This document shows, one piece after another, positions 1 through 64,000 of a stretch of 64,000 bases of DNA. Source of the stretch: Trichopria drosophilae. Taxonomy: Eukaryota > Arthropoda > Insecta > Hymenoptera > Diapriidae. Each line of letters opens with the position of its first letter. The first letter of the stretch is position 1. The notes beneath the pieces were generated by a model. That model did not search any database, was not told where the DNA came from, and saw nothing but the letters and a program-made list of their open reading frames with translations. The translations under genes and the position numbers were made by a program. Where the stretch lies: positions 89,380 through 153,379 of the forward strand of contig JAQOWT010000013.1 in assembly GCA_030407085.1 (NCBI GenBank). The letters run 5' to 3'.

Positions 1-3000
1 AAATATTACCAGAAAAAGACGAAAACACGTCCTTATCCCATTACCGTTCAAAATTTTTCAGTTTTCGTAGACAGGTCCGCAGACTGTAACATAAAGACTA
101 ACAGAAAAAAACTAAATACAACTTCTTGAACTATTATAGCTAAAAATTTGTCAATTCCCATGTAACTGACTAGTTAATTAATTCTTGTAGTTGCTATGAA
201 ACGGTAGATGATACTACGAGTGCAATGAGTATATTCCAGAAGACGCTATGATTTTTTCATTGATGATTTCATCGAAATATTCTAAACTGACGAAAAATAG
301 TACAATTTTCATATCGACTTCAATTTGCTATGTAATACTGGATGCATATTTATTACGAATGTGACGCGACATCTCTAAAGATAAAAATATGGAAGACGAT
401 ATTTAAATAACAAGAGTCTTCTGCACACCAGAATGCGTGTTGAAAATCCTGCAAACAAGCTTATATTCAAATTGCCCTGTCCTAATCTCATTTCTCGTAG
501 ACAGGTCCGTAGACCGTAATATAAATATTACCAGAAAAAGACGAAAACACGTCCTTATCCCATTACCGTTCAAAATTTTTCAGTTTTCGTAGACAGGTCC
601 GCAGACTGTAACATAAAGACTAACAGAAAAAAACTAAATACAACTTCTTGAACTATTATAGCTAAAAATTTGTCAATTCCCATGTAACTGACTAGTTAAT
701 TAATTCTTGTAGTTGCTATGAAACGGTAGATGATACTACGAGTGCAATGAGTATATTCCAGAAGACGCTATGATTTTTTCATTGATGATTTCATCGAAAT
801 ATTCTAAACTGACGAAAAATAGTACAATTTTCATATGGACTTAAATTTGCTATGTAATACTGGATGCATATTTATTACGAATGTGACGCGACATCTCTGA
901 AGATAAAAATATCGAAGACGATATTTAAATAACAAGAGTCTTCTGCACACCAGAATGCGTGTTGAAAATCCTGCAAACAAGCTTATATTCAAATTGCACT
1001 GTCCTAATCTCATTTCTCGTAGACAGGTCCATAGACCGTAATATAAATATTACCAGAAAAAGACGAAAACACATCCTTATCCCATTACCGTTCAAAATTT
1101 TTCAGTTTTCGTAGACAGGTCCGCAGACTGTAACATAAAGACTAACAGAAAAAAACTAAATACAACTTCTTGAACTATTATAGCTAAAAATTTGTCAATT
1201 CCCATGTAACTGACTAGTTAATTAATTCTTGTAGTTGCTATGAAACGGTAGATGATACTACGAGTGCAATGAGTATATTCCAGAAGACGCTATGATTTTT
1301 TCATTGATGATTTCATCGAAATATTCTAAACTGACGAAAAATAGTACAATTTTCATATGGACTTAAATTTGCCATGTAATACTCGATGCATATTTATTAC
1401 GAATGTGAGGCGACATCCCTGAAGATAAAAATATGGATAACGATATTTAAATAACAAGAGTCTTCTGCACACCAGAATACGTGTTGAAAATCCTGCAAAC
1501 AAGCTTATATGCAAATTGCACTGTCCTAATCTCATTTCTCGTAGACAGGTCCGTAGACCGTAATATAAATATTACCAGAAAAAGACGAAAACACGTCCTT
1601 ATCCCATTACCGTTCAAAATTTTTCAGTTTTCGTAGACAGGTCCGCAGACTGTAACATAAAGACTAACAGAAAAAAACTAAATACAACTTCTTGAACTAT
1701 TATAGCTAAAAATTTGTCAATTCCCATGTAACTGACTAGTTAATTAATTCTTGTAGTTGCTATGAAACGGTAGATGATACTACGAGTGCAATGAGTATAT
1801 TCCAGAAGACGCTATGATTTTTTCATTGATGATTTCATCGAAATATTCTAAACTGACGAAAAATAGTACAATTTTCATATGGACTTAAATTTGCTATGTA
1901 ATACTCGATGCATATTTATTACGAATGTGAGGCGACATCCCTGAAGATAAAAATATGGATAACGATATTTAAATAACAAGAGTCTTCTGCACACCAGAAT
2001 ACGTGTTGAAAATCCTGCAAACAAGCTTATATGCAAATTGCACTGTCCTAATCTCATTTCTCGTAGACAGGTCCGTAGACCGTAATATAAATATTACCAG
2101 AAAAAGACGAAAACACGTCCTTATCCCATTACCGTTCAAAATTTTTCAGTTTTCGTAGACAGGTCCGCAGACTGTAACATAAAGACTAACAGAAAAAAAC
2201 TAAATACAACTTCTTGAACTATTATAGCTAAAAATTTGTCAATTCCCATGTAACTGACTAGTTAATTAATTCTTGTAGTTGCTATGAAACGGTAGATGAT
2301 ACTACGAGTGCAATGAGTATATTCCAGAAGACGCTATGATTTTTTCATTGATGATTTCATCGAAATATTCTAAACTGACGAAAAATAGTACAATTTTCAT
2401 ATGGACTTAAATTTGCTATGTAATACTGGATGCATATTTATTACGAATGTGACGCGACATCTCTGAAGATAAAAATATCGAAGACGATATTTAAATAACA
2501 AGAGTCTTCTGCACACCAGAATGCGTGTTGAAAATCCTGCAAACAAGCTTATATTCAAATTGCACTGTCCTAATCTCATTTCTCGTAGACAGGTCCATAG
2601 ACCGTAATATAAATATTACCAGAAAAAGACGAAAACACATCCTTATCCCATTACCGTTCAAAATTTTTCAGTTTTCGTAGACAGGTCCGCAGACTGTAAC
2701 ATAAAGACTAACAGAAAAAAACTAAATACAACTTCTTGAACTATTATAGCTAAAAATTTGTCAATTCCCATGTAACTGACTAGTTAATTAATTCTTGTAG
2801 TTGCTATGAAACGCTAGATGATACTACGAGTGCAATGAGTATATTCAAGAAGACGCTATGATTTTTTCATTGATGATTTCATCGAAATATTCTAAACTGA
2901 CGAAAAATAGTACAATTTTCATATGGACTTAAATTTGCTATGTAATACTGGATGCATATTTATTACGAATGTGAGGCGACATCTCTGAAGATAAAAATAT

Positions 3001-6000
3001 GGAAGACGATATTTAAATAACAAGAGTCTTCTGCACACCAGAATACGTGTTGAAAATCCTGCAAACAAGCTTATATTCAAATTGCACTGTCCTAATCTCA
3101 TTTCTCGTAGACAGGTCCGTAGACCGTAATATAAATATTACCAGAAAAAGACGAAAACACGTCCTTATCCCATTACCGTTCAAAATTTTTCAGTTTTCGT
3201 AGACAGGTCCGCAGACTGTAACATAAAGACTAACAGAAAAAAACTAAATACAACTTCTTGAACTATTATAGCTCAAAATTTGTCAATTCCCATGTAACTG
3301 ACTAGTTAATTAATTCTTGTAGTTGCTATGAAACGGTAGATGATACTACGAGTGCAATGAGTATATTCCAGAAGACGCTATGATTTTTTCATTGATGATT
3401 TCATCGAAATATTCTAAACTGACGAAAAATAGTACAATTTTCATATGGACTTAAATTTGCCATGTAATACTCGATGCATATTTATTACGAATGTGAGGCG
3501 ACATCCCTGAAGATAAAAATATGGATAACGATATTTAAATAACAAGAGTCTTCTGCACACCAGAATACGTGTTGAAAATCCTGCAAACAAGCTTATATGC
3601 AAATTGCACTGTCCTAATCTCATTTCTCGTAGACAGGTCCGTAGACCGTAATATAAATATTACCAGAAAAAGACGAAAACACGTCCTTATCCCATTACCG
3701 TTCAAAATTTTTCAGTTTTCGTAGACAGGTCCGCAGACTGTAACATAAAGACTAACAGAAAAAAACTAAATACAACTTCTTGAACTATTATAGCTAAAAA
3801 TTTGTCAATTCCCATGTAACTGACTAGTTAATTAATTCTTGTAGTTGCTATGAAACGGTAGATGATACTACGAGTGCAATGAGTATATTCCAGAAGACGC
3901 TATGATTTTTTCATTGATGATTTCATCGAAATATTCTAAACTGACGAAAAATAGTACAATTTTCATATGGACTTAAATTTGCTATGTAATACTGGATGCA
4001 TATTTATTACGAATGTGACGCGACATCTCTGAAGATAAAAATATCGAAGACGATATTTAAATAACAAGAGTCTTCTGCACACCAGAATGCGTGTTGAAAA
4101 TCCTGCAAACAAGCTTATATTCAAATTGCACTGTCCTAATCTCATTTCTCGTAGACAGGTCCATAGACCGTAATATAAATATTACCAGAAAAAGACGAAA
4201 ACACATCCTTATCCCATTACCGTTCAAAATTTTTCAGTTTTCGTAGACAGGTCCGCAGACTGTAACATAAAGACTAACAGAAAAAAACTAAATACAACTT
4301 CTTGAACTATTATAGCTAAAAATTTGTCAATTCCCATGTAACTGACTAGTTAATTAATTCTTGTAGTTGCTATGAAACGGTAGATGATACTACGAGTGCA
4401 ATGAGTATATTCCAGAAGACGCTATGATTTTTTCATTGATGATTTCATCGAAATATTCTAAACTGACGAAAAATAGTACAATTTTCATATGGACTTAAAT
4501 TTGCTATGTAATACTGGATGCATATTTATTACGAATGTGAGGCGACATCCCTGAAGATAAAAATATGGATAACGATATTTAAATAACAAGAGTCTTCTGC
4601 ACACCAGAATACGTGTTGAAAATCCTGCAAACAAGCTTATATTCAAATTGCCCTGTCCTAATCTCATTTCTCGTAGGCAGGTCCGTAGACCGTAATATAA
4701 ATATTACCAGAAAAAGACGAAAACACGTCCTTATCCCATTACCGTTCAAAATTTTTCAGTTTTCGTAGACAGGTCCGCAGACTGTAACATAAAGACTAAC
4801 AGAAAAAAACTAAATACAACTTCTTGAACTATTATAGCTAAAAATTTGTCAATTCCCATGTAACTGACTAGTTAATTAATTCTTGTAGTTGCTATGAAAC
4901 GGTAGATGATACTACGAGTGCAATGAGTATATTCCAGAAGACGCTATGATTTTTTCATTGATGATTTCATCGAAATATTCTAAACTGACGAAAAATAGTA
5001 CAATTTTCATATGGACTTAAATTTGCCATGTAATACTCGATGCATATTTATTACGAATGTGAGGCGACATCCCTGAAGATAAAAATATGGATGACGATAT
5101 TTAAATAACAAGAGTCTTCTGCACACCAGAATACGTGTTGAAAATCCTGCAAACAAGCTTATATTCAAATTGCACTGTCCTAATCTCATTTCTCGTAGAC
5201 AGGTCCGTAGACCGTAATATAAATATTACCAGAAAAAGACGAAAACACGTCCTTATCCCATTACCGTTCAAAATTTTTCAGTTTTCGTAGACAGGTCCGC
5301 AGACTGTAACATAAAGACTAACAGAAAAAAACTAAATACAACTTCTTGAACTATTATAGCTAAAAATTTGTCAATTCCCATGTAACTGACTAGTTAATTA
5401 ATTCTTGTAGTTGCTATGAAACGGTAGATGATACTACGAGTGCAATGAGTATATTCCAGAAGACGCTATGATTTTTTCATTGATGATTTCATCGAAATAT
5501 TCTAAACTGACGAAAAATAGTACAATTTTCATATGGACTTAAATTTGCCATGTAATACTCGATGCATATTTATTACGAATGTGAGGCGACATCCCTGAAG
5601 ATAAAAATATGGAAGACGATATTTAAATAACAAGAGTCTTCTGCACACCAGAATGCGTGTTGAAAATCCTGCAAACAAGCTTATATTCAAATTGCCCTGT
5701 CCTAATCTCATTTCTCGTAGACAGGTCCGTAGACCGTAATATAAATATTACCAGAAAAAGACGAAAACACGTCCTTATCCCATTACCGTTCAAAATTTTT
5801 CAGTTTTCGTAGACAGGTCCGCAGACTGTAACATAAAGACTAACAGAAAAAAACTAAATACAACTTCTTGAACTATTATAGCTAAAAATTTGTCAATTCC
5901 CATGTAACTGACTAGTTAATTAATTCTTGTAGTTGCTATGAAACGGTAGATGATACTACGAGTGCAATGAGTATATTCCAGAAGACGCTATGATTTTTTC

Positions 6001-9000
6001 ATTGATGATTTCATCGAAATATTCTAAACTGACGAAAAATAGTACAATTTTCATATGGACTTAAATTTGCTATGTAATACTGGATGCATATTTATTACGA
6101 ATGTGAGGCGACATCCCTGAAGATAAAAATATGGATAACGATATTTAAATAACAAGAGTCTTCTGCACACCAGAATACGTGTTGAAAATCCTGCAAACAA
6201 GCTTATATGCAAATTGCACTGTCCTAATCTCATTTCTCGTAGACAGGTCCGTAGACCGTAATATAAATATTACCAGAAAAAGACGAAAACACGTCCTTAT
6301 CCCATTACCGTTCAAAATTTTTCAGTTTTCGTAGACAGGTCCGCAGACTGTAACATAAAGACTAACAGAAAAAAACTAAATACAACTTCTTGAACTATTA
6401 TAGCTAAAAATTTGTCAATTCCCATGTAACTGACTAGTTAATTAATTCTTGTAGTTGCTATGAAACGGTAGATGATACTACGAGTGCAATGAGTATATTC
6501 CAGAAGACGCTATGATTTTTTCATTGATGATTTCATCGAAATATTCTAAACTGACGAAAAATAGTACAATTTTCATATGGACTTAAATTTGCCATGTAAT
6601 ACTCGATGCATATTTATTACGAATGTGAGGCGACATCCCTGAAGATAAAAATATGGATAACGATATTTAAATAACAAGAGTCTTCTGCACACCAGAATAC
6701 GTGTTGAAAATCCTGCAAACAAGCTTATATGCAAATTGCACTGTCCTAATCTCATTTCTCGTAGACAGGTCCGTAGACCGTAATATAAATATTACCAGAA
6801 AAAGACGAAAACACGTCCTTATCCCATTACCGTTCAAAATTTTTCAGTTTTCGTAGACAGGTCCGCAGACTGTAACATAAAGACTAACAGAAAAAAACTA
6901 AATACAACTTCTTGAACTATTATAGCTAAAAATTTGTCAATTCCCATGTAACTGACTAGTTAATTAATTCTTGTAGTTGCTATGAAACGGTAGATGATAC
7001 TACGAGTGCAATGAGTATATTCCAGAAGACGCTATGATTTTTTCATTGATGATTTCATCGAAATATTCTAAACTGACGAAAAATAGTACAATTTTCATAT
7101 GGACTTAAATTTGCCATGTAATACTCGATGCATATTTATTACGAATGTGAGGCGACATCCCTGAAGATAAAAATATGGATAACGATATTTAAATAACAAG
7201 AGTCTTCTGCACACCAGAATACGTGTTGAAAATCCTGCAAACAAGCTTATATGCAAATTGCACTGTCCTAATCTCATTTCTCGTAGACAGGTCCGTAGAC
7301 CGTAATATAAATATTACCAGAAAAAGACGAAAACACGTCCTTATCCCATTACCGTTCAAAATTTTTCAGTTTTCGTAGACAGGTCCGCAGACTGTAACAT
7401 AAAGACTAACAGAAAAAAACTAAATACAACTTCTTGAACTATTATAGCTAAAAATTTGTCAATTCCCATGTAACTGACTAGTTAATTAATTCTTGTAGTT
7501 GCTATGAAACGGTAGATGATACTACGAGTGCAATGAGTATATTCCAGAAGACGCTATGATTTTTTCATTGATGATTTCATCGAAATATTCTAAACTGACG
7601 AAAAATAGTACAATTTTCATATGGACTTAAATTTGCTATGTAATACTGGATGCATATTTATTACGAATGTGAGGCGACATCCCTGAAGATAAAAATATGG
7701 ATAACGATATTTAAATAACAAGAGTCTTCTGCACACCAGAATACGTGTTGAAAATCCTGCAAACAAGCTTATATGCAAATTGCACTGTCCTAATCTCATT
7801 TCTCGTAGACAGGTCCGTAGACCGTAATATAAATATTACCAGAAAAAGACGAAAACACGTCCTTATCCCATTACCGTTCAAAATTTTTCAGTTTTCGTAG
7901 ACAGGTCCGCAGACTGTAACATAAAGACTAACAGAAAAAAACTAAATACAACTTCTTGAACTATTATAGCTAAAAATTTGTCAATTCCCATGTAACTGAC
8001 TAGTTAATTAATTCTTGTAGTTGCTATGAAACGGTAGATGATACTACGAGTGCAATGAGTATATTCCAGAAGACGCTATGATTTTTTCATTGATGATTTC
8101 ATCGAAATATTCTAAACTGACGAAAAATAGTACAATTTTCATATGGACTTAAATTTGCCATGTAATACTCGATGCATATTTATTACGAATGTGAGGCGAC
8201 ATCCCTGAAGATAAAAATATGGATGACGATATTTAAATAACAAGAGTCTTCTGCACACCAGAATACGTGTTGAAAATCCTGCAAACAAGCTTATATTCAA
8301 ATTGCACTGTCCTAATCTCATTTCTCGTAGACAGGTCCGTAGACCGTAATATAAATATTACCAGAAAAAGACGAAAACACGTCCTTATCCCATTACCGTT
8401 CAAAATTTTTCAGTTTTCGTAGACAGGTCCGCAGACTGTAACATAAAGACTAACAGAAAAAAACTAAATACAACTTCTTGAACTATTATAGCTAAAAATT
8501 TGTCAATTCCCATGTAACTGACTAGTTAATTAATTCTTGTAGTTGCTATGAAACGGTAGATGATACTACGAGTGCAATGAGTATATTCCAGAAGACGCTA
8601 TGATTTTTTCATTGATGATTTCATCGAAATATTCTAAACTGACGAAAAATAGTACAATTTTCATATGGACTTAAATTTGCTATGTAATACTGGATGCATA
8701 TTTATTACGAATGTGAGGCGACATCCCTGAAGATAAAAATATGGATAACGATATTTAAATAACAAGAGTCTTCTGCACACCAGAATACGTGTTGAAAATC
8801 CTGCAAACAAGCTTATATTCAAATTGCCCTGTCCTAATCTCATTTCTCGTAGGCAGGTCCGTAGACCGTAATATAAATATTACCAGAAAAAGACGAAAAC
8901 ACGTCCTTATCCCATTACCGTTCAAAATTTTTCAGTTTTCGTAGACAGGTCCGCAGACTGTAACATAAAGACTAACAGAAAAAAACTAAATACAACTTCT

Positions 9001-12000
9001 TGAACTATTATAGCTAAAAATTTGTCAATTCCCATGTAACTGACTAGTTAATTAATTCTTGTAGTTGCTATGAAACGGTAGATGATACTACGAGTGCAAT
9101 GAGTATATTCCAGAAGACGCTATGATTTTTTCATTGATGATTTCATCGAAATATTCTAAACTGACGAAAAATAGTACAATTTTCATATCGACTTAAATTT
9201 GCCATGTAATACTCGATGCATATTTATTACGAATGTGAGGCGACATCCCTGAAGATAAAAATATGGAAGACGATATTTAAATAACAAGAGTCTTCTGCAC
9301 ACCAGAATGCGTGTTGAAAATCCTGCAAACAAGCTTATATTCAAATTACACTGTCCTAATCTCATTTCTCGTAGACAGGTCCATAGACCGTAATATAAAT
9401 ATTACCAGAAAAATACGAAAACACATCCTTATCCCATTACCGTTCAAAATTTTTCAGTTTTCGTAGACAGGTCCGCAGACTGTAACATAAAGACTAACAG
9501 AAAAAAACTAAATACAACTTCTTGAACTATTATAGCTAAAAATTTGTCAATTCCCATGTAACTGACTAGTTAATTAATTCTTGTAGTTGCTATGAAACGG
9601 TAGATGATACTACGAGTGCAATGAGTATATTCCAGAAGACGCTATGATTTTTTCATTGATGATTTCATCGAAATATTCTAAACTGACGAAAAATAGTACA
9701 ATTTTCATATGGACTTAAATTTGCAATGTAATACTCGATGCATATTTATTACGAATGTGAGGCGACATCCCTGAAGATAAAAATATGGATGACGATATTT
9801 AAATAACAAGAGTCTTCTGCACACCAGAATACGTGTTGAAAATCCTGCAAACAAGCTTATATTCAAATTGCACTGTCCTAATCTCATTTCTCGTAGACAG
9901 GTCCGTAGACCGTAATATAAATATTACCAGAAAAAGACGAAAACACGTCCTTATCCCATTACCGTTCAAAATTTTTCAGTTTTCGTAGACAGGTCCGCAG
10001 ACTGTAACATAAAGACTAACAGAAAAAAACTAAATACAACTTCTTGAACTATTATAGCTAAAAATTTGTCAATTCCCATGTAACTGACTAGTTAATTAAT
10101 TCTTGTAGTTGCTATGAAACGGTAGATGATACTACGAGTGCAATGAGTATATTCCAGAAGACGCTATGATTTTTTCATTGATGATTTCATCGAAATATTC
10201 TAAACTGACGAAAAATAGTACAATTTTCATATGGACTTAAATTTGCCATGTAATACTCGATGCATATTTATTACGAATGTGAGGCGACATCCCTGAAGAT
10301 AAAAATATGGATGACGATATTTAAATAACAAGAGTCTTCTGCACACCAGAATACGTGTTGAAAATCCTGCAAACAAGCTTATATTCAAATTGCACTGTCC
10401 TAATCTCATTTCTCGTAGACAGGTCCGTAGACCGTAATATAAATATTACCAGAAAAAGACGAAAACACGTCCTTATCCCATTACCGTTCAAAATTTTTCA
10501 GTTTTCGTAGACAGGTCCGCAGACTGTAACATAAAGACTAACAGAAAAAAACTAAATACAACTTCTTGAACTATTATAGCTAAAAATTTGTCAATTCCCA
10601 TGTAACTGACTAGTTAATTAATTCTTGTAGTTGCTATGAAACGGTAGATGATACTACGAGTGCAATGAGTATATTCCAGAAGACGCTATGATTTTTTCAT
10701 TGATGATTTCATCGAAATATTCTAAACTGACGAAAAATAGTACAATTTTCATATGGACTTAAATTTGCTATGTAATACTGGATGCATATTTATTACGAAT
10801 GTGAGGCGACATCCCTGAAGATAAAAATATGGATAACGATATTTAAATAACAAGAGTCTTCTGCACACCAGAATACGTGTTGAAAATCCTGCAAACAAGC
10901 TTATATGCAAATTGCACTGTCCTAATCTCATTTCTCGTAGACAGGTCCGTAGACCGTAATATAAATATTACCAGAAAAAGACGAAAACACGTCCTTATCC
11001 CATTACCGTTCAAAATTTTTCAGTTTTCGTAGACAGGTCCGCAGACTGTAACATAAAGACTAACAGAAAAAAACTAAATACAACTTCTTGAACTATTATA
11101 GCTAAAAATTTGTCAATTCCCATGTAACTGACTAGTTAATTAATTCTTGTAGTTGCTATGAAACGGTAGATGATACTACGAGTGCAATGAGTATATTCCA
11201 GAAGACGCTATGATTTTTTCATTGATGATTTCATCGAAATATTCTAAACTGACGAAAAATAGTACAATTTTCATATGGACTTAAATTTGCTATGTAATAC
11301 TGGATGCATATTTATTACGAATGTGAGGCGACATCCCTGAAGATAAAAATATGGATAACGATATTTAAATAACAAGAGTCTTCTGCACACCAGAATACGT
11401 GTTGAAAATCCTGCAAACAAGCTTATATGCAAATTGCACTGTCCTAATCTCATTTCTCGTAGACAGGTCCGTAGACCGTAATATAAATATTACCAGAAAA
11501 AGACGAAAACACGTCCTTATCCCATTACCGTTCAAAATTTTTCAGTTTTCGTAGACAGGTCCGCAGACTGTAACATAAAGACTAACAGAAAAAAACTAAA
11601 TACAACTTCTTGAACTATTATAGCTAAAAATTTGTCAATTCCCATGTAACTGACTAGTTAATTAATTCTTGTAGTTGCTATGAAACGGTAGATGATACTA
11701 CGAGTGCAATGAGTATATTCCAGAAGACGCTATGATTTTTTCATTGATGATTTCATCGAAATATTCTAAACTGACGAAAAATAGTACAATTTTCATATCG
11801 ACTTAAATTTGCTGTGTAATACTGGATGCATATTTATTACGAATGTGAGGCGACATCCCTGAAGATAAAAATATGGATGACGATATTTAAATAACAAGAG
11901 TCTTCTGCACACCAGAATACGTGTTGAAAATCCTGCAAACAAGCTTATATTCAAATTGCACTGTCCTAATCTCATTTCTCGTAGACAGGTCCGTAGACCG

Positions 12001-15000
12001 TAATATAAATATTACCAGAAAAAGACGAAAACACGTCCTTATCCCATTACCGTTCAAAATTTTTCAGTTTTCGTAGACAGGTCCGCAGACTGTAACATAA
12101 AGACTAACAGAAAAAAACTAAATACAACTTCTTGAACTATTATAGCTAAAAATTTGTCAATTCCCATGTAACTGACTAGTTAATTAATTCTTGTAGTTGC
12201 TATGAAACGGTAGATGATACTACGAGTGCAATGAGTATATTCCAGAAGACGCTATGATTTTTTCATTGATGATTTCATCGAAATATTCTAAACTGACGAA
12301 AAATAGTACAATTTTCATATGGACTTAAATTTGCCATGTAATACTCGATGCATATTTATTACGAATGTGAGGCGACATCCCTGAAGATAAAAATATGGAT
12401 GACGATATTTAAATAACAAGAGTCTTCTGCACACCAGAATACGTGTTGAAAATCCTGCAAACAAGCTTATATTCAAATTGCACTGTCCTAATCTCATTTC
12501 TCGTAGACAGGTCCGTAGACCGTAATATAAATATTACCAGAAAAAGACGAAAACACGTCCTTATCCCATTACCGTTCAAAATTTTTCAGTTTTCGTAGAC
12601 AGGTCCGCAGACTGTAACATAAAGACTAACAGAAAAAAACTAAATACAACTTCTTGAACTATTATAGCTAAAAATTTGTCAATTCCCATGTAACTGACTA
12701 GTTAATTAATTCTTGTAGTTGCTATGAAACGGTAGATGATACTACGAGTGCAATGAGTATATTCCAGAAGACGCTATGATTTTTTCATTGATGATTTCAT
12801 CGAAATATTCTAAACTGACGAAAAATAGTACAATTTTCATATCGACTTAAATTTGCTATGTAATACTGGATGCATATTTATTACGAATGTGAGGCGACAT
12901 CCCTGAAGATAAAAATATGGATGACGATATTTAAATAACAAGAGTCTTCTGCACACCAGAATACGTGTTGAAAATCCTGCAAACAAGCTTATATTCAAAT
13001 TGCACTGTCCTAATCTCATTTCTCGTAGACAGGTCCGTAGACCGTAATATAAATATTACCAGAAAAATACGAAAACACGTCCTTATCCCATTACCGTTCA
13101 AAATTTTTCAGTTTTCGTAGACAGGTCCGCAGACTGTAACATAAAGACTAACAGAAAAAAACTAAATACAACTTCTTGAACTATTATAGCTAAAAATTTG
13201 TCAATTCCCATGTAACTGACTAGTTAATTAATTCTTGTAGTTGCTATGAAACGCTAGATGATACTACGAGTGCAATGAGTATATTCAAGAAGACGCTATG
13301 ATTTTTTCATTGATGATTTCATCGAAATATTCTAAACTGACGAAAAATAGTACAATTTTCATATCGACTTAAATTTGCATTGTGATACTGGATGCATATT
13401 TATTACGAATGTGAGGCGACATCGCTGAAGATAAAAATATGGATGACGATATTTAAATAACAAGAGTCTTCTGCACACCAGAATACGTGTTGAAAATCCT
13501 GCAAACAAGCTTATATTCAAATTGCACTGTCCTAATCTCATTTCTCGTAGACAGGTCCGTAGACCGTAATATAAATATTACCAGAAAAAGACGAAAACAC
13601 GTCCTTATCCCATTACCGTTCAAAATTTTTCAGTTTTCGTAGACAGGTCCGCAGACTGTAACATAAAGACTAACAGAAAAAAACTAAATACAACTTCTTG
13701 AACTATTATAGCTCAAAATTTGTCAATTCCCATGTAACTGACTAGTTAATTAATTCTTGTAGTTGCTATGAAACGGTAGATGATACTACGAGTGCAATGA
13801 GTATATTCAAGAAGACGCTATGATTTTTTCATTGATGATTTCATCGAAATATTCTAAACTGACGAAAAATAGTACAATTTTCATATCGACTTAAATTTGC
13901 ATTGTGATACTGGATGCATATTTATTACGAATGTGAGGCGACATCGCTGAAGATAAAAATATGGATGACGATATTTAAATAACAAGAGTCTTCTGCACAC
14001 CAGAATACGTGTTGAAAATCCTGCAAACAAGCTTATATTCAAATTGCACTGTCCTAATCTCATTTCTCGTAGACAGGTCCGTAGACCGTAATATAAATAT
14101 TACCAGAAAAAGACGAAAACACGTCCTTATCCCATTACCGTTCAAAATTTTTCAGTTTTCGTAGACAGGTCCGCAGACTGTAACATAAAGACTAACAGAA
14201 AAAAACTAAATACAACTTCTTGAACTATTATAGCTCAAAATTTGTCAATTCCCATGTAACTGACTAGTTAATTAATTCTTGTAGTTGCTATGAAACGGTA
14301 GATGATACTACGAGTGCAATGAGTATATTCCAGAAGACGCTATGATTTTTTCATTGATGATTTCATCGAAATATTCTAAACTGACGAAAAATAGTACAAT
14401 TTTCATATCGACTTAAATTTGCATTGTGATACTGGATGCATATTTATTACGAATGTGAGGCGACATCCCTGAAGATAAAAATATGGATGACGATATTTAA
14501 ATAACAAGAGTCTTCTGCACACCAGAATACGTGTTGAAAATCCTGCAAACAAGCTTATATTCAAATTGCACTGTCCTAATCTCATTTCTCGTAGACAGGT
14601 CCGTAGACCGTAATATAAATATTACCAGAAAAATACGAAAACACGTCCTTATCCCATTACCGTTCAAAATTTTTCAGTTTTCGTAGACAGGTCCGCAGAC
14701 TGTAACATAAAGACTAACAGAAAAAAACTAAATACAACTTCTTGAACTATTATAGCTAAAAATTTGTCAATTCCCATGTAACTGACTAGTTAATTAATTC
14801 TTGTAGTTGCTATGAAACGGTAGATGATACTACGAGTGCAATGAGTATATTCCAGAAGACGCTATGATTTTTTCATTGATGATTTCATCGAAATATTCTA
14901 AACTGACGAAAAATAGTACAATTTTCATATCGACTTAAATTTGCATTGTGATACTGGATGCATATTTATTACGAATGTGAGGCGACATCCCTGAAGATAA

Positions 15001-18000
15001 AAATATGGATGACGATATTTAAATAACAAGAATCTTCTGCACACCAGAATACGTGTTGAAAATCCTGCAAACAAGCTTATATTCAAATTGCACTGTCCTA
15101 ATCTCATTTCTCGTAGACAGGTCCGTAGACCGTAATATAAATATTACCAGAAAAATACGAAAACACGTCCTTATCCCATTACCGTTCAAAATTTTTCAGT
15201 TTTCGTAGACAGGTCCGCAGACTGTAACATAAAGACTAACAGAAAAAAACTAAATACAACTTCTTGAACTATTATAGCTAAAAATTTGTCAATTCCCATG
15301 TAACTGACTAGTTAATTAATTCTTGTAGTTGCTATGAAACGGTAGATGATACTACGAGTGCAATGAGTATAATCCAGAAGACGCTATGATTTTTTCATTG
15401 AAGATTTCATCGAAATATTCTAAACTGACGAATAAATCGTACACTTTTCATATCGACTTAAATTTGCATTGTGATACTGGATGCATATTTATTACGAATG
15501 TGAGGCGACATCCCTGAAGATAAAAATATGGATGACGATATTTAAATAACAAGAGTCTTCTGCACACCAGAATACGTGTTGAAAATCCTGCAAACAAGCT
15601 TATATTCAAATTGCACTGTCCTAATCTCATTTCTCGTAGACAGGTCCGTAGACCGTAATATAAATATTACCAGAAAAATACGAAAACACGTCCTTATCCC
15701 ATTACCGTTCAAAATTTTTCAGTTTTCGTAGACAGGTCCGCAGACTGTAACATAAAGACTAACAGAAAAAAACTAAATACAACTTCTTGAACTATTATAG
15801 CTAAAAATTTGTCAATTCCCATGTAACTGACTAGTTAATTAATTCTTGTAGTTGCTATGAAACGGTAGATGATACTACGAGTGCAATGAGTATATTCCAG
15901 AAGACGCTATGATTTTTTCATTGATGATTTCATCGAAATATTCTAAACTGACGAAAAATAGTACAATTTTCATATGGACTTAAATTTGCCATGTAATACT
16001 CGATGCATATTTATTACGAATGTGAGGCGACATCCCTGAAGATAAAAATATGGATGACGATATTTAAATAACAAGAGTCTTCTGCACACCAGAATACGTG
16101 TTGAAAATCCTGCAAACAAGCTTATATTCAAATTGCACTGTCCTAATCTCATTTCTCGTAGACAGGTCCGTAGACCGTAATATAAATATTACCAGAAAAA
16201 TACGAAAACACGTCCTTATCCCATTACCGTTCAAAATTTTTCAGTTTTCGTAGACAGGTCCGCAGACTGTAACATAAAGACTAACAGAAAAAAACTAAAT
16301 ACAACTTCTTGAACTATTATAGCTAAAAATTTGTCAATTCCCATGTAACTGACTAGTTAATTAATTCTTGTAGTTGCTATGAAACGGTAGATGATACTAC
16401 GAGTGCAATGAGTATATTCCAGAAGACGCTATGATTTTTTCATTGATGATTTCATCGAAATATTCTAAACTGACGAAAAATAGTACAATTTTCATATCGA
16501 CTTAAATTTGCATTGTGATACTGGATGCATATTTATTACGAATGTGAGGCGACATCCCTGAAGATAAAAATATGGATGACGATATTTAAATAACAAGAGT
16601 CTTCTGCACACCAGAATACGTGTTGAAAATCCTGCAAACAAGCTTATATTCAAATTGCACTGTCCTAATCTCATTTCTCGTAGACAGGTCCGTAGACCGT
16701 AATATAAATATTACCAGAAAAATACGAAAACACGTCCTTATCCCATTACCGTTCAAAATTTTTCAGTTTTCGTAGACAGGTCCGCAGACTGTAACATAAA
16801 GACTAACAGAAAAAAACTAAATACAACTTCTTGAACTATTATAGCTAAAAATTTGTCAATTCCCATGTAACTGACTAGTTAATTAATTCTTGTAGTTGCT
16901 ATGAAACGGTAGATGATACTACGAGTGCAATGAGTATATTCCAGAAGACGCTATGATTTTTTCATTGATGATTTCATCGAAATATTCTAAACTGACGAAA
17001 AATAGTACAATTTTCATATCGACTTAAATTTGCATTGTGATACTGGATGCATATTTATTACGAATGTGAGGCGACATCCCTGAAGATAAAAATATGGATG
17101 ACGATATTTAAATAACAAGAGTCTTCTGCACACCAGAATACGTGTTGAAAATCCTGCAAACAAGCTTATATTCAAATTGCACTGTCCTAATCTCATTTCT
17201 CGTAGACAGGTCCGTAGACCGTAATATAAATATTACCAGAAAAATACGAAAACACGTCCTTATCCCATTACCGTTCAAACTTTTTCAGTTTTCGTAGACA
17301 GGTCCGCAGACTGTAACATAAAGACTAACAGAAAAAAACTAAATACAACTTCTTGAACTATTATAGCTAAAAATTTGTCAATTCCCATGTAACTGACTAG
17401 TTAATTAATTCTTGTAGATGCTATGAAACGGTAGATGATACTACGAGTGCAATGAGTATAATCCAGAAGACGCTATGATTTTTTCATTGAAGATTTCATC
17501 GAAATATTCTAAACTGACGAATAAATCGTACACTTTTCATATCGACTTAAATTTGCATTGTGATACTGGATGCATATTTATTACGAATGTGAGGCGACAT
17601 CCCTGAAGATAAAAATATGGATGACGATATTTAAATAACAAGAGTCTTCTGCACACCAGAATACGTGTTGAAAATCCTGCAAACAAGCTTATATTCAAAT
17701 TGCACTGTCCTAATCTCATTTCTCGTAGACAGGTCCGTAGACCGTAATATAAATATTACCAGAAAAATACGAAAACACGTCCTTATCCCATTACCGTTCA
17801 AAATTTTTCAGTTTTCGTAGACAGGTCCGCAGACTGTAACATAAAGACTAACAGAAAAAAACTAAATACAACTTCTTGAACTATTATAGCTAAAAATTTG
17901 TCAATTCCCATGTAACTGACTAGTTAATTAATTCTTGTAGTTGCTATGAAACGGTAGATGATACTACGAGTGCAATGAGTATATTCCAGAAGACGCTATG

Positions 18001-19413
18001 ATTTTTTCATTGATGATTTCATCGAAATATTCTAAACTGACGAAAAATAGTACAATTTTCATATGGACTTAAATTTGCATTGTGATACTGGATGCATATT
18101 TATTACGAATGTGAGGCGACATCCCTGAAGATAAAAATATGGATGACGATATTTAAATAACAAGAGTCTTCTGCACACCAGAATACGTGTTGAAAATCCT
18201 GCAAACAAGCTTATATTCAAATTGCACTGTCCTAATCTCATTTCTCGTAGACAGGTCCGTAGACCGTAATATAAATATTACCAGAAAAATACGAAAACAC
18301 GTCCTTATCCCATTACCGTTCAAAATTTTTCAGTTTTCGTAGACAGGTCCGCAGACTGTAACATAAAGACTAACAGAAAAAAACTAAATACAACTTCTTG
18401 AACTATTATAGCTAAAAATTTGTCAATTCCCATGTAACTGACTAGTTAATTAATTCTTGTAGTTGCTATGAAACGGTAGATGATACTACGAGTGCAATGA
18501 GTATATTCCAGAAGACGCTATGATTTTTTCATTGATGAGTTCATCGAAATATTCTAAACTGACGAATAAATCGTACACTTTTCATATCGACTTAAATTTG
18601 CATTGTGATACTGGATGCATATTTATTACGAATGTGAGGCGACATCCCTGAAGATAAAAATATGGATGACGATATTTAAATAACAAGAGTCTTCTGCACA
18701 CCAGAATACGTGTTGAAAATCCTGCAAACAAGCTTATATTCAAATTGCACTGTCCTAATCTCATTTCTCGTAGACAGGTCCGTAGACCGTAATATAAATA
18801 TTACCAGAAAAATACGAAAACACGTCCTTATCCCATTACCGTTCAAAATTTTTCAGTTTTCGTAGACAGGTCCGCAGACTGTAACATAAAGACTAACAGA
18901 AAAAAACTAAATACAACTTCTTGAACTATTATAGCTAAAAATTTGTCAATTCCCATGTAACTGACTAGTTAATTAATTCTTGTAGTTGCTATGAAACGGT
19001 AGATGATACTACGAGCGCAATGAGTATATTCCAGAAGACGCTATGATTTTTTCATTGATGAGTTCATCGAAATATTCTAAACTGACGAAAAAATCGTACA
19101 CTTTTCATATCGACTTAAATTTGCATTGTGATACTGGATGGATATTTATTAGGAATGTGAGGCGACATCCCTGAAGATAAAAATATGGATGACGATATTT
19201 AAATAACAAGAGTCTTCTGCACACCAGAATACGTGTTGAAAATCCTGCAAACAAGCTTATATTCAAATTGCCCTGTCCTAATCTCATTTCTCGTAGACAG
19301 GTCCGTAGACCGTAATATAAATATTACCAGAAAAATACGAAAACACGTCCTTATCCCATTACCGTTCAAAATTTTTCAGTTTTCGTAGACAGGTCCGCAG
19401 ACTGTAACATAAA
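1..19413 (-). repeat. 522-bp satellite, array 1 (about 37 monomers)
   Basis: A head-to-tail tandem array whose landmark segments recur every 522 bp from 831 to 14925 (27 exact periods). Four 523-bp intervals follow near 15.4, 17.5, 18.6 and 19.1 kb, caused by a variant block that RC-reads GTACGATTTATTCGTC instead of GTACTATTTTTCGTC. Orientation is called minus because the same monomer is read on the plus strand in arrays 2 and 3. Monomers differ at scattered substitutions (for example TCTCTGAAG against TCCCTGAAG, and CTCGTAGGCAG at both 4673 and 8851). Each monomer has an internal imperfect duplication of about 30 bp, 91 bp apart, around CGGACCTGTCTACGA. The monomer at 309-491 is nearest in type to array 2. 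The array runs off the left edge of the window. No gene is seen in it. Confidence 0.97.
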
Positions 19414-19472
19414 AAAATTGAAAATTAGTTATATTCAAGAAGTTGTATGATTTTTTTTTGACGATGAACCTC
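19414..19472. other. satellite inversion junction
   Basis: Array 1 stops matching after ...GACTGTAACATAAA at 19413. A short AT-rich stretch follows, then TTCAAGAAGTTGTAT (19434-19448), which matches the plus orientation. Next comes a T9 run and a segment unlike other monomers, and the regular plus-oriented array resumes at GAAAAATTTTGAACGG (19473). The satellite therefore changes strand here, leaving two long inverted arms around a spacer of under 100 bp. The monomers on the two sides are different sequence variants, so the arms are not mirror copies of each other. Confidence 0.85.
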
Positions 19473-22400
19473 GAAAAATTTTGAACGGTAATGGGATAAG
19501 GACGTGTTTTCGTCTTTTTCTGGTAATATTTATATTACGGTCTACGGACCTGTCTACGAGAAATGAGATTAGGACAGTGCAATTTGAATATAAGCTTGTT
19601 TGCATGATTTTCAACACGTATTCTGGTGTGCAGAAGACTCTTGTTATTTAAATATCGTCTTCCATATTTTTATCTTTAGAGATGTCGCGTCACATTCGTA
19701 ATAAATATGCATCCAGTATTACATAGCAAATTTAAGTCGATATGAAAATTGTACTATTTTTCGTCAGTTTAGAATATTTCGATGAAATCATCAATGAAAA
19801 AATCATAGCGTCTTCTTGAATATACTCATTGCACTCGTAGTATCATCTACCGTTTCATAGCAACTACAAGAATTAATTAACTAGTCAGTTACATGGGAAT
19901 TGACAAATTTTGAGCTATAATAGTTCAAGAAGTTGTATTTAGTTTTTTTCTGTTAGTCTTTATGTTACAGTCTGCGGACCTGTCTACGAAAACTGAAAAA
20001 TTTTGAACGGTAATGGGATAAGGACGTGTTTTCGTCTTTTTCTGGTAATATTTATATTACGGTCTACGGACCTGTCTACGAGAAATGAGATTAGGACAGT
20101 GCAATTTGAATATAAGCTTGTTTGCAGGATTTTCAACACGTATTCTGGTGTGCAGAAGACTCTTGTTATTTAAATATCGTCTTCCATATTTTTATCTTTA
20201 GAGATGTCGCGTCACATTCGTAATAAATATGCATCCAGTATTACATAGCAAATTTAAGTCGATATGAAAATTGTACTATTTTTCGTCAGTTTAGAATATT
20301 TCGATGAAATCATCAATGAAAAAATCATAGCGTCTTCTTGAATATACTCATTGCACTCGTAGTATCATCTACCGTTTCATAGCAACTACAAGAATTAATT
20401 AACTAGTCAGTTACATGGGAATTGACAAATTTTGAGCTATAATAGTTCAAGAAGTTGTATTTAGTTTTTTTCTGTTAGTCTTTATGTTACAGTCTGCGGA
20501 CCTGTCTACGAAAACTGAAAAATTTTGAACGGTAATGGGATAAGGACGTGTTTTCGTCTTTTTCTGGTAATATTTATATTACGGTCTACGGACCTGTCTA
20601 CGAGAAATGAGATTAGGACAGTGCAATTTGAATATAAGCTTGTTTGCAGGATTTTCAACACGTATTCTGGTGTGCAGAAGACTCTTGTTATTTAAATATC
20701 GTCTTCCATATTTTTATCTTTAGAGATGTCGCGTCACATTCGTAATAAATATGCATCCAGTATTACATAGCAAATTTAAGTCGATATGAAAATTGTACTA
20801 TTTTTCGTCAGTTTAGAATATTTCGATGAAATCATCAATGAAAAAATCATAGCGTCTTCTTGAATATACTCATTGCACTCGTAGTATCATCTACCGTTTC
20901 ATAGCAACTACAAGAATTAATTAACTAGTCAGTTACATGGGAATTGACAAATTTTGAGCTATAATAGTTCAAGAAGTTGTATTTAGTTTTTTTCTGTTAG
21001 TCTTTATGTTACAGTCTGCGGACCTGTCTACGAAAACTGAAAAATTTTGAACGGTAATGGGATAAGGACGTGTTTTCGTCTTTTTCTGGTAATATTTATA
21101 TTACGGTCTACGGACCTGTCTACGAGAAATGAGATTAGGACAGTGCAATTTGAATATAAGCTTGTTTGCAGGATTTTCAACACGTATTCTGGTGTGCAGA
21201 AGACTCTTGTTATTTAAATATCGTCTTCCATATTTTTATCTTTAGAGATGTCGCGTCACATTCGTAATAAATATGCATCCAGTATTACATAGCAAATTTA
21301 AGTCGATATGAAAATTGTACTATTTTTCGTCAGTTTAGAATATTTCGATGAAATCATCAATGAAAAAATCATAGCGTCTTCTTGAATATACTCATTGCAC
21401 TCGTAGTATCATCTACCGTTTCATAGCAACTACAAGAATTAATTAACTAGTCAGTTACATGGGAATTGACAAATTTTGAGCTATAATAGTTCAAGAAGTT
21501 GTATTTAGTTTTTTTCTGTTAGTCTTTATGTTACAGTCTGCGGACCTGTCTACGAAAACTGAAAAATTTTGAACGGTAATGGGATAAGGACGTGTTTTCG
21601 TCTTTTTCTGGTAATATTTATATTACGGTCTACGGACCTGTCTACGAGAAATGAGATTAGGACAGTGCAATTTGAATATAAGCTTGTTTGCAGGATTTTC
21701 AACACGTATTCTGGTGTGCAGAAGACTCTTGTTATTTAAATATCGTCTTCCATATTTTTATCTTTAGAGATGTCGCGTCACATTCGTAATAAATATGCAT
21801 CCAGTATTACATAGCAAATTTAAGTCGATATGAAAATTGTACTATTTTTCGTCAGTTTAGAATATTTCGATGAAATCATCAATGAAAAAATCATAGCGTC
21901 TTCTTGAATATACTCATTGCACTCGTAGTATCATCTACCGTTTCATAGCAACTACAAGAATTAATTAACTAGTCAGTTACATGGGAATTGACAAATTTTG
22001 AGCTATAATAGTTCAAGAAGTTGTATTTAGTTTTTTTCTGTTAGTCTTTATGTTACAGTCTGCGGACCTGTCTACGAAAACTGAAAAATTTTGAACGGTA
22101 ATGGGATAAGGACGTGTTTTCGTCTTTTTCTGGTAATATTTATATTACGGTCTACGGACCTGTCTACGAGAAATGAGATTAGGACAGTGCAATTTGAATA
22201 TAAGCTTGTTTGCAGGATTTTCAACACGTATTCTGGTGTGCAGAAGACTCTTGTTATTTAAATATCGTCTTCCATATTTTTATCTTTAGAGATGTCGCGT
22301 CACATTCGTAATAAATATGCATCCAGTATTACATAGCAAATTTAAGTCGATATGAAAATTGTACTATTTTTCGTCAGTTTAGAATATTTCGATGAAATCA

Positions 22401-25400
22401 TCAATGAAAAAATCATAGCGTCTTCTTGAATATACTCATTGCACTCGTAGTATCATCTACCGTTTCATAGCAACTACAAGAATTAATTAACTAGTCAGTT
22501 ACATGGGAATTGACAAATTTTGAGCTATAATAGTTCAAGAAGTTGTATTTAGTTTTTTTCTGTTAGTCTTTATGTTACAGTCTGCGGACCTGTCTACGAA
22601 AACTGAAAAATTTTGAACGGTAATGGGATAAGGACGTGTTTTCGTCTTTTTCTGGTAATATTTATATTACGGTCTACGGACCTGTCTACGAGAAATGAGA
22701 TTAGGACAGTGCAATTTGAATATAAGCTTGTTTGCAGGATTTTCAACACGTATTCTGGTGTGCAGAAGACTCTTGTTATTTAAATATCGTCTTCCATATT
22801 TTTATCTTTAGAGATGTCGCGTCACATTCGTAATAAATATGCATCCAGTATTACATAGCAAATTTAAGTCGATATGAAAATTGTACTATTTTTCGTCAGT
22901 TTAGAATATTTCGATGAAATCATCAATGAAAAAATCATAGCGTCTTCTTGAATATACTCATTGCACTCGTAGTATCATCTACCGTTTCATAGCAACTACA
23001 AGAATTAATTAACTAGTCAGTTACATGGGAATTGACAAATTTTGAGCTATAATAGTTCAAGAAGTTGTATTTAGTTTTTTTCTGTTAGTCTTTATGTTAC
23101 AGTCTGCGGACCTGTCTACGAAAACTGAAAAATTTTGAACGGTAATGGGATAAGGACGTGTTTTCGTCTTTTTCTGGTAATATTTATATTACGGTCTACG
23201 GACCTGTCTACGAGAAATGAGATTAGGACAGTGCAATTTGAATATAAGCTTGTTTGCAGGATTTTCAACACGTATTCTGGTGTGCAGAAGACTCTTGTTA
23301 TTTAAATATCGTCTTCCATATTTTTATCTTTAGAGATGTCGCGTCACATTCGTAATAAATATGCATCCAGTATTACATAGCAAATTTAAGTCGATATGAA
23401 AATTGTACTATTTTTCGTCAGTTTAGAATATTTCGATGAAATCATCAATGAAAAAATCATAGCGTCTTCTTGAATATACTCATTGCACTCGTAGTATCAT
23501 CTACCGTTTCATAGCAACTACAAGAATTAATTAACTAGTCAGTTACATGGGAATTGACAAATTTTGAGCTATAATAGTTCAAGAAGTTGTATTTAGTTTT
23601 TTTCTGTTAGTCTTTATGTTACAGTCTGCGGACCTGTCTACGAAAACTGAAAAATTTTGAACGGTAATGGGATAAGGACGTGTTTTCGTCTTTTTCTGGT
23701 AATATTTATATTACGGTCTACGGACCTGTCTACGAGAAATGAGATTAGGACAGTGCAATTTGAATATAAGCTTGTTTGCAGGATTTTCAACACGTATTCT
23801 GGTGTGCAGAAGACTCTTGTTATTTAAATATCGTCTTCCATATTTTTATCTTTAGAGATGTCGCGTCACATTCGTAATAAATATGCATCCAGTATTACAT
23901 AGCAAATTTAAGTCGATATGAAAATTGTACTATTTTTCGTCAGTTTAGAATATTTCGATGAAATCATCAATGAAAAAATCATAGCGTCTTCTTGAATATA
24001 CTCATTGCACTCGTAGTATCATCTAGCGTTTCATAGCAACTACAAGAATTAATTAACTAGTCAGTTACATGGGAATTGACAAATTTTGAGCTATAATAGT
24101 TCAAGAAGTTGTATTTAGTTTTTTTCTGTTAGTCTTTATGTTACAGTCTGCGGACCTGTCTACGAAAACTGAAAAATTTTGAACGGTAATGGGATAAGGA
24201 CGTGTTTTCGTCTTTTTCTGGTAATATTTATATTACGGTCTACGGACCTGTCTACGAGAAATGAGATTAGGACAGTGCAATTTGAATATAAGCTTGTTTG
24301 CAGGATTTTCAACACGTATTCTGGTGTGCAGAAGACTCTTGTTATTTAAATATCGTCTTCCATATTTTTATCTTTAGAGATGTCGCGTCACATTCGTAAT
24401 AAATATGCATCCAGTATTACATAGCAAATTTAAGTCGATATGAAAATTGTACTATTTTTCGTCAGTTTAGAATATTTCGATGAAATCATCAATGAAAAAA
24501 TCATAGCGTCTTCTTGAATATACTCATTGCACTCGTAGTATCATCTACCGTTTCATAGCAACTACAAGAATTAATTAACTAGTCAGTTACATGGGAATTG
24601 ACAAATTTTGAGCTATAATAGTTCAAGAAGTTGTATTTAGTTTTTTTCTGTTAGTCTTTATGTTACAGTCTGCGGACCTGTCTACGAAAACTGAAAAATT
24701 TTGAACGGTAATGGGATAAGGACGTGTTTTCGTCTTTTTCTGGTAATATTTATATTACGGTCTACGGACCTGTCTACGAGAAATGAGATTAGGACAGTGC
24801 AATTTGAATATAAGCTTGTTTGCAGGATTTTCAACACGTATTCTGGTGTGCAGAAGACTCTTGTTATTTAAATATCGTCTTCCATATTTTTATCTTTAGA
24901 GATGTCGCGTCACATTCGTAATAAATATGCATCCAGTATTACATAGCAAATTTAAGTCGATATGAAAATTGTACTATTTTTCGTCAGTTTAGAATATTTC
25001 GATGAAATCATCAATGAAAAAATCATAGCGTCTTCTTGAATATACTCATTGCACTCGTAGTATCATCTACCGTTTCATAGCAACTACAAGAATTAATTAA
25101 CTAGTCAGTTACATGGGAATTGACAAATTTTGAGCTATAATAGTTCAAGAAGTTGTATTTAGTTTTTTTCTGTTAGTCTTTATGTTACAGTCTGCGGACC
25201 TGTCTACGAAAACTGAAAAATTTTGAACGGTAATGGGATAAGGACGTGTTTTCGTCTTTTTCTGGTAATATTTATATTACGGTCTACGGACCTGTCTACG
25301 AGAAATGAGATTAGGACAGTGCAATTTGAATATAAGCTTGTTTGCAGGATTTTCAACACGTATTCTGGTGTGCAGAAGACTCTTGTTATTTAAATATCGT

Positions 25401-28400
25401 CTTCCATATTTTTATCTTTAGAGATGTCGCGTCACATTCGTAATAAATATGCATCCAGTATTACATAGCAAATTTAAGTCGATATGAAAATTGTACTATT
25501 TTTCGTCAGTTTAGAATATTTCGATGAAATCATCAATGAAAAAATCATAGCGTCTTCTTGAATATACTCATTGCACTCGTAGTATCATCTACCGTTTCAT
25601 AGCAACTACAAGAATTAATTAACTAGTCAGTTACATGGGAATTGACAAATTTTGAGCTATAATAGTTCAAGAAGTTGTATTTAGTTTTTTTCTGTTAGTC
25701 TTTATGTTACAGTCTGCGGACCTGTCTACGAAAACTGAAAAATTTTGAACGGTAATGGGATAAGGACGTGTTTTCGTCTTTTTCTGGTAATATTTATATT
25801 ACGGTCTACGGACCTGTCTACGAGAAATGAGATTAGGACAGTGCAATTTGAATATAAGCTTGTTTGCAGGATTTTCAACACGTATTCTGGTGTGCAGAAG
25901 ACTCTTGTTATTTAAATATCGTCTTCCATATTTTTATCTTTAGAGATGTCGCGTCACATTCGTAATAAATATGCATCCAGTATTACATAGCAAATTTAAG
26001 TCGATATGAAAATTGTACTATTTTTCGTCAGTTTAGAATATTTCGATGAAATCATCAATGAAAAAATCATAGCGTCTTCTTGAATATACTCATTGCACTC
26101 GTAGTATCATCTAGCGTTTCATAGCAACTACAAGAATTAATTAACTAGTCAGTTACATGGGAATTGACAAATTTTGAGCTATAATAGTTCAAGAAGTTGT
26201 ATTTAGTTTTTTTCTGTTAGTCTTTATGTTACAGTCTGCGGACCTGTCTACGAAAACTGAAAAATTTTGAACGGTAATGGGATAAGGACGTGTTTTCGTC
26301 TTTTTCTGGTAATATTTATATTACGGTCTACGGACCTGTCTACGAGAAATGAGATTAGGACAGTGCAATTTGAATATAAGCTTGTTTGCAGGATTTTCAA
26401 CACGTATTCTGGTGTGCAGAAGACTCTTGTTATTTAAATATCGTCTTCCATATTTTTATCTTTAGAGATGTCGCGTCACATTCGTAATAAATATGCATCC
26501 AGTATTACATAGCAAATTTAAGTCGATATGAAAATTGTACTATTTTTCGTCAGTTTAGAATATTTCGATGAAATCATCAATGAAAAAATCATAGCGTCTT
26601 CTTGAATATACTCATTGCACTCGTAGTATCATCTACCGTTTCATAGCAACTACAAGAATTAATTAACTAGTCAGTTACATGGGAATTGACAAATTTTGAG
26701 CTATAATAGTTCAAGAAGTTGTATTTAGTTTTTTTCTGTTAGTCTTTATGTTACAGTCTGCGGACCTGTCTACGAAAACTGAAAAATTTTGAACGGTAAT
26801 GGGATAAGGACGTGTTTTCGTCTTTTTCTGGTAATATTTATATTACGGTCTACGGACCTGTCTACGAGAAATGAGATTAGGACAGTGCAATTTGAATATA
26901 AGCTTGTTTGCAGGATTTTCAACACGTATTCTGGTGTGCAGAAGACTCTTGTTATTTAAATATCGTCTTCCATATTTTTATCTTTAGAGATGTCGCGTCA
27001 CATTCGTAATAAATATGCATCCAGTATTACATAGCAAATTTAAGTCGATATGAAAATTGTACTATTTTTCGTCAGTTTAGAATATTTCGATGAAATCATC
27101 AATGAAAAAATCATAGCGTCTTCTTGAATATACTCATTGCACTCGTAGTATCATCTAGCGTTTCATAGCAACTACAAGAATTAATTAACTAGTCAGTTAC
27201 ATGGGAATTGACAAATTTTGAGCTATAATAGTTCAAGAAGTTGTATTTAGTTTTTTTCTGTTAGTCTTTATGTTACAGTCTGCGGACCTGTCTACGAAAA
27301 CTGAAAAATTTTGAACGGTAATGGGATAAGGACGTGTTTTCGTCTTTTTCTGGTAATATTTATATTACGGTCTACGGACCTGTCTACGAGAAATGAGATT
27401 AGGACAGTGCAATTTGAATATAAGCTTGTTTGCAGGATTTTCAACACGTATTCTGGTGTGCAGAAGACTCTTGTTATTTAAATATCGTCTTCCATATTTT
27501 TATCTTTAGAGATGTCGCGTCACATTCGTAATAAATATGCATCCAGTATTACATAGCAAATTTAAGTCGATATGAAAATTGTACTATTTTTCGTCAGTTT
27601 AGAATATTTCGATGAAATCATCAATGAAAAAATCATAGCGTCTTCTTGAATATACTCATTGCACTCGTAGTATCATCTACCGTTTCATAGCAACTACAAG
27701 AATTAATTAACTAGTCAGTTACATGGGAATTGACAAATTTTGAGCTATAATAGTTCAAGAAGTTGTATTTAGTTTTTTTCTGTTAGTCTTTATGTTACAG
27801 TCTGCGGACCTGTCTACGAAAACTGAAAAATTTTGAACGGTAATGGGATAAGGACGTGTTTTCGTCTTTTTCTGGTAATATTTATATTACGGTCTACGGA
27901 CCTGTCTACGAGAAATGAGATTAGGACAGTGCAATTTGAATATAAGCTTGTTTGCAGGATTTTCAACACGTATTCTGGTGTGCAGAAGACTCTTGTTATT
28001 TAAATATCGTCTTCCATATTTTTATCTTTAGAGATGTCGCGTCACATTCGTAATAAATATGCATCCAGTATTACATAGCAAATTTAAGTCGATATGAAAA
28101 TTGTACTATTTTTCGTCAGTTTAGAATATTTCGATGAAATCATCAATGAAAAAATCATAGCGTCTTCTTGAATATACTCATTGCACTCGTAGTATCATCT
28201 ACCGTTTCATAGCAACTACAAGAATTAATTAACTAGTCAGTTACATGGGAATTGACAAATTTTGAGCTATAATAGTTCAAGAAGTTGTATTTAGTTTTTT
28301 TCTGTTAGTCTTTATGTTACAGTCTGCGGACCTGTCTACGAAAACTGAAAAATTTTGAACGGTAATGGGATAAGGACGTGTTTTCGTCTTTTTCTGGTAA

Positions 28401-31400
28401 TATTTATATTACGGTCTACGGACCTGTCTACGAGAAATGAGATTAGGACAGTGCAATTTGAATATAAGCTTGTTTGCAGGATTTTCAACACGTATTCTGG
28501 TGTGCAGAAGACTCTTGTTATTTAAATATCGTCTTCCATATTTTTATCTTTAGAGATGTCGCGTCACATTCGTAATAAATATGCATCCAGTATTACATAG
28601 CAAATTTAAGTCGATATGAAAATTGTACTATTTTTCGTCAGTTTAGAATATTTCGATGAAATCATCAATGAAAAAATCATAGCGTCTTCTTGAATATACT
28701 CATTGCACTCGTAGTATCATCTACCGTTTCATAGCAACTACAAGAATTAATTAACTAGTCAGTTACATGGGAATTGACAAATTTTGAGCTATAATAGTTC
28801 AAGAAGTTGTATTTAGTTTTTTTCTGTTAGTCTTTATGTTACAGTCTGCGGACCTGTCTACGAAAACTGAAAAATTTTGAACGGTAATGGGATAAGGACG
28901 TGTTTTCGTCTTTTTCTGGTAATATTTATATTACGGTCTACGGACCTGTCTACGAGAAATGAGATTAGGACAGTGCAATTTGAATATAAGCTTGTTTGCA
29001 GGATTTTCAACACGTATTCTGGTGTGCAGAAGACTCTTGTTATTTAAATATCGTCTTCCATATTTTTATCTTTAGAGATGTCGCGTCACATTCGTAATAA
29101 ATATGCATCCAGTATTACATAGCAAATTTAAGTCGATATGAAAATTGTACTATTTTTCGTCAGTTTAGAATATTTCGATGAAATCATCAATGAAAAAATC
29201 ATAGCGTCTTCTTGAATATACTCATTGCACTCGTAGTATCATCTAGCGTTTCATAGCAACTACAAGAATTAATTAACTAGTCAGTTACATGGGAATTGAC
29301 AAATTTTGAGCTATAATAGTTCAAGAAGTTGTATTTAGTTTTTTTCTGTTAGTCTTTATGTTACAGTCTGCGGACCTGTCTACGAAAACTGAAAAATTTT
29401 GAACGGTAATGGGATAAGGACGTGTTTTCGTCTTTTTCTGGTAATATTTATATTACGGTCTACGGACCTGTCTACGAGAAATGAGATTAGGACAGTGCAA
29501 TTTGAATATAAGCTTGTTTGCAGGATTTTCAACACGTATTCTGGTGTGCAGAAGACTCTTGTTATTTAAATATCGTCTTCCATATTTTTATCTTTAGAGA
29601 TGTCGCGTCACATTCGTAATAAATATGCATCCAGTATTACATAGCAAATTTAAGTCGATATGAAAATTGTACTATTTTTCGTCAGTTTAGAATATTTCGA
29701 TGAAATCATCAATGAAAAAATCATAGCGTCTTCTTGAATATACTCATTGCACTCGTAGTATCATCTAGCGTTTCATAGCAACTACAAGAATTAATTAACT
29801 AGTCAGTTACATGGGAATTGACAAATTTTGAGCTATAATAGTTCAAGAAGTTGTATTTAGTTTTTTTCTGTTAGTCTTTATGTTACAGTCTGCGGACCTG
29901 TCTACGAAAACTGAAAAATTTTGAACGGTAATGGGATAAGGACGTGTTTTCGTCTTTTTCTGGTAATATTTATATTACGGTCTACGGACCTGTCTACGAG
30001 AAATGAGATTAGGACAGTGCAATTTGAATATAAGCTTGTTTGCAGGATTTTCAACACGTATTCTGGTGTGCAGAAGACTCTTGTTATTTAAATATCGTCT
30101 TCCATATTTTTATCTTTAGAGATGTCGCGTCACATTCGTAATAAATATGCATCCAGTATTACATAGCAAATTTAAGTCGATATGAAAATTGTACTATTTT
30201 TCGTCAGTTTAGAATATTTCGATGAAATCATCAATGAAAAAATCATAGCGTCTTCTTGAATATACTCATTGCACTCGTAGTATCATCTAGCGTTTCATAG
30301 CAACTACAAGAATTAATTAACTAGTCAGTTACATGGGAATTGACAAATTTTGAGCTATAATAGTTCAAGAAGTTGTATTTAGTTTTTTTCTGTTAGTCTT
30401 TATGTTACAGTCTGCGGACCTGTCTACGAAAACTGAAAAATTTTGAACGGTAATGGGATAAGGACGTGTTTTCGTCTTTTTCTGGTAATATTTATATTAC
30501 GGTCTACGGACCTGTCTACGAGAAATGAGATTAGGACAGTGCAATTTGAATATAAGCTTGTTTGCAGGATTTTCAACACGTATTCTGGTGTGCAGAAGAC
30601 TCTTGTTATTTAAATATCGTCTTCCATATTTTTATCTTTAGAGATGTCGCGTCACATTCGTAATAAATATGCATCCAGTATTACATAGCAAATTTAAGTC
30701 GATATGAAAATTGTACTATTTTTCGTCAGTTTAGAATATTTCGATGAAATCATCAATGAAAAAATCATAGCGTCTTCTTGAATATACTCATTGCACTCGT
30801 AGTATCATCTACCGTTTCATAGCAACTACAAGAATTAATTAACTAGTCAGTTACATGGGAATTGACAAATTTTGAGCTATAATAGTTCAAGAAGTTGTAT
30901 TTAGTTTTTTTCTGTTAGTCTTTATGTTACAGTCTGCGGACCTGTCTACGAAAACTGAAAAATTTTGAACGGTAATGGGATAAGGACGTGTTTTCGTCTT
31001 TTTCTGGTAATATTTATATTACGGTCTACGGACCTGTCTACGAGAAATGAGATTAGGACAGTGCAATTTGAATATAAGCTTGTTTGCAGGATTTTCAACA
31101 CGTATTCTGGTGTGCAGAAGACTCTTGTTATTTAAATATCGTCTTCCATATTTTTATCTTTAGAGATGTCGCGTCACATTCGTAATAAATATGCATCCAG
31201 TATTACATAGCAAATTTAAGTCGATATGAAAATTGTACTATTTTTCGTCAGTTTAGAATATTTCGATGAAATCATCAATGAAAAAATCATAGCGTCTTCT
31301 TGAATATACTCATTGCACTCGTAGTATCATCTACCGTTTCATAGCAACTACAAGAATTAATTAACTAGTCAGTTACATGGGAATTGACAAATTTTGAGCT

Positions 31401-34400
31401 ATAATAGTTCAAGAAGTTGTATTTAGTTTTTTTCTGTTAGTCTTTATGTTACAGTCTGCGGACCTGTCTACGAAAACTGAAAAATTTTGAACGGTAATGG
31501 GATAAGGACGTGTTTTCGTCTTTTTCTGGTAATATTTATATTACGGTCTACGGACCTGTCTACGAGAAATGAGATTAGGACAGTGCAATTTGAATATAAG
31601 CTTGTTTGCAGGATTTTCAACACGTATTCTGGTGTGCAGAAGACTCTTGTTATTTAAATATCGTCTTCCATATTTTTATCTTTAGAGATGTCGCGTCACA
31701 TTCGTAATAAATATGCATCCAGTATTACATAGCAAATTTAAGTCGATATGAAAATTGTACTATTTTTCGTCAGTTTAGAATATTTCGATGAAATCATCAA
31801 TGAAAAAATCATAGCGTCTTCTTGAATATACTCATTGCACTCGTAGTATCATCTACCGTTTCATAGCAACTACAAGAATTAATTAACTAGTCAGTTACAT
31901 GGGAATTGACAAATTTTGAGCTATAATAGTTCAAGAAGTTGTATTTAGTTTTTTTCTGTTAGTCTTTATGTTACAGTCTGCGGACCTGTCTACGAAAACT
32001 GAAAAATTTTGAACGGTAATGGGATAAGGACGTGTTTTCGTCTTTTTCTGGTAATATTTATATTACGGTCTACGGACCTGTCTACGAGAAATGAGATTAG
32101 GACAGTGCAATTTGAATATAAGCTTGTTTGCATGATTTTCAACACGTATTCTGGTGTGCAGAAGACTCTTGTTATTTAAATATCGTCTTCCATATTTTTA
32201 TCTTTAGAGATGTCGCGTCACATTCGTAATAAATATGCATCCAGTATTACATAGCAAATTTAAGTCGATATGAAAATTGTACTATTTTTCGTCAGTTTAG
32301 AATATTTCGATGAAATCATCAATGAAAAAATCATAGCGTCTTCTTGAATATACTCATTGCACTCGTAGTATCATCTAGCGTTTCATAGCAACTACAAGAA
32401 TTAATTAACTAGTCAGTTACATGGGAATTGACAAATTTTGAGCTATAATAGTTCAAGAAGTTGTATTTAGTTTTTTTCTGTTAGTCTTTATGTTACAGTC
32501 TGCGGACCTGTCTACGAAAACTGAAAAATTTTGAACGGTAATGGGATAAGGACGTGTTTTCGTCTTTTTCTGGTAATATTTATATTACGGTCTACGGACC
32601 TGTCTACGAGAAATGAGATTAGGACAGTGCAATTTGAATATAAGCTTGTTTGCAGGATTTTCAACACGTATTCTGGTGTGCAGAAGACTCTTGTTATTTA
32701 AATATCGTCTTCCATATTTTTATCTTTAGAGATGTCGCGTCACATTCGTAATAAATATGCATCCAGTATTACATAGCAAATTTAAGTCGATATGAAAATT
32801 GTACTATTTTTCGTCAGTTTAGAATATTTCGATGAAATCATCAATGAAAAAATCATAGCGTCTTCTTGAATATACTCATTGCACTCGTAGTATCATCTAC
32901 CGTTTCATAGCAACTACAAGAATTAATTAACTAGTCAGTTACATGGGAATTGACAAATTTTGAGCTATAATAGTTCAAGAAGTTGTATTTAGTTTTTTTC
33001 TGTTAGTCTTTATGTTACAGTCTGCGGACCTGTCTACGAAAACTGAAAAATTTTGAACGGTAATGGGATAAGGACGTGTTTTCGTCTTTTTCTGGTAATA
33101 TTTATATTACGGTCTACGGACCTGTCTACGAGAAATGAGATTAGGACAGTGCAATTTGAATATAAGCTTGTTTGCAGGATTTTCAACACGTATTCTGGTG
33201 TGCAGAAGACTCTTGTTATTTAAATATCGTCTTCCATATTTTTATCTTTAGAGATGTCGCGTCACATTCGTAATAAATATGCATCCAGTATTACATAGCA
33301 AATTTAAGTCGATATGAAAATTGTACTATTTTTCGTCAGTTTAGAATATTTCGATGAAATCATCAATGAAAAAATCATAGCGTCTTCTTGAATATACTCA
33401 TTGCACTCGTAGTATCATCTAGCGTTTCATAGCAACTACAAGAATTAATTAACTAGTCAGTTACATGGGAATTGACAAATTTTGAGCTATAATAGTTCAA
33501 GAAGTTGTATTTAGTTTTTTTCTGTTAGTCTTTATGTTACAGTCTGCGGACCTGTCTACGAAAACTGAAAAATTTTGAACGGTAATGGGATAAGGACGTG
33601 TTTTCGTCTTTTTCTGGTAATATTTATATTACGGTCTACGGACCTGTCTACGAGAAATGAGATTAGGACAGTGCAATTTGAATATAAGCTTGTTTGCAGG
33701 ATTTTCAACACGTATTCTGGTGTGCAGAAGACTCTTGTTATTTAAATATCGTCTTCCATATTTTTATCTTTAGAGATGTCGCGTCACATTCGTAATAAAT
33801 ATGCATCCAGTATTACATAGCAAATTTAAGTCGATATGAAAATTGTACTATTTTTCGTCAGTTTAGAATATTTCGATGAAATCATCAATGAAAAAATCAT
33901 AGCGTCTTCTTGAATATACTCATTGCACTCGTAGTATCATCTACCGTTTCATAGCAACTACAAGAATTAATTAACTAGTCAGTTACATGGGAATTGACAA
34001 ATTTTGAGCTATAATAGTTCAAGAAGTTGTATTTAGTTTTTTTCTGTTAGTCTTTATGTTACAGTCTGCGGACCTGTCTACGAAAACTGAAAAATTTTGA
34101 ACGGTAATGGGATAAGGACGTGTTTTCGTCTTTTTCTGGTAATATTTATATTACGGTCTACGGACCTGTCTACGAGAAATGAGATTAGGACAGTGCAATT
34201 TGAATATAAGCTTGTTTGCAGGATTTTCAACACGTATTCTGGTGTGCAGAAGACTCTTGTTATTTAAATATCGTCTTCCATATTTTTATCTTTAGAGATG
34301 TCGCGTCACATTCGTAATAAATATGCATCCAGTATTACATAGCAAATTTAAGTCGATATGAAAATTGTACTATTTTTCGTCAGTTTAGAATATTTCGATG

Positions 34401-37400
34401 AAATCATCAATGAAAAAATCATAGCGTCTTCTTGAATATACTCATTGCACTCGTAGTATCATCTACCGTTTCATAGCAACTACAAGAATTAATTAACTAG
34501 TCAGTTACATGGGAATTGACAAATTTTGAGCTATAATAGTTCAAGAAGTTGTATTTAGTTTTTTTCTGTTAGTCTTTATGTTACAGTCTGCGGACCTGTC
34601 TACGAAAACTGAAAAATTTTGAACGGTAATGGGATAAGGACGTGTTTTCGTCTTTTTCTGGTAATATTTATATTACGGTCTACGGACCTGTCTACGAGAA
34701 ATGAGATTAGGACAGTGCAATTTGAATATAAGCTTGTTTGCAGGATTTTCAACACGTATTCTGGTGTGCAGAAGACTCTTGTTATTTAAATATCGTCTTC
34801 CATATTTTTATCTTTAGAGATGTCGCGTCACATTCGTAATAAATATGCATCCAGTATTACATAGCAAATTTAAGTCGATATGAAAATTGTACTATTTTTC
34901 GTCAGTTTAGAATATTTCGATGAAATCATCAATGAAAAAATCATAGCGTCTTCTTGAATATACTCATTGCACTCGTAGTATCATCTAGCGTTTCATAGCA
35001 ACTACAAGAATTAATTAACTAGTCAGTTACATGGGAATTGACAAATTTTGAGCTATAATAGTTCAAGAAGTTGTATTTAGTTTTTTTCTGTTAGTCTTTA
35101 TGTTACAGTCTGCGGACCTGTCTACGAAAACTGAAAAATTTTGAACGGTAATGGGATAAGGACGTGTTTTCGTCTTTTTCTGGTAATATTTATATTACGG
35201 TCTACGGACCTGTCTACGAGAAATGAGATTAGGACAGTGCAATTTGAATATAAGCTTGTTTGCAGGATTTTCAACACGTATTCTGGTGTGCAGAAGACTC
35301 TTGTTATTTAAATATCGTCTTCCATATTTTTATCTTTAGAGATGTCGCGTCACATTCGTAATAAATATGCATCCAGTATTACATAGCAAATTTAAGTCGA
35401 TATGAAAATTGTACTATTTTTCGTCAGTTTAGAATATTTCGATGAAATCATCAATGAAAAAATCATAGCGTCTTCTTGAATATACTCATTGCACTCGTAG
35501 TATCATCTAGCGTTTCATAGCAACTACAAGAATTAATTAACTAGTCAGTTACATGGGAATTGACAAATTTTGAGCTATAATAGTTCAAGAAGTTGTATTT
35601 AGTTTTTTTCTGTTAGTCTTTATGTTACAGTCTGCGGACCTGTCTACGAAAACTGAAAAATTTTGAACGGTAATGGGATAAGGACGTGTTTTCGTCTTTT
35701 TCTGGTAATATTTATATTACGGTCTACGGACCTGTCTACGAGAAATGAGATTAGGACAGTGCAATTTGAATATAAGCTTGTTTGCATGATTTTCAACACG
35801 TATTCTGGTGTGCAGAAGACTCTTGTTATTTAAATATCGTCTTCCATATTTTTATCTTTAGAGATGTCGCGTCACATTCGTAATAAATATGCATCCAGTA
35901 TTACATAGCAAATTTAAGTCGATATGAAAATTGTACTATTTTTCGTCAGTTTAGAATATTTCGATGAAATCATCAATGAAAAAATCATAGCGTCTTCTTG
36001 AATATACTCATTGCACTCGTAGTATCATCTAGCGTTTCATAGCAACTACAAGAATTAATTAACTAGTCAGTTACATGGGAATTGACAAATTTTGAGCTAT
36101 AATAGTTCAAGAAGTTGTATTTAGTTTTTTTCTGTTAGTCTTTATGTTACAGTCTGCGGACCTGTCTACGAAAACTGAAAAATTTTGAACGGTAATGGGA
36201 TAAGGACGTGTTTTCGTCTTTTTCTGGTAATATTTATATTACGGTCTACGGACCTGTCTACGAGAAATGAGATTAGGACAGTGCAATTTGAATATAAGCT
36301 TGTTTGCAGGATTTTCAACACGTATTCTGGTGTGCAGAAGACTCTTGTTATTTAAATATCGTCTTCCATATTTTTATCTTTAGAGATGTCGCGTCACATT
36401 CGTAATAAATATGCATCCAGTATTACATAGCAAATTTAAGTCGATATGAAAATTGTACTATTTTTCGTCAGTTTAGAATATTTCGATGAAATCATCAATG
36501 AAAAAATCATAGCGTCTTCTTGAATATACTCATTGCACTCGTAGTATCATCTACCGTTTCATAGCAACTACAAGAATTAATTAACTAGTCAGTTACATGG
36601 GAATTGACAAATTTTGAGCTATAATAGTTCAAGAAGTTGTATTTAGTTTTTTTCTGTTAGTCTTTATGTTACAGTCTGCGGACCTGTCTACGAAAACTGA
36701 AAAATTTTGAACGGTAATGGGATAAGGACGTGTTTTCGTCTTTTTCTGGTAATATTTATATTACGGTCTACGGACCTGTCTACGAGAAATGAGATTAGGA
36801 CAGTGCAATTTGAATATAAGCTTGTTTGCAGGATTTTCAACACGTATTCTGGTGTGCAGAAGACTCTTGTTATTTAAATATCGTCTTCCATATTTTTATC
36901 TTTAGAGATGTCGCGTCACATTCGTAATAAATATGCATCCAGTATTACATAGCAAATTTAAGTCGATATGAAAATTGTACTATTTTTCGTCAGTTTAGAA
37001 TATTTCGATGAAATCATCAATGAAAAAATCATAGCGTCTTCTTGAATATACTCATTGCACTCGTAGTATCATCTACCGTTTCATAGCAACTACAAGAATT
37101 AATTAACTAGTCAGTTACATGGGAATTGACAAATTTTGAGCTATAATAGTTCAAGAAGTTGTATTTAGTTTTTTTCTGTTAGTCTTTATGTTACAGTCTG
37201 CGGACCTGTCTACGAAAACTGAAAAATTTTGAACGGTAATGGGATAAGGACGTGTTTTCGTCTTTTTCTGGTAATATTTATATTACGGTCTACGGACCTG
37301 TCTACGAGAAATGAGATTAGGACAGTGCAATTTGAATATAAGCTTGTTTGCAGGATTTTCAACACGTATTCTGGTGTGCAGAAGACTCTTGTTATTTAAA

Positions 37401-40400
37401 TATCGTCTTCCATATTTTTATCTTTAGAGATGTCGCGTCACATTCGTAATAAATATGCATCCAGTATTACATAGCAAATTTAAGTCGATATGAAAATTGT
37501 ACTATTTTTCGTCAGTTTAGAATATTTCGATGAAATCATCAATGAAAAAATCATAGCGTCTTCTTGAATATACTCATTGCACTCGTAGTATCATCTACCG
37601 TTTCATAGCAACTACAAGAATTAATTAACTAGTCAGTTACATGGGAATTGACAAATTTTGAGCTATAATAGTTCAAGAAGTTGTATTTAGTTTTTTTCTG
37701 TTAGTCTTTATGTTACAGTCTGCGGACCTGTCTACGAAAACTGAAAAATTTTGAACGGTAATGGGATAAGGACGTGTTTTCGTCTTTTTCTGGTAATATT
37801 TATATTACGGTCTACGGACCTGTCTACGAGAAATGAGATTAGGACAGTGCAATTTGAATATAAGCTTGTTTGCATGATTTTCAACACGTATTCTGGTGTG
37901 CAGAAGACTCTTGTTATTTAAATATCGTCTTCCATATTTTTATCTTTAGAGATGTCGCGTCACATTCGTAATAAATATGCATCCAGTATTACATAGCAAA
38001 TTTAAGTCGATATGAAAATTGTACTATTTTTCGTCAGTTTAGAATATTTCGATGAAATCATCAATGAAAAAATCATAGCGTCTTCTTGAATATACTCATT
38101 GCACTCGTAGTATCATCTAGCGTTTCATAGCAACTACAAGAATTAATTAACTAGTCAGTTACATGGGAATTGACAAATTTTGAGCTATAATAGTTCAAGA
38201 AGTTGTATTTAGTTTTTTTCTGTTAGTCTTTATGTTACAGTCTGCGGACCTGTCTACGAAAACTGAAAAATTTTGAACGGTAATGGGATAAGGACGTGTT
38301 TTCGTCTTTTTCTGGTAATATTTATATTACGGTCTACGGACCTGTCTACGAGAAATGAGATTAGGACAGTGCAATTTGAATATAAGCTTGTTTGCAGGAT
38401 TTTCAACACGTATTCTGGTGTGCAGAAGACTCTTGTTATTTAAATATCGTCTTCCATATTTTTATCTTTAGAGATGTCGCGTCACATTCGTAATAAATAT
38501 GCATCCAGTATTACATAGCAAATTTAAGTCGATATGAAAATTGTACTATTTTTCGTCAGTTTAGAATATTTCGATGAAATCATCAATGAAAAAATCATAG
38601 CGTCTTCTTGAATATACTCATTGCACTCGTAGTATCATCTAGCGTTTCATAGCAACTACAAGAATTAATTAACTAGTCAGTTACATGGGAATTGACAAAT
38701 TTTGAGCTATAATAGTTCAAGAAGTTGTATTTAGTTTTTTTCTGTTAGTCTTTATGTTACAGTCTGCGGACCTGTCTACGAAAACTGAAAAATTTTGAAC
38801 GGTAATGGGATAAGGACGTGTTTTCGTCTTTTTCTGGTAATATTTATATTACGGTCTACGGACCTGTCTACGAGAAATGAGATTAGGACAGTGCAATTTG
38901 AATATAAGCTTGTTTGCATGATTTTCAACACGTATTCTGGTGTGCAGAAGACTCTTGTTATTTAAATATCGTCTTCCATATTTTTATCTTTAGAGATGTC
39001 GCGTCACATTCGTAATAAATATGCATCCAGTATTACATAGCAAATTTAAGTCGATATGAAAATTGTACTATTTTTCGTCAGTTTAGAATATTTCGATGAA
39101 ATCATCAATGAAAAAATCATAGCGTCTTCTTGAATATACTCATTGCACTCGTAGTATCATCTAGCGTTTCATAGCAACTACAAGAATTAATTAACTAGTC
39201 AGTTACATGGGAATTGACAAATTTTGAGCTATAATAGTTCAAGAAGTTGTATTTAGTTTTTTTCTGTTAGTCTTTATGTTACAGTCTGCGGACCTGTCTA
39301 CGAAAACTGAAAAATTTTGAACGGTAATGGGATAAGGACGTGTTTTCGTCTTTTTCTGGTAATATTTATATTACGGTCTACGGACCTGTCTACGAGAAAT
39401 GAGATTAGGACAGTGCAATTTGAATATAAGCTTGTTTGCAGGATTTTCAACACGTATTCTGGTGTGCAGAAGACTCTTGTTATTTAAATATCGTCTTCCA
39501 TATTTTTATCTTTAGAGATGTCGCGTCACATTCGTAATAAATATGCATCCAGTATTACATAGCAAATTTAAGTCGATATGAAAATTGTACTATTTTTCGT
39601 CAGTTTAGAATATTTCGATGAAATCATCAATGAAAAAATCATAGCGTCTTCTTGAATATACTCATTGCACTCGTAGTATCATCTAGCGTTTCATAGCAAC
39701 TACAAGAATTAATTAACTAGTCAGTTACATGGGAATTGACAAATTTTGAGCTATAATAGTTCAAGAAGTTGTATTTAGTTTTTTTCTGTTAGTCTTTATG
39801 TTACAGTCTGCGGACCTGTCTACGAAAACTGAAAAATTTTGAACGGTAATGGGATAAGGACGTGTTTTCGTCTTTTTCTGGTAATATTTATATTACGGTC
39901 TACGGACCTGTCTACGAGAAATGAGATTAGGACAGTGCAATTTGAATATAAGCTTGTTTGCAGGATTTTCAACACGTATTCTGGTGTGCAGAAGACTCTT
40001 GTTATTTAAATATCGTCTTCCATATTTTTATCTTTAGAGATGTCGCGTCACATTCGTAATAAATATGCATCCAGTATTACATAGCAAATTTAAGTCGATA
40101 TGAAAATTGTACTATTTTTCGTCAGTTTAGAATATTTCGATGAAATCATCAATGAAAAAATCATAGCGTCTTCTTGAATATACTCATTGCACTCGTAGTA
40201 TCATCTAGCGTTTCATAGCAACTACAAGAATTAATTAACTAGTCAGTTACATGGGAATTGACAAATTTTGAGCTATAATAGTTCAAGAAGTTGTATTTAG
40301 TTTTTTTCTGTTAGTCTTTATGTTACAGTCTGCGGACCTGTCTACGAAAACTGAAAAATTTTGAACGGTAATGGGATAAGGACGTGTTTTCGTCTTTTTC

Positions 40401-43400
40401 TGGTAATATTTATATTACGGTCTACGGACCTGTCTACGAGAAATGAGATTAGGACAGTGCAATTTGAATATAAGCTTGTTTGCAGGATTTTCAACACGTA
40501 TTCTGGTGTGCAGAAGACTCTTGTTATTTAAATATCGTCTTCCATATTTTTATCTTTAGAGATGTCGCGTCACATTCGTAATAAATATGCATCCAGTATT
40601 ACATAGCAAATTTAAGTCGATATGAAAATTGTACTATTTTTCGTCAGTTTAGAATATTTCGATGAAATCATCAATGAAAAAATCATAGCGTCTTCTTGAA
40701 TATACTCATTGCACTCGTAGTATCATCTACCGTTTCATAGCAACTACAAGAATTAATTAACTAGTCAGTTACATGGGAATTGACAAATTTTGAGCTATAA
40801 TAGTTCAAGAAGTTGTATTTAGTTTTTTTCTGTTAGTCTTTATGTTACAGTCTGCGGACCTGTCTACGAAAACTGAAAAATTTTGAACGGTAATGGGATA
40901 AGGACGTGTTTTCGTCTTTTTCTGGTAATATTTATATTACGGTCTACGGACCTGTCTACGAGAAATGAGATTAGGACAGTGCAATTTGAATATAAGCTTG
41001 TTTGCATGATTTTCAACACGTATTCTGGTGTGCAGAAGACTCTTGTTATTTAAATATCGTCTTCCATATTTTTATCTTTAGAGATGTCGCGTCACATTCG
41101 TAATAAATATGCATCCAGTATTACATAGCAAATTTAAGTCGATATGAAAATTGTACTATTTTTCGTCAGTTTAGAATATTTCGATGAAATCATCAATGAA
41201 AAAATCATAGCGTCTTCTTGAATATACTCATTGCACTCGTAGTATCATCTAGCGTTTCATAGCAACTACAAGAATTAATTAACTAGTCAGTTACATGGGA
41301 ATTGACAAATTTTGAGCTATAATAGTTCAAGAAGTTGTATTTAGTTTTTTTCTGTTAGTCTTTATGTTACAGTCTGCGGACCTGTCTACGAAAACTGAAA
41401 AATTTTGAACGGTAATGGGATAAGGACGTGTTTTCGTCTTTTTCTGGTAATATTTATATTACGGTCTACGGACCTGTCTACGAGAAATGAGATTAGGACA
41501 GTGCAATTTGAATATAAGCTTGTTTGCAGGATTTTCAACACGTATTCTGGTGTGCAGAAGACTCTTGTTATTTAAATATCGTCTTCCATATTTTTATCTT
41601 TAGAGATGTCGCGTCACATTCGTAATAAATATGCATCCAGTATTACATAGCAAATTTAAGTCGATATGAAAATTGTACTATTTTTCGTCAGTTTAGAATA
41701 TTTCGATGAAATCATCAATGAAAAAATCATAGCGTCTTCTTGAATATACTCATTGCACTCGTAGTATCATCTAGCGTTTCATAGCAACTACAAGAATTAA
41801 TTAACTAGTCAGTTACATGGGAATTGACAAATTTTGAGCTATAATAGTTCAAGAAGTTGTATTTAGTTTTTTTCTGTTAGTCTTTATGTTACAGTCTGCG
41901 GACCTGTCTACGAAAACTGAAAAATTTTGAACGGTAATGGGATAAGGACGTGTTTTCGTCTTTTTCTGGTAATATTTATATTACGGTCTACGGACCTGTC
42001 TACGAGAAATGAGATTAGGACAGTGCAATTTGAATATAAGCTTGTTTGCAGGATTTTCAACACGTATTCTGGTGTGCAGAAGACTCTTGTTATTTAAATA
42101 TCGTCTTCCATATTTTTATCTTTAGAGATGTCGCGTCACATTCGTAATAAATATGCATCCAGTATTACATAGCAAATTTAAGTCGATATGAAAATTGTAC
42201 TATTTTTCGTCAGTTTAGAATATTTCGATGAAATCATCAATGAAAAAATCATAGCGTCTTCTTGAATATACTCATTGCACTCGTAGTATCATCTACCGTT
42301 TCATAGCAACTACAAGAATTAATTAACTAGTCAGTTACATGGGAATTGACAAATTTTGAGCTATAATAGTTCAAGAAGTTGTATTTAGTTTTTTTCTGTT
42401 AGTCTTTATGTTACAGTCTGCGGACCTGTCTACGAAAACTGAAAAATTTTGAACGGTAATGGGATAAGGACGTGTTTTCGTCTTTTTCTGGTAATATTTA
42501 TATTACGGTCTACGGACCTGTCTACGAGAAATGAGATTAGGACAGTGCAATTTGAATATAAGCTTGTTTGCAGGATTTTCAACACGTATTCTGGTGTGCA
42601 GAAGACTCTTGTTATTTAAATATCGTCTTCCATATTTTTATCTTTAGAGATGTCGCGTCACATTCGTAATAAATATGCATCCAGTATTACATAGCAAATT
42701 TAAGTCGATATGAAAATTGTACTATTTTTCGTCAGTTTAGAATATTTCGATGAAATCATCAATGAAAAAATCATAGCGTCTTCTTGAATATACTCATTGC
42801 ACTCGTAGTATCATCTAGCGTTTCATAGCAACTACAAGAATTAATTAACTAGTCAGTTACATGGGAATTGACAAATTTTGAGCTATAATAGTTCAAGAAG
42901 TTGTATTTAGTTTTTTTCTGTTAGTCTTTATGTTACAGTCTGCGGACCTGTCTACGAAAACTGAAAAATTTTGAACGGTAATGGGATAAGGACGTGTTTT
43001 CGTCTTTTTCTGGTAATATTTATATTACGGTCTACGGACCTGTCTACGAGAAATGAGATTAGGACAGTGCAATTTGAATATAAGCTTGTTTGCAGGATTT
43101 TCAACACGTATTCTGGTGTGCAGAAGACTCTTGTTATTTAAATATCGTCTTCCATATTTTTATCTTTAGAGATGTCGCGTCACATTCGTAATAAATATGC
43201 ATCCAGTATTACATAGCAAATTTAAGTCGATATGAAAATTGTACTATTTTTCGTCAGTTTAGAATATTTCGATGAAATCATCAATGAAAAAATCATAGCG
43301 TCTTCTTGAATATACTCATTGCACTCGTAGTATCATCTACCGTTTCATAGCAACTACAAGAATTAATTAACTAGTCAGTTACATGGGAATTGACAAATTT

Positions 43401-45236
43401 TGAGCTATAATAGTTCAAGAAGTTGTATTTAGTTTTTTTCTGTTAGTCTTTATGTTACAGTCTGCGGACCTGTCTACGAAAACTGAAAAATTTTGAACGG
43501 TAATGGGATAAGGACGTGTTTTCGTCTTTTTCTGGTAATATTTATATTACGGTCTACGGACCTGTCTACGAGAAATGAGATTAGGACAGTGCAATTTGAA
43601 TATAAGCTTGTTTGCAGGATTTTCAACACGTATTCTGGTGTGCAGAAGACTCTTGTTATTTAAATATCGTCTTCCATATTTTTATCTTTAGAGATGTCGC
43701 GTCACATTCGTAATAAATATGCATCCAGTATTACATAGCAAATTTAAGTCGATATGAAAATTGTACTATTTTTCGTCAGTTTAGAATATTTCGATGAAAT
43801 CATCAATGAAAAAATCATAGCGTCTTCTTGAATATACTCATTGCACTCGTAGTATCATCTAGCGTTTCATAGCAACTACAAGAATTAATTAACTAGTCAG
43901 TTACATGGGAATTGACAAATTTTGAGCTATAATAGTTCAAGAAGTTGTATTTAGTTTTTTTCTGTTAGTCTTTATGTTACAGTCTGCGGACCTGTCTACG
44001 AAAACTGAAAAATTTTGAACGGTAATGGGATAAGGACGTGTTTTCGTCTTTTTCTGGTAATATTTATATTACGGTCTACGGACCTGTCTACGAGAAATGA
44101 GATTAGGACAGTGCAATTTGAATATAAGCTTGTTTGCAGGATTTTCAACACGTATTCTGGTGTGCAGAAGACTCTTGTTATTTAAATATCGTCTTCCATA
44201 TTTTTATCTTTAGAGATGTCGCGTCACATTCGTAATAAATATGCATCCAGTATTACATAGCAAATTTAAGTCGATATGAAAATTGTACTATTTTTCGTCA
44301 GTTTAGAATATTTCGATGAAATCATCAATGAAAAAATCATAGCGTCTTCTTGAATATACTCATTGCACTCGTAGTATCATCTACCGTTTCATAGCAACTA
44401 CAAGAATTAATTAACTAGTCAGTTACATGGGAATTGACAAATTTTGAGCTATAATAGTTCAAGAAGTTGTATTTAGTTTTTTTCTGTTAGTCTTTATGTT
44501 ACAGTCTGCGGACCTGTCTACGAAAACTGAAAAATTTTGAACGGTAATGGGATAAGGACGTGTTTTCGTCTTTTTCTGGTAATATTTATATTACGGTCTA
44601 CGGACCTGTCTACGAGAAATGAGATTAGGACAGTGCAATTTGAATATAAGCTTGTTTGCAGGATTTTCAACACGTATTCTGGTGTGCAGAAGACTCTTGT
44701 TATTTAAATATCGTCTTCCATATTTTTATCTTTAGAGATGTCGCGTCACATTCGTAATAAATATGCATCCAGTATTACATAGCAAATTTAAGTCGATATG
44801 AAAATTGTACTATTTTTCGTCAGTTTAGAATATTTCGATGAAATCATCAATGAAAAAATCATAGCGTCTTCTTGAATATACTCATTGCACTCGTAGTATC
44901 ATCTACCGTTTCATAGCAACTACAAGAATTAATTAACTAGTCAGTTACATGGGAATTGACAAATTTTGAGCTATAATAGTTCAAGAAGTTGTATTTAGTT
45001 TTTTTCTGTTAGTCTTTATGTTACAGTCTGCGGACCTGTCTACGAAAACTGAAAAATTTTGAACGGTAATGGGATAAGGACGTGTTTTCGTCTTTTTCTG
45101 GTAATATTTATATTACGGTCTACGGACCTGTCTACGAGAAATGAGATTAGGACAGTGCAATTTGAATATAAGCTTGTTTGCAGGATTTTCAACACGTATT
45201 CTGGTGTGCAGAAGACTCTTGTTATTTAAATATCGT
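19473..45236 (+). repeat. 522-bp satellite, array 2 (49 full periods plus a partial)
   Basis: The landmark ATGAGATTAGGACAGTG occurs at 19563 and at 45141, exactly 49 x 522 bp apart, so there is no net indel across 25.6 kb. Monomers are almost identical. The main variable sites are ATCTACCG against ATCTAGCG and TTTGCAGG against TTTGCATG. The AGCG form is absent from the first eight monomers and becomes common rightwards. The TGCATG form appears in the first monomer and, further on, only in monomers that also carry AGCG. The array is cut at 45236 by the retroelement. No gene is seen; the short ORF open in many array 1 monomers is closed here by TAG. Confidence 0.97.
45233..45236. repeat. target site duplication (left copy)
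   Basis: TCGT immediately before the LTR start TGTTACG; the same four bases follow the other LTR at 58334-58337. Both lie at the same place in the satellite monomer (ATATCGTCTTCC). A 4-bp duplication is usual for Ty3/Gypsy-type integration. Confidence 0.9.
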
Positions 45237-45896
45237 TGTTACGTACCAGTCCTGAAAAGGACTTGTAGTAACAATAAGGTATGAAATACACTGAAGTTAA
45301 AGTTTGAACTATTTATTTATTTATAGACTTTGTTACGCGGGTTGTACATAAGAATATATTCGAGTCGATGGTGGTAGGTTGCGCGGAACCGTTTTAGTCG
45401 CGGTCTTAGTCCGAGATTTTAGTGGACTTTGTCACGGATGGAAATTGACTGAATGGCCTATGGATTTCATCGACCAGGTAACCTCGGGAAAACGATAAGA
45501 TTTCCCGAAGGTACGTGGCTGTAGCTCGTGATGGGCCGCTGGACTCGAAGGGAGCCTTATAAGACTTTCGTAAGAAGTCTGATAAAGCTCTCGTGTCTCG
45601 AGACCGGATGTGTATTCAGATATCGTCTATTCGTTTGATGCGTCGCTGTCGAAAGATAGCGGTGCATCGAACTAGATCGATTAAATATTTAATTAGGCGT
45701 TTATCGCCGAAAATATATACACGTGATGTTCCGAGTGCCGTAAGCGGAAATCCTCCAACAGCCCATCTCGGTATCTAAGGCTGAAGTTTACGGAGATCGT
45801 TGTTTGTCCGGAACAACTAAGATTACATTAAAATATAATAATCTACGTGCGCGGTGCCATAAGATATTAGAAGATGGCGCAGCCGCGTACGTAACA
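45237..45896 (-). repeat. 3' LTR
   Basis: 660 bp, matching 57674-58333 with about ten substitutions counted by eye and no indel. It begins TGTTACGTAC and ends GTACGTAACA. Near its RNA-3' end it has a perfect 6-bp hairpin with a GAAA loop on the plus strand (45248-45263, AGTCCT GAAA AGGACT). A GTG-started 61-codon frame on the plus strand is present in both LTRs but has no ATG and is not called. Confidence 0.95.
45312..45323 (-). promoter_or_regulatory. putative poly(A) signal of the retroelement
   Basis: The plus strand reads TTTATTTATTTA, giving two overlapping AATAAA hexamers on the minus strand, about 75 bp from the RNA-3' end of the LTR. This is a sensible place for cleavage and polyadenylation at the R/U5 border. 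Assigned on motif and position only. Confidence 0.5.
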
Positions 45897-46256
45897 CGCC
45901 CGGGGCCTAAAAAATCGACGTACCACCGTCGATCAACATAAAAATGAATCTATATAATACAAATCTTTGATTGAAACTTAAAAAAAAATGACCCAACGCA
46001 ACGCGTGTTAGTAATATATATGTATACAAATATGTTACGGTCATCTTATACAATTGAAAGATCTTAATCCTAGGGTTAATATTTTACAAGATTGTGAGTA
46101 CGCGTATATGTATATGTACCCTATACATCAAATAGCAGTAGTGGATATATATGTGTGTGTCGCGTGTGTAGTGTATTTATATATGCTAATTTCGTGTCTT
46201 GAAAGTCCTGCATACTTTTGGGCTAGGTATCCCACATCTGCTGGGCATGCCCTGGT
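45897..46256 (-). other. env 3' untranslated region with hairpin
   Basis: 360 bp between the env stop and the 3' LTR, AT-rich, with no convincing ORF. It holds a 7-bp perfect stem (ATCGACG / CGTCGAT, loop TACCAC) close to the LTR. The bases directly next to the LTR on the RNA sense are GGCCCCGGGCG, not the purine run expected of a polypurine tract. Confidence 0.6.
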
Positions 46257-48216
46257 TTATTGCAGGAGTGTCGCTGCATAGCAGACACGAGTCGATTGAG
46301 GCTGGGGTCCGGCATCCTCCATGACTACCTGTCGGACCATTTGATATTCGGACTCCGAGTCTGAGCCGGGATTATCGTCTGTTTGCATGACTACTGACTC
46401 TGCCCGAATGTGACGAACGCGACGCTGTCGAGGTGTTGGAACCTGGAAGTCTGAAACAATACTCTTTCCACAAATTAGTAGATGGAGAGACCCCCAAGGG
46501 AGGAATCTCCAGATTAAAAAGGCTATTACAATAAACAAGATTGAACTCGGTGTTAAGTAATACAGTAAGAACTCTAGAAATGAAACCCTTTCTTTAACGA
46601 ATTCATGTTTACGTATCTCTCGCGCCCTGTCCATTATCTCACTTAGTCTAATCCCTGTGTCTACTAGGTTAGATTTGAGCGATTTCCTAACGTTTTCGGA
46701 GTTTCGGATGCTTTCCAGAAATAGGGTTTGATCGGATGTATTTATTTGTTTCAAAAATATATCATTTATGTTTAACACGGGTTGCTCGTGAAATATATGT
46801 TGCACTTTTATTGTAGCTGTTTTCGATGCTACGAGAGTTGCGCTGGCTGATCTCGCTTCACATCCTGGGTCCATCCTAAAAGTGCCGATACCTGTCGCTA
46901 TCAGCTTCTGAGTTGCCTGATGTTTACAATACATGTGGATTATCTCTTTCCTCGGTGTTGAGAAAATCCATGTATTAGGAGTTTCCAGCTGATGCCAAAA
47001 CATTTTTGTGTTTTTTGTCAGCTGTATTTCGCAAGATGTGAAATCGTTGAATTCATGTTCTTCCAGAATCCGTATTTCGCATTCGCTCTCTGTATTTCTA
47101 GTATGAATTGGGAATTTTCCTTTACAGATTCGGCTGTCAGTACCTATTTTACAGGATTGTTTTTCTGTCTCGTCCAATTTGATGTACCGGTCACCTCCGT
47201 TCGATATGGCAGAATACTTTGTATTTGGCACGATATACGCGGAACGGGTTAAATCTCCGTTTATATTTTGTATCACAGGCACAGGGATGTGTTTAAATAG
47301 TGTAAATTTGAGAGGTGACAGCAACGGTATGTCTATAACATATATTATTTTAGAATCCGTGTATAATATTTTCACGTCGCTTACATCCAATAAATTGGAT
47401 ACAGAGATCGGATTTATATCGACAGGAAAATCGCAGTTCGGTTCCCTGCCTACAATTTCCTTTGCATTTTTCGCGATTATGCTGGGGGAAATTAATTTTG
47501 GGTGAATCTGCCCCCTTTTCGCGAAAAGAATTCCCTCTATTATAATATTCGTATCCGTATAATGGCGTTGCATCTCGATTTCAGTTTCGGTCAATGCTGA
47601 ATTGAGCTCGCCTACGAGATTCGCTCTACTTTGATTCGCCCTCAATTCCAAAATTTTTTGTGAATGTAGACTATCGAGGTGTCCTAAATATGAAGCTAGA
47701 GTCCATAGAGAGTGATTCATGTTCGAAAATTGTAATGAAATTGCGTGAGTTTGATCGACCAGTAAATCCATCGCGTCATTTGTTTTTCGTTCTGCAAACT
47801 CCACATGTTTTTTGATGTCCTGAACCTCTTCATCCTCAGCCGTACCGAAAAGAAATTTATATGCTTTCCCGAATATGTTTAATAACCCTCTTTTCTGTCG
47901 TTGATGTGTTCCTTCGGAGAATAATTCTGTTATGTACTTATGTTCGTCCGCTGTATCATTTATTTGTCTGTATGCTGCTTGGATTCTGTCTTCTAGATTA
48001 CATCCTTTTGTATTCATGCAGAACGTTTTGATGCGGTCGATGTTTTTTTTAAATAATTTTGTTTTCGTATAAAATTCTCTTAGATCTACCGACGGTATGA
48101 ATCTCCACATGAGATTCGTTAATCGTAGGCTTCCTAAGTCTTCAGAAAATAAGCCCGGATTATATATGATTTTTGTAATCTCCCATGGCGGTGTACCCGT
48201 CACGCCAGCCGTCCTC
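46257..48216 (-). CDS. env: Env, baculovirus F-like fusion protein (main exon)
   Basis: A predicted class I-like membrane fusion glycoprotein of the baculovirus F / insect errantivirus Env family (Pfam Baculo_F type). The exon is open from the splice acceptor at 48217 to TAA at 46257. With the 56-nt leader exon the total is 2016 nt, 671 residues plus stop, close to the usual F length of about 650-690. A furin-type RQKR lies near residue 125, followed at once by a hydrophobic GLLNIF...FLFG segment that fits a fusion peptide. A helical, charged ectodomain region with N-glycosylation sequons follows, then one membrane segment near residues 568-591 and a cytoplasmic tail of about 78 residues. The exon has no good ATG at its start; an upstream TTG is not credible because the acceptor lies inside that frame. 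The frame appears intact. Confidence 0.88.
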
Positions 48217-48230
48217 CTGCAAGAAGAAAG
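48217..48230 (-). other. env splice acceptor
   Basis: On the minus strand a pyrimidine tract (CCTCCTCTTTCTTCTT) runs into GCAG, with the exon starting at 48216. The exon begins with one base completing a codon, which matches the two bases left over at the leader donor. This would remove an intron of about 9.2 kb (57423-48217) covering gag and pol, as expected for a subgenomic env RNA. Confidence 0.75.
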
Positions 48231-48408
48231 AGGAGGAATTTTGTTACGTCGTTGTTTGCACAATTGGTCTTAAGCGTATTGACGTGCTGTAGGATCAAGT
48301 CTATGTTTGAAATTATAATTTTTTCTCATTTATGGTTTGTTTCCTTTTATCGTTCATCCCCTGGGAACACATACTTGTAATTTTCGTTCCCGTACTTATT
48401 GCTAGGTC

Positions 48409-48414
48409 TCAGTT
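48409..48414 (+). promoter_or_regulatory. possible initiator (TCAGTT) of the antisense gene
   Basis: TCAGTT matches the arthropod initiator consensus TCAGTY and lies about 60 bp upstream of the first ATG of the plus-strand gene. No clear TATA box or downstream promoter element is visible. Motif match only. Confidence 0.3.
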
Positions 48415-48471
48415 CTGTGTTAGACTTGTCACTGTGAAGAGTGTTCTCTTCGGAAAAAAAAAGGTTGAAAG

Positions 48472-48963
48472 ATGTTCCACTACCTAATTTCTATTGTAAG
48501 TGATGTTCGGATTGTGCGGTGTATACAATGATTACCATAGTGGATAGTGTTAATAACGCGTTAAAAAAAATTTTATTCCAGATATTCCGATTGGTATGGG
48601 AACCACGCGAGGTAAAACGAACGATCCGCCCGTTCGATTCACCTTCTTCAAATACGCGGCCGATTGCCGTCGTAACCCCACGTATGCGCGAGGATGTAAA
48701 GGGTGAAATTCCCGAACCTAGGGATTCTTCACCAGAAGAACCAATCCCTGCCGCACTATCGCGGATTATGGAGACTCTCCGGTCGCGTCAGTCGAATCCA
48801 AATGAGTGAGTAGTGCTTATTTTTGTTACCCATTTTTGTCATTTTTTCCCTATTGTATTGACTTGACACTTCTTTCCGATTTTCCAGTAGGCGTCAGGTG
48901 TTCTATCGCTTACGAGATCGTCTAAGGGAACGAACCTCTCATCCTCTCGAATCCGGACCGTAA
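48472..48963 (+). CDS. three-exon antisense accessory gene, product unknown
   Basis: On the strand opposite to gag-pol-env, in the interval between pol and env. Proposed exons: 48472-48495 (ATG plus 7 codons), 48582-48805 (74 codons plus 2 nt), 48888-48963 (1 nt, 24 codons, TAA). Intron 1 is 86 nt (donor ATT/GTAAGT, acceptor TTTTATTCCAG). Intron 2 is 82 nt (donor TGA/GTGAGT, pyrimidine-rich acceptor TTTTCCAG). Phases agree at both junctions and the joined frame has no stop. The 107-residue product starts with a short hydrophobic stretch, has a Pro/Glu/Ser-rich middle (GEIPEPRDSSPEEPIP) and an arginine-rich end (RRQVFYRLRDRLRER). No signal peptide or known domain is recognised. An AATAAA lies 77 bp past the stop. 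The C-terminus could bind RNA or act as a nuclear signal, but that is inference only. A captured host gene is the main alternative. Confidence 0.72.
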
Positions 48964-49530
48964 AAATTAATTATCCAGTATCGTGTCGACAGATTTCAAA
49001 TATTTTATATATATAAAAATGTAGATTGATACTAATAATAATAAAATAATAATTTTAAAATGTTCGTTTTTCCGTAACATGTGTTTGTATGTGTGAGAGA
49101 GAGAAGAAAAATAAAATGAATGAACAAATGCAAATCACCGTTTGGCATCCTTTGAATTTTTAAAAGACGCGATTTCTCTCTTCAAATTTTTGTCATTATC
49201 AGAACGTCTACTCGGTAACGTTGATTTTTCGGATGCACGACCCCAAAGCCTATTGACGCTTCTTCGGCGTCATCCAGTTCGAGCCCGAATGTTTTCTCGC
49301 CGTGGATACTTGAATGCCATCCGTGATAAGCTCGAAGTTCCATTCAACGTAATGGTTCAAAAATGAACAGATAGAATCCCCATAATGACTGGATGTAATT
49401 GAGAGCAGTAATTTGTGTTTGTTCAACTGATATTATATATTATTAAATTCATAGAAATTTGTACGAGTTAAATTTGTGTATTGATAAAAAAAATGTAAAA
49501 TAATGCGAGATTGTGCCATCTTTTGTATAA
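48964..49530. other. pol-env interval, mostly unassigned
   Basis: 567 bp between the antisense gene's stop and the end of pol. It is AT-rich at both ends, with a more GC-balanced core at about 49140-49370. A plus-strand frame at 49142-49366 is open for 74 codons but starts at TTG with a stop just upstream and no ATG. It would need a splice to be used, and a possible acceptor TTGTCATTATCAG lies inside it. ATTAAA follows about 75 bp after its stop. On the minus strand there is a 54-codon ATG-started frame in the same core. I cannot decide between these, or neither. Confidence 0.4.
49040..49045 (+). promoter_or_regulatory. putative poly(A) signal of the antisense gene
   Basis: AATAAA on the plus strand, 77 bp after the TAA at 48961-48963, within a run of AATAAT repeats. 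A second AATAAA lies near 49112. The AT-rich setting makes chance matches likely, but position and strand fit the spliced gene. Confidence 0.45.
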
Positions 49531-52500
49531 TTAAGTGTTGTGTAATTTCTCTTTACTCATCTCATTGTCTGTATCGTCCCAAGAATCTGAATCAGCTTGG
49601 TCCGGGTTGAAAAGTGGATCGAAGGCTTTTCTTAGTTTATCGACGTGGACTATCTTGCTACGTGTATTAATTTTGATTTTTATGTTTCGAGGTCCGAGGA
49701 TTTCTAAGATTTCATACGGTCCCATATATTCGTCGTCAAATTTCCCTTTAGTCGGTTCCTTGATAACCCACACCATTTCGCCTATATGGAAATGTTTGAC
49801 GTTTAGTTTCCGATCATAGTATCGTTTCGAACGATGTTTTGCTTGGCTTAAATTCATCGCCGCAAGCGTTTGAATTTCCTGCAGATTTCGTGCAAGATTC
49901 GCCAAGTAATCGTCGTAAGTGACTAATTTTTCACGCGATGGGAACCTCGTTGGAGTCCTTGCTTTCCTGCCGAAAATTAGTTCGAAAGGCGTGAATTTTG
50001 TACCTTCATGTTCACTTACGTTGTAAGAGAACATTGCATGTGGTAACCATTCGTCCCAATTCCGTCGATCAGTAACGATGGTTTTAAGGTATTCTTTCAG
50101 TACATGATGGCTGCGCTCGAGACTACCGTTGCTCTGTGGGTGATACGCGGTAGTTTTCGACTGCTTAATTCGGAAGAGTTTGGCGAACTCTTTCAGTACT
50201 TTGCCAATAAAATTCTTTCCTTGATCAGTTAGAATTTGAATTGGCGAACCATAAATGCAAATAAAATGGTCTGTGAAAGCCTTAGCGATTATGGGAGCGG
50301 TAATCTCGGGTAGCGGAATCGCGAGGGAGTACTTTGTTAATTGATCCTGCACTGTTAATACGTACCGATTCCCTCTTTCCGTCAAGTCTGTTGGTCCCCA
50401 AATATCAAGAGATACTTTGTCGAAAGAATATTTCGGTGTATCCGTTATAACCATGGGCAATCGCGTTTTCACTCTTTTTAGTTTTTTACCTTGGCAAATT
50501 TGACATCTTCTGATGTACTCCTGAATATCAGATCTCATGTTACGCCAATACCACTCTTTGCAAATACGACGATAAGTTTTTCTAACGCCCTTATGCCCTC
50601 CTATCGTTGCGCCATGAAATTCGCGGATAATTTCCATGCGGTCTGTTGTAGGCGGAATTCGTATGTTATTTTCGCAAAAAACGATTTTCAATTTCTGGTT
50701 AGAAAATACGGAACGAAATTGTTCGTGAATAACGTTCCATCGTATTTTCGTGATGATGTCTTCGTCATGGCCGACCCTCAATTTTACGACTTTATCTTTC
50801 GTAATTTGAGTTTTTAAGTTTTTTAAGCATTGTATGATGGACATTTTCGATGGTACATCATCTGTTGTGCCCGCTATTATTAATCCGTAGATTTGTACAT
50901 TTCCCCTTTTTGATGTTATTACGTTTCCTATTTTTAAATCTGTTTTTTCTATTTTCCCTGTACGTATGTACCGTCGTTCCCGTAAGGTTAAGACGATTTC
51001 GCTATTAAATTTCCCATCTGCGGTAGTAAAATACACAATATGTCCCGTTTCTTCGAATAAATGTTTTCTTGATATTTTTAATTTTAGTTTATCGCTCTCA
51101 AAATCTGTTGTGAAAGGTTCGTCAAGATTTAATTCTGTGTCAATACCACTTGTTTCGGTCGTTTCGGTCGTATCTGTTTGACCTACTTTTGCGATTTCAG
51201 GTGACCCGACGGGGAGATTAGTGTCCTGTTTGGGGTCTTTAAAATTTCGAACGTGCTGCTCTTCGGTTTGTGATTGTGTGTTTACGTCGGCCTGCACCTC
51301 TCCAGATGTAAACAAACCAGCTGAAGGGTCGGTGTCCTCGATCTCCATTTGACTTTCGACAGAGAAATACGGAGTGTAGTGAACATCTTCCAAGTGAAGA
51401 TGATATATTTTCGAAATGTGAGGTGTTCCTATATGACAGTATTCCACGGATTTATCTGTATTATATCTATGGACGCAGAAATTTACCTTATAATGGAGCG
51501 AAAAAATTTTAAGGATGTTGTCATCACCATATTCGCACTCCCTATCGAGTATGATGTATGCGCGGATGGGCTCTGCGCAATTCTGGGCCTGATCGCTATT
51601 CTGCAGAATTCTTTTCAGGTCATAAAATGACATATCCAAGTTATGCAACTTGATCAACGAGTGGAAGAGGCAGTTTCCATCATTGACAATATTCACATCT
51701 CTTTCAAATTCCGTATATGGTTCGGCACATTTGTTTCCTATTTGATAATTCAACAGTGTGTTAGATATGCCGTCGGTACTTGGATTAGTGTGCGTGTAAA
51801 GCTGCTCTATGTCCTTTCTTCTTTCTTCTTGGCTTCTCGGATCTTGCGGTTTCCTTTTTCTAACTGCCACACGCGGGCTTGTTTCGGGAGATGGTAAATG
51901 CTTTCGCTTTCTCGGCTTTACTTGGGGTTTTATATTTAATCTCGGAGTTGATAGTATTTCAACTGTGTCCATTTCATTTCCATTGGTCCTTGTATGGTGT
52001 CGTTGATCTTCTATATCCATTTGAATTTCTTCGTCCGTAGTCACATCGATATTTATGTCCTCCTTTCCTCTTAATGCGTTTTGATTGTGCGGTTCAGTAT
52101 GGCATGTCGGTATCTGTGGTGTTTTTTCTGATATGTCGAGATTCCTATTAATTAATACGGCTTCATCGCTCCAAGATTCTGATTCCCAATAGTATTCAGA
52201 AAGTGAGTTTCTATTTAATATTTCACTGTCGGTATCAGACTCATCGTCAGGTGTAGAATACGCTTTATCAATCGCTATTTCATGGTTGTTATCATGGTTT
52301 GCGGGAGATAGTGTTGCATCGCCATCGATGCGTTGCTCTGTCTCTCGTTTTTCCAGTGTTGTGTCCTCTTTCTTCTCGTTGAGAGGCACGGACGCTACCT
52401 GCTTTTTGGACGAGCCGTTTTCCGAAGGGATCGTACGCACTGCAGACGAGCCCTGTGTATCAGTTCTTAATATGTTTTCCTTTCGCTCGTCGTTTTCGTC

Positions 52501-54174
52501 CTTTTCTTTCGTCACGTCCAGCGTACGATTTTCTTTCTCGCTCGCTTCGTCTGTGTCAAACCGTTCGTCTTCGTTCGTATCGCCTACTCCCTCTTCTTTT
52601 CTCTCTTTACTTAACTCGATTGTATTTCCACGGGTTTTGTGTGTATTCGAGTCTTCTTGAGCGATTTTGGGAAAAAATGAGACCGTCGATGATGGCAACA
52701 AGCGCGATGACGGGAGTCTTGTTGTAAATTTAAAATCAATGGTTGGATAATTCGAACCTAGATAATGTTGAGGGTTTGTTAAGTTAGAATTTCTGTGCGG
52801 AAGCGGTCGTAGACGGTAGTCATCAATACGCGTGTTCGTGTAGCGTCGGTTTCTTGGCCATGAAAATTCCTTATCATCGATCCTACGTCCTTGTTTATAT
52901 TTTCCTATCCTTTTTTTCTTCTTTCTGCGACGCTCTGATGCCTCTCCTCTCCTTTTTTTCTTTACTCCATTTTCTATGCGTTTGTGTATTTGTTTATCCT
53001 TACCTATCGCATATCGCTCAATCTTATTGTTCCCCGATAGTACATGATTTGCTGGTGCAAATCTAAATGGAGATTTAGGCCGGACCTCCTCGTTCAAAAC
53101 GGGAGCTATAAATGGAGTTTTAGGATACGGGACATGGATCGATGTTGTTTCGGGCATAGGCTTGAACACTTTACCCGATCGCGTTTGTCCTGTTGTCGTC
53201 GCGATTTTCAGGTAATCGGGAATCTCCAGTAGTTTCTCGGCTTCTGAAATGTATTTTTTCCGAGTTATTTTGACATTTCCCGAAGTTTCCTTTTTTGTAT
53301 GTTGTGTTGCCTGTATTTCCGAGACGTTATCTTCGACATCTCCGTTTGTATCCGAATCTTCCGTTCTAGCGGCTATTGTTTTTCTTGCAATAGGCCGTCC
53401 GTTGGAAGAACTTATCTCCATATTGGACCCTAAATGTATTGGATGATATGGGCGATTTCTCTCCTGCGATTTTTTTGTTTTCTGGAGCGGTCTGCATTTT
53501 GCAACCGAATTTTTTGACTCTTGTTTTCCACTCATTTTCTCAAGCGTAGTTACATTTACTCTTGCCAATATCCTTGATTGTGAATTTGTTATGTTAATGT
53601 CGTTTTTCATTTTCTTTACCATAAGCATTTTAAATTTCTCGTTTTTCTCCTTAATTTCGATTTCTTTTTCGTTTTCGTCATAATCGATGGGTCGACTCCC
53701 ATCCGCCGGGTTACGCGATAATGCATCGGCATTAACGTGCCTTTTTCCTTTTTTGTACATAATAGTATATTCGTAATCTTCGAGCTTCATATAAAACCTA
53801 TGCAGACGACGTGTCAGGACTTTCATTGATTTAGAATAAGTAAGGGGTTCGTGATCTGTAATTAACACGAACTTCCGTCCATATAAGTACGGATGAAATT
53901 GCTCCACGGCGTAAACTGCGGCGAGCATTTCTTTCTCTGAAGTCGTATAACGCTCTTCAGCCCCTTTCAAGCCTCGCGATGCATAAGCTACGGGCCTATC
54001 TTCTCCTAATTTGCCTTGAGAAAGTATCGCTCCAAGAGCGAAACCTGACGCATCGGTCGATACAACAAATGTTTCCTCGAAATTTGGGAGTTGTAGTACC
54101 GGGCCTTCGCATAATTTAATTTTTAGCGTTTCAAATGCCTCGATTTGATCCTCCCCAAAATAAACGGCTGCGAA
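49531..54174 (-). CDS. pol: Pol, C-terminal part: RNase H - linker - OTU-like - macro-like - integrase
   Basis: One open frame of about 1,547 codons, continuing pol after a frame break from the RT frame at about 54150-54160. Residues are numbered from the TTG codon at 53970, which is not a real start. RNase H lies upstream of and up to about residue 87 (TDAS, then ITDHEPL and HVNADALSR). Residues 90-750 form a charged, low-complexity linker with a basic cluster near 337-354. Then come an OTU-like domain (757-870), a macro-like domain (960-1102) and integrase (1110-1450). Integrase has H1119/H1126/C1156/C1159 zinc ligands and a D1189, D1249, E1285 triad with 35 residues between the last two, then a GPY module near 1417. 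Gypsy pols usually pass from RNase H to integrase in well under 200 residues, so the insertion is exceptional. The frame itself is uninterrupted to TAA at 49531. Confidence 0.9.
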   Translation of the reverse strand, partial: FAAVYFGEDQIEAFETLKIKLCEGPVLQLPNFEETFVVSTDASGFALGAILSQGKLGEDRPVAYASRGLKGAEERYTTSEKEMLAAVYAVEQFHPYLYGRKFVLITDHEPLTYSKSMKVLTRRLHRFYMKLEDYEYTIMYKKGKRHVNADALSRNPADGSRPIDYDENEKEIEIKEKNEKFKMLMVKKMKNDINITNSQSRILARVNVTTLEKMSGKQESKNSVAKCRPLQKTKKSQERNRPYHPIHLGSNMEISSSNGRPIARKTIAARTEDSDTNGDVEDNVSEIQATQHTKKETSGNVKITRKKYISEAEKLLEIPDYLKIATTTGQTRSGKVFKPMPETTSIHVPYPKTPFIAPVLNEEVRPKSPFRFAPANHVLSGNNKIERYAIGKDKQIHKRIENGVKKKRRGEASERRRKKKKRIGKYKQGRRIDDKEFSWPRNRRYTNTRIDDYRLRPLPHRNSNLTNPQHYLGSNYPTIDFKFTTRLPSSRLLPSSTVSFFPKIAQEDSNTHKTRGNTIELSKERKEEGVGDTNEDERFDTDEASEKENRTLDVTKEKDENDERKENILRTDTQGSSAVRTIPSENGSSKKQVASVPLNEKKEDTTLEKRETEQRIDGDATLSPANHDNNHEIAIDKAYSTPDDESDTDSEILNRNSLSEYYWESESWSDEAVLINRNLDISEKTPQIPTCHTEPHNQNALRGKEDINIDVTTDEEIQMDIEDQRHHTRTNGNEMDTVEILSTPRLNIKPQVKPRKRKHLPSPETSPRVAVRKRKPQDPRSQEERRKDIEQLYTHTNPSTDGISNTLLNYQIGNKCAEPYTEFERDVNIVNDGNCLFHSLIKLHNLDMSFYDLKRILQNSDQAQNCAEPIRAYIILDRECEYGDDNILKIFSLHYKVNFCVHRYNTDKSVEYCHIGTPHISKIYHLHLEDVHYTPYFSVESQMEIEDTDPSAGLFTSGEVQADVNTQSQTEEQHVRNFKDPKQDTNLPVGSPEIAKVGQTDTTETTETSGIDTELNLDEPFTTDFESDKLKLKISRKHLFEETGHIVYFTTADGKFNSEIVLTLRERRYIRTGKIEKTDLKIGNVITSKRGNVQIYGLIIAGTTDDVPSKMSIIQCLKNLKTQITKDKVVKLRVGHDEDIITKIRWNVIHEQFRSVFSNQKLKIVFCENNIRIPPTTDRMEIIREFHGATIGGHKGVRKTYRRICKEWYWRNMRSDIQEYIRRCQICQGKKLKRVKTRLPMVITDTPKYSFDKVSLDIWGPTDLTERGNRYVLTVQDQLTKYSLAIPLPEITAPIIAKAFTDHFICIYGSPIQILTDQGKNFIGKVLKEFAKLFRIKQSKTTAYHPQSNGSLERSHHVLKEYLKTIVTDRRNWDEWLPHAMFSYNVSEHEGTKFTPFELIFGRKARTPTRFPSREKLVTYDDYLANLARNLQEIQTLAAMNLSQAKHRSKRYYDRKLNVKHFHIGEMVWVIKEPTKGKFDDEYMGPYEILEILGPRNIKIKINTRSKIVHVDKLRKAFDPLFNPDQADSDSWDDTDNEMSKEKLHNT
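49621..50643 (-). other. integrase domain region
   Basis: Within pol: an HHCC zinc-binding module, a DD35E catalytic core (SLDIWGP, LTDQGKNF, NGSLERSH) and a C-terminal GPY/F-type module (GPYEILEILG). All catalytic residues are present. It would join reverse-transcribed DNA ends to the target, consistent with the 4-bp duplication. I see no chromodomain after it; the tail is short and acidic. Confidence 0.93.
50665..51093 (-). other. macro-like domain in pol
   Basis: About 143 residues between the OTU-like domain and integrase. The order of features follows the Poa1p/TARG1-type macro fold: a hydrophobic strand (GHIVYFTTAD) where the family has its N-terminal binding strand and acidic residue, then LKIGNVITSKRGNVQIYGLI matching the central strand pair. 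A helix with spaced basic residues follows, then a VGHDEDIITKIRW segment where the family has a glycine-rich loop and a conserved tryptophan helix, and a final strand KIVFCE. Several glycines that contact ADP-ribose in active members are replaced, so binding or hydrolysis is doubtful. Recognised by pattern, not by a profile search. Confidence 0.5.
51361..51702 (-). other. OTU-like cysteine protease domain in pol
   Basis: About 114 residues in the long RNase H-integrase spacer. The start carries NDGNCLFHSL, the hallmark OTU nucleophile motif, with Asp764 and Cys767. The end carries EDVHYTPYF, the catalytic His864 followed by Tyr as in OTU families. Between them are a helical segment and hydrophobic strands of suitable length. 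The family (Pfam OTU, peptidases of clan CA) removes ubiquitin or ubiquitin-like proteins; several RNA viruses encode OTUs that counter host ubiquitin signalling. All core catalytic residues look present. Whether it acts on host ubiquitin or processes Pol cannot be told from the sequence. Confidence 0.8.
51703..53700 (-). other. long disordered linker of pol
   Basis: About 660 codons with no recognised fold, rich in Glu, Asp, Lys, Arg, Ser and Thr. Basic clusters (KKKRRGEASERRRKKKKR near residues 337-354, and KPRKRKHLPSPETSPRVAVR further on) could serve as nuclear localisation signals. Acidic stretches such as DDESDTDSE alternate with them. The frame has stayed open across almost 2 kb although upstream parts of pol are broken, which argues for past coding constraint. 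Confidence 0.6.
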
Positions 54175-55223
54175 CTACGAAGCAGTACAACTAGAGGATG
54201 TGCAATTTTCGAAAAATGTTCTATAAAGCGTCGGTAATATCCTGCCAGACCGAGAAACTGCTTAATATTTTTTCGATTTTTCGGTACCGCGAAATTCATT
54301 ACGGCTTCTACCTTCTTAGGATGGGGTTTGACGCAACTGTTTCCGACGATATGCCCTAGATAAATGGCTTCCTTACATAAAAATCTGCATTTTTCAGGTT
54401 CGAGAGTAAGATTTGCTTTGTTTAAACGCTCCATTAACCGCTCGAATTTTATCTTGTGTTCTTTCAAGTTTTTTGCATAGATCACGATGTCATCGAGATA
54501 TACAAGTAATTCAATTCCTTGGAGTCCCGATAACACGAGATCCATTAAGCGTTGGAAGTCACTGGGCCCATTTTTAATACCCATGGGCATTCGAACATAT
54601 TCATAATGCCCGTGTGGAGTCGAAAAGGCAGTTTTATGGGCGTCTCGATCATCCATTGGGATTTGATGAAATCCTGATTTCAGATCGAGAGTCATGAAAT
54701 ACTCCGATTGACCCAATTGATCGAGTATTTCCGTGACGTTGGGAATAGGATAAACATCGCCTATTGTCTTTTCGTTAAGATCACGAAAATCGATAACCAA
54801 CCTCCATTTTTTAATCCCATCTGGTCCGGGTTTCTTTGGAACGATCCATGCTGGTGAATCGTATGGAGAGGTCGAGTGTCGGATTATCCCAGCTTTTAGT
54901 TGCTCGGCTACTTGTTTTTGCAGTTCTTCCTTAATTGCTGGAGGTTGCCGATACCGTTTTGCTCGGGTGGGTACGTCGTCCTTCGTATGAATTCGGTGCG
55001 AGAATACCGTGGTGCACCCCAACGATTCTCCTGGCAAGTGAAATCTTTCGGCACTTTCTGATATCAATTTCACAACGTGATCGCGCTCTTCGTTGTTTAG
55101 ATGTTGTAAATCTATTAATTTTAAGACCTTTTGAGCTCTCTCATTCTTCTTCGCGGTGTATGCCCTCACGTTCTTGGCATTATCATCGTAGGTATTTAAA
55201 AATGGCAGTTTCGCGATTTCGTC
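54123..55223 (-). pseudogene. pol: Pol, reverse transcriptase part (frame-broken at both ends)
   Basis: This frame is open from just after an in-frame TAG at 55224-55226 down to a stop at 54123. It carries the fingers, palm and start of the connection region of a Ty3/Gypsy RT: WRLVIDFRDLN, the first catalytic Asp in LDLKSGFHQI, and YLDD with the other two, near residues 162 and 224-227 counted from 55169. There is no ATG at the start, as expected for part of a Gag-Pol polyprotein. Upstream, the coding trace moves into another frame (stop at 55196) and then into the protease frame. Downstream, at about 54150-54160, it passes into the RNase H frame. Each move is -1, consistent with single missing bases. 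Catalytic motifs themselves are intact. Confidence 0.9.
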
Positions 55224-55311
55224 CTATACATATTCCCAGACGGTATAATATCGCACTCCTCTAATTCGATTTCCGGAATTTTGACGGTAACTTCTTCTTC
55301 GTGCGTATTTA

Positions 55312-55943
55312 TTATATAAAGGTGTGTATATCCATTATGGTTTTAACTAACGCATTCCCGAAATATATTCCGTAGCCAAGGTTGATCTTCGGAACATAGC
55401 CTATCTTTATACCGGTTTTTATTTTGACGCGAATGACCTTTCTGCATCTGGGTGGGAGTGTTAGAGTCTCATCATCCATGAACGGGATGGTAAAGCTCCC
55501 AAATTGCAAACAACCGTGCCTATAATCGATATTAACGGCGTGTGACCGGAAGAACGGATCTCCTAAAATTCCGTCTTCGGAGATCGGAAATTCGTCGCGT
55601 ACCACTTGCATTTCGACCGGTATATCGTCAAAGTTAATTTTGACCGAACCCATCGTTCTTGTTACCCCATCGCCTATGCCACTCAAGTCGTATGTGGTTT
55701 TTACGTCGACCGTAGCATTTCTTCGTAGGCAACTGAGTTTAATCAAGTTAATCTCAGCGCCTGAGTCAACCAAAAACTTGTTCGACTTGCTGTAAAAATC
55801 CTCACTTTGGATTTCTACTCTCGGGCACCGAACGAGCTCACTAACCCCAAGACGGATTGCGGCTGGTCGGCTGACACCTGTCGGACTCGACGACCTTTCT
55901 CTTGGGCGCTCGACGATCCTAGGGTACGTCGAGCGCCTTCTAA
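55312..55943 (-). CDS. pro: Pro, retropepsin-like aspartic protease (-1 frame after gag)
   Basis: The frame lies -1 to gag and is open from the slippery heptamer at 55944-55950 through the end of gag (TAG at 55815) and on to a stop at 55312. The protease core follows the overlap: LVDSGAEINLI contains the catalytic Asp-Ser-Gly, and ILGDPFF is the conserved second-half motif of retropepsins. About 54 codons overlap the end of gag. It would be made as part of a Gag-Pro(-Pol) fusion by -1 frameshifting and then cleave the polyprotein. The frame ends early relative to RT: a short stretch in a third frame bridges 55317-55196, so Pro and RT are not continuous in this copy. Confidence 0.85.
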
Positions 55944-57176
55944 GTTTAAATCCTCGTTGCGTGGAAGGCGAGAATATTCTTGTATACTATTATTATTTTT
56001 ACGACTGTCATTGGCGAAAGGTCTATCATTCTGGCGTCGCTGCATATTTTCGGGTCGCCTATCTGGGTTATTGTTACGCGAATAATTTTCGTGCGACTGT
56101 CTCCTAACATCTCTGTAAAAATTTTCGCGACTGTTAGGGTTCTCGTAACGATGTTCGTGACGGGGATCTCCAAAATTTCTCAAATTTTCATTTCGACGTG
56201 AGTTCTCGAATCGCCGCGAATCTTCGTAATGACGCGGATCGTCATATCGGCGTGAACCGTCTAATCGAGGCGAATTGTCGTACCTTCGCGAATTACCATA
56301 TCGCGGCGTGATATTCGGTTTGATATCCTGAGCCCGCTGAAATGAAAAACATCTTTCCCTGGTGTGCCCTATTCTACCGCAGTGATCGCACTTTGTTTCA
56401 TTGTAGCGTTTTATGTTGCATTCTTCTTCTACATGCCCGTCTTTTTGACAGTAATTACAGCGGGAATCTCTATCAATGTTTGAATTGATTATATGCGCGG
56501 ATGCATGCCGAATTATATTACTGGACGAGGCGGTCTGTCGTTCCGCGGCCTCGTCTTTCGCACCGAACAAAAAAGTGAATTTTCGCGCCGCGTCTATTCC
56601 TTCCTGCAATGTTTTTACAGGCATATGCATTAGCCGCGATTCCATCATTCCTTTAGCCTCGAGAATGAATCGCTGCAATGCGGCTGAATCAGCGTTTTCA
56701 ATTAAGTACTTTTTTATTTCATTGCCTAGCTCGGAGTCGCTTTCGACTGTACTTGTCAAACGACTAACCGCCTGAGCGAGGCGACCCCCGAAATTTAGAA
56801 ATGTTTCGCCTGTCCTCTGAGTCATGCTATTTATTTCTCCTAAAATATTCGCGGGATTTTCGGTGCGACCAAATGATTTTCTTAGATCCGCTAAGAAAGC
56901 ATCGATAGTGTCGTATGATGATGTACGAGGTCCGAAATGGCTTGCTTCGCCGGACAGTTTTGTCCGTAGAAGAAGCAAGAAAGGTCGAGCATCTTCGGGG
57001 CTCAATATCGAGAACGCATCGCGTACAGCTCTTTCGAACGTTCGAAATCGCTCAAATTGGCCGTCGAACGAGGGAATGATGCCTAACGCCTCATTAATAA
57101 GGGATGGTCTCACGGTCACTGATAGTGGAAAGTTTGCGGACGTGCTTTCCGAGTCGATTTTTATATTTTTTGACAT
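55815..57176 (-). CDS. gag: Gag, capsid/nucleocapsid polyprotein with two CCHC knuckles
   Basis: 453 codons from ATG at 57176 (the first ATG in a frame that stays open a little further upstream) to TAG at 55815. The N-terminal half is a helical capsid-like region (FERFRTFERAVRDAF, FLNFGGRLAQAVSRL). Residues about 240-253 and 263-276 are two CX2CX4HX4C zinc knuckles (CNYCQKDGHVEEEC and CDHCGRIGHTRERC) for binding genomic RNA. Residues about 291-389 are an Arg/Tyr/Asp/Asn-rich tail of loosely repeated SRRYDN-type blocks, probably disordered and RNA-binding. The frame is intact. The end overlaps pro and holds the frameshift signal. Drosophila gypsy-type errantivirus Gags usually lack CCHC motifs, so this Gag points to another lineage. 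Confidence 0.92.
   Translation of the reverse strand: MSKNIKIDSESTSANFPLSVTVRPSLINEALGIIPSFDGQFERFRTFERAVRDAFSILSPEDARPFLLLLRTKLSGEASHFGPRTSSYDTIDAFLADLRKSFGRTENPANILGEINSMTQRTGETFLNFGGRLAQAVSRLTSTVESDSELGNEIKKYLIENADSAALQRFILEAKGMMESRLMHMPVKTLQEGIDAARKFTFLFGAKDEAAERQTASSSNIIRHASAHIINSNIDRDSRCNYCQKDGHVEEECNIKRYNETKCDHCGRIGHTRERCFSFQRAQDIKPNITPRYGNSRRYDNSPRLDGSRRYDDPRHYEDSRRFENSRRNENLRNFGDPRHEHRYENPNSRENFYRDVRRQSHENYSRNNNPDRRPENMQRRQNDRPFANDSRKNNNSIQEYSRLPRNEDLNLEGARRTLGSSSAQEKGRRVRQVSADQPQSVLGLVSSFGARE
55905..55950 (-). promoter_or_regulatory. -1 programmed ribosomal frameshift signal (gag-pro)
   Basis: On the minus strand, TTTAAAC (55950-55944) is read in the gag frame as T TTA AAC, an X XXY YYZ slippery site. 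After a 6-nt spacer comes a perfect 11-bp stem, GGCGCTCGACG with CGTCGAGCGCC (55937-55927 and 55915-55905), with an 11-nt loop. The -1 frame has no stop from the heptamer through the protease core. Sequence, spacing and frame all agree. Confidence 0.88.
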
Positions 57177-57417
57177 TTTCGCAGTTACCGTGCAAAAAAA
57201 TTTAAACACTATATGTGGGTGTACTTTGATTCAATCCAATTTATTTCTTTGTTATTTTATTTTATTTTCTTTTTATTATTATATGTATATATATTTTTTT
57301 GTTTATGTCAAATATTAAAACAATTGGAAATAAAGACACAATATATATAAAAAAAAATATAGCGTGTGATGAAGAAGGTGGAAATTTTAATTATCTATAT
57401 GTGATTAAAAAAGAGTC
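57177..57417 (-). other. gag 5' leader within the env intron
   Basis: About 240 bp, strongly AT-rich, between the splice donor and the gag ATG. No further ORF or repeat is seen. It would stay only in unspliced (gag-pol and genomic) RNA. Confidence 0.6.
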
Positions 57418-57423
57418 ACTTAC
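57418..57423 (-). other. env splice donor (GTAAGT)
   Basis: The minus strand reads CAGG/GTAAGT, close to the ideal donor consensus, with the intron starting at 57423. It is used to remove gag-pol and join the signal-peptide exon to env. Confidence 0.75.
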
Positions 57424-57479
57424 CCTGTGGTTTGAGCGATGATCGCGATCACTCCCAAGATTATTATGGAGAAGTTCAT
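57424..57479 (-). CDS. env: Env leader exon encoding the signal peptide
   Basis: ATG at 57479-57477 begins 18 codons plus two bases, ending at a consensus splice donor. The peptide starts MNFSIIILGVIAIIAQ: a short polar start, a strong hydrophobic core and a small-residue cleavage region, typical of a secretory signal peptide. The main env exon lacks both an ATG and a signal peptide, and its acceptor phase fits the two bases left here. In unspliced RNA the same ATG gives a 19-codon upstream ORF whose TAA lies within the donor GTAAGT. It lies 247 nt upstream of the gag ATG. Confidence 0.78.
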
Positions 57480-57654
57480 TTTCTCTGGTAAGTACAGGAT
57501 GTCACTTTTGCTCACTGTTTTTTTTTCACTGCACTCGCGTGGATATAAAATACCCCTCGGTAACGTGAGGGAGTTCGTAAAACTCCGCGTAAAGGGAATA
57601 GGCACCCCACACGATCACTTCCGTCGACAAAGGAAAAAATCGCGCGCGAAGCTT
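57480..57654 (-). other. 5' leader between primer binding site and env leader exon
   Basis: About 175 bp present in both spliced and unspliced RNA. It contains no ATG-started ORF that I would call; a GTG-started frame running into the signal peptide is not credible as a start. A packaging signal could be here but cannot be recognised by eye. Confidence 0.4.
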
Positions 57655-57668
57655 CACCGCTGCCACCA
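57655..57668 (-). other. putative primer binding site
   Basis: The minus strand reads TGGTGGCAGCGGTG, beginning with TGG complementary to a tRNA CCA end, 5 nt inside the 5' LTR (spacer TAAAT). I could not match it confidently to a particular tRNA. Gypsy-type elements usually have the site within a few bases of the LTR, so the location fits. Confidence 0.55.
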
Positions 57669-57673
57669 ATTTA

Positions 57674-58333
57674 TGTTACGTACCAGTCCTGAAAAGGACT
57701 TGTAGTAACAATAAGGTATCAAATACACTGAAGTTAAAGTTTGAACTATTTATTTATTTATAGACTATGTTACGCGGGTCGTACATAAGAATATATTCGA
57801 GTCGATGGTGGTAGGTTGCGCGGAACCGTTTTAGTCGCGGTCTTAGTCCGAGATTTTAGTGGACTTTGTCACGGATGGAAATTGACTGAATGGCCTATGG
57901 ATTTCATCGACCAGGTAACCTCGGGAAAACGATAAGATTTCCCGAAGGTACGTGGCTGTAGCTCGTGCTGGGCCGCTGGACTCGAAGGGAGCCTGATAAG
58001 ACTTTCGTAAGAAGTCTGATAAAGCTCTCGTGTCTCGAGACCGGATGTGTACTCAGATATCGTCTATTCGTTTGATGCGTCGCTGTCGAAAGATAGCGGT
58101 GCATCGAACTAGATCGATTAAATATTTAATTAGGCGTTTATCGCCGAAAATATATACACGTGTTGTTCGGAGTGCCGTAAGCGGAAATCCTCCAACAGCC
58201 CATCTCGGTATCTAAGGCTGAAGTTTACGGAGATCGTTGTTTGTCCGGAACAACTAAGATTACATTAAAATATAATAATCTACGTGCGCGGTGTCATAAG
58301 ATATTAGAAGATGGCACAGCCGCGTACGTAACA
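57674..58333 (-). repeat. 5' LTR
   Basis: 660 bp, paired with 45237-45896. It differs at about ten substitutions, roughly 1.5 percent. It is the 5' LTR because the coding genes, primer binding site and leader all read away from it on the minus strand. Confidence 0.95.
58151..58156 (-). promoter_or_regulatory. possible TATA element in the 5' LTR
   Basis: TATATA, in the context GTGTATATATTTTCGG on the minus strand, about 180 bp into the LTR from its outer end. Motif and position are suitable for the RNA start of the element, but TATA-like strings are common in AT-rich DNA. Confidence 0.3.
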
Positions 58334-58337
58334 TCGT
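58334..58337. repeat. target site duplication (right copy)
   Basis: TCGT directly after ...CGTAACA, repeating 45233-45236. The satellite monomer resumes here at the same internal position where it stopped. Confidence 0.9.
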
Positions 58338-61300
58338 CTTCCATATTTTTATCTTTAGAGATGTCGCGTCACATTCGTAATAAATATGCATCCAGTATTA
58401 CATAGCAAATTTAAGTCGATATGAAAATTGTACTATTTTTCGTCAGTGTAGAATATTTCGATGAAATCATCAATGAAAAAATCATAGGGTCTTCTTGAAT
58501 ATACTCATTGCACTCGTAGTATCATCTAGTGTTTCATAGCAACTGCAAGAATTAATTAACTAGTCAGTTACATGGGAATTGACAAATTTTGAGCTATAAT
58601 AGTTCAAGAAGTTGCATTTAGTTTTTTTCTGTTAGTCTTTATGTTACAGTCTGCGGACCTGTCTACGAAAACTGAAAAATTTTGAACGGTAATGGGATAA
58701 GGACGTGTTTTCGTCTTTTTCTGGTAATATTTATATTACGGTCTACGGACCAGTCTACGAAAAATGAAATTAGGAGACGGCTATTTGAATATAAGCTTGT
58801 TTGCAGGATTTTCAACACGGATTCTGGTGTGCAGAAGACTCTTGTTATTTAAATATCGTCTTCCATATTTTTATCTTAAGAGATGTCGCGTCACATTCGT
58901 AATAAATATGCATCCAGTATTACATAGCAAATTTAAGTCGATATGAAAATTGTACTATTTTTCGTCAGTTTAGAATATTTCGATGAAATCATCAATGAAA
59001 AAATCATAACGTCTTCTTGAATATACTCATTGCACTCGTAGTATCATCTAGCGTTTCATAGCAACTACAAGAATTAATTAACTAGTCAGTTACATGGGAA
59101 TTGACAAATTTTGAGCGATAATAGGTCAAGAAGTTGTATTTAGTTTTTTTCTGTTAGTCTTTATGTTACAGTCTGCGGACCTGTCTACGAAGACTGAAAA
59201 ATTTTGAACAGTAATGGGATAAGGACGTGTTTTCGTCTTTTTCTGGTAATATTTATATTACGGTCTACGGACCTGTCTACGGGAAATGAGATTAGGACAC
59301 GGCAATTTGAATATAAGCTTGTTTGCAGGATTTTCAACACGTATTCTGGTGTGCAGAAGACTCTTGTTATTAAAATATCGTCTTCCATATTTTTATCTTC
59401 AGAGATGTCGCGTCACATTCGTAATAAATATGCATCCAGTATTACATAGGAAATTTATGTCGATATGAAAACTGTACGATTTATTCGTCAGTTTAGAATA
59501 TTTCGACGAAATCAGCAATGAAAAAATCATAGCGTCTTCTTGAATATACTCATTGCACTCGTAGTATCATCTAGTGTTTCATAGCAACTGCAAAAATTAA
59601 TTAACTAGTCAGTTACATGGGAATTGACAAATTTTTAGCTATAATAGTTCAAGAAGTTGTATTTAGTTTTTTTCTGTTAGTCTTTATGTTACGGTATACG
59701 GACCTGTCTACGAGAAATGAGATTAGGACACGGCAATTTGAATATAAGCTTGTTTGCAGGATTTTCAACACTTATTCTGGTGTGCAGAAGACTCTTGTTA
59801 TTAAAATATCGTCTTCCATATTTTTATCTTCAGAGATGTCGCGTCACATTCGTAATAAATATGCATCCAGTATTACAATGCAAATTTAAGTCGATATGAA
59901 AACTATACGATTTATTCGTCAGTTCAGAATATTTCGATGAAATCATCAATGAAAAATTCATAGCGTCTTCTTGAATATACTCATTGCACTCGTAGTATCA
60001 TCTAGCGTTTCATGGTAACTACAAGAATTAATTAACTAGTCAGTTACATGGGAATTGACAAATTTTGAGCGATAATAGGTCAAGAAGTTGTATTTAGTTT
60101 TTTTTTGTTAGTCTTTATGTTACAGTCTGCGGACCTGTCTACGAAGACTGAAAAATTTTGAACAGTAATGGGACAAGGACGTGTTTTCGTCTTTTTCTGG
60201 TAATATTTATATTACGGTCTACGGACCAGTCTACGAGAAATGAGATTAGGACACGGCTATTTGAATATAAGCTTGTTTGCAGGATTTTCAACACGTATTC
60301 TGGTGTGCAGAAGACTCTTGTTATTTACATATCTTCTTCCATATTTTTATCTTCAGAGATGTCGCCTCACATTGGAAATAAATATGCATCCAGTATTACA
60401 TAGCAAATTTATGTCGATATGAAAACTGTACGATTTATTCGTCAGTTTAGAATATTTCGACGAAATCAGCAATGAAAAAATCATAGCGTCTTCTTGAATA
60501 TACTCATTGCACTCGTAGTATCATCTAGTGTTTCATAGCAACTGCAAGAATTAATTAACTAGTCAGTTACATGGGAATTGACAAATTTTGAGCTATAATA
60601 GTTCAAGAAGTTGTATTTTGTTTTTTTCTGTTAGGCTTTATGTTACGGTCTACGGACCTGTCTACGAGAAATGAGATTAGGACACGGCAGTTTGAATATA
60701 AGCTTATTAGCAGGATTTTCAACACGTATTCTGGTGTACAGAAGACTCTTGTTATTTAAATATCGTCTTCCATATTTTTATCTTCAGAGATGTCGCGTCA
60801 CATTCGTAATAAATATGCATCCAGTATTACATAGCAAATTTATGTCGATATGAAAACTGTACGATTTATTCGTCAGTTCAGAATATTTCGATGAACTCAT
60901 CAATGAAAAAATCATAGCGTCTTCTCGAATATACTCATTGCACTCGTAGTATCATCTAGCGTTTCATGGTAACTACAAGAATTAATTAACTAGTCAGTTA
61001 CATGGGAATTGACAAATTTTGAGCGATAATAGGTCAAGAAGTTGTATTTAGTTTTTTTCTGTTAGTCTTTATGTTACAGTCTGCGGACCTGTCTACGAAG
61101 ACTGAAAAATTTTGAACAGTAATGGGACAAGGACGTGTTTTCGTCTTTTTCTGGTAATATTTATATTACGGTCTACGGACCTGTCTACGGGAAATGAGAT
61201 TAGGACACGGCAATTTGAATATAAGCTTGTTTGCAGGATTTTCAACACGTATTCTGGTGTGCAGAAGACTCTTGTTATTAAAATATCGTCTTCCATATTT

Positions 61301-62747
61301 TTATCTTCAGAGATGTCGCGTCACATTCGGAATAAATATGCATCCAGTATTACATAGGAAATTTATGTCGATATGAAAACTGTACGATTTATTCGTCAGT
61401 TTAGAATATTTCGACGAAATCAGCAATGAAAAAATCATAGCGTCTTCTTGAATATACTCATTGCACTCGTAGTATCATCTAGCGTTTCATGGTAACTACA
61501 AGAATTAATTAACTAGTCAGTTACATGGGAATTGACAAATTTTGAGCGATAATAGGTCAAGAAGTTGTATTTAGTTTTTTTTTTGTTAGTCTTTATGTTA
61601 CAGTCTGCGGACCTGTCTACGAAGACTGAAAAATTTTGATCAGTAATGGGACAAGGACGTGTTTTCGTCGTTTTCTGGTAATATTTATATTACGGTCTAC
61701 GGACCAGTCTACGAGAAATGAGATTAGGACACGGCTATTTGAATATAAGCTTGTTTGCAGGATTTTCAACACGTATTCTGGTGTGCAGAAGACTCTTGTT
61801 ATTTACATATCCTCTTCCATATTTTTATCTTCAGAGATGTCGCCTCACATTGGAAATAAATATGGATCCAGTATTACATAGCAAATTTATGTCGATATGA
61901 AAACTGTACGATTTATTCGTCAGTTTAGAATATTTCGACGAAATCAGCAATGAAAAAATCATAGCGTCTTCTTGAATATACTCATTGCACTCGTAGTATC
62001 ATCTAGTGTTTCATAGCAACTGCAAGAATTAATTAACTATTCAGTTACATGGGAATTGACAAATTTTGAGCTATAATAGTTCAAGAAGTTGTATTTTGTT
62101 TTTTTCTGTTAGGCTTTATGTTACGGTCTACGGACCTGTCTACGAGAAATGAGATTAGGACACGGCAGTTTGAATATAAGCTTGTTAGCAGGATTTTCAA
62201 CACGTATTCTGGTGTACAGAAGACTCTTGTTATTTAAATATCGTCTTCCATATTTTTATCTTCAGAGATGTCGCATCACATTCGTAATAAATATGCATCC
62301 AGTATTACATAGCAAATTTATGTCGATATGAAAACTGTACGATTTATTCGTCAGTTCAGAATATTTCGATGAAATCATCAATGAAAAAATCATAGGGTCT
62401 TCTTGAATATACTCATTGCACTCGTAATATCATCTACTGTTTCATAGCAACTACAAGAATTAATTAACTAGTCAGTTACATGGGAATTGACAAATTTTGA
62501 GCTATAATAGTTCAAGAAGTTGTATTTAGTTTTTTTCTGTTAGTCTTTATGTTACGGTCTACGGACCTGTCTACGAGAAATGAGATTAGGACACGGCAAT
62601 TTGAATATAAGCTTGTTTGCAGGATTTTCAACACGTATTCTGGTGTACAGAAGACTCTTGTTATTTAAATATCGTCTTCCATATTTTTATCTTCAGAGAT
62701 GTCGCGTCACATTCGTAATAAATATGCATCCAGTATTACATAGCAAA
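58334..62747 (+). repeat. 522-bp satellite, array 3, diverged, with 431-bp monomers
   Basis: The landmark ATG of successive monomers lies at 58764, 59286, 59717, 60240, 60671, 61194, 61718, 62149 and 62580. The intervals are 522, 431, 523, 431, 523, 524, 431 and 431 bp. Short monomers lack the block between two internal CGGACCTGTCTACGA copies, so a single hybrid copy remains. Monomers carry many private changes, and the ends around 60240 and 60671 recur 1,478 bp later at 61718 and 62149, a small higher-order repeat. The array breaks off at TAGCAAA (62747) into unrelated DNA and is probably the array edge. No gene is seen. Confidence 0.95.
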
Positions 62748-63589
62748 GAGTATCCACGGTTAAGATAGGTGAAATGCCCCTGTCTCTGGATTTTCGATTT
62801 TACCCAGAAAATAGGTAATTTGGGGTGCCAAAATAAGTTATCCATGGTCTATATACCCAAATTCCCGCTGGCGCCCTTCCAGCGGCTAAAATACGCGTTT
62901 TTTCGTAATTATTTTTTTTCTAATGCACAAGTTAATGAAAAATTCTGAAAAAATTCATGAAAGTAGTGTTTGAGATGACCCTTAAGCACAAATTTTTTGA
63001 ACCCCGTAGACTCGGTCTTTCCTACTTAAAAAAAATTTTTTAATTTAAAAATGGATTTTTTTGGCACTATTTTCGAGATGGCATAAAATTTTTTTTCATC
63101 TGTTTTTAGAGTGGTTTAAGACCTATGTTCTGGAATTTTTTCAGACCCTTTGGTGAGGTGCGCCTATGTTAAAATTCGAATTTTTTAGTTATTTTTTTCC
63201 ATTTTTGGCCTTTTTAAGACCCAATTTGCCCTGAGAGAAACGCATATCGCGAGAATTATCAGTATAGATATAAAGACAACTAATCTTGATTATTAATATT
63301 AAAAAAATATGATAATAATTTATTTTAAGGGGTAACCATTTTGAAAAATAATTATTTTTTTCTTATTATTCCTATTTTTATCCATAAAAGTGTTTATAAT
63401 CGATGTTGAATATGTTTTTTTTTTAATTTTTCAAAATATGCATTTTTAGAATGTCTGTACATGTAATTTTGAACACAAAAATGAGATAAAACCATACATA
63501 TGATGCTTAATAAGTGATAAAAAACTTCTATACGAATAGTTTTTACGTAAAATCTGATAAACAAACGGTGTTTTGAACAAATAATAATA
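62748..63589. other. AT-rich unassigned DNA
   Basis: 842 bp after the satellite edge, with many A and T runs and no credible ORF. A 7-bp hairpin (CCGCTGG / CCAGCGG, 62865-62885) is the only local structure noted. The sentence-like mix of poly-T blocks and short GC islands looks like old repeat-derived DNA, but no family is recognised. Confidence 0.5.
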
Positions 63590-63861
63590 CAGTAGAACCT
63601 ACGATATCGCAAACTCGGATATCGCCAAACCCATGATATCGCAAATGAAGAACCTCTTATATCGCCAAAAGAGGGAAAGTTTTTTCCCCCACCATCGTCT
63701 GTGCATTACATACGTACACACATATATATAGAGAAGCGCATGCGCGTCTCCGAAATAGGGACGCGAGGTATATAGAGAAGGGGTACAAGGAGAAGGGGTT
63801 TCTTTTGGCGATATCGTAGGTAGGCTGGAACCGACCGTTTGCGATATCGTAGGTTCTACTG
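63590..63861. mobile_element. pogo/Tigger-like MITE, 272 bp
   Basis: Perfect 25-bp terminal inverted repeats starting CAGTAGAACCTACGATATCG, flanked on both sides by TA (63588-63589 and 63862-63863). The CAGT-type ends and TA duplication fit Tc1/mariner-superfamily pogo elements. The inside is too short for a transposase and carries further copies of GATATCGC and ATATCGCC near both ends. It is presumably non-autonomous and mobilised in trans. A 127-codon GTG-started minus frame crossing it is not called. Confidence 0.85.
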
Positions 63862-64000
63862 TACATAAGACCTTATAAACAAGCCGCCATTTTGAACTTT
63901 TTTGAGCTAGGACTGGTGGATCCGAATGAGGCTGAAACATGAAACGTGATTGGCGGAAGCGCCTGCACCGACAGAACAACACTCCAGTTTGTTTACAGGT
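63862..64000. other. unassigned flank
   Basis: 139 bp to the window edge. No ORF, repeat or motif recognised. Confidence 0.4.

Follow-up and report, generated by a model that had tools for sequence, protein, structure and literature searches.

A candidate spliced antisense gene between pol and env of a Gypsy-type LTR element in Trichopria drosophilae

The LTR element within the stretch of Trichopria drosophilae DNA analyzed here (64,000 nucleotides, the window) carries a three-exon unit on the plus strand, opposite to its gag, pol and env open frames. Located between pol and env, the unit has in our estimate a probability of around 50% of being a genuine accessory gene, read in antisense and encoding a small basic protein. 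The case for a spliced antisense gene is carried by the difference in base composition between its exons, which are GC-rich, and its AT-rich introns, and the evaluation was made on one copy of the element. What could be read directly were the frames, the splice signals, the phases, the GC architecture and the position of the unit, the components of which are as follows:

48472-48495, plus strand: antisense exon 1, with the ATG, 8 codons, ending in phase 0, 29% GC
48496-48581, plus strand: intron 1, GTAAGT...TTTTATTCCAG, 3' end TTCCAG, 86 nt, optional
48528-48530, plus strand: in-frame ATG within intron 1, from which a 117-residue form with intron 2 as its sole intron could begin
48582-48805, plus strand: antisense exon 2, 52% GC, ending in phase 2
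48806-48887, plus strand: intron 2, GTGAGT...GATTTTCCAG (the same intron is also given as GTGAGT...TTTTCCAG), 82 nt
48888-48963, plus strand: antisense exon 3, with an Arg-rich end and the stop TAA at 48961-48963, 51% GC

Joined, the three exons make up 324 nt, with an ATG, 107 codons in all and a TAA, and the unit lies wholly within the 1.26-kb gap between the end of pol (49531) and the opening of env (48269). The original prediction had listed three exons, two introns, agreeing phases, an ATG, a stop and a strand opposite to gag-pol-env, and the joined model bears out all of these; the AATAAA that it placed nearby is present at 49040 and at 49110. Intron 1 is dispensable: from 48504 onwards the frame is open, and the ATG at 48528 yields 117 residues with intron 2 alone. 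The spliced antisense gene is still the best reading of the locus, with exons, phases and strand as predicted, but intron 1 is optional, a further exon was possibly missed and the argument from chance was overstated (see below). The minus strand of the same stretch contains a 98-codon open frame (48787-48494), which, like the optional intron 1, the AT-rich exon 1 and the weak codon bias, speaks against the antisense gene.

The element that carries the unit is young and virus-like, and has the following layout:

45237-58333, minus strand: LTR element (gag-pol-env), 13.1 kb
45237-45896, minus strand: 3' LTR, 660 bp, 98.5% identical to the 5' LTR
46257-48269, minus strand: env open frame (Baculo_F), Pfam match
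49531-54174, minus strand: open frame with RNase H, long linker and integrase, Pfam matches
54123-55223, minus strand: reverse transcriptase open frame, Pfam match
55815-57230, minus strand: gag-like open frame, named by position
57674-58333, minus strand: 5' LTR, 660 bp

The LTRs are flanked by the 4-bp repeat TCGT (45233-45236 and 58334-58337), and between them reverse transcriptase, RNase H, integrase and a Baculo_F-type env were all found, the combination by which insect env-bearing Gypsy elements are recognized. For the integrase, Integrase_H2C2 exceeded its cut-off and rve remained just below it (31.8 against 32.6 bits). The gag-like and protease-like frames matched no Pfam family, and Rfam showed no family within the element. 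In this copy pol is not a single open frame, since the phase changes between the reverse transcriptase frame and the RNase H-integrase frame, and the way from the protease-like frame to that of the reverse transcriptase is interrupted by stops in every phase. The linker that separates the integrase match from that of RNase H measures around 1,040 residues. Part of it (51295-51804, minus strand, within the open frame 54174-49531) contains the motif NDGNCLFHS...HYTPY, which we take to resemble that of an OTU cysteine protease; Pfam gave no OTU call on this part (only NUP120_helical_2, E 0.12) and no matching chain was found in the PDB. At 50785-51384 on the minus strand a weak match was observed to PT-HINT, which is a domain of the self-splicing type (E 7.6e-05, 23.4 bits, below the cut-off of 27.7); it lies directly before the integrase zinc-binding domain. 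The whole element is inserted in satellite DNA, an array with a unit length of 522 bp. Within the part examined (38000-45236) the 300-nt copies were 100% identical and regularly spaced, and the nearest two copies past the element were 98% identical. Around 18000-22000 the GC and AT skew of the satellite flip sign, which suggests that the array changes orientation there.

Splice sites were scored with weight matrices, and ranks refer to all GT or all acceptor sites in the element. The two antisense donors ranked only 49 and 58 among 1434 GT sites because their exon sides (ending in ATT and TGA) are poor; the donors themselves, GTAAGT and GTGAGT, are two of the eight GTRAGT sites on the plus strand of the element. 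Among the 1272 acceptors, that of intron 2 ranked 3 and that of intron 1 ranked 126. The good pyrimidine tracts that had been ascribed to both introns were recovered for intron 2 (70% pyrimidines) and not for intron 1 (44%).

On the codon usage of the element the spliced frame scored +3.1, against -14 to -28 for the five remaining frames that the joined exons offer (stops penalised). With a smaller training set, consisting of the codon usage of pol and env, its score was around zero per codon, and chance models scored as well on codon usage in 90 of 914 and 119 of 915 cases. Support for translation of the antisense frame is weak and comes mainly from the frame being open. The predicted product of 107 residues has a Pro/Glu-rich middle and an Arg-rich end, a pI of 10.64 and 18 arginines. 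The Pro/Glu-rich and Arg-rich parts had been foreseen, as had the lack of a recognizable match: no Pfam family was recovered up to E = 1, neither a bZIP domain nor TRP28 (PF04195). An AlphaFold2 model was made from a single sequence, the 93 codons of the unspliced exon-2 frame (48528-48806) and not the 107-residue product. It showed helices at 4-24 and 73-89 with an unstructured stretch in between, at a mean pLDDT of 69.9 and a pTM of 0.26, which is too weak for a fold search.

The search for homologues of the product returned one candidate and no hits in collections that appear poor in insect proteins. Likewise, the scanned viral contigs (a collection seemingly poor in insect DNA) and prokaryote genome contigs included no confirmed relative. 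The missing homologues say little, because even env had just one hit (545 residues, 28% identity over 70%) and the collections seem poor in insect DNA.

Three further features were found around the unit:

48409-48414, plus strand: TCAGTT, initiator-like, weak, with a second loose match at 48326
49040-49045, plus strand: AATAAA, 76 nt past the stop, followed by a GT-rich stretch at 49080-49095
49203-49366, open frames on both strands: block 4, GC-rich, its plus-strand frame running to a TGA behind a good plus-strand acceptor

The TCAGTT resembles an arthropod initiator, and an AATAAA near 49040 is expected by chance in such AT-rich DNA; as signals for the predicted gene, both motifs are uninformative. 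Block 4 may be a further antisense exon. It has 47% GC amid AT-rich flanks, its plus-strand acceptor ranked 12 among 1272, and a segmentation by GC content recovered it with a start at 49200 in one setting and at 49230 in two. Its minus strand holds a 53-codon frame with an ATG, which outscores the plus-strand frame on element codon usage. Joining block 4 as exon 4 from 48960 was not accepted, given the weak donor (rank 467 of 1434) and the mismatch in phase (2 versus 1), and the in-frame joins depend on other weak donors. A homologue search with block 4, in collections seemingly poor in insect DNA, gave no candidate.

The unit could be a product of chance, namely non-coding DNA between pol and env that is locally rich in GC, in which an open frame and GT/AG sites happen to line up and from which no product is made. 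The earlier argument that chance would hardly yield two in-phase introns turned out to be overstated. When the 1.26-kb spacer was shuffled, with the thresholds for sites set just below the values of the candidate, no model was obtained in 1500 whole shuffles, and shuffling in 90-bp blocks gave any model in 4 of 1500 cases and one at the score of the candidate in 1 of 1500. In an element-wide control (90-bp block shuffles, sites admitted at loose thresholds, total score and length as in the candidate), a two-intron model as good in splice score and length was found in 1125 of 14,780 strands with GC ignored, and an equally good one-intron form in 704 of 14,780. The real element itself, searched loosely, contained two equal-scoring models ending in one and the same stop on the minus strand near 55754, in the gag-protease region. 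Splice sites and open frame thus do not exclude chance, given these shuffled strands and the two minus-strand models; the weak codon bias of the spliced frame and the fact that the opposite strand is open as well also point towards it. With tight thresholds, the three-exon unit was the sole two-intron model on the plus strand of the element, and neither strand of the satellite flanks gave one. What argues against chance is the GC pattern. Exons 2 and 3 (52% and 51% GC) alternate with introns of 34% each and are followed by 97 bases of 15.5% GC past the stop; exon 1 (29%) breaks the pattern. Such a contrast between exons and introns is usual for coding exons. Sliding the template along the element, we found that 0.05% of the placements more than 60 nt away reached the contrast. 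An equal model with equal contrast occurred in 1 of 15,996 shuffled strands, and in 3 of 11,268 and 3 of 12,268 with blocks of 60 and 180 bp, respectively. Inside the spacer there were 40 such models among 15,996 strands when the contrast was left out and none among 15,996 when it was included. These counts are to be read with the fact that the contrast was adopted as a criterion post hoc, with the data already seen. A segmentation by GC content that was blind to splice sites, run under three settings, each time placed borders at 48587 and 48960, close to the start of exon 2 and to the stop; it did not resolve intron 2. Taken with the contrast, we consider chance unlikely, though it is the most serious of the alternatives.

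Two other explanations were weighed. One is that the unit specifies a spliced non-coding RNA, which would pair with the genomic RNA or feed small-RNA silencing, the open frame being incidental. A splice and GC pattern that is present while the codon evidence is weak would fit such an RNA; a complete frame of 107 codons that spans both junctions would not, nor would a contrast of the kind that is common in coding exons. Antisense RNAs that have no protein-coding capacity are described for micropia of Drosophila hydei (PMC7264820). We regard the non-coding RNA as quite improbable here. The least probable of the explanations weighed is that a piece of a host gene was captured in antisense direction, or that a nested insertion took place, in this copy or its subfamily specifically, and that the sequence is now in decay, so that exons 2 and 3 and perhaps block 4 would be remnants of a longer host gene. 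It draws on the GC content of the antisense exons, which is 50% overall versus 39-43% in 2-kb windows across gag-pol-env, and on the exon-like block 4 being out of phase. Speaking against it are the lack of a homologue, in databases seemingly poor in insect proteins, and the lack of clear terminal or flanking repeats framing the spacer: between 48200 and 49600 only short imperfect repeats were observed and none of at least 9 bases between the two edges, so that a nested insertion with flanking repeats is not supported.

The preferred reading, a real antisense accessory gene, gains a particular setting from the way env is probably expressed. The env of gypsy is spliced. In the present element the start of the env frame shows no signal peptide (by eye), and the best acceptor on both strands of the element lies inside env, with 48216 on the minus strand as first exonic base and 15 of 15 pyrimidines. 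A matching upstream exon is predicted near the 5' LTR:

57424-57479, minus strand: predicted env leader exon, a hydrophobic leader followed by a strong donor

The donor at 57423 that follows this exon is the second-best in the element, and the leader meets env in phase. The env message is predicted to be spliced from this leader exon to the acceptor at 48216, and because of this the antisense gene would lie inside the env intron. The 98-codon minus-strand frame was considered as an alternative N-terminus of env and rejected. It has a hydrophobic end, but no usable minus-strand donor follows (by eye), and the leader exon at 57479-57424 was preferred for its strong donor and right phase.

Antisense genes in retroviruses had been called rare, with HBZ of HTLV-1 as the known case, but they are less exceptional than that. 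HBZ itself is a bZIP protein encoded in antisense and transcribed from the 3' LTR, and its spliced and unspliced versions have different N-termini (PMC10186651). The present unit is likewise antisense to gag-pol-env and has two possible N-termini, whereas its product lacks a bZIP match, its start lies between pol and env and its introns measure 86 and 82 nt. In plants, antisense ORFs situated between pol and the 3' LTR are described for the Gypsy elements Grande (gene23), RIRE2 and Retand (PMC7264820 and PMC11963269). The two papers report that the region upstream of Grande gene23 contains its promoter, that most Retand ORFs contain TRP28 (PF04195) and that a regulatory role has been suggested for the plant antisense ORFs (PMC7264820, PMC11963269). 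The present unit is similarly placed between pol and the 3' LTR, precisely between pol and env with env further on, but differs in that its product has no TRP28 or other Pfam match and in that the element is not of a plant and carries a Baculo_F-type env. The word 'intron' is absent from the main text of both papers. With micropia the unit shares the antisense transcription within a Gypsy-type element, which is inferred in the present case, and it differs from it in that the micropia antisense RNAs are non-coding. The insect env-bearing (errantivirus-like) Gypsy elements resemble the present one in LTRs, reverse transcriptase, RNase H, integrase, Baculo_F env, 4-bp repeat and predicted spliced env; a size of 13.1 kb, a linker of around 1,040 residues and the antisense unit set it apart. 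The main text of PMC13172572 does not contain 'splic', 'accessory' or 'antisense gene', and the matches listed (titles and openings of abstracts, with partial coverage of the literature) included no case of an insect env-bearing Gypsy element with a spliced gene in antisense. Antisense accessory genes are thus already known from HTLV-1 and plant Gypsy elements; a Gypsy-type element with env that also carries a spliced one would be new, and unusual among animals.

For the antisense gene, we infer transcription, splicing, translation and any function from the sequence. It would constitute an extra transcription unit, antisense to gag-pol-env, in the pol-env gap and within the intron of the sense env message, and would be transcribed by RNA polymerase II from a promoter internal to the element. 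Splicing out one or two short introns would fall to the host spliceosome, and use or non-use of intron 1 would give two N-termini, comparable to the spliced and unspliced forms of HBZ. RNA-copied elements normally lose introns that lie in sense direction. The antisense introns would survive retrotransposition because they are backward in the sense genomic RNA and hence unspliceable there. The product would be small and basic, and its most likely role would be to regulate the element, either in the nucleus or by binding RNA. A more specific proposal, tentative and rather unlikely as a whole, is that of a spliced antisense regulator nested in the element's own env intron, with two N-terminal forms and backward introns that persist, and with the Arg-rich exon 3 marking it as a candidate Rev/Rex- or HBZ-like factor that would control whether the unspliced genome is exported or transcribed. 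If the antisense gene is real, retroelements can hold host-like, intron-bearing accessory genes on their opposite strand, and HBZ-like antisense regulation would extend to an env-bearing Gypsy-type element of animals. Considering that the whole gag-pol region is part of the predicted env intron, the idea that such an element has its own regulator of splicing or export would then become testable.
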